Made by a program: the position numbers and the translations under genes. From NCBI GenBank assembly GCA_021234155.1, contig JAJEKV010000190.1:54044-118043 (forward strand): 64,000 bases of DNA, in the 5' to 3' direction. The notes under the pieces were generated by a model. It was not told the origin of the DNA and searched no databases. It worked only from the letters and a program-made list of their open reading frames with translations. Below, one piece after another: positions 1-64,000 of this stretch. Within the stretch, counting starts at the first letter, position 1. Each line of letters begins with the position of its first letter. Source of the stretch: Isoetes taiwanensis (Eukaryota; Streptophyta; Lycopodiopsida; Isoetales; Isoetaceae).

Positions 1-1740
1 GTGGCCGAAAGCGCCTTCCGCTTGAGGGCATTTCCCAAGTGTTTGGAGTCGGCGTTTGCTTGGCCTCTAGTCGCTTTCTCCCTCGAAGTTGCTCTTCCAA
101 TTTGATCTTGGGCTATAGTTGTGCTTCCTTGCTTCCTCCCTTGGTAGTCGGCGAAGGAGCTTCCCCGATCTAAGCGCTTAAACTGAAAACATGACTCTAA
201 ACTCATGTTTCTCCACTATATATGTGGACACCCTAGATATACAATAGACATATACGATTTACATTGGGATTTTAATTCATCCACTTTTGCAAAACAACTA
301 CGAAGATCTACCTAATTATTTATACTCCTTTAGGTTTCCTTCCTCGATCGCGCTTTGATCCTTCGGTTTTGCCGCATCTTCTTCGCTCGCTGACTCCGGA
401 TTCCTTTGAGATGCCGCTACTATTGTTGAGCTTTTATGTTCGATCCGAGCTGATCACCCTCAAGTTGCGAAGAGTGTTCGCCGATGTGATCCCTTGAAAA
501 AGATGCTCCTCCTTGTTGTGTATGTTCGTCGCGAGGAATGCGGAACCGCCACGCCCCTACATGCGGTGTGTTGCTGCAAGATTGCTGATTGGCGTGCCAT
601 TGATCGAAGCTTGAGTAGGGTCACCGGCCGCTGTTGCACGGGCATTCTTGAATGTCTTCAAGCTCGAGATCGTGGGTCGGTAGGGCGTGCATTGTCAATC
701 CCCCGCAGTTGAATTTCTCCGAAAGCGACTCCGCTGCTTGGGCTTTGCTTCATTCCGAGGTGGCTCTCCCCGTGGCTCGGAAGTGTGGTCATCTCCATTG
801 CCCTATCATAGCTCCTTCTGGTCGCCTTTGCGGATTTGTACCGCCGCCGGGTAGGGTCGCTCTCCTCCGCCCTTTGGGTCCTAAACCATTCGAAGTCTCG
901 ACTCCTTTGGCCGACGTAGTAAAGCCGCCCTTCCTTTGGTTTCTAGGTGTTCCCGGTCCCAATTCCTGCTTGAGCGTAATATTCTCCTCCTTGGTCTTGC
1001 CCCTAGTGCCGACATGTGCCTTCGAAGCCGGAAATGTTCCTTGATATGCCTCTCCTCCCTCTCATGGTCTCCTACCTTTTTGGAACCGATGAAAGTTCTC
1101 CGCTGGTGCAAGGGAGCCGGAGGCTCATCTTGGTCAGCCTTTTAGGTGCTTTGTGGTTGCCTAGCTTGGTTACTCCTTTTGTTGACGCGGCGCTTTGAGC
1201 TGCCGGGCCGCAAGGTCGCGGTGATCTTCCTCCGGGTTATATATACTCCCCGTCGCCATGAGTTGTCTCCTCGACGGAAGATTATGCCCCTCTCGCCCTA
1301 GCTCGGATGCTAACGCCACATCGATGCCTAACATCTTCCCTCGCACTGTATTTTGTTGTCTCGCTGCTTCTTCCATTTGAAACTCATGTGCGCCGAAGTT
1401 GGTGAAGGCGCTGAGATCCTCTTTCCGATGTGAGCTCGTGGACGGGTAGCCGGGAGGTTGACATCTAGAACATTCTTGGTGCCGCTGGTTACCAATATTC
1501 TTCCCATTTGATGGAGATTGATGATAGGCTCGGTGGTGTCCTGTTCTACTCGCTTGTCTTGCTGAGGTGTTTGTCGCTGTGCTTCCCCCTCTTGGGTCCG
1601 CTTTTTCGGCCTCCTCTCCTTATCCGCTTTGTGCATTGGCCGGGACCTTGATGTCTTCAAGAAGTTGCGCCTTTAGCTCGCCCTCAGGGCTCCGCCCCGC
1701 CCTTCAAAGCAACGCCGTATCCTAGAGTCTAAGAGTCTAC
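1..1740 (-). other. GC-richer block with unrecognised minus-strand frames, possible second-ORF region of element C
   Basis: This block is richer in G+C than the AT-rich DNA beyond it. The longest minus-strand frames are 110 codons at 1,328-1,660, strongly basic and polar with a Lys/Arg/Gln-rich start, and 68 codons at 1,170-1,376. I recognise no domain in either. The block lies on the downstream side of the H3-like ORF and hairpin motifs at 2.4-3.1 kb, the place where elements A and D keep their second ORF. By position it may be that ORF, but I could not align it convincingly with A. The window starts inside it, so any element is cut off here. Confidence 0.25.
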
Positions 1741-2400
1741 TTGAAGGGCTCTCCTACAATATTCGGGCTCTATAAGCAAGCAAGATGGCTCGAGCGAGCG
1801 CATTACTAGAGACATATCTATAATCTACAAGTCTATGGACATTAGGACGGTGGTATGGCATGACATGAGGGTTGTTTTGCAAAGCCCTCATGGTGTTGAG
1901 GTATACTCTAAGGTCCCAGCAAAGTTGGTTTGGGGGGTCCACCCTACACATGGAATGACTTGGGCAGCTCTAGGCTCTAGCTCCTTTCTAGGTATCCCGC
2001 AATAGGGAGGTCAATGTGGCTATATAAGTCAAACTCTATTAGAAGGACACAGTAATTAGGTCAAGGTTTATGCCTTTGGCTCGAGCAGAGGTGGTCTACC
2101 AACAGCTTGGACTTGGGTTGCTATGCTAAGGTCTAGATGACTATAACAAAAGGGTGTTCCCGAGCACTTCTACCTAGGAGTAAGGCATCAGCTTCGTTGG
2201 CCGAGAGCAAGACTTGCGAGCTACTAATGGGGTATGCTTCTATCTACAAACAAACTACAGCTTTGGGAAAGCAATTCAAGGGTTTGAGCAATTTTGGTCA
2301 TTTTGAGATGGGGTTTGACATTTCTATCCTAATTTGAGGTCATAAATGGATTCTAGGCTGTCTAACGGTCCTAACGCAACAAATTTCTCGCGATTTGGAG
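1741..2400. other. No gene recognised
   Basis: Intermediate-composition DNA with short frames only (65-66 codons) and no motif I recognise. A TATATA-like sequence near 2,020 could be a minus-strand TATA box for the frames to its left, by analogy with elements A and D, but the match is weak. Confidence 0.3.
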
Positions 2401-2429
2401 CTCAGAGTTCTGCTATGGAGGTTCGTATT

Positions 2430-2700
2430 TGAGGTTCACGCTGCTCGCACCCCATTTTGAGAATGTAGAAATCAGCCTCGGCGCCGACGGTGAGACATGG
2501 GTCCCAATTGGGCTAGGCTTACTCAATTTAAGTGATCTAAGGTGTAATTCCACTAAACTCATCGAAGTTAAGCGTAATTGACCCCTTATTTGGTCGATTT
2601 TTGGAGCTGTTTTGGGCATTTTTAGCATGGTTCATCGCTGTTCTCCATTCCTAAAATCTAGAAATCTGGCCCCGGCGCCGACGCAGAGACATCGCCTCAA
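2430..2700 (-). repeat. Two hairpin-type motifs downstream of the C H3-like ORF
   Basis: Read on the minus strand this stretch aligns with 39,400-39,690 of element A, including the shared run around AAATAAGGGGTCAATT and the following GTTTAGTGGAATTACA. Two motifs of the form GTCTC..CGTCGGCGCC lie near 2,469-2,497 and 2,668-2,690, about 200 bp apart. The equivalent pair in A and D has nearly the same spacing. The inner AAAATGAGA palindrome seen in A is degraded here. The stretch ties the short ORF at 2,834-3,088 to the same retrotransposon family. Confidence 0.6.
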
Positions 2701-2833
2701 TTTTGCTCAAAAGCTCCAATTTGACTAAAACAAAAGCTAGAATTCTATAACTTAACTTAATTAAGTAACTTTATACAGCTTATAATTTACTCTAAAACAC
2801 GCTGTATTAAACAAATTTTATCATTTACTTAAA

Positions 2834-3088
2834 TTAATAAGGTTCTCCTTTGATATGATTGGTAAGTGCATATCTTTCTTTCATTAGAGTTACCCCTTTG
2901 GTGTGTACTGTAAGGGCCGTTGAGTCTTCAAAATGTTGGACCAGCCTTCGCCTCGCTTGACCCCCTCGGCCTCCCCGCCTCGCTCTCGCCTCTCCTCTTT
3001 TTTGTTTCCTTCAAATTCTCCTTGGCCTCCTCGGCTGCTTCGCTTCTTTGTCGAGGGAGTCGAGTGGTCTCGCTTTGGTGCGCGCCAT
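2834..3088 (-). pseudogene. Short degenerate histone H3-like ORF of element C
   Basis: The ATG at 3,088 opens MARTKARPLDS, which starts like the H3 tail (MARTK). A Lys/Arg/Glu-rich stretch follows. The end reads VHTKGVTLMKERYALTNHIK and then four residues before a TAA at 2,834-2,836. That aligns with the H3 alpha-3 region, where the family norm is [19 protein letters not shown]. Only about 85 codons separate start and stop and at least one frameshift is needed, so helices alpha-N, alpha-1 and most of alpha-2 are missing. An internally deleted copy of the H3-like ORFs in A and D is the best explanation. The hairpin pair downstream (2,430-2,700) matches theirs. No intact LTR/PBS is contiguous upstream. 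Confidence 0.6.
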
Positions 3089-3227
3089 GTCGACGGAGGC
3101 TTGGTGTCTATCAGATGATGACTCTATCTAGCTTAAGGGTCTTGGTTCTAAGTCTAAGGCTTGGCCATTAATATTATCTAACATTATTACAGCTTAAATC
3201 TAATTAAGGATTATAATTCAAACACAA

Positions 3228-3315
3228 ACGATGCCCGCCTGGCTGGCAAGGGGGGGTTTTGGGGGGTTCAACCCTGTGGGTGGGAGGTTCAATTCCCGCT
3301 ACTGTGGGAATTCTT
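3228..3315 (+). repeat. Possible tRNA-derived (SINE-like) fragment
   Basis: GGGAGGTTCAATTCCC at about 3,284-3,299 is a near-perfect T-arm/B-box palindrome. A weak A-box-like TGGCTGGCAAGGG lies about 40 bp upstream, and a T-run follows. No complete cloverleaf can be drawn because G-runs fill the middle. It could be a SINE head or chance. Confidence 0.2.
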
Positions 3316-3798
3316 TTAAGATGAGGTTTAAATAGATTAGAAAGCTAATCTAGCTAATTCCTAGGCTGAAATTCGAATCTAGCAATGCTTGAACGTTCCC
3401 GATGGGAGCTTAAAAATTATATTGTCTGATCCAAACACTCAGATCCTTGTGCTTTCAGATTTGCCAATCCAAGACATCTAACCTACAACTATTCAAGTGC
3501 GACATAGTTGTAGGGATTTTGCCTCAACTATCACTGGAGCAACAGAACTCGTGAATTTTGACCATCCTTTGACAACCTTACAGAAAATAGGCCATATCTC
3601 ATGATCTTCATCTAACAAGAATTAGCCTCTTGAGAGCTATGCATGCGAAGCTTTTGAAATCCACAATTTACGGTGAAGATTATGTCCGACAATCTCTTCA
3701 CTTTCACTCAAGAATTGTTACAAATGGCATGCCGAGATGAGCCCAAAGCATTTCTTTGCTTGCTTTAAGTTTATCAGTAAAGGTTACTTTATCTCTTT
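3316..3798. other. No gene recognised
   Basis: AT-rich sequence without long frames. It could include intron or flanking DNA of the INO80C-like exon relic that follows. Confidence 0.3.
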
Positions 3799-4086
3799 TA
3801 GTGGTTGTATTGGCAAGCTGCATACACTGACCCTAGAACAAAACTTCGTTATGTAAATGCTGAGTTTTTCAAAAGAATCGAGCCCTCTCTCGATGAACTT
3901 GTGCAAGGCTATTTATATCTTGAGAGGTATTTTAATAGAACTCGAGCAACCTTTAGCATTTACAATGTTCTAAGTTTGTTTGAACACTATTTAAAAAATT
4001 ATTTTGTTCTCATTCAATACCAGCTTAATTGGAAGCATTTGACAACATGTTCAGAGGTCGCAGCATTGTTTTTCTTAACGGAATAA
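3799..4086 (+). pseudogene. INO80 complex subunit C (Ies6-like, YL1 C-terminal domain) exon relic
   Basis: A plus-strand frame from 3,805 contains AYTDPRTKLRYVNAEFFKRI followed shortly by VQGYL. It matches the conserved YL1 C-terminal motif of the small INO80-complex subunit Ies6/INO80C (family pattern: FEAPYTDPRTKLRYAN.EVFK...DEYVQ.YLALR). In the family this nuclear protein acts in nucleosome remodelling. A splice-acceptor-like TCTTTTAG sits just before the homology, as for a last exon. After VQGYL the reading leaves the family, and the usual ALRNAAVVL end is not found. No upstream exon is visible, so I call it an exon relic or captured fragment. It lies between the C H3-like ORF and a gypsy LTR. 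Confidence 0.5.
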
Positions 4087-4596
4087 CAAGTTCCAAATCA
4101 AAACAAATTTTCAATCCTTTGCAAGTATCCTTCCGGGTTTGAAATGGTTTTAACATGAATTGCTTTTTGGAAAATAGAGGCATAACTTCATTCCTTGAGA
4201 AGTAAGGCCATGCCGAAGTTGTGACTAACAATTACATTCTCAGAAATGCTCGCTTCCTCGCCCCACGGGCCAGACAAATTGGAGGAGACGCCTAGAGCGT
4301 AACAATAAAAAGTACCTGTGTATGTTCCCATGGAGTCGTGGTTACATGGATTACTTCTCCTATGATCGATTAGTTCTCGGACTAAATCGATAGACTAGGA
4401 AACATTCATATAATTCATGTCCATATCTCCATTCCGGGTTTTAATTACACTCATAATATCGCATTTATTCTAACTCATGGGAACCGTATGTTCCTATCGT
4501 ATGTCCTGTGAATGCATAAATCATAATATCGCGTATCTATTCTAATCTATTTCAGCTCGCCATCGATTTCTTTTCCTATTATTTCGCTTAAGGGGA
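4087..4596. other. No gene recognised
   Basis: AT-rich DNA next to the LTR. No primer-binding site is found where an internal region would start, immediately left of 4,597. Confidence 0.35.
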
Positions 4597-6290
4597 TGTG
4601 ACGCCCCTACCGCATAATGTGCCCCCACCGTGATACAAAACAGAGTTCATCCCCCATACCACCTCCATGCTAATACAGGCTCCTCCACATGACACCGCAA
4701 CCGGACGGGTTCCAAAAGTGGGAAGAGTGGAAGGGTCATTGCACCCCGCCTCCCCTCAGGCCTACCTAGTCAGCTGGAAGCGCAAAACATACATGTCAAG
4801 AGCACATACATCAACATCATATGACCATCACGGCGATGGTCCTCCACATATCCCGATAGACAAAGACCAAAGACATCACATAGGGAATCCTACCCAAGGC
4901 TCGACTCAAAGGGATGATGACGGCTTTGGTCTCCGTGAGTTCATTGCGCATGTAATTCATGGCAATGGATTTACCGGGTATATGAACATGGCTTAGGGTT
5001 GTCCACTCCATCCGCCCGTGCACACTTTGCGTAGTAGGTGAAAAGTGTTGGGACTCGATCAGAGTTCACGGACACATAGCCAATGTGGCTATTCCTCGGT
5101 TTCATCTCCCCAGCCCGATAGCGTGTAGGGATCTCTCCCTCCGAGATCTACATGCCGACTAAGGTGACTAGAGGGCCACCGCCTCAGATTCGACTTGAAC
5201 TCAATGGAAGGTCATATCCACCACCACTCAGTGCAATGAGCCCATGCCTTGCCCACACGCAGCTGGCAAGCCATTGACCTAGTCACAATGATCCCCCGGA
5301 GCACTAACACACCATAGGGATCGCTCAAGAGTCGAACACCTAACCTCCTTATAAGCCGCCTCGCCCCTTCACCCACAAACTGTGTGTGGCTCTTGTGCAC
5401 AGTCAAGATCTATAGTGTGCTAGAGAGGCTAATCTAGGAGCATCTACTACCAAGCTTTAGGGTCTCTACCCCTTCCCAATACAAGGAGTTCACAGAGATA
5501 CATCATCCATATACATATCACGTAAGAACTAAAGAACAAGATCTAATCTATATCATAGAGTTAGGTTCTTTAGTTAGAATCACATCTAGAGTTCTAGAGG
5601 GCTGCTATGGGCAATTTAAGAGGCTAAACCTAATGATTCGATGGTCAAAATGGGGTTTAGACTACTAAATTGCCTAAATACCTGATCCTTGAGTTCCTCC
5701 TCCCGACTAACTCACCATCCCGCTGAAATGCTCAATCAAGGAAAACTAATGATGCGCTTCTCTGCATTTAGTTCTGGGAGGCGGCTTTGGCTCTTGAGGC
5801 AGCCAAAACAGGGCTCTAAAACCCTAGAAACTAAAAAAATGGGCAAGTTAGGGTTCTCCTACTTAAATAGACAAGGGGTGGTTAGGGTTTCCAATTATCC
5901 CCTTTAGGCATGTGGGATAATTGGGGAAAAGGGCCCACTTGCCTTTAAGGGCTAGGGTGCCAAATGTGCCCACATGGAAATGTAGGCACCCAAATGTGCT
6001 CACATGGAAATGTGTGCACAAATGAATGTGTACATTGGAAAATGTGCACATTAATTGCACCTATGGGTATGGGCCCACTTGGCATCAAGTGGCCACATGG
6101 AAATGTGTGCCCACATTAATGTGTACATTGGAAAATGTGCACATTAATACTAATGCACATTCTAGCAAGTTGCCCCCCAGGGGCTACCCACTTGGTTACA
6201 CGCTACGCATTACGCCGTACGGGTGGCGGGTACGCTGACGCGGCGCAGAAATATACGCCCCGGAGCGTGATATCGCGGCTGAACGCCACA
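4597..6290 (-). mobile_element. Gypsy LTR of the element A family (single LTR, minus strand)
   Basis: On the minus strand this 1,694-bp block begins TGTGGCG and ends CGTCACA, and it follows the LTRs of element A throughout. It has the same TGTGCACATT/ACACATTAATGTG tandem U3 motifs (5,975-6,160), a TATTTAA box (minus strand near 5,867), and the same 3' end beside ACCGTGATAC. TTGGGGAAGT, a weak polypurine tract, adjoins its start, which would fit a 3' LTR. The DNA beyond 6,290 shows no gypsy gene, and the 5-bp flanks (GGGGA / ACTTC) do not match. It may be a solo LTR or one end of a broken element. Confidence 0.8.
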
Positions 6291-9200
6291 ACTTCCCCAA
6301 ATCATCGATATACCATCTCAACTTTGTTTTGTATTTCTAAATCCAATAGCTAACATGTAGCCCTCGCCATATATACTCTCCCTTATCCGCTTTTATACAT
6401 CCGCTTGTCATTGTTGGGCATTCCCGACAATGTTCCATTAATGGCAAACATGAGCTTTGTCCGATGGCTCATGTTCTTTGCAAGGTTGTTCTTCCTATAG
6501 TTGTTGCTAATCCTTTCAATAAACTTAGGTAATTTTCATTAGGAAAATTTCTATAGAACTATTTCTATAGAAAGAGTTAATTGACGACGCTGTAAAGCCT
6601 AAATCAAGATTTTTACAAGACATCTCAGATATAGTCGCTGTTAATCCTTTCAATAAACTCGTAATTTTTTGAGCTTGTTTTTCTACCGATAGATACATAT
6701 GCCATATGCAACAAGGTTAATGCAGATTCGATCACACCATTCCTGTAATTCCCAATATTTGCTGCGTGAAAAGCAATTTGATTGTAACTATAATCTATAC
6801 CTCATGAATCCGTAAGTTAGAAGTAAGAAAGAGATCCCGTGGCCTCGCATGAAGGAAGTGTGATGGCAATGGACATTTGTTTTGTTATTCGGGTAATGTT
6901 TAGGATCTTGTGAAAATATATCGAAAATGGATGGTTAGGTTAATGTGAAAACTTTCACGTGATACGCTCGTGATACTTTGCTCTTCCCTATGTGTTCAAT
7001 GGTTCTACATCATGGAGGAAGGTAAATAACTCGCCTTAAAACCCATTTTCCTTTCTGCCTAATAAAATAGTGTGTATTTGTAGGGGAACGACATGTTTCA
7101 AATGCTTGTTTGTAGGCGCAGGATCCCACAGTGTATTGTTGATGGTATATTACCTTCTTTAAAAGTTTCATTATATTTACCGCTTTCATATCTTGCTTTT
7201 TGTGGAGCCATAACTTTATAAACAACATAAAATGAGAGAGTAGAAACTAATCTTTAGTTCTATCCATTAGCATCAAGGAAAAGAACCTTCGTGGGCATTG
7301 CCGGTGTTTGTGCTAGCATAGTGACCTACTATTAAGATTGGCATCCTTGCATGCCTAAGGTGTAGTCTTGTTAGTCTAATTTACAAAAACCTGGCCTTGT
7401 TTAAAGGACCACCACGCTGTAACTCTAGGATGGACGACTCATTGTGCTATGCGTAATAATTGCCTCAAACATAGCTTTATATGATTAGTCAAAGGCATTT
7501 ATCTTTTGGAATGTTGGGTGACATATTCTCTTATATGAGGTGGAGTCCTACATGGGTGCATGTTAAAGCCTTTACTCATGCAATGAGAGTCAAGTCAAGT
7601 TCACAGGATGAAAGAGAGACCACAATGAGAGGAATCACTTTGGCAGCTTCCATTATTGTTTAGCTTTAGGATAAAACCTAGATGTAGATTTGCAAATGAC
7701 AGAGACTAGATATATGTTCCATCCTGCTTATAACTTTCCATTGGGCGCATTGTTTGTCCATTCTTGCATGACCAGCTTATCACTAAACGCTTGGCATGGA
7801 TTGAGTTGCTCCTCAACCATTGAAGCTCCAAATTTGATGCTTGATGATACCGGGACACACCTCGAGTCAAGAACACTATTGTGAGTGCAATTTCAAGCCA
7901 AGCAAGGAGTTAAGAGCACGCAGTAGCCTTTTGCTTAATGTAATTGAGGGAGGTGAAAAGTTCTAAGGTGGTTTCTTGATGTGTCACAAGAGCTATAGTC
8001 CCGGCATAAAAGATATATATATTTTGGCAGGATGGTACTTCGGGTGCTTAAAGACAATTTTGAGTTTATTGTCTCTAGAGATGTAGGGAATCACTAGAGT
8101 AAATTTAAATTAAATCAATATCCATTGAGATTCATGAGGGAATACATTTGTACCAAAGAATTTGTCCCAAATTAAACCTCAATTAGGGCCATGCCCGAAG
8201 TTATCCCATTTTTATCTAATTGGGTGCGCGCTAGTGGCAAAAAGGATGTAAAAACAAGGTGTTGTCTAAGGATGGGTTGCCCTCGCTTGAGCATGCTACA
8301 AATAGGAATCGTTAAAACCAGCCCAAAGCAAAAATTATAAATTTGATTACTTTGTATAGAATCACAAATTCCTTGTTTTGGTTTGTTTCGGAAAGTCTTT
8401 CATGCTTTTTGGTTGCCCCTAAGGGGCAAGCCCCTCATTGAGGGTTTTGTGGCATATTCTAGGTAAATCTTAATATGCCAATGACTACTCCAAACCTATC
8501 ATAGGTCAGAAAATATCGGGTTGCCCTTTGTAGTTGGAGAGGCACTCTTTGAAGCCCCAAACCCTGCTCCCTTTGCTCAGATTCAAGAACATCAAACAAT
8601 TGTGGTAAGCCTTGCAAGACAAAGATTCTCAAGGCCTTATGGATAGGGTTTCTTTGTAGAATAGCAAGGCAATCCGCGCCTACCTACTTTTGCACTAGCC
8701 CCATGTTTTTCATCATTGACAGCTTTATTCAAGCTTATGTAGATTGATAAGCTCCCAAATCAGCATATCCATTATTTTAGAAAAAGACCTCGTTATCTTG
8801 AATCTATCTCCGGTTTTAAAATCGATGGAAATTTGTCGCTTGAAGAAAGGGTAGAAGATTGCTCGAGTTCCGTGACAAAGAAACAAAATTTTCCAACATT
8901 TTTAGATTCCGCAACCCCTCGCTTAGGAAAGCTAAATTTTATACCGAAAGCAAGCTGAAAAAATAACAGCCCTACATGTAGTTTAGGGCTCCAATCTCCA
9001 AGCAGCAATAAAAGCAGAAAAGGCCCCCAGAAACAACCTACATCGGGCTATAAGCATGGTCGAGCTCTGAGAAGGCAAAGTGCAAGCCTCTTTGCTTCGC
9101 GGCCCTAAAATCTGTTGTATTTAGGAAGCAAAATCAAATAATGTCTTTATGCTTTGTTAGGCAATGCATTCGGCAGATCATTGCCGCAGATGGGGATGTA

Positions 9201-9830
9201 CCATGATCAAACTTGCCTTAAGAGCCGAGATCCATTATAGAATTATCGAACCGCCACGAAATACGCTTTTCCCTATCCACTTCACATCAAAAAAGGTATC
9301 GCCTCACAGAATTATCTTCTTAACCCTCGAGCCGCTTTTCCCTTGCAAACATCTCAGATATGTACAATGCCATCCGCTTCAACATATTCGCCCGCCAGTA
9401 CCTTGCTTCCTAGAAATGAACACGAGCCCAAAAAATACAAGCAACACGATGGAAAAATATGAAGATGCATTGCCACACCCACTCATTCCCCGTGGGAGCT
9501 CCATCGCCATTCGACCGGCCGGAGTTTCATCCGGCAGAGGGGGGCCATGCATCAAAACAAAGTAAAACAGGAGAAAATGGACTAAAGGATGAAAGCCCAC
9601 GGGCAAAGTGGCAATTGTTCGATTTTGTAATAGATGCATTATCCGGGTCCATTCAAGTTTATTTGGCATGCTATTTGCATAAGGTGCACACATAAGATGC
9701 ACACATCCACCCACATTGTACATTCCACAACCCCTCACAACCTTCTATAATTGTAGGGATTTAATAACATCTACTTCCATTATGTCATGACAAGATTCCG
9801 GGTTAAATTAGCTTAACCCATTACATTTTT
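6291..9830. other. AT-rich intergenic DNA, no gene recognised
   Basis: Frames here reach at most 133 codons (9,164-9,565, plus) and carry no motif I know. Palindrome TTGCCCCTAAGGGGCAA lies near 8,413-8,429. I see no LTR, TIR or coding signal strong enough to name. Confidence 0.4.
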
Positions 9831-9833
9831 ACA

Positions 9834-9990
9834 TTAAACCTTTTAACAACCTTGAACATTACCTCATTCAAGTGTTATGAATCAAGGAATTTAAACAAAG
9901 AGTTGTAACTAGATTGAACCTTTAACAACCTTGGAATATTACCTCATTCAAGTGTTATGAATCAAGGAAATTTAAACAAAGAGTTGTATG
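9834..9990 (+). repeat. Tandem duplication, about 78 bp x 2
   Basis: Two adjacent copies share the run TTACCTCATTCAAGTGTTAT followed by GAATCAAGGAA and TTTAAACAAAGAGTTGTA. They differ by a few single-base changes. The cause is probably local slippage or unequal exchange, and no function is implied. Confidence 0.85.
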
Positions 9991-10350
9991 ATGAACGCAT
10001 AAATGCAAACCTTGGTTGACGTGCCCATGTTACGGACTACAAATTTTTAATACTTTCGAGACATAAAACATAGTCTTCACTTGTTCTTGATTCTTGTTTA
10101 GAGCCTCACAAATGCAAGTTTCCAAACTACTTTGTGTTATAACCATGTGTGAGAAACAAAAACTGGACCGACTAACTAGCAATTTGAAATCAAGTATTAT
10201 GAAAAAAGGGCAGGTGGAAGTCTATGTGCCTTATGAGTCCCACCTTAAGGCCGGGCATTAATCATGGGCATGTAGAGTAGATGTAGTGGAGTGTCATGTG
10301 CAATTTGGATAAACCTTTATTCTTAAGACCAAAATCAAGTTCAACTAATA

Positions 10351-10377
10351 CTAGTTATGGTGCCCGGCGTTGCCGGG
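10351..10377 (-). mobile_element. Helitron-type 3' terminus
   Basis: On the minus strand the hairpin GCCCGGC-AAC-GCCGGGC is followed by ACCATAA and CTAG, then a T. A short GC-rich hairpin 4-12 nt before CTRR, with T as the next host base, is the standard 3' end of a Helitron. The element would run rightward from here on the plus map. I could not find its 5' TC end or any Rep/helicase coding sequence, so a non-autonomous copy is most likely. Confidence 0.5.
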
Positions 10378-11448
10378 CTTTAGTAACAATTTGAAGAGAT
10401 GGTTGTTCTATGTGTTGATTAGAGTAAACAATCTAGCTTGCAGGGGGCAAGGGTGGTATAAAGCAAGCTTTTAAGATTCGTTGATAAGGATAAAGAACTA
10501 TTGTGCAAAAAGTTATGGATTTGGTCCCACATATTGAAAAGTAGAAATTTTATAGTGCGTTGTTTTTGTTTATGAGATAGTTCTATCGAAATGATTTTGT
10601 TGTGCAGCATTGGTAGGCTTTAGCAACCTATAGAAATTTGTATTCTAATGTGAAAGCAACTACAGCTGTAATTTGGATTGTGTCAACTATAAGTATTGTT
10701 TGATTTAGAAGGCAGAATTGGTAATTACCATTACTCATGATTTTGTTCTGATTGAGTAGGTCTTGATGATGTGAGCGAATTGAATCTCTTCTATTTGAAT
10801 GGTGAAGGAATGGAATGCACAGAGATGTATGTGATAGTTTTATCCCTTAATGAAATTTGGAAGGTGTAATATGTAGTTATAATGTCGTATCAAAATGTAT
10901 ACAACATTTACTATGAAAATTGTTATTGGATTAAGAGTAGAACTAAGGAAACAACATAGATTAAGACGTATCTTACCTTAGTTTGTTGGAATATGGGAGA
11001 TTAATTTATTAGGTTAATTTATTAGGTTTCGTTGGAATATGGGTGATTATTAACTTGGGCACCCATATGTTGTCATGGCAACTATTAAATTAGACTATAC
11101 CAATAGTCGAGCTTTAGTACAAAAACAAAGCGCATCAATTTACGAATTAGTTTGATATTGCAGTGCAAATTCTTAATTTCTAGTCTTAACCAAACCCTAC
11201 ATCTTATCTTTACAAAGGACCCCATGTCCAACATGAACAACATTTGAACCCATATGACCAGAGTGTCTCAACTTGTTTCACCAAACCTTGTTTCACCAAA
11301 CATGCAAAACATGATCTGGCTGTCAATGGATAAAGCTTATGATACATGATTATTTGTGATTATATTCAAATTGTTGCAATGTGGCAATAAATAGATTGTC
11401 ATAGTAAGTATTCCACAGAATTAACAAAGCAGAGCATTAGCGTGTAAA
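10378..11448. other. AT-rich, no gene recognised; possible Helitron body
   Basis: No frame above 63 codons and no recognisable protein motif. If the Helitron end at 10,351 is real, this DNA belongs to its interior. Confidence 0.3.
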
Positions 11449-11550
11449 ATATGAGCAACACCATAAATTTTGTCCACAATACTTCTCTATAAATACACTT
11501 CCATGAGCAACACCATAAATTTGTCCACAATACTTCTCTATAAATACAAA
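11449..11550 (+). repeat. Tandem duplication, about 51 bp x 2
   Basis: Two adjacent copies of ATGAGCAACACCATAAATTT followed by GTCCACAATACTTCTCTATAAATACA, differing by one T. Each carries a TATAAATA. Confidence 0.85.
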
Positions 11551-14500
11551 AACCAGCCATTTCTGTTACAAATTTAATTGTTCATGGAGTTTTAATAGCG
11601 TTAAGACATAGTCAAAATTGTTAATAGCTTTAAGACAGCCAATTGTTGTTATAAATAAATCATAAGGTTAGGTTGACTTGAGGGTGAAAACAATTTGGCA
11701 GCGACGATCTATGAAATATGATGCGCAAGTGGATATGATCTGACCTTGGTTATGATAGGAAAACTTGTACATCACCACTATGGCTTGTTAGAGAGACACA
11801 ACCCCATATGGTGATTTGGTCAAAAAATAATATCTTATACTTTTAAACAAACGACACAACGACACAGCAGATAGACACAATTATATTATGAATGTGAGAA
11901 CAGAAATATGAAATGTGGCAAGAACGCAATTGTAAGATATTCCTACACATTGTCAAGTTGTCGATTGACTTGGTCATAGGGTCCGCATTCTGTATATCAT
12001 TGGTTGAAAGTTCTGCCAGCAATTATGCAAATATATGTACAACAACATTGAGGCATCAGAAGCGTACTACAATCTTTGTTGTCTACTTTTGAGTGCTTGT
12101 TCCTCCATTTGTGTGCTTGTTCCTCCATGGAACTTGCAAGAAGCTAGAGCACACCATTGATTGCAGCAAAACAAAGGAGTTATCACTTATTACATCAATA
12201 ATAAAGCAAAGATGGGCTTTCAGAACAAAAGAAAGGTGCAAACTTGAGCTTCTGATCAACATTCTAGTATCAAGTAAGAAAAAAGAAGGGTGCAAATCAA
12301 ATAGCTTCTAGTCAACATTCTATTATAGGAAGGACATAAACATTGATTTATGTAGCCCCATGTTCTACATATCCAACAAATAACTCTAGCAGCAAATAGC
12401 TGGATACACCACAGAACCAAAGTAACAACATTTTTTTTTATCTGAGTCATCTTTAATAAGTGACATACACCTAGAGAGAAGGTCCACGGGATAAAGACTA
12501 TGCAATAGCAAGGACTTAAAAGCAGAGAGTCATTCTTCGCTGGATTAAGAAATCAAATCTAAGCTATCTCTATTTCCTGAATGAATACTTCTCAGTAGTA
12601 ATGTACTATAGCAGAAGGATTTAGATAGATAGGGCACAATAAATGCTCTATTTTGGGCTGGAGAAAATAATAGTATAGAGCAGACATGGTAGGGTGGATT
12701 GAGCTTTCTAGCTGCATCTTGTAGAAATAGATAACAATGCAAAATCTTTGTTTCATGAAAAACAATCAGTAACATTAGAAAAGCTCTCACATCTAATCTT
12801 GCTCCATCATGCAAAAAGAAATTACAAAATGACTTTGTTTAGTTGCAGCAAACAGAATATAAGGAAGCCAAATGCCAGTGAAATGGAGGCCTAGAAATGA
12901 ACATATTAAATCCTAAATCTCTAGTTCTTTGAGCTGAAATCTACTTCTTCAATAGCTTTTCGACCTTCCGATACCTGCATGCACCTAAAAATCATGAATG
13001 TACATACCAATCATGAGTTAATATGACATCTGTTGGCATTGAAGAGATACACCAAAATATTCAACAGGAACAAATGCATGGAAGCAATACATGAAATATT
13101 CAATAGAAGCAAATAGAGTCAGCTTTCTCAGAACTAAAGAAGCCATTAAAAATTGTTTGATTCATGATTTTTTCAGTGATTGGAATTACTCTTTCATGCT
13201 ATAGGATGCATGCATCCTCTGGAAGAGGTGAGATGAAGCAGACTTGAAGAATATTCCAAGCACTGGAAATGTGCATTGCTGATTAAATTTCAGTCATTTT
13301 CTTTGTATTCTAGATGGATGTGACAGCAACGAAGGATAAGTATTTGGATATACTTGAATACCACTCTCTACAATAGAAAACAAACAAATCCATACCTTGC
13401 TAATTCTGATGTCTTTTCTTCTCCTTCCTTTTATGCAACACTATTTAGAAAGCGGCAGTTACCAAATACTGCTACAATTATCAGAATTCATCCTGCACTC
13501 AGGCTATCCACAAAATCCTGGTCCATAGACCCATATTTTGCAACACAATAAGCATAAAAAATAACTGCTTTATGGCTATCAATGTAGCTATGAATGCCTG
13601 CATAAACAATCTTTTATATTCAGATTTAAAGCAGCTTCTTTGCCATTCCTGTTAGTTTATTCACTTTAATAAACCATATCCATTTCTAATATACAAAACT
13701 GTGTGCCCTATATACTTGTAGACAAAGCAAAGAATCCCCATAAGAAAAAAGGCATGAAGTTCACCTCACAATTAAACCCAATTTGGTAGAATTTGGGGAT
13801 AAGACGTACTACGTGTTGGTGCACCGTTAGATGGCAATAGTACATACATGTTGGTGGAGAACATTGCCAATTCAACATTGTTGGAATAGCAACATTACTT
13901 TGCACTTCGAATGTGATTATAATGATCATGATGATGGATTAGAAGGCAGGTAAATAGATCCTTCGTGATATTTTTAAGAAAGATCGCAAGACTTCAACAT
14001 GCCCAAAGCCACCCAATTATTAATAAATGGGTGTCGCCTCATGAAGTTGTAGGGTAATTAGAGCAATGCCTATTTCCAGAGGAACAATACTAAAATTTGA
14101 CACACAGGATTTGTACCGTGAACGTTGGTTATGAGATATCAAATGAAAGACACAACGTAGTCATACCAAACATATCTCGCATGAATCGAGGATGTCGCCT
14201 TCTCTCGAAGCCTTTACACCTAAGCCCGTGGCTTCCTCTTAAAACTGCAAGAATTAACCACCCATATGATTATCTAAAGAGTAATCAAGAAATATATGTG
14301 AAGTAAACTCGACAGAGCTAATCCGCTTTCTAATGCTTACCCCACTTCTCGCTTTTTGATGCTAACCGTGAGAGCCGACATGCAAAACCAAGCCTTCCAA
14401 CCTCGCCTCCAAAGAATTTCTTCTAAAAAATGTGTCCGATATTTGTTGGCATGGATCAACACATTAGATTTGCTCCTCCGATATGTAGAACATTTGCTCT

Positions 14501-15684
14501 TGCAGGTTTGCTCCCCACATTTAACCTCCATCGCTTCACCCCACGTATCGATGATGGAAGATAACAAAGGGCTCCATGTGATGATGCCGTGGATTTTGGG
14601 CGCATCTATGGCAAGTTCCTAGCTCGCGGGCCTTGCAAACATGCCCACACGGCCTGCAGAACTCACCCACAAGCTTTTGAGCTTCAAATTTTGACCAGAC
14701 GCCTGGTCTCATGAAAATAGTCCCTCAAGCTTTTGCAAATTTGCCCACAAAGCTAGATCCCTCGCAGATCCGGCCATGCAAACCACACCTCGCTTGTTTG
14801 CCAACAACCGGATTTGCCTCTGCCAAAATAAGCCATGCCATCACAACCTCCTTGCCTCCTTACGCTGTATGCTTGCCTCCTTACGCTGTATGCAAGGACA
14901 TCACAAAACCCTCGTCTGCCCTAAAAAAAAATATGCTCGATCCTTGCATGTCAAGCTCTGGACAATCATCTCTGTTACCCACCGCCCATCTAACAGGGGA
15001 AACATTGTATTGCATGCATATAAAATCATTCGACACCTTTGGATAGCCTAAAAACCCCTTCTAAATAATAGCACGAAAACTTATCCCGATTTTTGGAAGG
15101 ACGGAAATATGTTCTGGCCGCCGGAAACCATAAAATCTTAGGAAATCAATTAAAAAAAAATTCCAAAAACATTTTCTGCCATACCGGAAAATCCCAAATT
15201 AAAAAGATTGATGACTTGAGCGTTGGCATTTGACAAAACTTGTGGAACATATGCAATATTCCTAGCTTGGAGGTAAATATAAGGTAGAGGGTAGGTTACA
15301 TGAATAATCTACTCAACATAAAATTAGGGTTAATAGTAGGGTAAATTGGGATTAGATTTGGTGTAAAAGTAAGGAATAGGGTTATACTATTGTTGATGAG
15401 ACATTAGCAACATGTGCACTGAGGTCAGAGTTGCTGTCAGATTCACCATGAGCTCAAGGACAAATATTTTTATCACAAGACATCCGTTGCTCAACATTGG
15501 CATGCCTCGTGAGAGAGCCCGAGACAAATGAGACAGATGCATTTGTTGATAAAGTCGTTGTATAAGTATTCTATTGTTTTGAAGTAGCAATTTTGATTGA
15601 TTGAAAAAAATAACAGACTTTGAAGTATTATTTAAGCCACTTCACCCTCCGGCCATGGAGGGCAACCCTCCTGCGCAGCACCTT
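11551..15684. other. AT-rich DNA, no gene recognised
   Basis: Only short frames (111 codons at most, 14,711-15,046) and two small direct duplications: TGCTTGTTCCTCCAT at about 12,095-12,128, and CTCCTTACGCTGTATGC at about 14,856-14,893. The stretch from 14,600 to 15,050 is richer in C and resembles decayed repeat DNA. I cannot assign it to a family. Confidence 0.35.
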
Positions 15685-18600
15685 GTTTTTTTTTTCTTTT
15701 TTTTTAATTGAAAGCATATTTGTATATTAATTATAAGGTATAAGTTAACAAAAATTACTTTTTACAGGGAAGTATAACCCTAGTAGGTAGATAAGTGAAG
15801 ATAGATGATAATAAAGTAAAGCACAGTTTTGATATGGAAAAAGGTCTTTGATGTGACTCATGTGCCTGCCTAGAAGTATGATTTGAGGTTGAAGTTGCTG
15901 GATTTTCTGCCCCTGCCTCAAACCATGACTGTGAGAATGCAGAATGCACAAAGACATGATTCTGCTTTTGCCATGTTAAAACGACCTTTGCTATCCTTGG
16001 CTTCGCATAGCATACCCCTTCTTGTGATCCGGATTCCGGTCGCAAATAAAGAATTGCAAAGGCATGGCTCCTCATGACTGTGGGACCGAACACTTTGATC
16101 CATTGTTGGTTGGCATCCGGATCAATCCTTTTCCACTTGAGCTTACATACCAGCACGAAAATAATTCCTGAAATTCCAACAAGAGAAATGTGAGAACCAT
16201 AATTAACCTTATGCAGCAGCAATAATCCATTTGATATCATATTCAATTTGCTTGATAACATGCCTTCCGTGAGTTATGTCACGCTTAAATATGAAATTAT
16301 TTCTTCCTTTCCAAATTCTCCACGTAAGAATATATATCCTCCAATCATTTGGGTAGTTTGGCATAAAGAAGTCCAAAGAGTCAAGGGAGTTAAGATCATA
16401 TCCCATCGTAGTAGAAGCAAGCTCGAGGACCCATTCCACCAGGTACGTAACCTAAAAGGTGCTCCTCGCCTTCCCTCGAATTCAAGACATCCGGGGCATA
16501 CATCCCAATCTGGCCATGTGAAGCTTGTGCCTTTTCTCGATTGGTTGCCAAAGCCTTATGCCAAAGCCGACAACGCAGGATTTCACTTTGGGGATGGACC
16601 TGACCACATAAATTTTAGGTTCCTAATACATCTTTTCTTCCCCAATCTCGCCATTTGTCGCAGAGATAGCTTCGGGTTTCTCATAAGATATCTCGAAGCG
16701 CATTCCAACCGCGGAAAACCCGCAGTAACCATTATGGTTCCAATTGAGGTCCTCCTCCGCCCACCCGCCTCGACAACATCGCGTATATATTATTGTTTAG
16801 CATCTCAAGAGTTTTCACCTTCTTCGCACAAAGACCGAATTCCTAAAGGGGATAATCCCATGGTCATCAAACATGTCCCTGATGTGATGTATTCCCTTAC
16901 TGCTCCAAAGCTTAGCCTGTTCCGGAAAGTGGCATGCTTAACAAAGGGACGGATCATTAGTGGGGAGCGTCGGGTTCCAGAAAATCGATTGATCCATGGA
17001 TAGCCCTTCCTTCCAAGTGAACATTCCTTTAACCATATTCCAAGCTCTTATCCATTTCTTAATTAAGCCTGGGGTGGAATTAGGAACCGTGAAGGGAAAA
17101 TAGATAGAGTGGAGTAGGTTTAATTTTAGCTTCCTCCATCCATAAGAGAGACACTTGCCCAAGTAATGTTTGATAATTATGGAGACCGGATGGTTAATTC
17201 TATTATAAGCTGCCTTGTAGAAGTATTTGGCTGCCAAAGCCACCCCCTGCTTTTCAATATTAATGACATCCAAACCCTAGATTCTTGCTTTTGCAAAGAT
17301 TCCTCCATAGCTACCGGGTCCAAAGATTCTTATTCCTCACATGAAATAAATATGCCAATGATACTTTGGAGCTTGGACGACACTTTCTTAGGAGCTAAGA
17401 TGACAGAAGATTGATAAACATGGGATGAGGAGATAACAAAATTAGCTATAATAGCTCTGCCCTGCTTGGAGATATATTTGGAATTTAAGCTGTCCAACTT
17501 TTTCTGAAATTTTTCTATAATATCTGACCAAATATCAGAAGGGCTCCCCCTTAGAGCTAGGGGCATCCTAAGATTTAAGAAGAACTGGTGGGGAGAATAT
17601 ACTTACAGCCCAAGAGAGCAGCTGTTTGCTCTCCTTTTACCTGGTCTCTGGCCACAACTTTGGATTTAATGGGATTGATCTTATAGCCCGAGGCGACTCC
17701 AAATTCCTCCAGAATAGTTTGAGTGTTGGAAAGGGACTTGTTATCCATGGAAACTAGAAGAAACGTGTCATCTGCAAAATGTTCATTCAAGATTTGATCC
17801 ATTTCCCCATTATCTGGGAGGGTAAGACCTTGGATCACATTAGTCCTTTTGGCCTCTTCCAATTTGCTATGAAGGGCCTCCATTATAATAAGAAAGAGGA
17901 AAGAAACCAGTGGGCATCCCTGCTTGACACCCCTTTGCAGGGGGAAGAAAGGGTCAGATTCTCCATTAATTAATACTGAGGATCTGGAATTTGAAAGAAT
18001 TGCTCTAAATAGGAGAATTACCTCATTCGAGAAGCCAAGAGCACTACAGCATTTGAAGAGAAAGTTCCAACTAACCGTGTCGAAAGCCTTGGTAATGTCG
18101 AGCTTGATAAGGGCTATATCCTGATTAGAGTCTTTAGCCCAATTCAAATTTCTAGCAATCATTAAGAACTACATTACCTAGAATGAACCTGCCTTTCAAA
18201 TATGCCACCCGAGAGGTACCGGATGATTCTTTCTAATACAATCTTGAGCCTCCCCGCAATGGTGCCCTAGATGAGCTTATATATGACATTGGTTAGCTTA
18301 GATTGGCCTATAATCCGAAGGTAACAAGCATATCGGGCCTTTTAGGAATTAGCGTGATAAGGCTGGTGTTTATTCTCGCATCCATACATTTCATATCCCT
18401 GAATTCATTAGCCAGATAGGTGACGCATTCTCCAAGAATAGGCCAAACTTTGATAAAGAATTCTATTGAAGTCCGTCAGTGGCTCCTGCTTTTTCCCTTT
18501 TCCATATCTTTCGCTATCCAAAAAGCTCCTCACCGAGAAAGGCTTTTCGATACTTAAGTTTTCCTCAATACTTACCTTAGCTTGATATTGATGGAACCGG

Positions 18601-19270
18601 CCCATGATGGCTTGGGGTTGTCCCCATTGGTTCCCATAATTTCGCGGAAATGGTCAAAGATCGCCTAATTTGATCCGTCCTCATATGAGATGTCTTCATC
18701 CCCAACTCTTATTTCAAAAATATGATTCTTCTTAATCCTACCCTTTAGCTTTTAGCAAAGAAGAATTTGAGCCGCTTTTTCATCATCCTTTATTTCCTTT
18801 ATCTTGGCTTTGAGCTTCCATGCTTCAGCTATCTTTATCTCTTTCTCTTTCGATTTCTTCTCCCCTCGTGGGCATTGGGAAGCCTATCCCCAAGTTCAAG
18901 GATCTTAGAAGCTTGTTGAGGTGAACTGCTTGTTCCCATTCTTTAAGCCATTTCTTAATGGCTTTTAGCCACTTTGATCCACCAATACATTCACCCCCGA
19001 TTTCCCAATTGGCTTGGGAAATTTAGCTAAAAGCCCCCGCAATGGAGAAAATTACATGCATGGGGAACAAGAGGGCGAAGCTTCTATAAGCTAGAGAGAG
19101 GATTCAATTGCATCTTCAAATATACCTCTGCTCGCAAACTCCCATGATGAATTTGTCTGCATCTTTCATGGAGCAAACAATAGCACCAAGAAGTTTGCTT
19201 CACATCACAAATGGAAATCCCATTCATTTAGCAAACATGATCTCTAGTTTTTCCGAATGTTGGTTCCTTT
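15685..19270 (-). pseudogene. LINE1: L1-type retrotransposon, reverse transcriptase ORF2
   Basis: The element ends in a minus-strand poly(A) tract (poly-T at 15,685-15,706). Between about 18,780 and 17,330 lies a LINE reverse transcriptase. It shows IEFFIKVWPILGECV and LITLIPK, then IALIKLDITKAFDTVSWNFL with a catalytic Asp (about 18,090-18,120), then QRGVKQGCPLVSFL, and FADDTFLL as the catalytic box (about 17,775). The thumb and connection parts follow at 17,330-17,560. WKEGLSMDQSIFWNP and a zinc-finger-RVT type end (YILTWRIWKGRNNFIF, about 16,300) complete the C-terminus. Frameshifts and stops break it several times. Sequence up to 19,270 probably includes the region between endonuclease and RT. 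Plant L1 ORF2 proteins copy their RNA at a nicked target; this copy looks dead as read. Confidence 0.9.
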
Positions 19271-20905
19271 TGTTTTTTTTTTTTTTTTTTTTTTTTTTTT
19301 CGACAAGCTTTATTCACCAACTAAAACCAGAGTAACATAAAATGCAAAGACAGATTATAACCCCAAAGGGACAAACCGATCCAACCGAGCACAACCACCG
19401 CCTATGCAAAAAGAATGAATCAAGGTAAGTATGCCATCAAGATTTTCTTCTTTTGATCAAGAGAAGAACAATTGTAAGCCATAACAATTTTATTTTGCTT
19501 CATCAAGAACAATGTCATCCGCAAGATTCACGCCTTAAAGATAAACAACCTCCTTCTTCCAGATTGACCATAAAAGCCACCCACATGCGAGATTAAAAGC
19601 TCGCTTTTTTGTAGTTTGGGCCAAGCATCGATAGATAGCAAGCAAAATTTGTCGGGCTAGATCTAGACGAGCCAAATAGGATCAACAACCAAGACCATAC
19701 CGGCCGGGCCGCCACAAGAGAAAACAATGCTCAATACTTCAACCCTTTGTCGGGCATAAAGGACAGAGCAATCAAACCGACATCCATTTTATTGACTAAC
19801 CTGTTGACTCGAGGCATCTATGGATCACTTGCCACGATATTTAACTACTACTTTGGGATGAAGCAGCCTTATCCCATACCCATATCCAAACACTTTTCCA
19901 TTGTGGTCGAGGGACCTAAAGATGCCACCTATTAGATGGGGGCGTGATTTCGCAATGCACAAGCAATTTATACACGTAAGACACAAACCGCCTCGGGCCG
20001 GATATCCCGATGGCAACCCCATACGACTATCTCAACTGTGGACCGTAATCCTCGTGGGCAACAATGCAAAGAATATGATTCCGCATTACTCATTCCCATC
20101 TGCATAACAAGAACTTTGTTCTAAATGCTTCCCATGACTTGAGATGACCGCACTCATACCAAGCCGCAATAGTGCTAATACCAAATACCACCCATCGCCG
20201 GGCCTTTTGGATGAACAACCACACTTAGAGGCACATTCTCCGAGTGTCCTCAACGGAATCCACCAAAGATGGAGCGGACAAACCAAGACATGCCTCGATT
20301 AATATGGAAAAGAGACCGACAGTCCCAAGCAGCAAGCAACCCCTTTAGAAAGGGAGAAGCATTAGGATATGGATGCATATGATAAAGCAAAGCCCAATGA
20401 AGGAGGGGCTTAATGGTGGCCTTATGAAATGGGAGACAATGTCAATCGACCGCACCAACAACCTCGTGCCAGAGAATCATCCTTACCAATGAAAATACTC
20501 CAAATGAACTTTGATATCATCACCTTGCTTTGGAGGTGAAAATCCAACATACCAAGACCACCAAAGCCTTTAGGTTTAATGCATTTCGCCCAAGCTACCT
20601 TGACCACCGCTCCTAACTCATTTCCACCCCAAATAAAATTTCTGACGATACGCACAATCTCCTCCATCTTACACTGTGGAGCTAATAGAGCAGATGCCAT
20701 GTAGACATGAGTATTACTAAGAACACATTTAGCAAAGATAGACAGCTTTAGTCAGATTCCACCAAAACAAGTGCTTTTGCAACCCACTAATGATTTCATC
20801 CCAAGCATCTGAAGCAGAGACGTGAATTCCAACTGGGATACCAAGCAACTTTGTGGTATTTCCACGTAGAAGAATCTTCCATGGATAGTCCAAAATACAG
20901 GGAGG
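19271..20905 (-). pseudogene. LINE2, 3' part: RT C-terminus, zinc-finger end and poly(A)
   Basis: A T-run of about 30 at 19,271-19,300 is the minus-strand poly(A) tail. Upstream on the minus strand are CPLCPTKG and HCFLLWRP, a Cys/His finger of the zf-RVT type, then WLLWSIWKKEVVYL. Further up are RNFIWGG, WAKCIKPKGFGGLGMLDF and IPVGIHVSASDAWDEIISGL, the usual end of a plant LINE RT. At 20,911 the LINE is interrupted by element D. Its RT N-terminal half resumes at 32,973 and the endonuclease at 48,955. LINE2 therefore predates both gypsy insertions. Confidence 0.88.
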
Positions 20906-20910
20906 GATGG
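20906..20910. repeat. Target-site duplication of element D (left copy, GATGG)
   Basis: GATGG immediately left of the D LTR matches GATGG at 32,968-32,972 immediately right of the other LTR. A 5-bp duplication is the norm for Ty3/gypsy integrase. Confidence 0.9.
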
Positions 20911-22506
20911 TGTGACGCTCCCTGCTAAACGTACGGCGCCCGGCCGCACACTCGGCAGGAAATCCCCCATCCGGCTCAACAACCGCATGGGCCCTTCGTC
21001 TACCCCGCACTCTGAGGTGACTCTTAGTGCGGAAGGGAACACGGTTGGTGTCTTGGCGCCGCCTTCCCCTATGGGCTCCTATAACAAATGAAGTTTATAT
21101 CAATGTAACTAGCATCAACATATACAAATACTACCTCGAAGGGTAGTGCATCACACATAAACCAAGGCAAAGATGATAATCACGAACCATAAAACATGAG
21201 AGCTCCTGCTAGGCCTCAAGATAGAGCAGACCGAGTCATGGCAATGGCGAGGGGTCGGCATAGAACAATGGCTAAAGTTGACCACTCCATCCATCCCCGT
21301 GCATACTTTGCAAAATGGGCTAGATCAGGCTCGACAGACTCTAGCCTTCCTGACACGCAATCCCATGGCATCACCCATCGGGACTACCCAGTTGCATCTC
21401 CCCGTCCGATGAGGCAGAAGGGTTGCATCTCCCTTCCCCAGATCTAGAGGTGCTGGGCGCTAGAGAATCGCGGGCGACACACGATTCGCACTGACCAACC
21501 CCCAAAACGAGAGCCAAGCCAACACTTGCAGCCTTCCGAGAGGCAGGGCAACACCATTGCCCCCAGAGGTGTTCCGGACCCATGCTCGCCCACACGGCGT
21601 GACCGACCATAAGCCTAGCCCACTATGGGATCCCCCGGCCCCCACTCTGGGCAGGGATCCTCCTCCACTTTCTCTCTAGCCCCAAGTATATGGTGCTGAG
21701 TCATATCATAGCCTCAATAGCCTGGGTGGGCTCCTATGCACAAAGCCGCAACTAATAGGAACTAAGGATCTACTCTAGAGCATACTACATATGGCTCTAG
21801 GTCTCTACCCCTTCCCAATACAAGAGGAGCAAACATGATCAACCATCATCACATAATCATCACATCATGAGAATAATCATAAGAAGAACATCTTAACCTA
21901 ATCATACAACTAACTAATGGTTAGGGTTCCTTGATTAGGGTTCAAGATGTTGAATATGGGTTCTAGGATGGCTCTACTCTAGATAATTAAGATACTAGCA
22001 CATCCGAATGCTAATTCCATGCATGAGCTATCACAACTACTATCCTACATACCGCCTCCTCAAGCTCTCCCTCCAGATCCGTGTGCCTCCATGGTCTCCG
22101 ACTCACGAGATGCCGCCCTACTCCAAGAACGAAGCCCACCCCGCCGGGCTGCCGCACCGCCTATGCCACAACAAACCATGTTCAAACGAGGTTTCAACGA
22201 AGTAGGTGAGTCTCCGGGTGCTAGGGCTGGAAAGAGGTCTAGGTTAGGGCTTTATGCCTATATAAGCTAGGGTCCACCCTAGGATGCCACGCGGCACCAA
22301 TCGGTGAGTCCCGCGGTGGCGGTGCCCCACAGGTTAAGGCCACGCGGATAATGGCTTAATCCTATGGTTGGCTAAGTTATGAGAATAACTTAGCCCATGC
22401 CCCTAGTGCCACAACCTATGGTATACAAGGCTATGAAGATAGATTTGTATAGTGATTTTATCCAGAATATAATGTATTTATGACGATATTCCCCTCGACC
22501 GCCACA
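20911..22506 (-). repeat. Element D 3' LTR
   Basis: On the minus strand it begins TGTGGCGG and ends CGTCACA, with the polypurine tract adjoining its start. A TATA box (CTTATATAGG, minus) lies at about 22,257-22,267, roughly 245 bp into the LTR. About 1.35 kb of the LTR would therefore be downstream of the promoter. The 3' half shares blocks such as TCTCTACCCCTTCCCAATAC with the element A LTRs, so the families are related. Confidence 0.93.
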
Positions 22507-22517
22507 TTCTCCCCTTA
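22507..22517 (-). other. Element D polypurine tract
   Basis: Minus-strand CTAAGGGGAGAA directly precedes the TGTGGCGG start of the 3' LTR. That is the place and composition of a plus-strand priming site. Confidence 0.8.
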
Positions 22518-23465
22518 GGACAATGCCGCCCCCAAAGATTGCGCTTAAGGTGACGATCCTACCTTATGCCCGCAAAACATCAACATGTCATAACCTTTAA
22601 TTTAGTTTAGCAATCAAGTTTTATTAGTTGTGCTGTCAAAATTTAGGCTATATTTGTACTTATACAAAATTATATAGCCTTAACAATCGCTATTTCTTAT
22701 AATAATTCAAAATACTATTGTAAGAGTTATTAGGGTTCATAATCTAAATTATGGCTCCCCCTATCTTCTCGTAATGCGCCTCCTCGCTGAAGTCCACCTT
22801 CTACTTGCCCGCAAAAGGAGCACATTACGCTAGTTTAGTTAATAATTTGTGGTTTTAGGGGACCACCCTCTTTACCTCCTTGAGCCGAACCATCGACTCA
22901 AGGTTGTCCTACTACCTTGCCCAAGATCATGGCCCTTTCGGATTTGAGCTTAAGGATCATTTAAGATGCTCCCATCATCGCCCATGATCGAGTGCTACCT
23001 TGTACTTCTGCTACCCCTAAGTGTCGAAAATTCCCCCTAGTGCATCATGCCCCACTGGTTTGAAGCTAGGAACGCCTCACGCATCCCATCATCACAAGAT
23101 GATCACTTTAACCTTCACCATGACCCTCCTACGCCAGTGTGTGGCGCATTCTCGCATCGTGGGCATAGAGATCATCCGATCGATGTCCCATCATCGCCCA
23201 CCATGCCTCATTCTCACTCACATGACCCTAATGGTCATATGCTATTCTTGGTGCGTGTGGCCTAGAGAATGCCCTAAAGGCGATCCCATCATCGCCCACA
23301 CGATCTGTTGTTCGCACATGCACCCTAGTAACTAGAATGCATGCGCCAAAGCTTAAGGCTAACTAACAACATACTAGCTAACCACCCGGCAAGTCGGGTC
23401 ACCAAGCCTGAGACCACTCGCCCATCAAACTCCTTTTTCATAAACTCGGGTATTGCTTCTCCAAG
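22518..23465 (-). other. Element D 3' untranslated region
   Basis: About 0.95 kb between the chromodomain end and the PPT. It is AT-rich at 22,560-22,760 and then carries repeated CATCATCGCCCA-type words at 22,970-23,310. I recognise no protein motif. Element A has a 3' region of similar length (46,396-47,300). Confidence 0.6.
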
Positions 23466-24950
23466 TCTTGCTTCAATACCCATGTCGCATCTTCCACGGG
23501 CAAGTGCTTCCACTTAACCAAATACCGAGGAACTGAGACCTCCTAGTCTTCTTTGAATGACTTATCAAGAAGCAATTCAGCACTATTTCTACTTGCTCCT
23601 CCGGCCATTTCCAACAAGGTTGGAGTATCCAAAACCTCCTCGTGGTTAGGATTGTGCCTTTTAATAAACTTACGTGGAAGACCTTGTGAACCTTGAGATG
23701 GGCCGAAGATCCAACTTGTAGGCTTGAGAGAGCCCACTTCTCCAAAAATCTTGAACGGACCAGCCCACCTAGGGGCAAGCTTCTGCAGCTCCCAACCGCA
23801 GCCTTGGCTTGCTTCACCTTTATCTTCAACCGTGACGCCATCGCCTACCTTGAATTCTCTTTACTTGCCCCAGGCTTGTCGGCTACACTCTTTCCGCCGA
23901 CTTCTTGCCGCCAATAAGTAACCCCTTACTTCTTCCACTAGCCGCCTGATATCCCCTAACATCCGGCCGGATACTTCTACCTTGGACACGTGGATTGTGC
24001 CGTATCCCGGGTTAAGCACCGGCACCCGTAATTTACTATGAAAGGAGACATCCGAGATGACTCCTCGCTATAATCGCTGTAGGCTAATTCTCGCTGGCAA
24101 TCGCTAGGCGCATTCCACCAAGTGGATGTACTCATCCCACTTGGACCGCTTGTTCCACACATAGCTTCAAGCATGTCTTCAATGATCCGATTCGCCCCCT
24201 CCGCCCCGCCATCTGCTTGGGGGATGATATGCCGGCTCATGGAGAGCTTCGCCCTAATGGTGCCGAAGAGGTCCCGCCGTAAGGCACTCATAAACTTGGA
24301 ATCCCTATCGATATTATCTCCCGAGGCATGCCATGGAGTCTGAAAATCTCCCTTACAAATAACTTGGCAAGATTCAATGCGTGTCAAGAGTCTTGCAAGG
24401 CACAAAATGTGCCATCTTAGATAACTTATCTACGACAACCATCAATGCATCCTTGCCTCAAGAGTTCTAGGATACCGTGATGAAATCCATGCTTATGACC
24501 TCCCACTTTGCATTTGGCACCCTAATGGCTCAAGAGCACTGAACTGGGTTGCTCGCTTTTGGTCTCACGACATAACCGGGTAATCCCGAATATATGCAGC
24601 TATTCCGCTTCTTCATTCCCCGCCGTTAGCTACTTCAATCTTGAAATAGGTCTTCATGAAGCCAAAGATGGTTCTCGCTATTGGGTCTGTTATGTGTGTC
24701 ATGAAGAATTAGCTTCCTTACCCCCGATGATTCTGCACACACAACTTATGCTTGGATACAACAAAGTTGCCTTCCTTCTTATAATGCTTGAAGGCTTCCC
24801 CGCCTTTATCCTGCTCTCGCTTCCTTTGGAAAGACTTTCCCATACCTCCTTGAAGTCCACATCCGCTGGCAAGGACTCCTCAATCTTCTTGCCAAACTCA
24901 CTGAAGAGTGGAAATCGTGATTACAATGCGCCCTTGTCTCAATTGGTCTC
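23466..24950 (-). pseudogene. Element D integrase with C-terminal chromodomain
   Basis: Minus-strand fragments in several frames give the order of a Ty3/gypsy integrase. REIFRLHGMPREIIS and EYIHLVE belong to the catalytic core (about 24,100-24,350). VEEVRGYLLAARSRRKE and LKVGDGV belong to the C-terminal domain (about 23,850-24,000). The end reads VPRYLVKWKHLPVEDATW (about 23,470-23,560), the aromatic/WKxLP signature of a chromodomain. Integrase inserts the cDNA; in chromoviruses the chromodomain biases insertion by reading modified histone H3. One in-frame TAG and several 1-2 bp shifts break the reading. Similar breaks occur throughout pol, so some may be consensus errors. Confidence 0.85.
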
Positions 24951-26330
24951 CCCGAGAGGGCATCCGCTACAACATTAAGCTTACCAGCTTATATATAATA
25001 TCAAAATCATACTCCTCAAGGAATTCCATCCACCTCCTTTGCCTTAAGTTGAGGAGTGGCCGGGTGAAAAGATAATCAAGGCTCGTGATCAAGATCCAAC
25101 CTCAAACTTCCTTCCCAAACAGATAATGCCTCCATATCCTCAATGCCCCGACAATGGCTAGCAGCCCCTCGATCATGGGTTGGGTATGCTGTTCGGCGCC
25201 GCTCATCTTCTTCGAAGTCGTAGGCTTACTTACCCTTCCTTCTTGCATCAAGACTGCCCTCTGCTATCTTGCTTGCATCCGTTGTTACCAACTTATCTTT
25301 ACTCTGATCCTAAGAACAAGCACCGTGTCAAGAGTTAAGGCCTCTTTAAGCTTCTCAAAAGAAGCTTGGACTTTCTAACCAATGGCTAGTCCAATCCTTA
25401 ATCTTCTTGGCCTTAGTGAGGTCCCACAGAGGGGACGCCCACTTAGCAAAGTCCTTCACGAACTTTCTCAGAATATCCCGCCAACCCGAAAGCTTTACTT
25501 CGCCACATTCCTTTGGGCTGGCCAATCAACTATTGCCTCAATCTTAGATGGATCTGCGGAGATTCCTGATGTTACTACATGCCCCAAATACTCCACTCTA
25601 CCCTGCAAAGTGGCACTTAGAGAGCTTCCCATACAACCGATGATGTCTCAACTTCTCCAACACTTTCCCCGAGATGCCGACAATGCTCCTCAAGGGACTT
25701 GTCAGAGATTAGATGTCGCCAAGAAGACAATAACAAACTCATCCAAGAAGTCTCTCAAGATGTCGCTCATGAGGCGATAAACGCTTTTCGGAGCATTCGA
25801 TAGTCCAAAGGGCATTATCAGAACTCAAAATGACCATACCGCTCGAAAGCAGCCTTTATGGATATCCTCTTTTTATTCTTATCCGATGGTATCCTGACCT
25901 CAAATCAATTTTAGAGAATACCTTTGCTCCTTGTAACCGGGTCCATTAGGTCATCCGCCTTTGGCAATGCATACTTGTTCTTTATCGCCTCGCTTATTAA
26001 GCCGGGCGATAGTCTATGCACATTCTTAAGCTCCCATCTTTCTTCTTCACAAAGAGTATAGGTGTCTCAAAGGAGACACACTTGCTCTTATAAATCCAAG
26101 CTCGAAAGCAATTCCCGCTGCTTTTGAGCTCAATCAATTTCGGGTGCTCATTCTATATGGCGCCATCGTAGGCTTCGCGATCCTGAGCCAATGTGATCTC
26201 ACATTCCACACCCCTATAAGGTGGCAAAATGCGGATTTCATCCGAAATACATCCTTGAACTCAAATAAGCCTTTGCTATCCGCTCAAGCAACTCATTCCC
26301 TTTTTGGGTCATTTCCTCCCGCTGCCTAGC
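24951..26330 (-). pseudogene. Element D reverse transcriptase and RNase H
   Basis: [18 protein letters not shown] at about 26,005-26,062 is the Ty3/gypsy RT finger motif. HTIKNKYALP, RISIKAAFERYGHFEF and VEYLGHVVTSGISADPSKIE (about 25,560-25,640) follow in family order. RNase H fragments include DKLVTTDASK, the first catalytic Asp, then IVGALRIWRHYLFGKEV, and [16 protein letters not shown] near 25,010-25,050. The FDDIL box near 25,730 is shifted out of frame. RT and RNase H make the cDNA in the cytoplasmic particle. Confidence 0.85.
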
Positions 26331-26960
26331 TCAACCGCTTCCATCCTCAAGATGTAGTCCACCTTATTCTTTTCTATACTCTTCCTTAGTCGCTTCAAAG
26401 AAGTACACCGCATGGGAGAATCTAGCTTCTTACCTTTCACTATCAATTTGCGCCATCCGTGCCGCCATGGTGACTTCATTCCTGGCCGCAATCAATCATG
26501 GCTTTGGTCGGGTTTCAAAAATTCCATCCCCACTATCGATCATATCTTCCATGTCCATGACTTCGCCCCCATCGGCCACTTAGCCCCACTAAGGTCTATG
26601 TCAAAGGTGATCCTCCTCCCCTTAGTGTGCCGAATGGCCAAGCTTGCCATAGCTACCGGCCTTGGCTTAGACTTCAATACCTTGTTCTTCATTAGAGCAA
26701 AACCAATCTAGGAGATGCAAAATTATGAGAGCTACCGATCTATGAGGACTACATAAGGATTACTATCTATGATCCCATCCGCATGACATGATGACCGATT
26801 CTCTATATCACCTGCCTCAATGTTTGTACATATGTGGCACTCACCATCTATGAAGTCCTCGCCCTCCCGCCGGGTCGCCGCCCCGCCCGCCTCGCTGGGG
26901 AGTCCTAATCCAAGAGTTCTCGCCAAGGCCGACCGCATGACCTAATGGACAATCATGTGT
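26331..26960 (-). pseudogene. Element D aspartic protease region
   Basis: YVVLIDR at about 26,735-26,760 stands where A has FIVLIDSGSSHNF. LKSKPRPVAMASLAIRHTKG and ITFDIDL (about 26,570-26,680) align with the A protease, and IVGMEFLKP matches its IIGMEYLGP. The active-site DSG is lost just after the Asp by a frame break. The family cleaves the Gag-Pol precursor. Confidence 0.75.
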
Positions 26961-28130
26961 TCGTGGCCCCGGGCCGGAAGCACCTCAAGCATAACTTTTT
27001 CTCAATGCATTCCCGCTCTCTTTTCCTTCGCAAAACTGCCTAGGAGACGCTTTAAGAGCACCAGCCTCGATGCATTCTCCCAGGGGCTTACTGGCCCCCA
27101 AAAGCTTTGTTCTCACCCTTTACCTTGCCGCTGACTCCCCCGATGGTGTAGCCGCCGATTGCTTACCCCTATATTGCCCCCGACATCAAGCAATAACTCT
27201 TACCCCGGCGGGTTGATCAAGTCCTCACTGGAGTTGCCGGTGCCTCTTCCAAACTTATAGCTTTATCTTCTACCGCGTAACCGACTTCGGGTTGATTGCT
27301 CTAACAAGCCTCTTGATATTGCTGCTCAATCCCTCAATGTAAGTATCCACGGCTTGCCTCTCGAGACTCCAGAACATGCACCGAGCCTCATAAATTCTTC
27401 TGATACTTAGCCACCGATAGCTACCCGATTCAACCTCAGAAAACCGCCGACCGCCTACTAGTATGAGACCTTGGCACATAGTGCTTATGAAAAGCCTTGT
27501 CAAGGTCTTAAACCGCGCATTGTTCCTCTTCAGCTTGTTGGATTTAGCATATCCCTTCCACCAGATCCTTTGCCGTCCAATAAGGTTAGTCAGTAGTAAC
27601 TTTCCCTATGTCCTTGTCTTTCATACCGTATGAGTTGCCAAATTCTTCCATTTCATCAAGCCATGCTTCAAACCTTCCATGCCTCGACTGCTTTCCCCAG
27701 AACCGCCGAGCCTTTGTCTTCCATACATTGCTCATAGCACTATCCACCTTTTTTCGATAGTCATCCGCTTTTCTTGCTCTTTTCCTGCTTTAGGTGTGCC
27801 CGGTCGACTCGCTTCTGAGCCGAGCCGCCCTCACCGGAAGAGCTTATCCGATGAGCCGGAGCTAGATGATGATGGACTCCCCGTTCTCCTCTTCCTTCTC
27901 CTATCCCCGACGCTCCCGGGTTTGTAGAGTGTGCTCAGATCTACCGGAACTCCTCCTCCGAGATGATAGGTTCCCTCGGCTGCCGATAGATCTCCCTTAT
28001 TCACCGATAGGTCGCTATGTCCTACATTGTCTCCCCAAAGATAAGAGTGTTCTCCGCCTTGGAATCTCCCCGGTATGAGTAGTCGATGAGGTCTGTGTTT
28101 TCCCTGCGGTGCTATCATGCCCAAGAGCTC
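26961..28130 (-). pseudogene. Element D gag
   Basis: The minus strand carries RRKRRTGSPSSSSSGSSDK (about 27,840-27,900), a Ser-rich basic stretch like that of A gag. Then come AWLDEMEEFGNSYGMKDKDI (about 27,625-27,680), IWWKGYAKSNKL (about 27,545), and AVDTYIEGLSSNIKRLVRAI with INPKS (27,290-27,350). This is the Gag capsid-like domain of Ty3/gypsy elements, which packages the RNA. Single-base shifts split it into three or four frames. The zinc knuckle is not cleanly readable. Confidence 0.8.
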
Positions 28131-28869
28131 GCCGATTCAAGACCCCGCTCCCGAGTAGGACAAGTTGAGGATGTCATTCGCGAAAATGTACTCCTCCCCG
28201 CCGATGACTATCTGCGACAAAGCCGTGATGCCGACCGGTGGGCTCCAGAGTCGTTCTCACGCCGCCGCCATGCCTCAACGCGATACCTCTGATTCTTGTT
28301 GCCTCCCCGCCTCCCCATTCTCGGCCCCGCCCCCCTAGTCGCCAGAGTCTTCATGGATCTCAGAGATGGTGCCCCCCGGACGCCGCGGCCATAGTATTCG
28401 TGAGGCGAGGACTCTATATTCGTGATTTGATCCCACCCCTACGCATCAAGTGGCTTAAGTCTAAGGGCTGAACAGAGGGTTCCCCCACTTTGTTGATTGA
28501 CTTATAGTGCATGAAGAGGGCAAGGGCTATCCGAAATGAAAAGGTACCTATGCCTATTATGTCCGCAGTCATGTAATCTGCATGGTCCTAGTCCTATCCC
28601 ATAGTCGCTTCTTGCCTTTGATCCCCGCCAACTCTCACCTAAGGCTTGGGTAAGTGTCTCAAGAGAAACCCACCCCTCCCCTAGGAGGCGCCTAACTTCC
28701 CAAGGCAGACTCGCCGGTCATATTGGCACATAATGTCCGTGGTAGTAGGGTGTTCTAGTCAAGGTTGCATGAAGATCAAACAAGTGATCAAACACGAGAA
28801 GGCTTGATCTACGTGAAGCCGATGGATATGGCTTGCAAAGATTGTACCATCTCTCGGTTGCCGGGCCAT
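28131..28869 (-). pseudogene. Element D second ORF, function unknown
   Basis: An ATG at 28,867-28,869 (MARQPRDGTIFASHIHRL) lies about 110 bp downstream of a clear TATA box, just as the second ORF of A does. The first frame stops after about 32 codons. Other minus-strand frames continue to the gag start, so frameshifts are likely. I recognise no domain. The stretch at 28,150-28,450 is rich in Gly, Arg and acidic residues in all frames. Conserved placement between the H3-like ORF and gag is the main reason to list it. Confidence 0.35.
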
Positions 28870-28970
28870 TGAGCGTGCAAGGGTGTAGAAAATGGCTTGC
28901 AAGGATCGCTGGAGGTTCGTAAAATCGCCTAAGGGGCCGGGAGCAGCTCAGAGAAGGAAAAATGGCAAAT

Positions 28971-28989
28971 GGGACCTATTTTTATAGAC
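28971..28989 (-). promoter_or_regulatory. Internal TATA box of element D (second ORF)
   Basis: Minus strand TCTATAAAAATAGGTCCC. It matches TTCTATAAATAGGTCCC at 39,872-39,888 in A in both sequence and distance to the next ATG (about 110 bp), which supports an internal promoter. Confidence 0.6.
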
Positions 28990-29149
28990 TATGGGTGACC
29001 CTCGGGTTCGCGGCAAAAGGTACCTACCTAAGACGCACCTTTGGTTCTATGGCTCGGTGTCTAAATGAACTACCATGAAGTGCAAACTTAAGCAAAACAA
29101 AGCAAGAAACACTACATGGCAATTTGTTGGATCAAATTTGGCTAATTTG

Positions 29150-29440
29150 GGCCAAGGATGGGCTGACCCGGTGAATCCGGGCATGATGGCCTCCGCCGCA
29201 GCATGGACGCAGACGCCGCTTTTGGCGCTGGCTCACACCCTGGCCTGCTTTTGGGCCAATTTTTGGTCATTTCGGGAATTTAAAGATGCTAATATGGCTA
29301 ATTGGGCTAATTCTAACCTAACTAGCAACTTATTTTGAGCAAAACCGACATCTAAAAGCATGATTTTGGGCCCAGGCCGGGAAATCCGCAAACGCCACCG
29401 GCCGGGGACGCAGAGGCCTTAGGCGCATGGCCTCACTTGG
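29150..29440 (-). repeat. Element D paired GC-rich motifs downstream of the H3-like ORF
   Basis: In element orientation, CTCTGCGTCCCCGGCC...CCCGGCC lies at about 29,372-29,425 and GTCTGCGTCCATGC...CCGGATTCACCGG at about 29,160-29,215. They are about 205 bp apart, the same spacing as the two motifs after the H3-like ORF of A and C. The A versions form hairpins; these keep the GC arms, but the AT palindrome has been replaced. Confidence 0.55.
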
Positions 29441-29648
29441 TTGGCCCTGGATTTCAAAGATTTTGATGATTTTTTGCCAAAATTTTGTTGTAGTCATGAT
29501 TTCTAGGGTGTTTCTAGACATGCTATGAAGAATTCCTACCACAATTGGGTTCTATTTCCTATATTTCAAGCATACAACATTTTTCTAATTTACGAGGGAA
29601 AGTAACTTTATATTAATAAGAAACACAATTACATGGGAGTTTCTTTTT

Positions 29649-30753
29649 CTAACAAAATTTACAAAATTTGAGGCCTAAGGCCTCTCTCTCTCTAATCCTC
29701 CTTGCTAAGTGAATATCCTTAGGCATAAGGGTAACTCTCTTAGCATGGATAGCGCATAGAGGTTCCTTCCTCAAGAGCCGACCAGCTCGCCGAAGCCTCT
29801 TGCAGGCCCGGTCATTAGAGGGGTAACCCTATAATCGGTCCGAATCGCTGCAACACACTCTCTAAGAAGACGCCGAAGGGCGCTTTCCTTATCGAGATTC
29901 GCACATCCGAAGTGCCGGACTCCCTAAACACCCGGGATGTGCTGTTCGCCCGTGGTGAACCCTCTTGGGTTTTTCCGCCTAGGTGGGGTGGCTTGGGCTG
30001 GTTCTTCTTCGCCTCGCCACCTTCCCACGACGCTTGCACCTCCCCGGGCGGCAATACTTTTATTGTACCTCGGCCCAACGACGGAAGGTACTTCCTTGTA
30101 TGCCACCATCTTCCGCTTTTAAACTCGCTGGGTCCCATTGAGAGCGAATGCCCGCCCCTACCTTTTTGCTTCTTCACCACCTTAGGTGGTTCCCGCCACT
30201 TGGGGTAGGGTGGCCTAGCGCCGAGGTCCTGCTGCCCCTCCTCCTCCTCTTCCTCCACTTGTGGCTCCTCCTCCGTTCGGGTTTTGAATAATTCCATCTG
30301 GCCCGGGCGCAGGCCCGGGCTGCCTTCTCTTTGTAATGCTTTTCTTGCTCCTCAGCCCCTTCCCGCCTCCCGCTTTCTTTCGGCCGCGTCTCTCCTCCTG
30401 CCACTCCGCACTTTTTCCTTCCCCTTTCTTTTGGGCACCGAGGGGCCCGCTTTTCTGGCCCGTGGTGGTGCTGCCCTCCACCGCTTCTTCAACTCGCTCT
30501 CCACCTCGTGTCCGAGGGCCCCGGGCGGCGCTGACTCGGCCCGCTCTTTGTGTTCCCGCCGCGAGGGGCTGCCATCGGGCTGCTCTCGCATCGTGAAAGC
30601 TCGGTCCGCCGGGCCGCCGCTGAGGGCAATTCGCTTCCGTGCTTCTCGGGCCGGCAGGTGCTCGAACTTTCTTCACGCGGTTTAATTCACCGCTACCAAG
30701 GCCATAGAGGGTGGGGCCCACCAAACTTCCTAGCTGTTTGTTTGGTGCGCCAT
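29649..30753 (-). CDS. Histone H3-like protein encoded by element D (broken as read)
   Basis: The ATG at 30,753 reads ATGGCGC, then after an apparent 2-bp loss ACC AAA CAA ACA GCT AGG AAG, giving [10 protein letters not shown]. That is the H3 tail with the Lys4 and Lys9 positions kept. A long Pro/Arg/Gly/Glu-rich segment of about 230 codons follows (30,000-30,700), much longer than in normal H3. The histone fold is at the C-terminus: ISIRKAPF (alpha-N/alpha-1, about 29,880), LQEASA (alpha-2, about 29,790-29,810), then an uninterrupted frame at 29,652-29,756 starting [20 protein letters not shown] and ending at TAG 29,649-29,651. Canonical H3 (about 136 residues) has [20 protein letters not shown] here. 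A TTTAAATA box lies about 85 bp upstream. The ORF sits between PBS and gag. Several frameshifts remain. H3 similarity is certain; the role in transposition is unknown. Confidence 0.85.
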
Positions 30754-31315
30754 ATCTTGTGGTTCGTGAAATGGGTGACGAAGGTCGAGCAAGAGAGAGG
30801 TGAAGGTGAAGGGTTGAGAGAGAGAATGAGGTGTCGATATTTAAAAAAGGAGGGTCCCCGGAATATTCTCCTACCATAATTACCCCTATTTATTAGCCCC
30901 CTACTAATTACACCATATTTAGCAATTATTTAACTATTAATGTATATGTTAAATCTATATTAATTGATATTATACTTAAATTTTCGAATTTTTCTAATGG
31001 TTCAAGTGCAATTTATGAATTTGCTTCATTTTTCACCGGGTCTCCTCGATTGGCATGATTCTTCGACCCATTTTAGGTGAAATTTGATGCAGATGCATAA
31101 TTTTCACTCCAAATTTACTAGAAGATGAGTTTGACTCACTCAACTTTCGTCTAACACTTAACCTAAGTCCCCACTCCACTACCTAGGAGAAAAATTTTTC
31201 CCCATTTTCGCTCGATGGTGGAAATGTTTATTTCACACCCCTATAGGCCTGTTAGACTACTTCATGGTTATGGTCGCTAGTTCTTGGTCAACCAAGAACA
31301 TCGCCTCGATACCAT
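30754..31315 (-). other. Element D leader with primer-binding site and promoter-like box
   Basis: ATGGTATCGAGGCGATG begins about 1 nt after the LTR end (minus strand, 31,299-31,315). It matches the usual initiator-Met tRNA PBS (TGGTATCAGAGC) apart from small changes. The leader contains GGGGAAAAATTTTTCTC, also found in the A leader. A minus-strand TTTAAATATCGAC near 30,835-30,848 could be the TATA box of the H3-like ORF. Confidence 0.7.
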
Positions 31316-32967
31316 TGTGACGCCCTCGCTAAACGACGGGCCCTCGACACTTCGGGCAGAAATCCCCCATCCCGCCCAACAACCGCATGGGCCCTTCGCC
31401 TACCCCCGCACTCGAGGTGACTCTTAGTGGGAAGGGAACACGAAGGTGTCTTGGCGCCTTCCCCTATGGGCTCCTATAACAAATGGGCTTATATCACGCC
31501 GTAACTAGCATCAACATATACAAATACTACCTCAAGGGTAGTGCATCACACATAAACCAAAGCAAAGATGATAATCACGAACCATAAAACATGAGAGCTC
31601 CTACCCCGCTGCACTGTAAGGAGGATGACCGAACGCCAGGGCCTCAAGATAGAGCGCAATCGAAGTCATGGCAATGGCGAGGGTCTGGCATAGAACAATG
31701 GCTAGGGTTGACCACTCCATCCGCCTCCCCCCAGGCATACTTTTGCAAATGGGCTAGATCAGCTCGACAGACTCTAGCCTTCCTGATACGCAATCCCATG
31801 GCATCACCCATCGGACTACCTCCAGTTGCATCTCCCCGTCCGATGAGGCAGAAGGGTTGCATCTCCCTTCCCGTGATCTAGAGGTGCCGGGTGGCTAGAG
31901 AATCGTGGGCGACACACCCATCTGCACTGACCGAAACCCCCAAAACGAGAGCCAAGCCAACACTTGCAGCCCTCGAGAGGCGTGGCAACACCATTGCCCC
32001 CCCGTGAGGTGTTTCGGACCCATGCTCGCCCACACGGCGACCCCACCATAAGCCTAGCCCACTATGGGATCCCCCCAAGCCCCCCACTCCCGGCAGGGAT
32101 CCTCCCTCCACTTTCCCTCTAGCCCTCAAGTATATGGTGCCGAGTCATATCATAGCCTCAATAGCCCGGTGGGCTCCTATGCACAAAGCCGCTAACTAAT
32201 AGGAACTAAGGGATCTACTCTAGGAGCATACTACATATGGCTCTAGGTCTCTACCCCCTTCCCAATACAAGAGGAGCAAACATGATCAACCATCATCACA
32301 TAATCATCACATCATGAGAATAATCATAAGAAGAACATCTTAACCTAATCATACAACTAACTAATGGTTAGGGTTCCTTGATTAGGGTTCAAGATGTTGA
32401 ATATGGGTTCTAGGATGGCTCTACTCTAGATACAAGATACTAGCACATCCGAATGCTAATTCCTGCATGAGCTATCACAACTACTATCCTACATACCGCC
32501 CCCCTCAAGCTCTCCCTCCGTGCATCCGCAGGCCTCCATGGTCTCCCACTCACGAGATGCCGCCCTACCCAAGAACGAAGCCCACCCTCAAAGGGCTGCC
32601 GCACCAGCCATGCCACAAGAACGCCATGTTCAAACCCAGGTTTCAACGGTAGGTGAGTCTCCGGGTGCTAGGGCTGGAAAGAGGTCTAGGTTAGGTTTAT
32701 GCCTATATAAGTTAGGGTCCACCTAGGGATGCCACGCGGGCACCAATCGGTGAGTCCCGTGGTGGCGCGTCCCCCAACAGGTTAAGGCCACGTGGATAAT
32801 GGCTTAACCCTATGGTTGGCTAAGTTATGAGAATAACTTAGCCCATGCCCCCTAGTGCCACAACCTACTGGTATGGTATACAAGGCTATGAAGATAGATT
32901 TCTTGTATAGTGATTTCCATCCAGAATATAATGTATTTATGACGATATTCCCCGACCGACCGCCACA
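31316..32967 (-). repeat. Element D 5' LTR
   Basis: It is 1,652 bp, from TGTGGCGG (minus, 32,967) to CGTCACA (31,316). The minus-strand TATA box AACTTATATAGG lies at 32,702-32,713. Compared with the 3' LTR, AT-rich runs such as 32,277-32,440 are identical over more than 150 bp, while GC-rich parts show many 1-6 bp indels. GATGG follows at 32,968-32,972. Confidence 0.93.
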
Positions 32968-32972
32968 GATGG
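32968..32972. repeat. Target-site duplication of element D (right copy, GATGG)
   Basis: Identical to 20,906-20,910. LINE2 coding sequence resumes directly after it. Confidence 0.9.
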
Positions 32973-33905
32973 GACCCGCCCAACGCCCACAAAGTCAGTA
33001 TATTTTTGCCACCCTACAAGAACTCCCCGATGCTAAGGAGAATGTGTCTAATAATAGCTTAGCATTAGAAGATTCCCAGCCCTCGCAATTAGGAACAAAA
33101 AGTATCACTCCCGATATTGGTTACATACCTCTTGAGAACCATCATTCCATTGGGAGGCCTTGAATAATGCCATCTTGGGTAGCCACAGAAAGAGCCGATA
33201 ATACTTCTGCCACACCAGAAAAAAGCAAGGGTGCTAAGGGACAACCTTGCCGGAATTCCTCTACCCACTACAAAAATATCCGGCGGCTCACCTCGAAAAG
33301 GCAAGATCCGGGTGATGTATGGAGCTTCATGACATTCCTTGTGAATGACTCTCCAAACCCAAGTGCAAGAAGACACTTCCAAGAAACCCCAATCAACACT
33401 ATCGTAAGCTTTAGCAAAATCAAGCTTAAGATACACCGCCTATGACCCCGCAAATCGGCCCAATATATTCCTCCATATGCAGCAGCCCACGCTTGTTGAG
33501 AATACAACGACGAGGGAGAAAGCCGATTGTGTTGATGAGATAGCGCCGCCAAGATATCTCTGGACTCTTTTCTCGCCAATGTCTTAGCAAAGATCTTGTA
33601 CACAGAGGGAAAGCAATGTAATAGGTCGCCAAATAAATAGTCTTGGGTTCCTTGCTCTTTGAATGAGAGAGATACAACCTCAGATTCAAAATCTTATCAA
33701 GGCTCCTAAATCTCCTAAAACTCACAAAAGGCATCATATATGTCATCCTCCAACCAAATTCCAAAGACTTCAAAGAATTCAATAGGAAAACCATCAAGAC
33801 CCGGACATTTGTCCCTTTTCAAGAGAGCCACAACCGCTTTTAAGTCCTCCTTCATGATATTAGACTCAAGAAGCAACCTCCGCTTCTTCGTAAAACAATG
33901 CGACG
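32973..33905 (-). pseudogene. LINE2, middle part: reverse transcriptase N-terminal half
   Basis: On the minus strand the reading goes from KEDLKAVVALLKRDKCPGLD followed by GFPIEFF (about 33,770-33,860) through RRCILNKRGLLH to MYLKLDFAKAYDSVDWGFLE (33,375-33,436, first catalytic Asp) and RGIPARLSL. These are the fingers and palm of a plant LINE RT. The C-terminal half continues at 20,905 on the far side of element D. The upstream end stops abruptly at the junction with a gypsy fragment near 33,905. About 1 kb that should link the endonuclease to the RT is missing. Confidence 0.88.
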
Positions 33906-35755
33906 GGTTATGGATACAAAGAAAGCTCTTCACCAAAGAGATCTTCAGCTTCATGGCATGCCAAGGGAGATTATCTCCCACAGTGGATCCTAAGTTTATG
34001 AGTGCCTTCCGCAAGACCTCTTTAATAATTATTCGTGATAAAGCTATCCATGAGCATCGCATATCATCCTCGCATCGATGGCCAAACAGAGCTTTACCAA
34101 CAGATTTTGGAGGACATGCTACTAACTATGTCCGAATAAGCAAGGTATGTGGAAGAATTTATCCACTTGGTGGAGTTTGCATACAATAGCACCAAGCAGA
34201 ATCATCCCAAATGTCGCCAAGTATGATTAATTACGCTATCGCTGTTTAACCCCGCATTAATTTGGCACAACCCCGTCAAAAGTGGAAGTTTCAAGCAGCC
34301 AGATGTTACCGATATGCAGCAGCTCGTGGAAGAAGTTAGAGGATATTTGCTAGCAGCAAGAAGTCGCATTTAAGAGCATCGCCGCATAAGCATCGAATGT
34401 ATGAGAGTTCAAAGTTGGAGATGATGTTTGGCTCAAGATCAAGGTGAAGCGCGCTCAAGATTGGGAATTGCAAGAAGCTTGCTCCAAGGTGGGCTGGACC
34501 TTCGTAATAGTCAAGAGAGTAGGTAATCAATCCTACAAGCTAGACTTGCCAAAGACACCTAAAGATTCATAAGGTCTTCCACGTGAGTTTGTTGAAGAAG
34601 CACACTTCAAATCCGCACGGTCTTGGACACTCCAACGCTTGTTGGAAATGACAAAGAGCAAATGGAAATAGTTCCGCACTGATTCTTGATAAAGCTTTCA
34701 AGAAAACAAGGAGGTCGGAGTTCCTCCAATATTTGGTTAAGGGAACACTTACCGGTGGAAGACGCCGACGTGGGTACTTAAGAAAGATCTAGTAAAGCAA
34801 GTACTCGCAGCTTTATGGAGCAATGGGACGGCAAAGTCATCTCCTCAAGAAATCGCTCGTGCATGTCGATTTGTGTAGATTAGTTCTTGTATACTTAAGA
34901 TTAATTCTACGATGCAACCTATGCTAGGTATGGGTCGCATGCGCCGCTATCGATGATGGGACCACTACGGTGATCTCTAGGGCGCAGTGTAATGTCAATG
35001 TAGGCATGACCGCTGCTTTTCGGCTAAAGTGGAAGGTAGATTAGAAAGTCTACTGTCCCACTTAAGTAGACGCACCTCGAGAAAGGAGGTCATTAAGGAA
35101 TGCACCGATAGGGAACACACCTCTAGCCCCATATATGCTTTGATAGGAGGAATCAGCCTTCACGCCCTTTATATGGGAAGGACCTATCCTCCACGCCGGG
35201 CAACTAGGGTGTAGGCATGAGCGCATATAGGCATATAGGCCGCCTCCACGGCCATAATGGAAGATTCACCCTCTTCCTACGAGATTAGCCATGCATCCAT
35301 GTAGATAGGTGGGTGGTCACCATATAACCAAAATTTTATTAATAATTAAAATGGTACTAACATAGTGTCGACCGGCAGCAGCCAATAGAGCCCCGAGGGG
35401 CAAGGAGATCGAAGAGGAAAGACTTGCAACACAAATTTTGTTGGAATGTGTTGCAAGGAATGAAGAGTACCTAACAATAATTGTAGTTATGAAATGATAA
35501 ATTCTCGATAAACTTAATTGTCGCGGATAAGTAAAACTATCGAAGTAACTTACTTAAAGATGTTATGAATTGATAAGTTATTTCATAATATAATGGCGCC
35601 ATAATGTTCTAAAAATATTACCTTAAGGTAATCTTAATAAATGTGTAAATATCATAGTAGTATATCGTATGTATCAGGGTGATTGCAGGTTAGGATGATC
35701 CCAAGGTGGGGAGACCCACGATGCTGCGGACAACATCATTTCAAGGTGGAGAGAA
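33906..35755 (+). mobile_element. Truncated gypsy unit (integrase end and 3' region) joined to element A
   Basis: From about 33,906 the sequence is a copy of 45,486-47,310: integrase core end (YVEEFIHLVEFAYNST), EFKVGDDVWLKIKVK, QYLVKWKHL, then the same 3' region and a PPT (GGTGGAGAGAA). It runs straight into the LTR at 35,756. The LTR therefore serves both as 3' LTR of this broken unit and as 5' LTR of element A. Everything upstream of the integrase core is missing. Differences from the other copy are mostly small indels. Such LTR-sharing tandems arise by unequal recombination, here followed by a deletion that also removed part of LINE2. Confidence 0.88.
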
Positions 35756-37392
35756 TGTGACGCTTCCAGACGCGATACGGTCCCGTGACGATAATCGCAT
35801 CGCCACACGCCGCATTACGCACCCCGACCGACGGTAATGTACCGACGCAGCCAAGGGGTAGCCCCTAGGGGCAACTTGCTAAGAATGTGCATTAGTATTA
35901 ATGTGCACATTTACCAATGTACACATTAATGTGGGCACACATTTCCATGTGGACACTTCATGCCAAGTGGGCCATACCCAAGTGTGCAATTAATGTGCAC
36001 ATTTACCAATGTAATGTGGGCACACATTTCCATGTGGGCACATTTTGCCACCTAGCCATTAAAGGCAGTATCCATTCCCACTATCCCACATGCCTAAAGG
36101 GGATAATTGGAAACCCTAGCCAACCCCATGTCTATTTAAGGAGGGAAACCCTAACTTACCCATTTTTCGCTTTCTAGGGTTTAGAGCTCGCTTTGGCTGC
36201 CTCAAGAGCTAAAACCACCTCCCACTCTCCCGAGAAATTGCACCGCTAGTTTCCCCGATTCGAAAGTGTTTCAAAGAGGGATGGTCAACTCCAGTCGAGG
36301 AGCCACTAAGGATCAGTATTTGGTTAATTAAATAGTCTAAACCTTATTTCACCATAGAATCAGAGGTTTAGCCTATTAAATTGCCCATAGCAGCCTTCTA
36401 GATCTCGAGATACTAGCCTCTAACTAAAGAACCTAACTCTATGATATAGATTAGATATAGTTCTTCGCTTCTTCCGGGATATATATGGATGATGTATCTC
36501 TATGAACTCCTTGTATTGGGAAGGGGGTAGAGACCCTCAAGCTTGGTAGTAGATGCTCCTAGATTAGCCTCTCTAGCACACTATAGATTCGCCCCGGTGG
36601 GCAAGAACCACACCTGGGTTGGGGTGAAGGGGCCGACCGCTAAGAAGGAGGTTCATGTTCCGACTTTGAACCATCCCTCTCCGTGTGTAAGGCCTACCAG
36701 GGATCATAGTGACTAGGTCTAATGGCCTACCACCGAAAGTGTGGGTAGGGCATGGACTCGACACCGAAGTGGTGTACACTTTCCGCTGGTTCACCAGATA
36801 CCCGCAAAGGGGTCTCTAGTCACCTTGAGCCGCATGCATCTCTCGAGGGATCGATCCCTTCCTGCCCCATCGGAACTGGGAGGATGAGACCCAGGAATAG
36901 CCCCTTTGGCTATGCATTCGGCGGGCTACAGTCAGGTCCCGACACTTTTCAGCCTTACTCGCAAAGTGTGCACAAGAGGGGCGGATGGAGGGACAACCCT
37001 ATGCCATGTTCATATGCCGCCTAAATCCATTGCCATGAATTCTCGTCAAGAATGAACTCGAGACCCAAGCCAGCCACCATCCCTCGAAGTCCGAAGTCTT
37101 GGGTAGGACTCCCCATATGTATTGTGCTCACCTTGTTTATGCAGATGTGATGGACCACCCTTTGAGGTGGTTATGTGCTTATGTTATATACTGACATGTA
37201 TGTTTACGCTTCCGCAGCTAGGTAGGCCCCCGAGGGAGCGGGTAAAATGACCCCTTCACTCTTCCCACCGAACCCGGCCATGGTTGCAAAGTGTCATGTG
37301 GAGGGCCCCGGTGACGGGCATGGAGCCGGTATGGGGATGAACTCGGTTGTATACCTCGGAGTGCACCGTGATATGCAGTAGGGGACGCCACA
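35756..37392 (+). repeat. Element A 5' LTR (shared)
   Basis: 1,637 bp from TGTGACG to GACGCCACA. U3 has two tandem blocks built from TGTGCACATTTACCAATGTA and GGGCACACATTTCCATGTGG (about 35,895-35,960 and 35,990-36,045). TCTATTTAAGG at about 36,128-36,138 is the likely TATA box, leaving roughly 1.25 kb of transcribed LTR. Compared with the 3' LTR, long AT-rich runs are identical and indels cluster in GC-rich words. Confidence 0.92.
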
Positions 37393-37412
37393 AAGGTATC
37401 GTGAGCAATGTT
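37393..37412 (+). other. Element A primer-binding site
   Basis: AAGGTATCGTGAGCAATG directly after the LTR. It matches the initiator-Met tRNA type (TGGTATCAGAGC) with a missing T and one or two changes. D has the fuller ATGGTATCGAGGCGATG in the same place. Confidence 0.65.
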
Positions 37413-37597
37413 CTTGGTGACCAAGAGCAAAGCACCCACCATGTTCCCAAGAGCACTAACTTGATAGGGCCCTTAAAACCCTCGAAAAGTGGGAAAAATT
37501 TTTCTCATTTTTGTAGTAGATGCTAAGCTAGTAACAGTTAGAAGTGACTGAAAACATAAAAAGACTGAAATTGGTGAGCCAACTTCCAAAGTAGGAA

Positions 37598-37862
37598 TTC
37601 ACACGTCACTGCCGTGACGTAAAATGAGATTCTCATTTTCGGCCAAGGGCGAACGCAGAGACATTCAAATTTGAAACATACAAAAAGTCATAAATTACGT
37701 AAAAGTAACTTGATAATTCTAATTATGAGTTAAGAATTAGTAAAATTAGCATGTTATATGTGTAGAAAGCATAAAATATAGCAAGAGGGTTCACATGTTC
37801 TTCACACCTCGCCTGTGAAGCAGAAATGAGCTTTTCATTATCTATTCAAGCAACGTGAGACC
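37598..37862 (+). repeat. Upstream hairpin pair of element A
   Basis: Two imperfect stem-loops, at 37,598-37,662 and about 37,798-37,862, roughly 200 bp apart. The first has the perfect inner palindrome AAAATGAGATTCTCATTTT (37,621-37,639) and ends GCGAACGCAGAGAC. The second has GAAATGAGCTTTTCATTA and ends GTGAGACC. They precede the TATA box and ATG of the H3-like ORF, and are matched by a second pair downstream of it. Confidence 0.75.
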
Positions 37863-37938
37863 ATGTTTAAATTTAGGTGTTTTAGATGTTTTAGGCAACC
37901 CAAAAGGTAGTTTGAAGTTTGACCTAAAAATCGACCCC

Positions 37939-37947
37939 TATAAATAG
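37939..37947 (+). promoter_or_regulatory. Internal TATA box before the H3-like ORF
   Basis: TATAAATAG, 104 bp before the ATG at 38,051, followed by a CCTCATTTTT-like stretch. The same arrangement recurs at 39,875 before the next ORF. Confidence 0.6.
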
Positions 37948-38050
37948 ACCTCCTCGACCCCTCATTTTTCGCTGCATCCTGCTTAGAAAAATCTGCTTCC
38001 TTTGCCAAGGCGATCTTCCGCGATAGCTCGGACGGGCGAATCGGCCAAAC

Positions 38051-39298
38051 ATGGCCCGCGACAAAGCGCACCGCCGTAAAGCCTCACGACGCGATCCTAG
38101 CCAAAGGACCCCGGCCTGATTCAGAGGATATTGCAAGAACGCCTTTTCTGGCAAGGCGAATCTTCTTCCAGCGAGGAGGAGGAATCGGACCGGAGCGACC
38201 AAACGGAGGTCATAGAGGAGGAGCGGCCAGACATTATATGGAGCAAATTCTCGAGGAGATCGCAGAGGAGGAGAGGAGAAGCAGGGAGCAACGGGAACAG
38301 ATAGGGCAGCCGACAGTCGAGGAGCAACTCGAGGCTTGGGCCCGTCTGCAGGAGGAGGAGGAGAGAGGGAGGCAGCGGCAGCCGCGGCTTAGCCCTGCCG
38401 AAGAAGCAGACCTCGCGGCCTTCATCAGTAAGTATGAAGACAAGGAGCCACGAGCAGAGGACTAAGAACCGAAGACGCACTCCAACCACAAATGGCGGGT
38501 CAAGAAGAGGAAGGCCAAGAGCATCAAGGCGGGCGCGTAAGAGTCGTTATTGGTAAGCCAGCTGGTCCCGTGATCAATGAACCATCAGGCGAGCAAACCC
38601 CACCTTCTACCGACGACTCGGACGAAGATTACGTCCCCAACACTGAGGGGGCAAGTTCCTCGAAACCCCCAATCGCAGAGAAGGAGGTACCGGAGCCGGT
38701 GGTACCTGATGAGCAGCAGCCTGGACAGCCGCAGAAGCCCCCACCTTTCCCGACGTGGGATAGGGTTAAAGCCCCGCGGCCACAACGGAGGTATACGCGG
38801 ATAGACCCGGCCAAGGTCTATCAAGAAGATTAAGGAGCACAATGCCTATATGGCTGGCGGGGAGGCATACAATGCTTATTACCGCTAAAGACAGTGGTAA
38901 CGGACAATTGAAGGCGGACACCCGACGAGGAGTCAGACCCTGAAACCGCCACCACCAAAGCCCAAGCCTCCCAGAGCACCAGGGAAGAAGCGGACCAAGA
39001 GCAAGCAGAAGGAGCAGAGGGCCCTCAAGGAAATCCGGCACTTCCGCAGAAGTTACGGACTCTTGATCCCTGCACCGCTTTCAACGCTTTGGTCCGAGAA
39101 GTCATGCAGAGTACAACACCTTACACGCGGGTGACCGATGAGATGTTGCCGTGGTTCACAGGAAGCGCAGAGGCTAAAATAGTGCAGATTTTGAAGATTC
39201 AACGCCCGCACCGCGGCACGCCAAGAGGGTCACGCCATGAGGCAGATATATTTTTAGCCGCATTACACATCAAGGAGAACGCCTTTGAACTTTTGTAA
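38051..39298 (+). CDS. Histone H3/CENH3-like protein encoded by element A (broken as read)
   Basis: The ATG at 38,051 opens MARDKAHRRKAS, resembling the H3/CENH3 start (MARTK...). A long acidic and Pro-rich segment follows: RRSREQREQIGQPTVEEQLE near 38,300, DDSDEDYVPNTEG near 38,620, and a basic run GKKRTKSKQKEQ near 38,985. The C-terminal histone fold reads ALKEIRHF (39,021-39,044, alpha-N), LLIPA (about 39,060-39,074), LVREV (39,089-39,103, alpha-1), SAEAKIVQIL (alpha-2), and HEADIFLAALHIKENAFELL to TAA 39,296-39,298 (alpha-3). Plant CENH3 typically has ALREIRHFQ and LLIPA where canonical H3 has REIRKYQ and LLIRK, so A is nearer CENH3. At least three frameshifts are needed. The protein would be about 415 residues, three times normal H3. 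An alternative frame across 38,925-39,090 is also open, but gives no H3 match. Confidence 0.82.
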
Positions 39299-39427
39299 AT
39301 AATGAAAATTTTGTTAATATAAGGAATTTTTGTGTAAATAATGAGTCCAATCTTGTTTAATTAAGTTAAGATATCGATTTCGATTTTATTTTGGTTAAAT
39401 TGGAGTTTTGAGCAAAATTGAGACGAT

Positions 39428-39692
39428 GTCTCACACGTCGCCACAGACGTAAAAATGAGATTCTCATTTTCGGCCGGGCAACGCGGTGAGACCATGCCCA
39501 AAATGCCCAAAACCGCCTCCAAATCGACTAAATAAGGGGTCAATTCTGCCTAACTCGGGCGAAGTTTAGTAGAATTACAGCCTTAGATTATCCAAATTGA
39601 TTAAGTTTAGCCATTTAGAACTCCATAGTCTCACACGCCGCCACCAGACAGAAATGAGCTTTTCATTATCTGGCCCGGCGCAACGCAGAGAC
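39428..39692 (+). repeat. Downstream hairpin pair of element A
   Basis: Copy one (39,428-39,492) has arms GTCTCAC / GTGAGAC and the perfect inner palindrome AAAATGAGATTCTCATTTT (39,452-39,470). Copy two (39,628-39,692) has GTCTCAC at its start, AATGAGCTTTTCATT in the loop, and GAGAC at its end. The 200-bp spacing matches the upstream pair and the pairs in C and D. Confidence 0.75.
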
Positions 39693-39874
39693 CTCCTCGC
39701 CCATTTTCTTCACCAAATGATCTCCAAATTGTTGCAATAGGTTCATTAGTCCATCTTAGCATGCTCAAACCCTAGAAGTAGTCTTCAAACCCCCAATTGC
39801 ACCCTTTAATAGATCGTAATCACCCAATCTCAGTAAAGTCTAGGTCATCCAAAAATTAGGGTTTTTCCCTTTTC

Positions 39875-39883
39875 TATAAATAG
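39875..39883 (+). promoter_or_regulatory. Internal TATA box before the second ORF
   Basis: TATAAATAG in TTCTATAAATAGGTCCC, 114 bp before the ATG at 39,997. D has the same box before its second ORF. Confidence 0.6.
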
Positions 39884-39996
39884 GTCCCCCATTTCTCATT
39901 TAGCACCCTGCAAGTTTGCTCTCCACTGCTTAGGCGATCTTTCAGCTCCCTGAGGTGCTTCTGCATCCGCTTGATATTCCCTTCTTCGCTAGATCA

Positions 39997-41480
39997 ATGG
40001 CCACCGCCGACTTCAGCGATGGTACAAATAGCCAAAGGCCCATGTCGCCGAGGCGGATGTCAACGACATCTTCCAAGTCTTTGGGAAAGAAATTGATATC
40101 CAAGTTACGCTAAATGCAACCCCAAAGATATAGGCAAGTGTTAGCAGAGTTTCAAGCTAGGGTAGGACCCTCCCTTGTTCAGTTCCCCCTGCATAGGATA
40201 TTTCGCTCCCTCCATCCCTTCATGTACTTTGGGCTATGTCCCCAACATCGCCAAGTACTTAACTAACAAGGCGCAGAGGGTTACCAGACTACATGGTCCC
40301 GACAGCCAACAGACCAAGTAGTTCTCTTACACCGCCGCTTTAGCTATTTTCCTATCCCACCGCGTTCCGAAACCCAATGGGGCAACCCCTATCCCTCCGA
40401 TGGAGGCGGACCCCATAGCAGTCCAAGCCGAAGAGCGATGCTTTTGGCAAGACAAAGAAGAGCAAGAAGGAAGGGAAGAAGAAGAGGAGTCTGGACGCAT
40501 CTAAGAGTACACCGAGCTAGACTCGAAGAGGAACGGCGACATAGCGTAATAGGAGCTGGTCAACTTCGAAAGCGAGCCGCGCATCTATCGTAGTTGTTCT
40601 CCCACTTGGGCTAGGCATCACAAGCCTAGCCCCTATCATCATCAACGAGAGGAGTATCTACTCCTCACCACATCCGTAACCTCCCCGAATGTAGGGAGAG
40701 GGAGTCCGATTGATGAACTGCTTCCACCAACCGCGGCAGACCGACATGGACGACTTCATCGCCCCGGGGAGTCTCGACTTCCCGCCTCAAGTCGTGGAAG
40801 CCGACACCTACTTAGGGAAAGCGACTTCCGGCATCCAAGCATACAAGAAAGATAAGGCGTGCTATGGAGACCAGAGACCGCCATCCGAAGAAGAGTTCCT
40901 CGCCATCCGTGAATGGATGGGGATCAAAGGCAAGACCACTAGCATCCCGATGCCGAGTCCTCGACACCACCTCCCCGCAAGAGGAGAGAAGAATCGACCA
41001 GCGTAGTCGACTCCACAATCAAGATTACCGAGCTCACCGAGATAGAGGTCGCATTTAATATGCATAGCATAGAGCAGAGGCCAAACAAGTGGGGAATCAT
41101 CCATGACCCACAACGACAAAGTCACCGAGGTACTACCGCCATCGCCGCTAGACGGAGAATAGCGTGGTACACCGCAAATTCAGCCCTAGGGGTGAGGAAG
41201 GAGTGTTCATGCCGATTGCACTCTCGCTTCTAAGCAGCACACCCGAATAGCCGCAAATGTCGACTATCCCAGAGAGCAATGGCACTTGACCTTCTTCGAC
41301 TTCATACCCCATCGACGCCAAAGAGATTAGCTGCGGTCGCGCCCTCACATCCGACCGCAGAGTGGAAGACTTGGCGCAGAGCCTTGCCTGCGCTCGCCAA
41401 GCCGCCTTCGTGAACTCATTCGGTGGGAACGGCCCAAGTTAAGAAGTTCCTTGAGGATAACCCATCTTACCGGCGATTTC
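39997..41480 (+). CDS. Element A second ORF, unknown product (broken as read)
   Basis: The ATG at 39,997 opens MATADFSDGTNSQRPMSPRR. Reading continues across shifted frames: FGKEIDIQVTLNATPK near 40,080-40,130, VLAEFQARVGPSLVQFPLHR near 40,140-40,195, then a Lys/Arg/Glu-rich stretch (40,440-40,500). A later frame at 40,710-41,006 contains MDDFIAPGSLDFPPQVVEAD and EEEFLAIREWMG. A third part near 41,260-41,420 precedes gag. I do not recognise a domain in any of them. The ORF has its own TATA box and hairpin pair, like the H3-like ORF, so it may be a partner protein. Total coding capacity is about 490 codons if frameshifts are ignored. The end is uncertain. Confidence 0.45.
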
Positions 41481-41710
41481 AAGATTAGTTAGACTCTTGA
41501 TCCCGGAGACTTTTTGTACCAAAATATTATATAATATAAATATAATTTCTTGTTGCACTTCAAATGCTTTGTTGATGTAATTTGTGTCCCCAACTATACC
41601 AACAAACATAATAATGCAAGAGAACAAGCTAAAACTAACTATATAGCCATGAACTACTTGTGTATGCAGCTAGAGGCCTAGGCTCAGGGGAACGACAATG
41701 CCGAGACCAT

Positions 41711-42960
41711 ATGGAAGAACAGAGTCCACCCAGGCCACCCCCAGCAAGGAACCTGTTCGAGGAATTTGGACCCATAACCCCATAAGAGGAAATATCACAT
41801 ATGAGAACGGACTTGGAGCAGATAAAGGCTTTGCTGGCCGCACAAGCAGGAGCGGGGTCGGTGGGCAACGCTCAGTTGCCTCAAGCATCAGCTCGGAAAA
41901 CGGGAAGGGACAAGAAGAGGAGCAAGAGAAGGAGGTCCTCCAGCTCGGAATCCTCCGACTCAAGTTCAGATTCAGACTCCGACTCCGAGGAAGACGAAGA
42001 GCAGACCCAGGACCGAACAGATGGAAGGCAGAGGAACACTGCAGATGCAAGGCGGAGGGACGCCATAGAGGGACGACAAAGGGACACCAGGGCCTCTGAC
42101 TACCAGAAGAAGGTAGATTCTCGCGACCGGCAATGTATGGAAGGTCTCTGAATCGAACAGCCTTCTGGGAGAACAGTCGATTAGAAGCAGAGGCATGGCT
42201 GGACGAAATGAGTGAGTACGGCAATGCTTATGGCATGAAGGATAAAGACAAAGGCAGAGTGGCAACAGCCAACTTGAAAGGAGCCGCACGGATTTGGTGG
42301 AAGGGTTATGCAAAGGCACATGGCTTAAGCAGGGATGCTTGTAAGTTCAGAAAGTTTGCTAAAGCCTTCAAGCCATTACGTCCCCAAGGGAGCACAAGTC
42401 CAAAGATGATGCAAAAGAAGTTCTACAAAGTTGCAACAGGGAAACAAATCAGTCCGAAATACACAGAGGAATTCATGAGGCTAAGACTTTATGTGCCAAA
42501 GGGCTTAAAAACATGCGGTAGAGAGCTACATTGAGGGCCTCTAATGAGGAGATCCGCAAGCTTGTAAGGGCAATAAATCCTAAGACAAGATCGTGGCAGA
42601 GTCCAAGGCAATAAGCTTGCAAGGAACAGACCTCGTAATAGCGGGCGAGGCAGCAAAGATTACCGTGATAAAGGCAAGGCAACAGGGAGTTATAGCCCTA
42701 GGGCAAACCACCCAGTCCAAATTAGAGCCCCATATGGTGGCAAACTGTGGGAACAAAGCAGAGAAGAAGCAGTGTCCTTCAAGGACAAGCTGTGAGGGGT
42801 CAAACTACTCCAAAGAAGTGCGATCCTTTTTGCAGCTATGCCCAAGGAAAAGAGACAGAGTGCATAGAAAAAGCAGCTTTTGCTTCGTGTGCTTCCAACC
42901 AAAGCATAGGACAAAATAACTGCCCCTTACGCCATGAGTGCAAAGACTAGGAGTTGGGAG
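41711..42960 (+). CDS. Element A Gag with CCHC zinc knuckle (broken as read)
   Basis: Start chosen at 41,711 (MEEQSPPRPPPARNLFEEFG). After one in-frame stop come MRTDLEQIKALLAAQAGAG and a basic, then Ser/Asp-rich, acidic stretch (41,900-42,010). The capsid-like domain spans 42,133-42,534, with WLDEMSEYGNAYGMKDKDKG, ANLKGAARIWWKGYAKAHGL and YTEEFMRLRLYVPKGLK. INPKT near 42,575 matches D. CFVCFQPKHRTK at about 42,880-42,918, followed in the next frame by CPLRHEC, forms a CX2CX4HX4C knuckle for RNA binding. Gag builds the cytoplasmic particle. There is no RNA signal to explain how ribosomes reach gag past two upstream ORFs; splicing or a second transcript is implied. Confidence 0.88.
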
Positions 42961-43015
42961 ATTGGGACACTCATTCGACGACGACGGGCGAGGAAGGCGA
43001 CTACATCTGTGGTGA

Positions 43016-43615
43016 GTGTCACATCTTGCCGCAATAGATACAGAAAAGCAGAGAGCCAAGATAAAAGTAATTTCCACGAGAGGGAAGGCCAAGACCAAGT
43101 CCTTCATAGTCTTGATAGACTCAGGAAGTAGCCATAACTTTGCATCCCCCAGAATGGTTCAAATGTTGAAGTTGAAACCACTAAAGTCAAAGCCAAGGCC
43201 CGTTATCTTAGCAAGTGGAGCAATAAGGCAGACGGCAGGCAAGAGAATTAACTTCGACATCGGCTTGCCAGGGATTAATATCCAGATGGGGGCAGAAGTA
43301 ATGGGCATTGTCAAGTATGACCTGATCATAGGAATGGAGTATCTTGGGCCAGCAGGAGCCATTATTGATTGTGGAAAGCGGAAGGTGACTTTCCCAACAC
43401 CCGACGGCAAGATCATTGAGATCACAGGTAAAGAAGTTGTTCCCATCATGCAGTGTATGTCTTCTAAACGGCTGCTCAAGTGCATCAAGAGCGAGCAGGT
43501 AGCATACATCTTCAAGCTTGAGATTGATGAACCAGAGTCAGGAGAAAGCAAAGAAGACAAGGTGCTCAGCAAGTTGTCGAAGCAAATAGCTAAGCTGATC
43601 ACGGAGTTCCAATGA
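43016..43615 (+). CDS. Element A aspartic protease
   Basis: This 199-codon frame is open throughout. TKSFIVLIDSGSSHNFASPR (about residues 27-46) holds the DSG active site. ASGAIRQTAGKRINFDIGLP and YDLIIGMEYLGPAGAIIDCG follow in the order of a retropepsin from a Ty3/gypsy Pol. The MSHLAAIDTEKQRAK start is simply the first ATG; in the family the protease is part of a Gag-Pol or Pol polyprotein, so this is a domain, not a free protein. The tail (residues about 150-199, rich in Lys/Glu) links to RT. Confidence 0.92.
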   Translation: MSHLAAIDTEKQRAKIKVISTRGKAKTKSFIVLIDSGSSHNFASPRMVQMLKLKPLKSKPRPVILASGAIRQTAGKRINFDIGLPGINIQMGAEVMGIVKYDLIIGMEYLGPAGAIIDCGKRKVTFPTPDGKIIEITGKEVVPIMQCMSSKRLLKCIKSEQVAYIFKLEIDEPESGESKEDKVLSKLSKQIAKLITEFQ

Positions 43616-44945
43616 TCTCTTTCCGTGATGAGATCAAACAGCCTTCCTCCTTATGGGGAGTCGAAAGTGAGATAGCACTCGAACCGAACGGTTTACAAGT
43701 AAGGCTCCATACAATGACGACGACGCCAGGAGCTGACGGAGCTAAAGAAGCAATTGCAGGAGTTGCTCGACCTAGGCTTCATTAGACCTAGCGTCTCGCC
43801 GTTCGGAGCGCCCATCCTGTTTGTTAAGAAGAAGGATGGCAGTTTAAGGATGTGCATAGACTATAGGCGCTGAACAAGCACACCATTAAGAATAAGTATG
43901 CGCCCCCCGTGCATCGATGATTTGATGGATCAGCTCCAAGGTGCAAAGGTCTTCCAAAAATCGACTTAAAGTCGCTATCATCGATCGATAAAGGAAGAAG
44001 ATATCCACAAGACCGCCTTCAACGCGTATGGGGCATTATGAGTTCACTGGATGCCTTCGCTTATCGAATGCCCCCGCTGACGCTCATGAGGCTCATCAAC
44101 CATACATCTTCGTGGAGTTCTTAGACACCTTTGTGATTGTATTCTTTGATGACATTTTGGTATATAGCATCCCTTTGAAGAGCACGCATAACACTTAAGG
44201 AGAGTGCTAGAGAAGTTGAGGAGGCACCAGCTTGTACGCCAAGTTGTCGGGCGTCACTTCGCAAAGGGAAGGTGGAATACCCGGGTCATGTGATCTCAAA
44301 GAGAAAGGAATCCTCGACGATCCTCGCCAAGATTGAAGCCGCTATTCAAAGGGTCGGCCAAGAATGTGCATGAAGTCGGGTTTTCTACTAGCAGGTACTA
44401 CAGAAGTTCAGAAAAGAACTTTGTTAAGATAGCGCCCCGCTAATGTAATTTGACGAGGGCGGAGAAGGTGAAAGATTGGGCGCAGCATTGGCACAAGAAA
44501 GCCCAAGTGTGGTTTGAATTGTTGAAGGAAGCTTTAACAACAGCCCCAAATTCCCAACCCCCGCTGACCCGCAGAAAGATAAGCTTGTAGCGATAGACGC
44601 GAAAAAGATAGCTACAAAAAGCAAAGGCTCATGCAAGAAGAGCGGTGGTAGCGCATGATTCCGTGAAGATGAACGACGCCGAACGCTGCCACCCCACCCA
44701 CGATCAGGAATTGCTTGCGTTGTCGTGGCATTAAGAATTTGAGGCACTATCTTTTGGGAAGGAAGTTCCAACTTGATACGTACCATCGAGCCTCCAAAGA
44801 TATATTCACGCAACCACACCTCAACCCGAGGCGAGAAGGTGGATGGAGTTCCTTGAAGAGTATGACTTTGATATAGTCTACAAGCCGTGGAAGCTCATCG
44901 TGGTAGCGGATGCGCTTTCAAGGCATCCCCGACAACTAGAGTGCA
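43616..44945 (+). pseudogene. Element A reverse transcriptase and RNase H
   Basis: In shifted frames: [20 protein letters not shown] then [12 protein letters not shown] (43,770-43,865), [29 protein letters not shown] and KIDLKS (43,910-43,975, first catalytic Asp), TLMRLINH, then IVFFDDILVYS (about 44,138-44,170, catalytic DD). RNase H: KLVAIDAKKIA (about 44,583-44,615), DQELLALSW (about 44,700-44,730), and VDGVP...YDFDIVYKPWKLIVVADALS (44,860-44,920), whose final Asp-Ala-Leu-Ser is the usual Ty3 RNase H end. Many 1-2 bp breaks, mostly beside GC-rich words. Confidence 0.88.
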
Positions 44946-45049
44946 TTGTAATGCAATTTCGACGCCTCCAAATACTTTGGTAAGAAGATTGAAGAGTCCT
45001 TGCCAACGGACGTGGATTTCAAGGAAGTATGGGCAAGCCTCTAGGGAGG

Positions 45050-46395
45050 CTAGAAATGTATAAGGAGCAGAAGCCTTTAAACATTATAAGAAGGAAGGCA
45101 ACCTGTTATACCATAAGAACAAGTTGCGACTCAATCATCGTGTAAGGAAATTGATCCTTCATGACATGCACAACAGCCCAATAGCCGCCATGCGATTCAT
45201 GAAAACATACTTCAAAGTGCGCGCAGCAGCCTATTATTGGCCAGAATGAAGAAGCAAGTAGCTCGCTACATCGAGAATGTCAGCCTATGTCGCCAGACGG
45301 CGGCGCAGCTTCAACCTGTGAGCATTAGAGCCATTAGCGTGCCAAACGCTTAAGTGGGAGGTGATCAGCATGGATTTCATCACTGTGGCTTCCAAGAACA
45401 AGAAGGGGAAAGGATGCCTTGATGGTAGTGGTCCATAAGTTGTCGAAAATGGCACATTTTGTGCCTTGCGTAACCACAGATATGGCTATGGATACAAAGA
45501 AAGCTCTTCACCAAAGAGATCTTCAGTGCCATGGCATGCCAAGGGAGATTATCTCCGGCAGTGATCCGGTTTATGAGTGCCTTCCGGCAAGACCTCTTTA
45601 TAATTATTCAAATAAAGCTATCCATGAGCACGCATATCATCCTCGACGGATGGCCAAACGGAGCGGACCAACAGATTTTGAGGACATGCTACTTTAACTA
45701 TGTCCGAATAAGCAAGGTATGTGGAAGAATTTATCCACTTGGTGGAGTTTGCATACAATAGCACCAAGGTGAATCATCCCAAATGTCGCCGCTTATGATT
45801 AATTACGGCTATCGCTGTTTAACCCCGCATTACTTGGCACAACCCCGTGGTCAAAAGTGGAAGTTTTGGCAGCCAGATGTTGGGCGATATGCGCCAGTGG
45901 GAAGAAGTTAGAGGATATTTGCTAGCAGCAATAAGTCGATTTAAGAGCATCACACAAGCAATCGAACAGTGAGAGTTCAAAGTTGGAGATGATGTTTGGC
46001 TCAAGATCAAGGTGAAGCAGCAAAGCTCAAGATTGGGAATTGCAAGAAGCTTGCTCCAAGGTGGGCCGGACCTTCGTAATAGTCAAGAGAGTAGGTAATC
46101 AATCCTACAAGCTAGACTTGCCAAAGACACCTAAAGATTCATAAGGTCTTCCACGTGAGTTTGTTGAAGAAGCACACTTCAAATCCGCATTTAAGTCTTG
46201 GACACTCCAACGCTGTTGGAAATGACAGAAGAGCACCGAAATAGTTCCGCAATTGATTCTTGATAAAGCTTTCAAGAAAACAAGGAGGTCGGAGTTCCTC
46301 CAATATTTGGTTAAGTGGAAACACTTACCTGGGAAGACGCGACGCGGGTACTTAAGAAAGATCTAGTAAAGCAAGACTCCGCAGTTTATGGAGCA
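45050..46395 (+). pseudogene. Element A integrase with C-terminal chromodomain
   Basis: HDMHNSP...FMKTYFKVRAAAYYWP and the following Cys pair (45,160-45,300) form the HHCC zinc finger. KWEVISMDFITVASKNKKGK (45,352-45,411) holds the first catalytic Asp. HGMPREIISGSDP (about 45,517-45,556) holds the second, although the Asp lies in SGSDP where SDRDP is usual. TDGQTERTN-like sequence and YVEEFIHLVEFAYNSTKVNH (45,723-45,780) cover the third acidic residue. EFKVGDDVWLKIKV (45,970-46,015) is the C-terminal domain. The terminal QYLVKWKHLP (46,300-46,330), then TWEDATRVLKKDL in shifted frame, is the chromodomain. The integrase inserts cDNA; the chromodomain probably guides it to modified H3. Confidence 0.88.
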
Positions 46396-47300
46396 ATGGG
46401 ACGCAAAGTCATCTCCGGGCGAAATCGGCTCAGTACGTCGATTTGTGTAGATTAGTTCTTGTATAGTTAAGATTAATCACGCATGCAACCCATGCTAGGT
46501 ATGGGTCGCATGCGCCGTTATCGGCGATGGGACCACTACGGTGATCTCTAGGGCGGGTGTAATGTCAATGTAGGCATGACCGCTGCCGCTTGGGCGAAAG
46601 TGGAAGGTAGATCCAAAGTCTACTAAGTAGACGACTTCGAGAGAAAGGGAGGTCATTAAGGAATGCACCGATAGGAAAAACACCTCTAGCCCCATATATG
46701 CTTTGATAGGAGGAATCAGCCTTCACGCCCATATACGGAAGGACCTATCCTCCACGCCGGCAACTAGGGTGTAGGCATGAGCGCATATAGGCATATAGGC
46801 GCCATCTCCACGGCCATAATGGAAGATTCACCCTTCCTACGGAGATTAGCCATGCATCCATGTAGATAGGTGGGGTGGTCACCATATAACCAAAATTTTA
46901 TTAATAATTAAAATGGTACTAACATAGTGTCGACTGCCAATAGAGCCCCGAGGGCAAGGAGATCGAAGATGAAGACTTGCAACACAAATTTTGTTGGAAT
47001 GTGTTGCAAGGAATGAAGAGTACCCCTCAACAATAATTGTAGTTATGAAATGATAAATTCTTGATAAACTTAATTGTTGTGATAAGTAAAACTATCGAAA
47101 GTAACTTACTTAAAGATGTTATGAATTGATAAGTTATTTTATAATATAATGGCGGCCATAATGTTCTAAAAAAAATATTACCTTAAGGTAATCTTAATAA
47201 ATGTGTAAATATCATAGTAGTATATCGTATGTATCGTGGTGATTGTAGGTTAGATGATCCCAAGGTGGAGACCCACGACCTGGACAAAGATCATTTCAGT
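46396..47300 (+). other. Element A 3' untranslated region
   Basis: About 0.9 kb without coding signal. It is AT-rich after 46,870, with TATATCGTATGTATC near 47,220. It is duplicated at 34,800-35,745 in the truncated unit. Confidence 0.7.
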
Positions 47301-47310
47301 TGGGGGAGAA
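47301..47310 (+). other. Element A polypurine tract
   Basis: TGGGGGAGAA directly before the TGTGACG start of the 3' LTR. The equivalent in the truncated unit is GGTGGAGAGAA. Confidence 0.8.
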
Positions 47311-48954
47311 TGTGACGCCTCCAGACGATAGATACCGTCCCGTGATCGATAATCGCATCGCCTCACACACGCACACGCCACCGACCGACGCTGTAGCCAA
47401 GTGGGTAGCCCCTAGGGGCAACTTGCTAAGAATGTGCATTAGTATTAATGTGCACATTTTACCAATGTACACATTAATGTGGGCACACATTTCCATGTGG
47501 ACACTTCATGCCAAGTGGGCCATACCTATGTGCAATTAATGTGCACATTTACCAATGTAATGTGGGCACACATTTCCATGTGGGCACATTTTGCCACCTA
47601 GCCATTAAAGGCAAGGGCCCCATTCCAACATCCCACATGCCTAAAGGGATACTCTTGGAAACTCCTAGCCAACCCATGTCTATTTGGCTGAGGAAACCCT
47701 AACTTACCCATTTTTCAAGCTTCTAGGGTTTTTAGAGCTCTGCTTTGGCTGTCAAGAGCCAAAACCACTTCCTGCATTCTCGGCCCCAGAGAGAATTGCA
47801 CTGGCTAGTTTCCCCCTGATCTGAGTGTTTCAGCGTGATGGCTCTAACCTGTGTCGAGGAGCCACTAAGGATCAGGTATTTGTCAATTAAATAGTCTAAA
47901 CCTTTATTTCAAATATAGAACAAAGAGGTTTAGCCTATTAAGCTGCCTGTATATGTTCTAGATCTCTAGATACCTCTAACTAAAGAACCTAACTCTATGG
48001 ATATAGATTAGATATAGTTCATTTTTCCGTGATATATGGATGATGGGATCTCATGAACTCCTTGTATTGGGAAGTGTAGAGACCAAGCTTGGTAGTAGAT
48101 GCTCCTAGATTAGCCTCTAGCACACACTCATAGATCTGGCCTGGGTATGCCAAGAACCACACTCAAGTCAGGGTGAAGGCCACCAAGAAGGAGGTTCATG
48201 TTCCTCGACTTCTGAACGCATCCTCCGGGTGTGTGCAAGGCCTACCAGGATCATATAGTGACTATAATCTAATGGCCTATCACCGAAAGTGTGGGTAGGG
48301 CATGGACTCGACACCCGTGAAGTGGTGCTACCTTCCAAAGGGTTCAGCTCATACGGGCAAAGGGTCTCAGTCACCTTTGGAGTCAGTAATAGTGATCTCC
48401 TGGAGGGAGCGATCCCTTCCTTATTCTACCTGAACTGGGAGGATGAGACCTGTGAATAGCCCCTTTGGCTTAATCGGGCGGGCCAAGGCCAAAGTCCCCG
48501 ACATCTCTTTCAAACTTACTCCGCAAAGTGTGCAGCCGAGGGGCGACGGGAGGGACAACTCCTTATGCCATGTTCATATGCCGCCTAACCATTTCCATGA
48601 ATTTCGTCATAATGAACTGAGACCTGCCGGCTACCATCCCCTCGAAGTCCGAAAGTCTTGGGTAGGACTCTATATGTATTGTGCTCAATTCTGTTTATGT
48701 AGATGATGGACCACCTTGAGGTGGATATGTGCTTATGTTTATGCATAATCGACATGTATGTTTACGCTTTCCGCGTAGCCAGGTAGGCCCCCGAGGGAGA
48801 TCAGGTAAATGACTCTTCACTCTTCCCACTGAACTCCGCCATGGTTGGGTAAAGGTTTCATGTGGAGGGTCTCAGACGGGCATGTGGAGCCGGGTATGGG
48901 AGGAACTCCGGTTGTACTCTGCGAGTGCACCGTGATACAGTAGGGGATGCCACA
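47311..48954 (+). repeat. Element A 3' LTR
   Basis: 1,644 bp from TGTGACGCC to GGATGCCACA. U3 direct repeats lie at about 47,435-47,590. Blocks align end to end with the LTR at 35,756. Differences are mainly small deletions or insertions; for example, the CTATTTAAGG box reads CTATTTGGCTGAGG here. Confidence 0.92.
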
Positions 48955-49320
48955 TCCGCCACTGCCCAACCATTACACTACCGTAAAATGACTGATCACC
49001 ATCAATCTCTATAAGTCGACCATCATGTAAAGGCGTGAGCTATTGTTCTCGCTCTCGAATGAGCTCTAATTTCACTTCTATCTCTCTTTCCAACTCGACC
49101 ATATTGAAGTCGCCAACGAGCAACCATGCAACATTCGCCTAAGCCGGAGAACTTACTCTCGAGTTGCCCACAAAGCACCACTGGCGAGGTTCTATTATGA
49201 GCACATACATTTATCAAACCCCATTCTGGCCCTCATCTTTCCATTTGATTATTATCCAACCTATCCGCTTTGGAGGCAGTGACATCCACAGATTTACTTC
49301 CATGCAATACATACACTTTA
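48955..49320 (-). pseudogene. LINE2, 5' part: AP endonuclease fragment
   Basis: Minus strand: INVCAHNRTSPVVL (about 49,165-49,215), then ANVAWLLVGDFNMVELEREI (about 49,075-49,135). The GDFN motif is the core of the LINE apurinic-type endonuclease, which nicks the target. The fragment ends at the gypsy LTR at 48,954, and the RT part of the same LINE lies left of 33,905. The insertion of the gypsy tandem plus a deletion explains the gap. Confidence 0.75.
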
Positions 49321-50827
49321 GATCACAGCAGACACCACATATTATAGTCCTGGCCCAAATACATTAGCTACTTTTATGTATCATCACAAGGCATTTATGT
49401 TTTGGGAGGCAATAAAAGGTCATAGAAAACTTAGATGGTGTAAAGACAACTGTTTTCTTTTACTTGGGGAAGAAGCCACTTCACATTCCCAAGACAATGT
49501 GTCTATGTATAAAATATTATGTTCCACCTCCATACTTTAATAGAGCCACCAACCATGTCCATTCCTGCATGGTTCTCAAGGAGGTCAGCCCACTTCGCCC
49601 CGGAACTTGGCACGGGAGCCTCCTCCTGCTCTGACCCTTCCATCAAGAGAAACAAGACTTTGGTGAGGAGAGCCTCCTCTCTGCCTTCTACCCCCCATTA
49701 TTTTGTCAGACCGCAAGGGAAGAGCCTCCTCCCTCTCTCGCTTCCACCCTTCCATGCAATCATATCGTGGAAATGCTCATGACATGAGACACATGTTGAT
49801 CAGCTCTTATTAAGTAAAATTTTTTCCACTAATATTTGTCTATCCTCATGTAATATTTTCATGATGTTTTGAACATTTTCATGCCGCCTTTGCAATTCCC
49901 GATCTTCTCAGAACTCAGCCCTAGCATCCTCTTCTCAAAAGCGGGAGTATGGCCACCTTCATGGATAGTGGTTTTAAAGGTGCTGGTAGTGGAGTAGCAA
50001 CAATGCAGGGTAGCTTGATAGAAGGAACAAATGTGAGGCAAGGGGATACAACAGAGGGGGAAGTGCATAGAGGAAGAAGGGACCATTGGTAATATCTCTT
50101 TAGTAATGGTAAATTTGCACAAAGTAAGTTGATAAAATAAATCAAGAAGCTGAGGCCATTGCTAACCGCAAAGCATACTGAAGATAGCCACTTTCATAAA
50201 TCCACACGTACCAAAGACTCACTGCAAAGAAGAGAAACACAAATTTTAGCACCATCAATAATAGGAATGGGGCTGATGAGTACCTGTAATTCATTAGCAA
50301 TACTCTATAAGAAATCCATCAAGAGATGGAGGAAGATTAGGAATAGAAAACCAACATGGCATCCCTAAGAGTGTGAGTCGCATCAGAGAAAATCCAAAGC
50401 AGTAAAGGCTGGTACAAAATATAATCACTCCACATCGGGTCCACACCACGCGTCACCGCCATTCCATACCCACAAAGATCATCAAAAAACGATCAAAAAG
50501 AACTTCTTTATCCAAAGATCTTTAAAGCACGACATGTGGCAACCTAATCTCAAGACACCGGTACCAACCAATAGCCAAGCTTCCTAATGCCAAGAAATGC
50601 CCAGATATTGAATAACCACACTAAACGACAAATAAGTTACTAATATACTTCAGGTAAGTCATTATCAATTCCCAACCATCATAATTCCACGCTTGGTTAT
50701 ATTCTTACACACTGTGCTGATAGAAAACTTCATTTGCATAGTAAATCAAGCTCCAATCAGTCTCCTTTGCTCAACTCACCCAAAAGATTACCGAGATCTC
50801 TTTTATTGTCCCTAATCATCACATCAA
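49321..50827 (-). other. Possible LINE2 ORF1/5' region, not resolved
   Basis: Frames reach 87 codons (49,859-50,122 minus) with no clear motif. The position upstream of the LINE endonuclease and before the next candidate fragment makes LINE 5' sequence plausible. I see no gene. Confidence 0.3.
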
Positions 50828-51250
50828 TTAGTTGTAGCAATACGATAAAGTGACGTGAGTTGGATGACAGTCCTTGATCCAATCAATACCAAAGCCCTCG
50901 CTAGCATTTACTCCGCGGTTGAGGACCTTCCAAGGGAATAACGGGCCATTCTTCCATTCTATCCCCATTCTCAATTTCAAGAACACTTCAAGTACTCCCC
51001 AATACTCGTAAGGAAATAAATACACATTCATACAGAAAGGCCCAAGTCATGACATGAGGCAAGCCCAAAATGGCTGTGACGGAGAACAACAAGCTTGTCC
51101 ATGCCGAGAAAAACTCTATTTATAAGGGTTAGGTTTCATCCCATACTAAGATTTCAAGACTTCTTTAATGAAGACGTGGGCATCGCATTTTAAGTGTTAA
51201 GTGGAAGATGTTGTATTTTGGGGTTTGAAAAAATGGTGACTACCGCTTAT
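50828..51250 (-). pseudogene. Possible LINE ORF1 fragment (DUF4283-like)
   Basis: The minus-strand frame 50,828-51,031 contains LFPYEYWGVLEVFLKLRMGI, resembling the LPxEYWxxExLxxIxxxxG pattern of the DUF4283 domain in plant LINE ORF1 proteins, which bind the LINE RNA. It lies 1.6 kb upstream of the LINE2 endonuclease, the right order for the same element. The match is short. Confidence 0.35.
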
Positions 51251-51865
51251 GAAGAACAAGAATTTCTATCCCTTTGGAAAGCAAGAAAGGATGCTTGGTT
51301 GAGCTTATTCAGAGCCATAATCTAACTCTAGCAAGAACTAAACTAGAGTCTTTAGCTGGGATGTGATAAGAGTAGACCCCACCATGTGTCTCACACAAAT
51401 GTACCATCTTCCTCGTGAGAATCTCCGAATCACAAAGAAATAGAAATAACAATTTGGAGGGTTATACTCTTCGATCATTATCCCTAATAAATTTGAGGAT
51501 TATGGCTAGCAATTCCATCAAGAAGAAGAGGAAAACTTATTTCAAACTTAACACTGTACCCCAGCATGCCTTCTAAATAAAGAAATCTAGGACTAAGGAC
51601 TAGCCTGGAATATCCCCGAATCAGATGGAGTTTCTAACGCTTATTCTTTGGATGTTGAAACAATATTCTTAATTCCCTGTGTGGAGTTTTAACATTATTC
51701 TTTGATGCCATGAATGTGAGCTTCAAGCAGACAGAAGTTCTAATCTAGTTATCTTTCATCAAAGTTTAAAAATGTTTTCATCATCATTTCCAGTAAGATG
51801 CCGTGATGTCATTTCTATTTATGCAATTGCATGCTGATCCCTACTACTTGAGGATCTTACATAAG
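51251..51865. other. No gene recognised
   Basis: AT-rich DNA between the LINE-like fragment and a gypsy LTR. No poly(A), TIR or coding motif seen. Confidence 0.35.
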
Positions 51866-52860
51866 TGTGACGCCTCCCCTGCACTCATATACGATGTCTT
51901 CATCATATAAATACGTGAAACTCTCCCATGGCAATCACATCATCGTGAGAAAGGTTCTCCATCTACCCTGCCACTTGGGATGGTCAGGCCCTGAGTGAAG
52001 GACACTAGGTGCCATCTGCCCCATTTCTAAGGGGAGATCCTAGATAGCTGGAAGACAAATTTCATGTTGTAGCATCCGCACACAATACATCGAATAGTAT
52101 GCCACCTCAAGGGTACCCATCCATCATCAATAATGTTTTAATAACATCCCAACAACAACATAACATATGCAATGACATCAATTTGGGGCTCTAAACCAAG
52201 GCCTGTGACTTTAGGAAATCAACTGACGTCAAGGCCTCGATAACAAATGCATCTTAGAATCAGAAAGCAATGGTGCTGGTCAGATAGAACAATGGTGTAA
52301 GGGTAATCCACTCCATCCGCCTCCTGCACACTTGCGATAAGTCAATTCATGCTATGACGTGAGTTATAGCCTCTGAGACGCAACTCATGGATTCACTCCC
52401 ATGAGACTACTCGGTTTACATCTCCTCAAACCGGCTGAGACAGGAGGAAATGAATTCACCTGCACCATGATGTTTCCATGGGTGGTTAGAGGATCACCGT
52501 ACAACACCACTGTGACCACGATCCCAGATCCGACTTCAACTTCCCCAAAATCCACAATGACTGGCATTTCATCGAGCCCAAGACGCCCCTTTAGGCACAC
52601 ATATCTTGTGACCCATGGGGGTGTCGTATCTACACCTACCAACAACACGAGGACCACTATAAGCCTAGCACACTATAGGAATCCTATAGTCAACCAGGTA
52701 GGATCACCTCCGCTTCACCATCATGCTCTCATGGTCCGGGTGTTGAATCACAACACAGCATCCACGGCCGTGGGCTCTTGTGCACAGCCGCAATTACTGA
52801 CGAGAAGCAAGCATCACTAAATCTAGAGATAGATTTTATGTCTCTACTCTTTTGACCTCA
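51866..52860 (-). mobile_element. Diverged LTR fragment related to element D
   Basis: It starts TGTGACGCCTCCC. Short blocks follow the D LTR in order and spacing: AGAACAATGG...CCACTCCATCCGCCTCC (52,287-52,322), GGGCTCTTGTGCACAGCCGC (52,771-52,790), and the CTCTAC box near 52,840. Substitutions are frequent, unlike the D pair, so this is an old copy. Its outer end cannot be placed beyond about 52,860. No PBS or PPT found. Confidence 0.6.
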
Positions 52861-54565
52861 ACCCGCTAGAGAGTCAAAGACAATAAGCCAACTTGGAAAT
52901 TATGCCCAAATTGGGGTTAGAAACTCCATCACTTAAGGTGATCACCATACAAGAATTCTTGAAGAAGAAACTCAAATGTCAAGTACTCACAACTTTCCTA
53001 ATTCAAAAATAAGGGGTCCTCGTACTCAAATCATGTAGTTGGTATAGACTAGCTGGGATTTCGGTGGGTCAAATGATTGTGGACTGTGTAGAAAGTTAGG
53101 CATGCAATGGGAAAGATCTTGATCGAAACTGAAATTAAATCATGAGATATTCAATCTCAAAGTTGAGTCAATTTTGGTCAATACTACCAAAACCATGCAT
53201 GCATCTCGAGTTTTGGAACTTGAAAGCTGCGTGAGGGATCTTTTGAGAGATTTCAAAATCAGGTGGAGTATAGGTTTCAAGGATCTAGGGCAGACAATCA
53301 ACTTTATTTTGATCACTAAACTATTTTTGCATCGCTTTTGTGAATAATGTACCAAAAATCATATCGCATTTAATGCAAAATTATAACTGAGTTTGGTGGT
53401 TTTTCTGATCTTTGTGCACACAGTGCAAATATAGTTGAAAATGAGGTAACCGGTCATATGCAAAGAATGGATTGGTAACTTCATCAGAAAATGTTTGTAT
53501 GGCAAGAATACTAGGAAATATGATAGCCAAATTTTTAATACTTATGTGTACTTTTCATTGATGTAAAGGTAATAAGATGATATAGGTCATAGGATCATAA
53601 ATCAATCATCGTAGAATTCCCAAAAGATCATGTAATAACATCAATAGGATAATCAGCCCAGCTTTTCTCTTTCTTTCAAATCGAACTGTGAAATGCTCAA
53701 AACTTCATGAACGCTCTTCAGATCATGCTCAACATGTATCAATGTTGAGGTTTGATAAAACTGGGGTTTCTAAAGTTATGTTGATCACCCAAATTTATTT
53801 TCAAAAGTTTTGTGAATCCGCATCTTAGCTTCAATTATGGGTTTGTTGTAGCTAGGAGAAGGGAAAGAAAGATTGAGGAATTTAAGGCAGAAAACCGAGG
53901 TATCGCATTCAATGATATTTCTAATTTAGGGTCTTATCGAGGGAATCCTATGACATCTTTCGAAAGTATATTTTGAGATCTCTACTTTTAAAAAAAAATC
54001 AATTTTCAATGGTTTAAATAAGAAAATCAAACCTTAGGTTTCTTGGGAATCTCTAGGATCTTGAGGGTGCCTCCCAAGAATTTGGGGCATATCCACCTCA
54101 CTCACGTGGGCATAGAGCATCTCATGGTATCTAGAATGGTACCCAAGTTATTCACCTAGAATTCTAATGTCTATAGTAGGTTTGTTTTTCAAAGGCAAAG
54201 GCAAAAAATGGGATGGAATATGGGATAGAAATGATCTTAAGGATAAGACAAGGAAGGAGGAATTGATGAATCAAAGCAAAAAATGGGCAAAGCATAGAAG
54301 GATGAGATGGAAGATTTGAGACAAAAAATCCTAGGATCACCATGGTCTTCTAAACTCTAACTTCCAATCTCAAAAAGTATCTTCCAATCTTCTTAACCCC
54401 AAAATCTTGTAAAGCATCTTTGACTATTTTGACTCCTGCTAAAATGGAGTATCTCCCATGGAAGTTAAATCTAAAGATAATTATCCTTTGACTCTCCACA
54501 TCAATGTTGACTACCAAGCTCTTTCTTTGACTTAGTCTTCCTAGCTTCCAATACATAAACTAACA
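52861..54565. other. No gene recognised
   Basis: AT-rich. A small stretch near 54,100 contains CACGTG (G-box) without promoter context. Frames up to 71 codons carry no motif. Confidence 0.35.
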
Positions 54566-54590
54566 CTAGTATGTTGCCCTTTGGGGCAAC
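54566..54590 (-). mobile_element. Second Helitron-type 3' terminus
   Basis: Minus strand: hairpin GTTGCCC-CAAA-GGGCAAC, then ATA and CTAG, followed by T. It has the same form as the end at 10,351 but a different hairpin sequence, so a separate family is likely. No Rep/helicase frame is seen to its right. Confidence 0.45.
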
Positions 54591-54767
54591 ACCCTTAATC
54601 CCATGAAACACACAAGAGAGCAATCATCTAAAGCATCTATCATCATTCTCAAATAGACTCAGAATATATCTAATCGCTCATCTACTCAAACAAGGGTTAA
54701 TAACACAAACTATAGTAAAACTAACCAAAGATTCCAATGGAGCCAAGATCACAAGAACACCACAGGA

Positions 54768-55910
54768 TGTGAGTTTTGTTGTGATTATCTCTAAGCTATA
54801 ATAAATAATATAAGTGACGTGGGCATAAAGGGTGATGTGGCAATGAACCATGGGAAGGAAGTAGAATTAAAAAAGGCCGAGAATGAGAAAAGAGGGAAGA
54901 GATCGTGAGTGACAAGAAGAGAGAGAAATAGTGATTTGAAGAAGTTTATTTTAGAGGTAAGATTAAGCCTGATGTTTGTTTAAAAAAAAAAGGAATTCAT
55001 CTTGAGAGCAACAATAACTATTAATTGCTCTATCCTTATTGCTCTATCCTTATTGCTTTTTTCATCATTGATCAAGTATTTATTCTATGAATGTGCTAAA
55101 TCAAGGGGTTGTGAAATTCTACACATCGCATCTATGTATACATCTCATACACCCCATACACCTAAATACATATATACCTACATGGTATAGTTGAATCCAT
55201 ACACATAAAAAGAAATGCGAAACTCACTCATTGCATTTACGTAATGTAACAAGAAATGAGGAGCAAAGAGAGGAAGAACATATATCAAAATGAGTAAGAA
55301 CTCTACCATTCAATAAAAACGACATGAAAAACTGCATTTTCAGTGAGTTGGAGTCTTCTTTTCCTCGACCAACTGCGAACCGCTCGATTCTACAAAATTA
55401 AACCGCAAAACTTGAAGCCCGGATTCATAAAGCAACAACTAATAGGTCAGCCTTTCCCCTTCCTCGGGATCCCTTTCTTCACTTTTAAGACATGATGACG
55501 CTGATTTTTCGATTTTGCGCTATATTTGTTGTTTCGATCTGGCGATTTGATTCATGATTTTTCTGATTAGCGCTTTGATTTTGATTTTGCTTTATCCTTT
55601 TTTTGCTTTGATTAAAGAAAGTTTTTAATGAACTGGTGATAGCTTTTGTTTGCGATTTTACATGATGGTTTGATTTAGAATTTCATGATGTCGATTTCCG
55701 TGGATTTTTTACTTTGATATTTTTCTGACTGTCGACGGACCTCGACTTGATATGAACGATGACAATTAATTCTTTTCATGAACGACCATGAATTAGGCAA
55801 ATTTGGGAACCTTATTTTGGGGTATCGCAGAAACAAGTGCTCTGTAATTTTGATTCTTTGCGATCAGGCTTCTAAACTATGAGTTGGATATTCTTGTAAT
55901 GAACTAAGGG
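54768..55910 (+). repeat. Left LTR of an old gypsy remnant (with insertion)
   Basis: 54,768-55,010 and 55,795-55,905 match 58,710-59,050 in two blocks, beginning TGTGAGTTTTGTTGTGATTA and including ATAGTGATTTGAAGAAG and GGGGTATC...AAACAAGTG. About 780 bp between the blocks (55,010-55,795) is absent from the right copy and probably an insertion. It starts near a triple TTATTGCTCTATCC repeat. Confidence 0.65.
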
Positions 55911-55920
55911 CCGAATTTTC

Positions 55921-57105
55921 CATTGCCAACTCCACTGGGTAGATTCCTCCTGATCATTTTGCCGTAATGAAGGAATTGGTCACGCTTAATCGGAAAGGGA
56001 AGATGGTCTTCATAAGAAAGGGAATCCAGCGATTCCCAGATATCTTTTGGTCCGGCCTGGGCTTTACAAGCCATGTCAGCCATGAATCGTAGGTAGACAA
56101 GAAAGATCAAAAATAAATAGACACAAAGATCACAACGATGCAAACATAGAGCCTAAGTGGGGTTAGATGTGAGAAAACAATCAGCTCAAATCGATGGGTT
56201 CTTGGAGCCACAGTAATAAAATCCCCAAATGCCTAGTTTTAACTCCTATGCTGGATTATGCTATGAAATCTTCATGTGGAAAGGAAGGCCTACTGGGATG
56301 GGTTGTTGTCTAAAATGGAACCCAGCAAGCGGTTCTTTTGGCCATCAATCTTACCTCTCTTTCTCTCTGAACAATCGATCGCTTATCTACACCGTCAAGT
56401 TCAAAGATGGTCGGCGGATTTAGGCAAAGTATCTAGTTAGTTTGAATTCGTTATATCATAGTAATATAATACAAGAGATATAAATCAATGAAAAGAAATA
56501 ATAAAACATTATATTGGTGGTTTATTGGTTGCTGGTTTTCAAGCTAGCGACTGAGTTCAATTCTGCCTAGGCAAGGTGGTTACCTAGGTATTTCTTTGAG
56601 TTCGCTTTAGGCTTAGCTAAACTCCACAATTGTTCAGTGTAGATCATTCTAGTTTTGCTAGATATTCTTTGCAAAGATCAATTTAAACATCCTTTATCTT
56701 TTCTTAAAAGATTTGATTTCCATCTTAAATATTGATTAAATAGGCTATAAGATATTTCTATAAGAAGGCTAAAATTACTTGATCTTTTATCATGTTGCTA
56801 GCCTAGCTCCATCTTTGTCCTGCCCAGCTCTCCTGTGGAGAATCAAGGTAAACTTTGAGGCCAATGAAAAGAATACCACACCAGCGCAGGGCACCGATGA
56901 AGCTCAAGGTGAGGACTTACATTGGTCAGCCGCTTAATCAGATGAAGGTGGTCTCATGAGCTAGAGACCAGTAGCTCGTGATGCCGCACATGCTATTTTT
57001 GCCAGGGTCGAAGGCGCGTGCTTTGCGCCTGCGGATCCGGAGGTATTTGTGTTATGTATCTGGTATTAATTGGTGCCTGAATGGCGACCGCTACAAAATT
57101 TTGTC
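55921..57105 (+). repeat. 1.2 kb direct repeat X, left copy
   Basis: Matches 61,167-62,402 along its length: GCCAACTCCAC...GGTAGATTCCTCC at the start, CATGAATCGTAGGTAGACAAGAAAGAT, TTATATCATAGTAA, and an end near TATGTATCTGGTATTAATT...GCGACCGC. The copies differ by both substitutions and indels. The right copy ends ACCGCCACA next to CATGGTACAGATCAGGG, which resembles an LTR end plus PBS. X may therefore be an LTR of another family. Confidence 0.6.
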
Positions 57106-57559
57106 TAGACTTCCAAATTTTGTTATGCAATAACGCTGATTGGCAAATGATTATTGACGAGGTGAAAAAGGTTTTATTGCTACAGACAATTATTTCGGGA
57201 CCAAAATTGAAGAAGTACAGAAGATAACTGAGATAAAGGATAATTATAGTTTGAAAATAAGAATATTGAGATATGAACAAGAGTTTGTATTCCTAATAGA
57301 TCACATTAAAAAAGAAGATATTAAAACAATGTCACAAGAATATCAAAGTCATCCGTGGTTTGCAAGATATAATACAAGGTAAAGAGAGAAGTTTCTTTAT
57401 TGGGATTAAAAGATTATGTCCTGTAAGTACATCCAAATTTGTGTGATGTCTACTTGTTAAGGACTGAACAGATTAGGGCACCGCCTTTACAACAATACTC
57501 ATTCAAAGAAAATAAACTATCAAAGATGGATTTATAGTAGGATTGCTAAGAACACAAAC

Positions 57560-58704
57560 AGAAAGGATGCTATCCTTGTGGTGGATTGGATGGTGTTAAT
57601 CCAAACATGCCTACTTCTTTCCTGTAGCTAGAAAACAATAACAACAAGGAAACTCCTGCTAATATCTTTATTCACATATCTTTCTGCTTACATGGCATTC
57701 CTACAAGTGATTGTTTTGTGATAGAGATCCGGGTGTTTACCAGTAACTTTTGACTTCGCTTTTCAAGGAGTTGGAACCTTCCAATTGCAAGATGAAGGCC
57801 ACTTACTACCTGTAAAACTCATGGGCAAACGTAAAGAGTAAACAGGTTCTTGAGGTGATATGTTTATGTAATGTCAAGACACCAAAGAAATGGGAAGGAT
57901 TGTTACCTTTTAGCAGAGTTTGCCTGAAGGGCCAATTCTAAACAGAATCTATAGGAATGACACTTTTAAAGCACTTTGACAGGATCACAGGTTCCAAATA
58001 AATTGGTATAATCCCATTAAATCCAAAATTTCTTAGATGCATGTTGAGGAATATGTAGACAAGTGTACTATAAGAAGCATGCTAGCGTGGCTAACAACAT
58101 AGACAAGTAATTTGAAACAAGCATAGAATACATAGGGAATTCAAGGTGGGAGTAATTTTGTATATCTTCGTGGTCAAACCAAAGAAAAGTCAACTCGTAG
58201 AATTGGAAAATGTATGCAAACTTGTCTTAAGATATATTTCTGTCCTTTCAAAATCATTAAAAGGATGGGGAATCTAGCCTACCAATTAGAGCCGCCACCA
58301 CATGTAAAGATTCATGATGTTTTTCATGCCGGCTTTATTAAAACCCTCTTTACATGATTGAGATCATGCTTCCGGATTTGCAATTAATCCAGAGAATAAC
58401 ACTTTGAAGTAATGCCATCCAACACAAAGACGGGAACTAAGTCAAGGGGTAGAACGACCAAAGAAATCTTTATACACGGGCTGATTACCCTATAGAGGAT
58501 GCAACGCGGATGGAGTTAAACGAGGCTTCAAGCAAAATGAGCAAAGATTTTCCAACCTTTCAATCTATATCATGCCATGGAATGGGTTGGCTATCTAAAA
58601 GATGTATCAAATGTTAAGCATGTACATACGAAGTTGTGAAGGAGTATATTTGGCAATAATGTGATATTTATTCGACGAGGACGCCGAATCTTTGGGGAAG
58701 GGGA
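57560..58704 (+). pseudogene. Old gypsy integrase C-terminal remnant with PPT
   Basis: Plus-strand frames give RDPGV..LLTSLFKELEP, MKATYYL and LEVICLCNVKTPKKWEGLLP (57,725-57,905), the end of a Ty3/gypsy integrase core. Then EFKVGV and LVLRYISVL, VKIHDVFH in a neighbouring frame (58,140-58,330), and EDATRMELNEASS (58,495-58,535), a chromodomain-like or terminal tail. TTTGGGGAAGGGGA at 58,691-58,704 is a polypurine tract just before the LTR at 58,710. Everything upstream of the core is absent. This family differs from A and D, and I see no H3-like ORF beside it. Confidence 0.75.
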
Positions 58705-58709
58705 TAACG

Positions 58710-59062
58710 TGATGAGTTTTATTGTGATTATCTCTAAGCTGCTATAATAAATAATAAGGGTGACGTGGCATGGCAAGTGATGGCAATGAACTAAGGGAAG
58801 GAAGTTTGAATTAAAAAAGGCTGGATCGAGAACGCGGAGAAAGAGGGAAAGCAAGTGACGAGGACAAGAAGAGAGAGAAATAGTGATTTGAAGAAGCCAT
58901 TTGGAGTGTGGTGATTAAGCTCCGAGGTTTGTTTAAAAAAAAGGGGAATTCATCTTAAGAGCAAGACACCATTCATTGGGGTATCAGAAACAAGTGTTTT
59001 GTAATTTGATTCTTTATGATCATTTAAACTATGAATTGATGGTTTTGTAATGGAACTACACA
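58710..59062 (+). repeat. Right LTR of the old gypsy remnant
   Basis: TGATGAGTTTTATTGTGATT to about CTACACA, 350 bp. It matches the left LTR at 54,768 without the latter's inserted block. The PPT lies directly upstream. Confidence 0.65.
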
Positions 59063-61166
59063 ACCAAGGGTCTATAACAATGGTGATCTATGGTCAGAGG
59101 TAGAGTGATTCATGAGCAACATTAGTCTGAGAAGTGAGAGGGCCGACATAACATTGTTAATGTGGCAAAGGGATTCCAGAATATGAGGAAGTTTGGTTGT
59201 CAAGCTTTCATGGGATTGCAAAGATCATTACTGGCTTGTCAGTCTCAACCACATTTTCATCTAAAGATGATTGCTATTTGCATTAACCTCATGTGTTTGA
59301 TTGTTACCTTCTCTTGCCAGATACCTTGAACACACAATTGATTTGGAAGACTTGATTAGCAACATGGGCTGCTGCTGCACCTTCATTTTCATCTTCATCT
59401 CTGATTTGTATCTCCATGCTCCCAAGGTTGCACCTAATTTCCCCGCCATCATCTCCAATTGTTTCCAGCCTTGTGGTGTCACTTACTTTCAATAAAAGGC
59501 ACTAAACTCAGAGGCTCAAAACCAGGATTTGATGTTGTCCAATGTCATGATGACTTCTAAAGCTTTGTATATAATTGTGGCTAGGTCTTGCTTGCTTGGC
59601 TCAAAGATAACGCATTTTTCAACATGTAATTTGCTCTTCTTCTTAAAGCATTTTTAAAAGGCCCAAAACCGAGCACGCCTAAGGGTCGCACTATGTGATG
59701 TGTGGGGTGGTAAAATAAAGAGATGCACTCCTATTTCTTGGCTGCTAATATAGTGTCAAGATCCACATGAGAATTGTGGCCACTAAGCACTAGCAAGTGT
59801 GTGGTGTTGTAGATCAACTCCTCCCGGGTACTTTCTACAAAAATGATCGACTAACCAGCCCCTAAAAGTTCTTGTCATCCAAGCTTCACCTTGACAAGCC
59901 ATAACAGCACCCTGTTCACATCTTGCTACATAGTCACCTCTTATCCTCTCTCCCCTGAAGATATAAAGGCCCTATGGAAAGCCATCCGCACTAACACAAG
60001 TAAGCACCGCCACCCATTCTCTATTTCATGACAATTTCATGCACATTCCTCTTTCCTTTCTTGGCAACTCTCATTCCAAACCTTACTCAGCCTTTGGACA
60101 CTACTACCGTGATTCCAAATTCTAGGAAGGTGGAAACTTAACTCATCCAACACCTTTTCAAATTCCATCATAGAATCCCAGCCAAGGTAGCGCTTACAGG
60201 ACCCGCCCCGCACCCACGTTTCAGCAGACCTTATTGCTATCTCCGATGCCTGGCTCTTGAAAAAGCTTCCACCACTTCTGCCCTCGAACTCCATCCTCAA
60301 ATGGAGTTTTATTCATCACATAAATTTCAGCCACAAACTCCTTTCAACATGTCTAAATTCTAGCTGGCATCCTCGATCCGCCCTTTCAATGCCCATTCTA
60401 CCGGGCCTGTTTTTCTTTCCTCTACCATATTATAGATGTTTATCTGTTTTGTTCAATCTCTACCATAATGCCAATTTTAATTGTGGACCTTGTGGAATAC
60501 CAAATTCTAATCGCTTCCTCTTTATGCTTATCTCATTCTTTCCCAATGAGATCCAAGGTTGCCTTCATGTCTTCCTCAAAATTCCATTTAGCTCTTCCTC
60601 TTTCAAATAAACCCTTCATTCCCATCATGTTCTCATCTTTCCTCTTCTTAGTCTTTCTGGCTGCAACACGCTTTGATCCTCTTGTGAATTGCAGATTTGA
60701 GGTTTAATATCGCTTGGTTTCTCTTCCTAACCATGTCAACACTTTGGTTGTCCGGGAGCGTGACAAGCAAGGTGGTGGAAGCAAGTGAAATGAACCCATC
60801 AAGAACTGTTAAGACAAAGATTATGGCGGTCTGATTCAAAATCTGAAAGCAAATCGATATCGAGCACTGGAACAAAGGCGCTAATGCATGCATTCAAGTC
60901 GAGTATTGAGCTACCAAATAGGTTAAAGGCACAGGGGAGGAACGATTCTCGCTTTCCATGCAAACAACATGCAAAATAAGATGTACACCGATGGCGTGAA
61001 AAAGCACTTCGAAGCAGAGCAAAAGAATTGCGAAGATACCACAGGGAAAAACAGAAGCAAAAAGCAGGAAGCAGAAGGTCGAAAGTAAAACATGGAAGAA
61101 CGTGATGGCAAAATTAGGGCGAGCTTGGCGATCTAATTCCCAGTCAGGCGCAAAATATGATGATTC
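59063..61166. other. No gene recognised
   Basis: Mixed-composition DNA. The longest frame is 117 codons (60,257-60,610, plus) and carries no motif; it is Phe/Leu/Ser-rich, typical of chance frames in pyrimidine-rich sequence. Confidence 0.4.
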
Positions 61167-62402
61167 TCCCCACGCCAACTCCACCGGTAGATTCCTCCGA
61201 TCATTTTGTGCAATGAAAGGAATCTAGATGGTCACGGCTATGCTGGAAAAGGGAAATAGATGGTTCATAAGAAAAGGGAATCCAGGTCATGATTCTGATA
61301 TCTTTTGGTCTCAAGTTCGGCTTCACAATCCACGCCAAGAAACCATGAATCGTAGGTAGACAAGAAAGATCGTACAAATAGACATTAAAGACGAAGAACA
61401 TATGCAAAACACAGGAAACAAGGGTTAGATGTGTGAGAAAATAGAATCAGCTCTAAATCGATAGTTTCGAGCCACAAGCGTCAAATCCCTCACCAAATGC
61501 TTAGTTCTAACCCCTCGATGCTATGGATTATGCTACTAAATCCTTCCTCGTGGTGCTACGGCCACCGATGGGTTGTTGTTCTGGTTAAAATGGAACCAAA
61601 GAAGCGGTTCTTTTGGTCATCAATCTACTCTTTCTCTCGCTGGAATAACTGATCTAGTCATCTACACTCTCCTCACTAAGCCAGCTAGATGGTTTCATGG
61701 ATTTAGGCAAAAGCATTCGAGTTAGGGTTTGAATTCATTATATCATAGTAAATACAAAGACAATAGATATAAAATCAAATGAAGAATTTTTAAAGATTAT
61801 ATTATGGTTTATTGGTTGAAGCCTTTGCCTTTAAGCTACGAACAATTCACCTTTGGTCTAGGCAAGTGGAAACACTTAGATATTTCTCTTGAGTTCGCTT
61901 AGGCTTAGCTTAAACCCAATAATTGTTCAAGTGTAGGGTCATTCTAGTTTTCATAGATATTTCTTTTCAAGATCAATTTAAACATCCTTGTTATTGACTT
62001 AGAGTTTTATTTTTGCAAGATTGATTTCCATCTTACATTGATTAAATAGGCTATAAGATGTTTCAAGTAAGAAGGCTAAATTACTTGATCTTTTATCATG
62101 TTAAGGCCTAGTTGCACCTTTGGTCCTCTAATTTTCCTGTGTGAGACTCTAAGGCAACCGAGGCCACGAGTGTTAAGCCACCACACTAGCCAGTGAGTAC
62201 TGATGAAGCTCGCTAGTGAGGACTTGACATTGGTCATACTGTTGCACCTAGATGGCTGGTGGTCTGCTGAGCCAGAGACCGTGAGGCTCAGTGGATGCCG
62301 CGAACATGCTATTTTGGGCTGTGGGTCGCATATGCGTGTCTCCACCCGTGGATCCCGCGAGGTATCAGGTTATGTATCTAAGTATTAATTCCAGATTCCA
62401 TG
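61167..62402 (+). repeat. 1.2 kb direct repeat X, right copy
   Basis: Partner of 55,921-57,105. It ends GGACCGCCACA followed by CATGGTACAGATCAGGG, compatible with an LTR end and a weak tRNA primer site. The start is not a clear TG. Confidence 0.6.
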
Positions 62403-63415
62403 GCGGACCGCCACACATGGTACAGATCAGGGTTTCGGTTGGGACAAAGACTTTCTTTCCCTAATCCTTCCAAACTAATTTGAAGTGTAGAATCAGATGG
62501 GACTGACGGTCTTTCAAAATAAGTAAAGCTACCTCCTCGCCAATTGAATTAGGCCATGGCAATTCTTAATTAGCTTGCATTACTAATTAATTTCATTATT
62601 TAGCCTAATTAGACTAAGTTAAAGGTAATAAACCTTTTAGATTAGTCCTCAATGGTCTGGACATACCAAAGACGGTTAGGTAGTTAAACAGTATGTCAAG
62701 ATAAGTATGGAACGTCAAGCATTCTACCCCTCTAGAATAATAATGTTGTCTCACATTTTCATGTATGTGTTAATGTAAAAAATAATTAATTGCCGTGCGT
62801 AACATATATTCAGCATATATATACCTTATGTTTGTTCGTGGCTTTATCCGTCGTCTTTCCGCTCAGATCCTACTGCTCACATGACTTTGGGATTTGATTC
62901 ATGCCCATGGCCTGGCTCGGCATAGATTCTATATAGATGATCCTACCATCTGTGTTGATTTGAACATGATCGCTGTCCGAGATCCTACTACCATGCTGTT
63001 TTGAACATATCATTAACGGCAGTAATGCGGGTTTTGGGAATTATACATTATAGATCCTGTCCATTGTTCTTGGACTTATGATCAGTTTCATCCAAGATTC
63101 TATGGATCATGTGGTCGACATCCTATGGCACATGACTTTGGGAATTATATGTACCGCATCCTATGACTCATGTTGCTTAATTATTGTCACGCAGAGATTC
63201 CTGACCCTTGATCGAGTCCCAAGATCCAGCCGGCTCACGCTGAATGCCTATCCCTAAGGAGAGGCTTAAAATTTTGCATTGTGTGGGATTAACTCTGGCC
63301 ATTGACCTCTAGTCACCCATTCTCACCATTAGACCAACATTAATTCAATGAACAATTTGTATTTTAAACATACTCTATGGGCAATCTTTAATTAAGATAA
63401 AGTAGAGTACATTCT
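62403..63415. other. No gene; weak degenerate repeats
   Basis: CACATGACTTTGGGA occurs at about 62,877 and 63,127, with a related TTTTGGGAATTATA at about 63,032. Each lies near GATCCTA-type words, suggesting a decayed array with a period near 100-125 bp. No coding motif. Confidence 0.3.
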
Positions 63416-63690
63416 ATTGGTTCAAGAAAGTTCTAGATTGTTCTGAAGGCTCTAGAAAGTTCTAGAACTCTAGAAAAGTTCCGTGACTATAGAAAGTTCT
63501 AGAATATATAGAAAATCTAGGGGAATCCTGTGAAAACCTTCCGTAAAGTTACAAATTGTTCTAATAAGTTCTAGAATGTTCTAGAATGTAGGGAATCTAC
63601 AAGGAAATTTAGGAATACTCTAAAGTCTCTAGGTAATGGAAAGTTTTAATGTTCAGAAGTCCTAGAATGTTCTAAATAGTTTTCAATGTG
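63416..63690 (+). promoter_or_regulatory. Array of heat-shock-element-like inverted GAA/TTC units
   Basis: Perfect three- or four-unit patterns: TTCAAGAAAGTTC (63,421-63,433), GAAAGTTCTAGAA (63,455-63,467 and 63,492-63,504), TTCTAGAATGTTCTAGAA (63,569-63,586). Alternating GAA and TTC at 5-bp steps is the binding consensus of heat-shock factors. The run grades rightward into TCTAGGGAATCT-type low-complexity DNA, so a simple-repeat origin is possible. No gene start lies nearby in the window. Confidence 0.5.
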
Positions 63691-64000
63691 AAGCAATCTA
63701 GTATAGAATCTTAACAAATCTAAGAAAATCCTGATAAAAATGTGTGAGAATCTAGAAAACATTTATAAGTCTAGTAAATCTCTTAAAAATCTAGGGAATC
63801 TAAGGAATCTTCATAAAATCTAAGGGAAAGCAGGAAATATTGATGAGATCTTAGAGTATCTAGGGGAATCTTATAGAATCTTTGAATCTCATATAATGTA
63901 AGGGAACCTAGGGCAATCTTAGGAGCAAAATCTAAAGGACTTAAGGGATCTGCAGAATCTTGGAGAATCTAGAATACGTAACTGGAACGAAGCATAACAA
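63691..64000. repeat. Degenerate AATCTAGGGAATCT low-complexity repeat
   Basis: The words AATCTA, GGGAATCT and TAGAATCT recur at irregular intervals to the window end. No coding frame. Confidence 0.5.

Follow-up and report, generated by a model that had tools for sequence, protein, structure and literature searches.

A histone H3 reading frame carried by chromodomain-bearing Ty3/gypsy retrotransposons of Isoetes taiwanensis

Ty3/gypsy retrotransposons in the genome of Isoetes taiwanensis carry, between the primer binding site (PBS) and gag, a gene that ends in a complete histone H3 fold. This gene recurs in several families, stays open over its whole length in some of them, and its H3 codons are under purifying selection across these intact families. 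Its product is probably an H3 variant of the element's own, pairing with host H4, entering chromatin and marking it for the element.

The window, i.e., the whole stretch of 64,000 nucleotides that was analysed, holds a Ty3/gypsy element named D. The initial annotation had assigned to this element a pair of LTRs, a PBS, a polypurine tract and a GATGG target duplication, all of which were confirmed, and had placed within it an H3 open reading frame (ORF). The features of element D are the following.

20911-32967, minus strand: element D, a Ty3/gypsy element with LTRs, PBS, polypurine tract and target duplication
20911-22506, minus strand: 3' LTR of element D, with ends TGT...ACA
31316-32967, minus strand: 5' LTR of element D, paired with 20911-22506
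20906-20910, no strand: left target duplication GATGG, flanking element D
32968-32972, no strand: right target duplication GATGG, flanking element D
22507-22516, minus strand: polypurine tract AAGGGGAGA, adjoining the 3' LTR
31303-31314, minus strand: PBS TGGTATCGAGGC, starting at 31314
23465-26100, minus strand: decayed pol (RT-RNaseH-integrase), with 67% DNA identity to the pol of L016, a related element elsewhere in the genome
27273-27834, minus strand: decayed gag region, with a blastn match to the gag of intact elements at 27473-27663
29649-30753, minus strand: H3-derived region (broken), with a TKQTARK N-terminus, a long insert and a C-terminal H3 fold
29679-29759, minus strand: end of the H3 fold (L2-alpha3), 27 aa, 81% identical to plant H3

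The two LTRs are 88.6% identical across 1679 columns. The pol of L016, used as reference for that of element D, includes RNaseH, integrase and Chromo domains in a raw ORF, and the gag region of element D reaches only 0.089 with the Pfam Ty3_capsid profile. The H3 segment stands in sense orientation in the PBS-gag interval, that is, inside the mobile unit, as had been proposed. Its H3 start and its alpha-3 end were both recovered, whereas the single ORF described between them was not, as frameshifts and stops interrupt the region. The start codon ATGGCGC, read from 30753 on the minus strand, is followed by an indel and then by the H3-tail peptide, and the raw ORF 29652-29828 matches the Pfam Histone profile at 5.6e-9. 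Because of these frameshifts and stops, the window copy of element D cannot make the protein.

The whole window was scanned for H3 by frameshift-tolerant alignment, with 45 Markov-shuffled 64-kb strands as null and H4 and H2A as controls; on the real window, neither control exceeds 51. H3 had been reported for element D only, but two further elements or fragments, E2 and E3, also carry pieces of it.

38051-39298, plus strand: second H3-derived region (broken), in element E2, from MARDKAH... through the H3 core
35756-37392, plus strand: 5' LTR of element E2, with a degenerate PBS behind it
47311-48954, plus strand: 3' LTR of element E2, pairing with the 5' LTR
2837-3088, minus strand: third H3-derived fragment, E3, reading MARTKARP... 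and continuing into L2-alpha3, its middle shortened

In E2, a single raw frame gives 0.021 with the Pfam Histone profile, which is under the cut-off, and neither a raw E2 frame of 128 aa nor a raw E3 frame gives any match; read across frames, the E2 core matches a solved H3 at 7.5e-7. The broken frames of the window could be taken as a sign that the H3 pieces are chance similarities or an assembly artefact. This is barely conceivable, as the scores of element D (173), E2 (plus strand, ending at 39282; 125) and E3 (minus strand, ending at 2843; 77) stand against a maximum of 55 on the shuffled strands, a raw frame of a sister copy matches a solved H3 far more strongly and intact copies exist elsewhere.

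An 86% repeat (33906-37392 and 45484-48954) holds the E2 LTR plus the 3' end of pol, and this repeated unit resembles tandem elements with a common LTR. Beside E2, at 33089-33818 on the minus strand, lie frames with what we take to be the motif of a non-LTR reverse transcriptase (DFAKAYDSVDWGFL). A further repeat family is present at 54770-62415 as direct repeats (73-80%).

The D and E2 families recur in the assembly. The H3 region of element D matches 42 other rows, three of them short second pieces, which leaves at least 39 other places among the 40 candidates scored of 923; that of E2 matches 41 other rows, at no fewer than 39 other places (40 candidates scored of 1714). The H3-tail peptide opens nine of 11 sister copies of element D, and in none of the 11 does a single frame span the region from the start through the end of the core. 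One of these sisters, L073, has a raw 336-codon frame that holds the complete H3 core and matches a solved H3 at 7.9e-32 and the Pfam Histone profile at 2.9e-28. Over the core of 12 D-family copies, the ratio of third over first-second codon positions is 1.2 (95%, 0.82-1.76) and gives no clear signal, as expected if the copies drifted after insertion. With a ratio so near to equality, this result speaks against selection inside the D family, and the selection demonstrated is that in its sister families.

These sister families were reached by a Histone profile search of the assembly, in which 150 loci were scored of 8705 loose candidates, all above the cut-off. Fifteen loci match profile positions 2-122, and reading of seven loci showed the canonical type; in the remaining 135, the match starts at profile positions 4-25 and open frames extend to at most 494 codons. 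Twenty loci were taken from the 135 by Histone score and long frames, and in all 20, so selected, an uninterrupted frame of 435-494 codons, ORF1, ends in a complete H3 fold. The four ORF1s tested match Pfam Histone at 3.3e-42, 9.4e-42, 1.2e-41 and 2.9e-41. Both a Histone domain, found in the element D ORF, in L073 and in these four proteins, and the presence of the H3 block in other copies of the D and related families bear out the initial annotation.

Gag or pol frames follow ORF1 in most of the 20 loci. The raw ORF of L017 encodes a gypsy gag, a protease and an RT, and that of L016 an RNaseH followed by an integrase and a chromodomain (Chromo 1.3e-6, in the one pol end scanned), frames by which these elements are Ty3/gypsy elements and chromoviruses. 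By eye, the W of the aromatic cage (Y24, W45, Y48) is kept in the L016 chromodomain and the other two residues are seemingly absent, a pattern presumably that of type II chromodomains. The sequence TGGTATC, with which the PBS starts, is found upstream in 17 of the 20 loci, and this PBS is, as we assume, of the tRNA-Met type. L016 is bounded by LTRs 90.0% identical over 1786 columns (48 mismatches) with CAATC duplicated, and L022 by LTRs 96.5% identical over 1647 columns (36 mismatches) with GTGGC duplicated; the 3' LTR of L017 was not found in the stretch fetched.

Copies were also sampled through other parts of the element. Among 20 of 150 matches to the N-terminal domain of ORF1, chosen by hand along the list, frame lengths being visible, the H3 core lies where expected in 15, one copy retains the full ORF and five have no recognisable H3. 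Starting from gag (20 of 150 matches, again hand-picked), the H3 core stands at the expected distance in 11 copies, and the other nine may lack H3 or have a different spacing.

From its N-terminal domain, ORF1 continues through a linker and a basic remnant of the tail into the H3 core, an arrangement that we read as the tail of H3 interrupted by an insertion. The core (residues 40-135) is 82-88.5% identical to L001, a host H3, and the segment before it is basic, as three proteins show, with 14-19 K+R per 60 residues each. The canonical tail, defined by ARTK and ARKS together, is not preserved, as ARTK stands at the start of one of the 20 proteins (L021) and ARKS occurs in one (L014). With residues 1-235 of L017 as query, which represent the N-terminal domain, one word-based search of 5.8 billion proteins returned no relative at E<=1. 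D, E2 and E3 contain no recognisable counterpart of this intact-family domain either (best tblastn E 0.25), so that the insert differs between families or has diverged past detection. The predicted structure of the histone part is of low confidence. Seven of the 20 cores combine H87 with L90, a pair that we take to be a feature of plant H3.3; as a lead only, it hints at replication-independent deposition. The proposal that the element supplies its own, greatly lengthened H3 variant is supported, in the related families, by the intact ORF1s, by their fold and by the selection acting on them.

Behind ORF1, 11 of the 20 loci have a second ORF without known identity, recognisable by its start motif. 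At L019:5335-6720, L024:3283-4689 and their relatives, it lies between the H3 ORF and gag and measures about 440-470 aa where unbroken. It is approximately 44% identical between types, and no Pfam match was obtained with the three pieces tested. The gag-pol DNA of L017 is 70-87% identical to that of L009, L011, L014, L021, L023, L024 and L026, the first six of which have other ORF1 types than L017. Of the 5' part of L017, only short LTR stretches align with these seven, together with the H3 core in four (72-75%); the H3 cores of L024, L011 and L023 give no DNA alignment with that of L017. From these comparisons, the 5' gene set and gag-pol have separate histories, and similar gag-pol combined with strongly diverged ORF1, ORF2 and LTRs suggests module swapping among L009-L028.

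Selection on ORF1 was estimated by Nei-Gojobori dN/dS, given as medians over pairs with dS of 0.02-1.5. The median is 0.037 for the core (76 of 190 pairs usable, 105 saturated), 0.113 for the N-terminal domain (43 usable and 132 saturated of 190) and 0.195 for the linker (60 usable and 115 saturated of 190). As the 20 loci had been chosen through the histone, the estimate was repeated on copies found through the N-terminal domain: of 14 high-scoring cores in that sample, the five unbroken were kept and nine dropped, and they again give 0.037 (6 of 10 pairs usable), although both sets favour conserved copies, having been chosen by Histone score and frame length or by unbrokenness. The H3 codons are thus under strong purifying selection across the intact families, which, together with the recurrence of the block, excludes a one-off capture of a host gene. 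A captured host gene merely copied along without function would agree with the dead window and D-family copies and with the lack of selection within D, but the intact ORFs and the core dN/dS between intact families contradict such a passive passenger, and it is very improbable.

Compared with host H3 L001, the ORF1 cores are saturated at synonymous sites in all 20 cases, with dN of 0.095-0.161. Since host H3 genes differ among themselves by dS from 0.6 to saturation, this indicates that the capture is not recent and gives no age. The same saturation bears on a general proposal for captured genes, present in the accessible part of PMC13317346, in which an essential host sequence acts as a shield that deters small-RNA silencing because siRNAs would also strike host H3. 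Such a shield requires nucleotide similarity and, with synonymous sites saturated and selection acting on amino acids, is highly unlikely here.

A chromodomain-bearing Ty3/gypsy clade would therefore, in the history that we favour, have captured H3 from its host at a time that is not recent and retained it in sense as ORF1, the first gene behind the PBS. A large stretch would have been inserted in the histone tail, MARTK surviving at the start in some families, and in the intact families the H3 start would now lead into a new domain of about 200 residues, a charged linker, the basic tail remnant and the complete H3 fold. We infer that ORF1 is expressed, presumably by translation from the genomic RNA as the first gene after the PBS. 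Its intact fold would most likely pair with host H4 and bring the protein into nucleosomes, where the enlarged and altered tail would label chromatin for the element.

Residues of the core argue for this assembly. Over the 20 ORF1s, the positions taken as DNA contacts agree with host H3 in 331 of 380 cells, and those taken as H3-H3'/ASF1 positions do so in 309 of 340. Conservation of the two sets together points to real nucleosome assembly, which we consider likely, rather than to a decoy. As a decoy, soluble ORF1 would bind host H4 or H3-H4 chaperones and, while staying outside nucleosomes, starve the silencing or replication-coupled chromatin pathway; the conserved positions facing H3', H4 partners and ASF1 agree with this, and the long N-terminal part might stand in the way of assembly, but a decoy does not need the DNA-contact residues that are also kept, and this role is unlikely. 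Somewhat less probable still is a packaging protein that condenses the element RNA or cDNA in the particle or just after nuclear entry, suggested by the place of ORF1 upstream of gag and by the basic segment before the core, as a generic condenser has no need of the near-invariant residues by which H3 specifically forms its dimer and four-helix bundle.

If the variant does enter nucleosomes, its tail may serve to resist the silencing of new cDNA or copies, a purpose that we rate a little below an even chance, or, more doubtfully, to keep the integration machinery bound to chromatin. The altered tail speaks for a state of the chromatin beyond full writing by host marks. Tentatively, an element-specific H3 variant on new copies or targets could thus create a private state, readable by the chromodomain integrase or other ORFs and not fully writable by silencing marks.

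An H3 fold with an altered tail is also characteristic of CENH3 (CENP-A), and the motifs EIRHF and VTLM of Arabidopsis CENH3 are found among the window copies taken together. ORF1 was rejected as a CENH3, because its loop 1 aligns without gap to host H3, and so is not lengthened, in all 20 intact proteins. In the tree, CENH3 stands apart on a long branch, and the retro-H3 group has a support of only 48/0. Separately, the records P0056, P0080, P0113, P0073, P0108 and P0001, named CSE4/CENH3, are canonical H3 in tandem repeat, and these names look wrong; P0024 and P0035 are canonical H3 in tandem repeat too.

With the chromoviruses of plants and lycophytes, these elements share the gag-PR-RT and RNaseH-integrase-chromodomain frames and the PBS, whereas the extra ORF with a complete H3 before gag, often accompanied by a second ORF, sets them apart; the portions available of the surveys PMC6317226 and PMC3350952 do not describe an extra H3 ORF. 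Orchid Ty3/gypsy elements likewise have a host-derived domain fixed as an extra ORF in a Gypsy lineage, but there it is an AlkB m6A demethylase domain and not a histone, and section 12 of that report, which screened 121 angiosperm genomes, names no histone (PMC9289625, excerpt). Single core histones of host type are known from other genetic parasites, namely bracovirus H4, whose tail is extended and which is incorporated into the nucleosomes of the host, and the H3 of other viruses, but their carriers are DNA viruses; in the main text of this review, as far as available, the word 'retrotransposon' is absent (PMC9145170). The available parts of a review of extra ORFs (PMC7264820) and of one on gene capture (PMC13317346) contain no retrotransposon-encoded H3, and 'Histone' is absent from the main text, in the portions available, of the genome papers of Isoetes taiwanensis (PMC8566536) and Isoetes sinensis (PMC10541799). 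Nor does a retrotransposon-encoded H3 appear in the titles or abstract starts among the matches listed in full-text literature, a source that leaves most subscription papers and preprints outside its reach. The statement of the initial annotation that no standard description is known of H3 as a resident ORF of such elements thus agrees with the literature searched.

Few host genes are as closely guarded as those of the core histones, and the silencing of retrotransposons works through H3 marks. If the reading given here is true, these would be the first retroelements known, in the literature searched, to carry the substrate of their own silencing. For plant type II chromodomains, whose partner, according to the survey PMC6317226, has not been identified, the element-encoded H3 would be a candidate partner. 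An element with its own selected H3 would offer a direct handle on how such elements escape or exploit chromatin.
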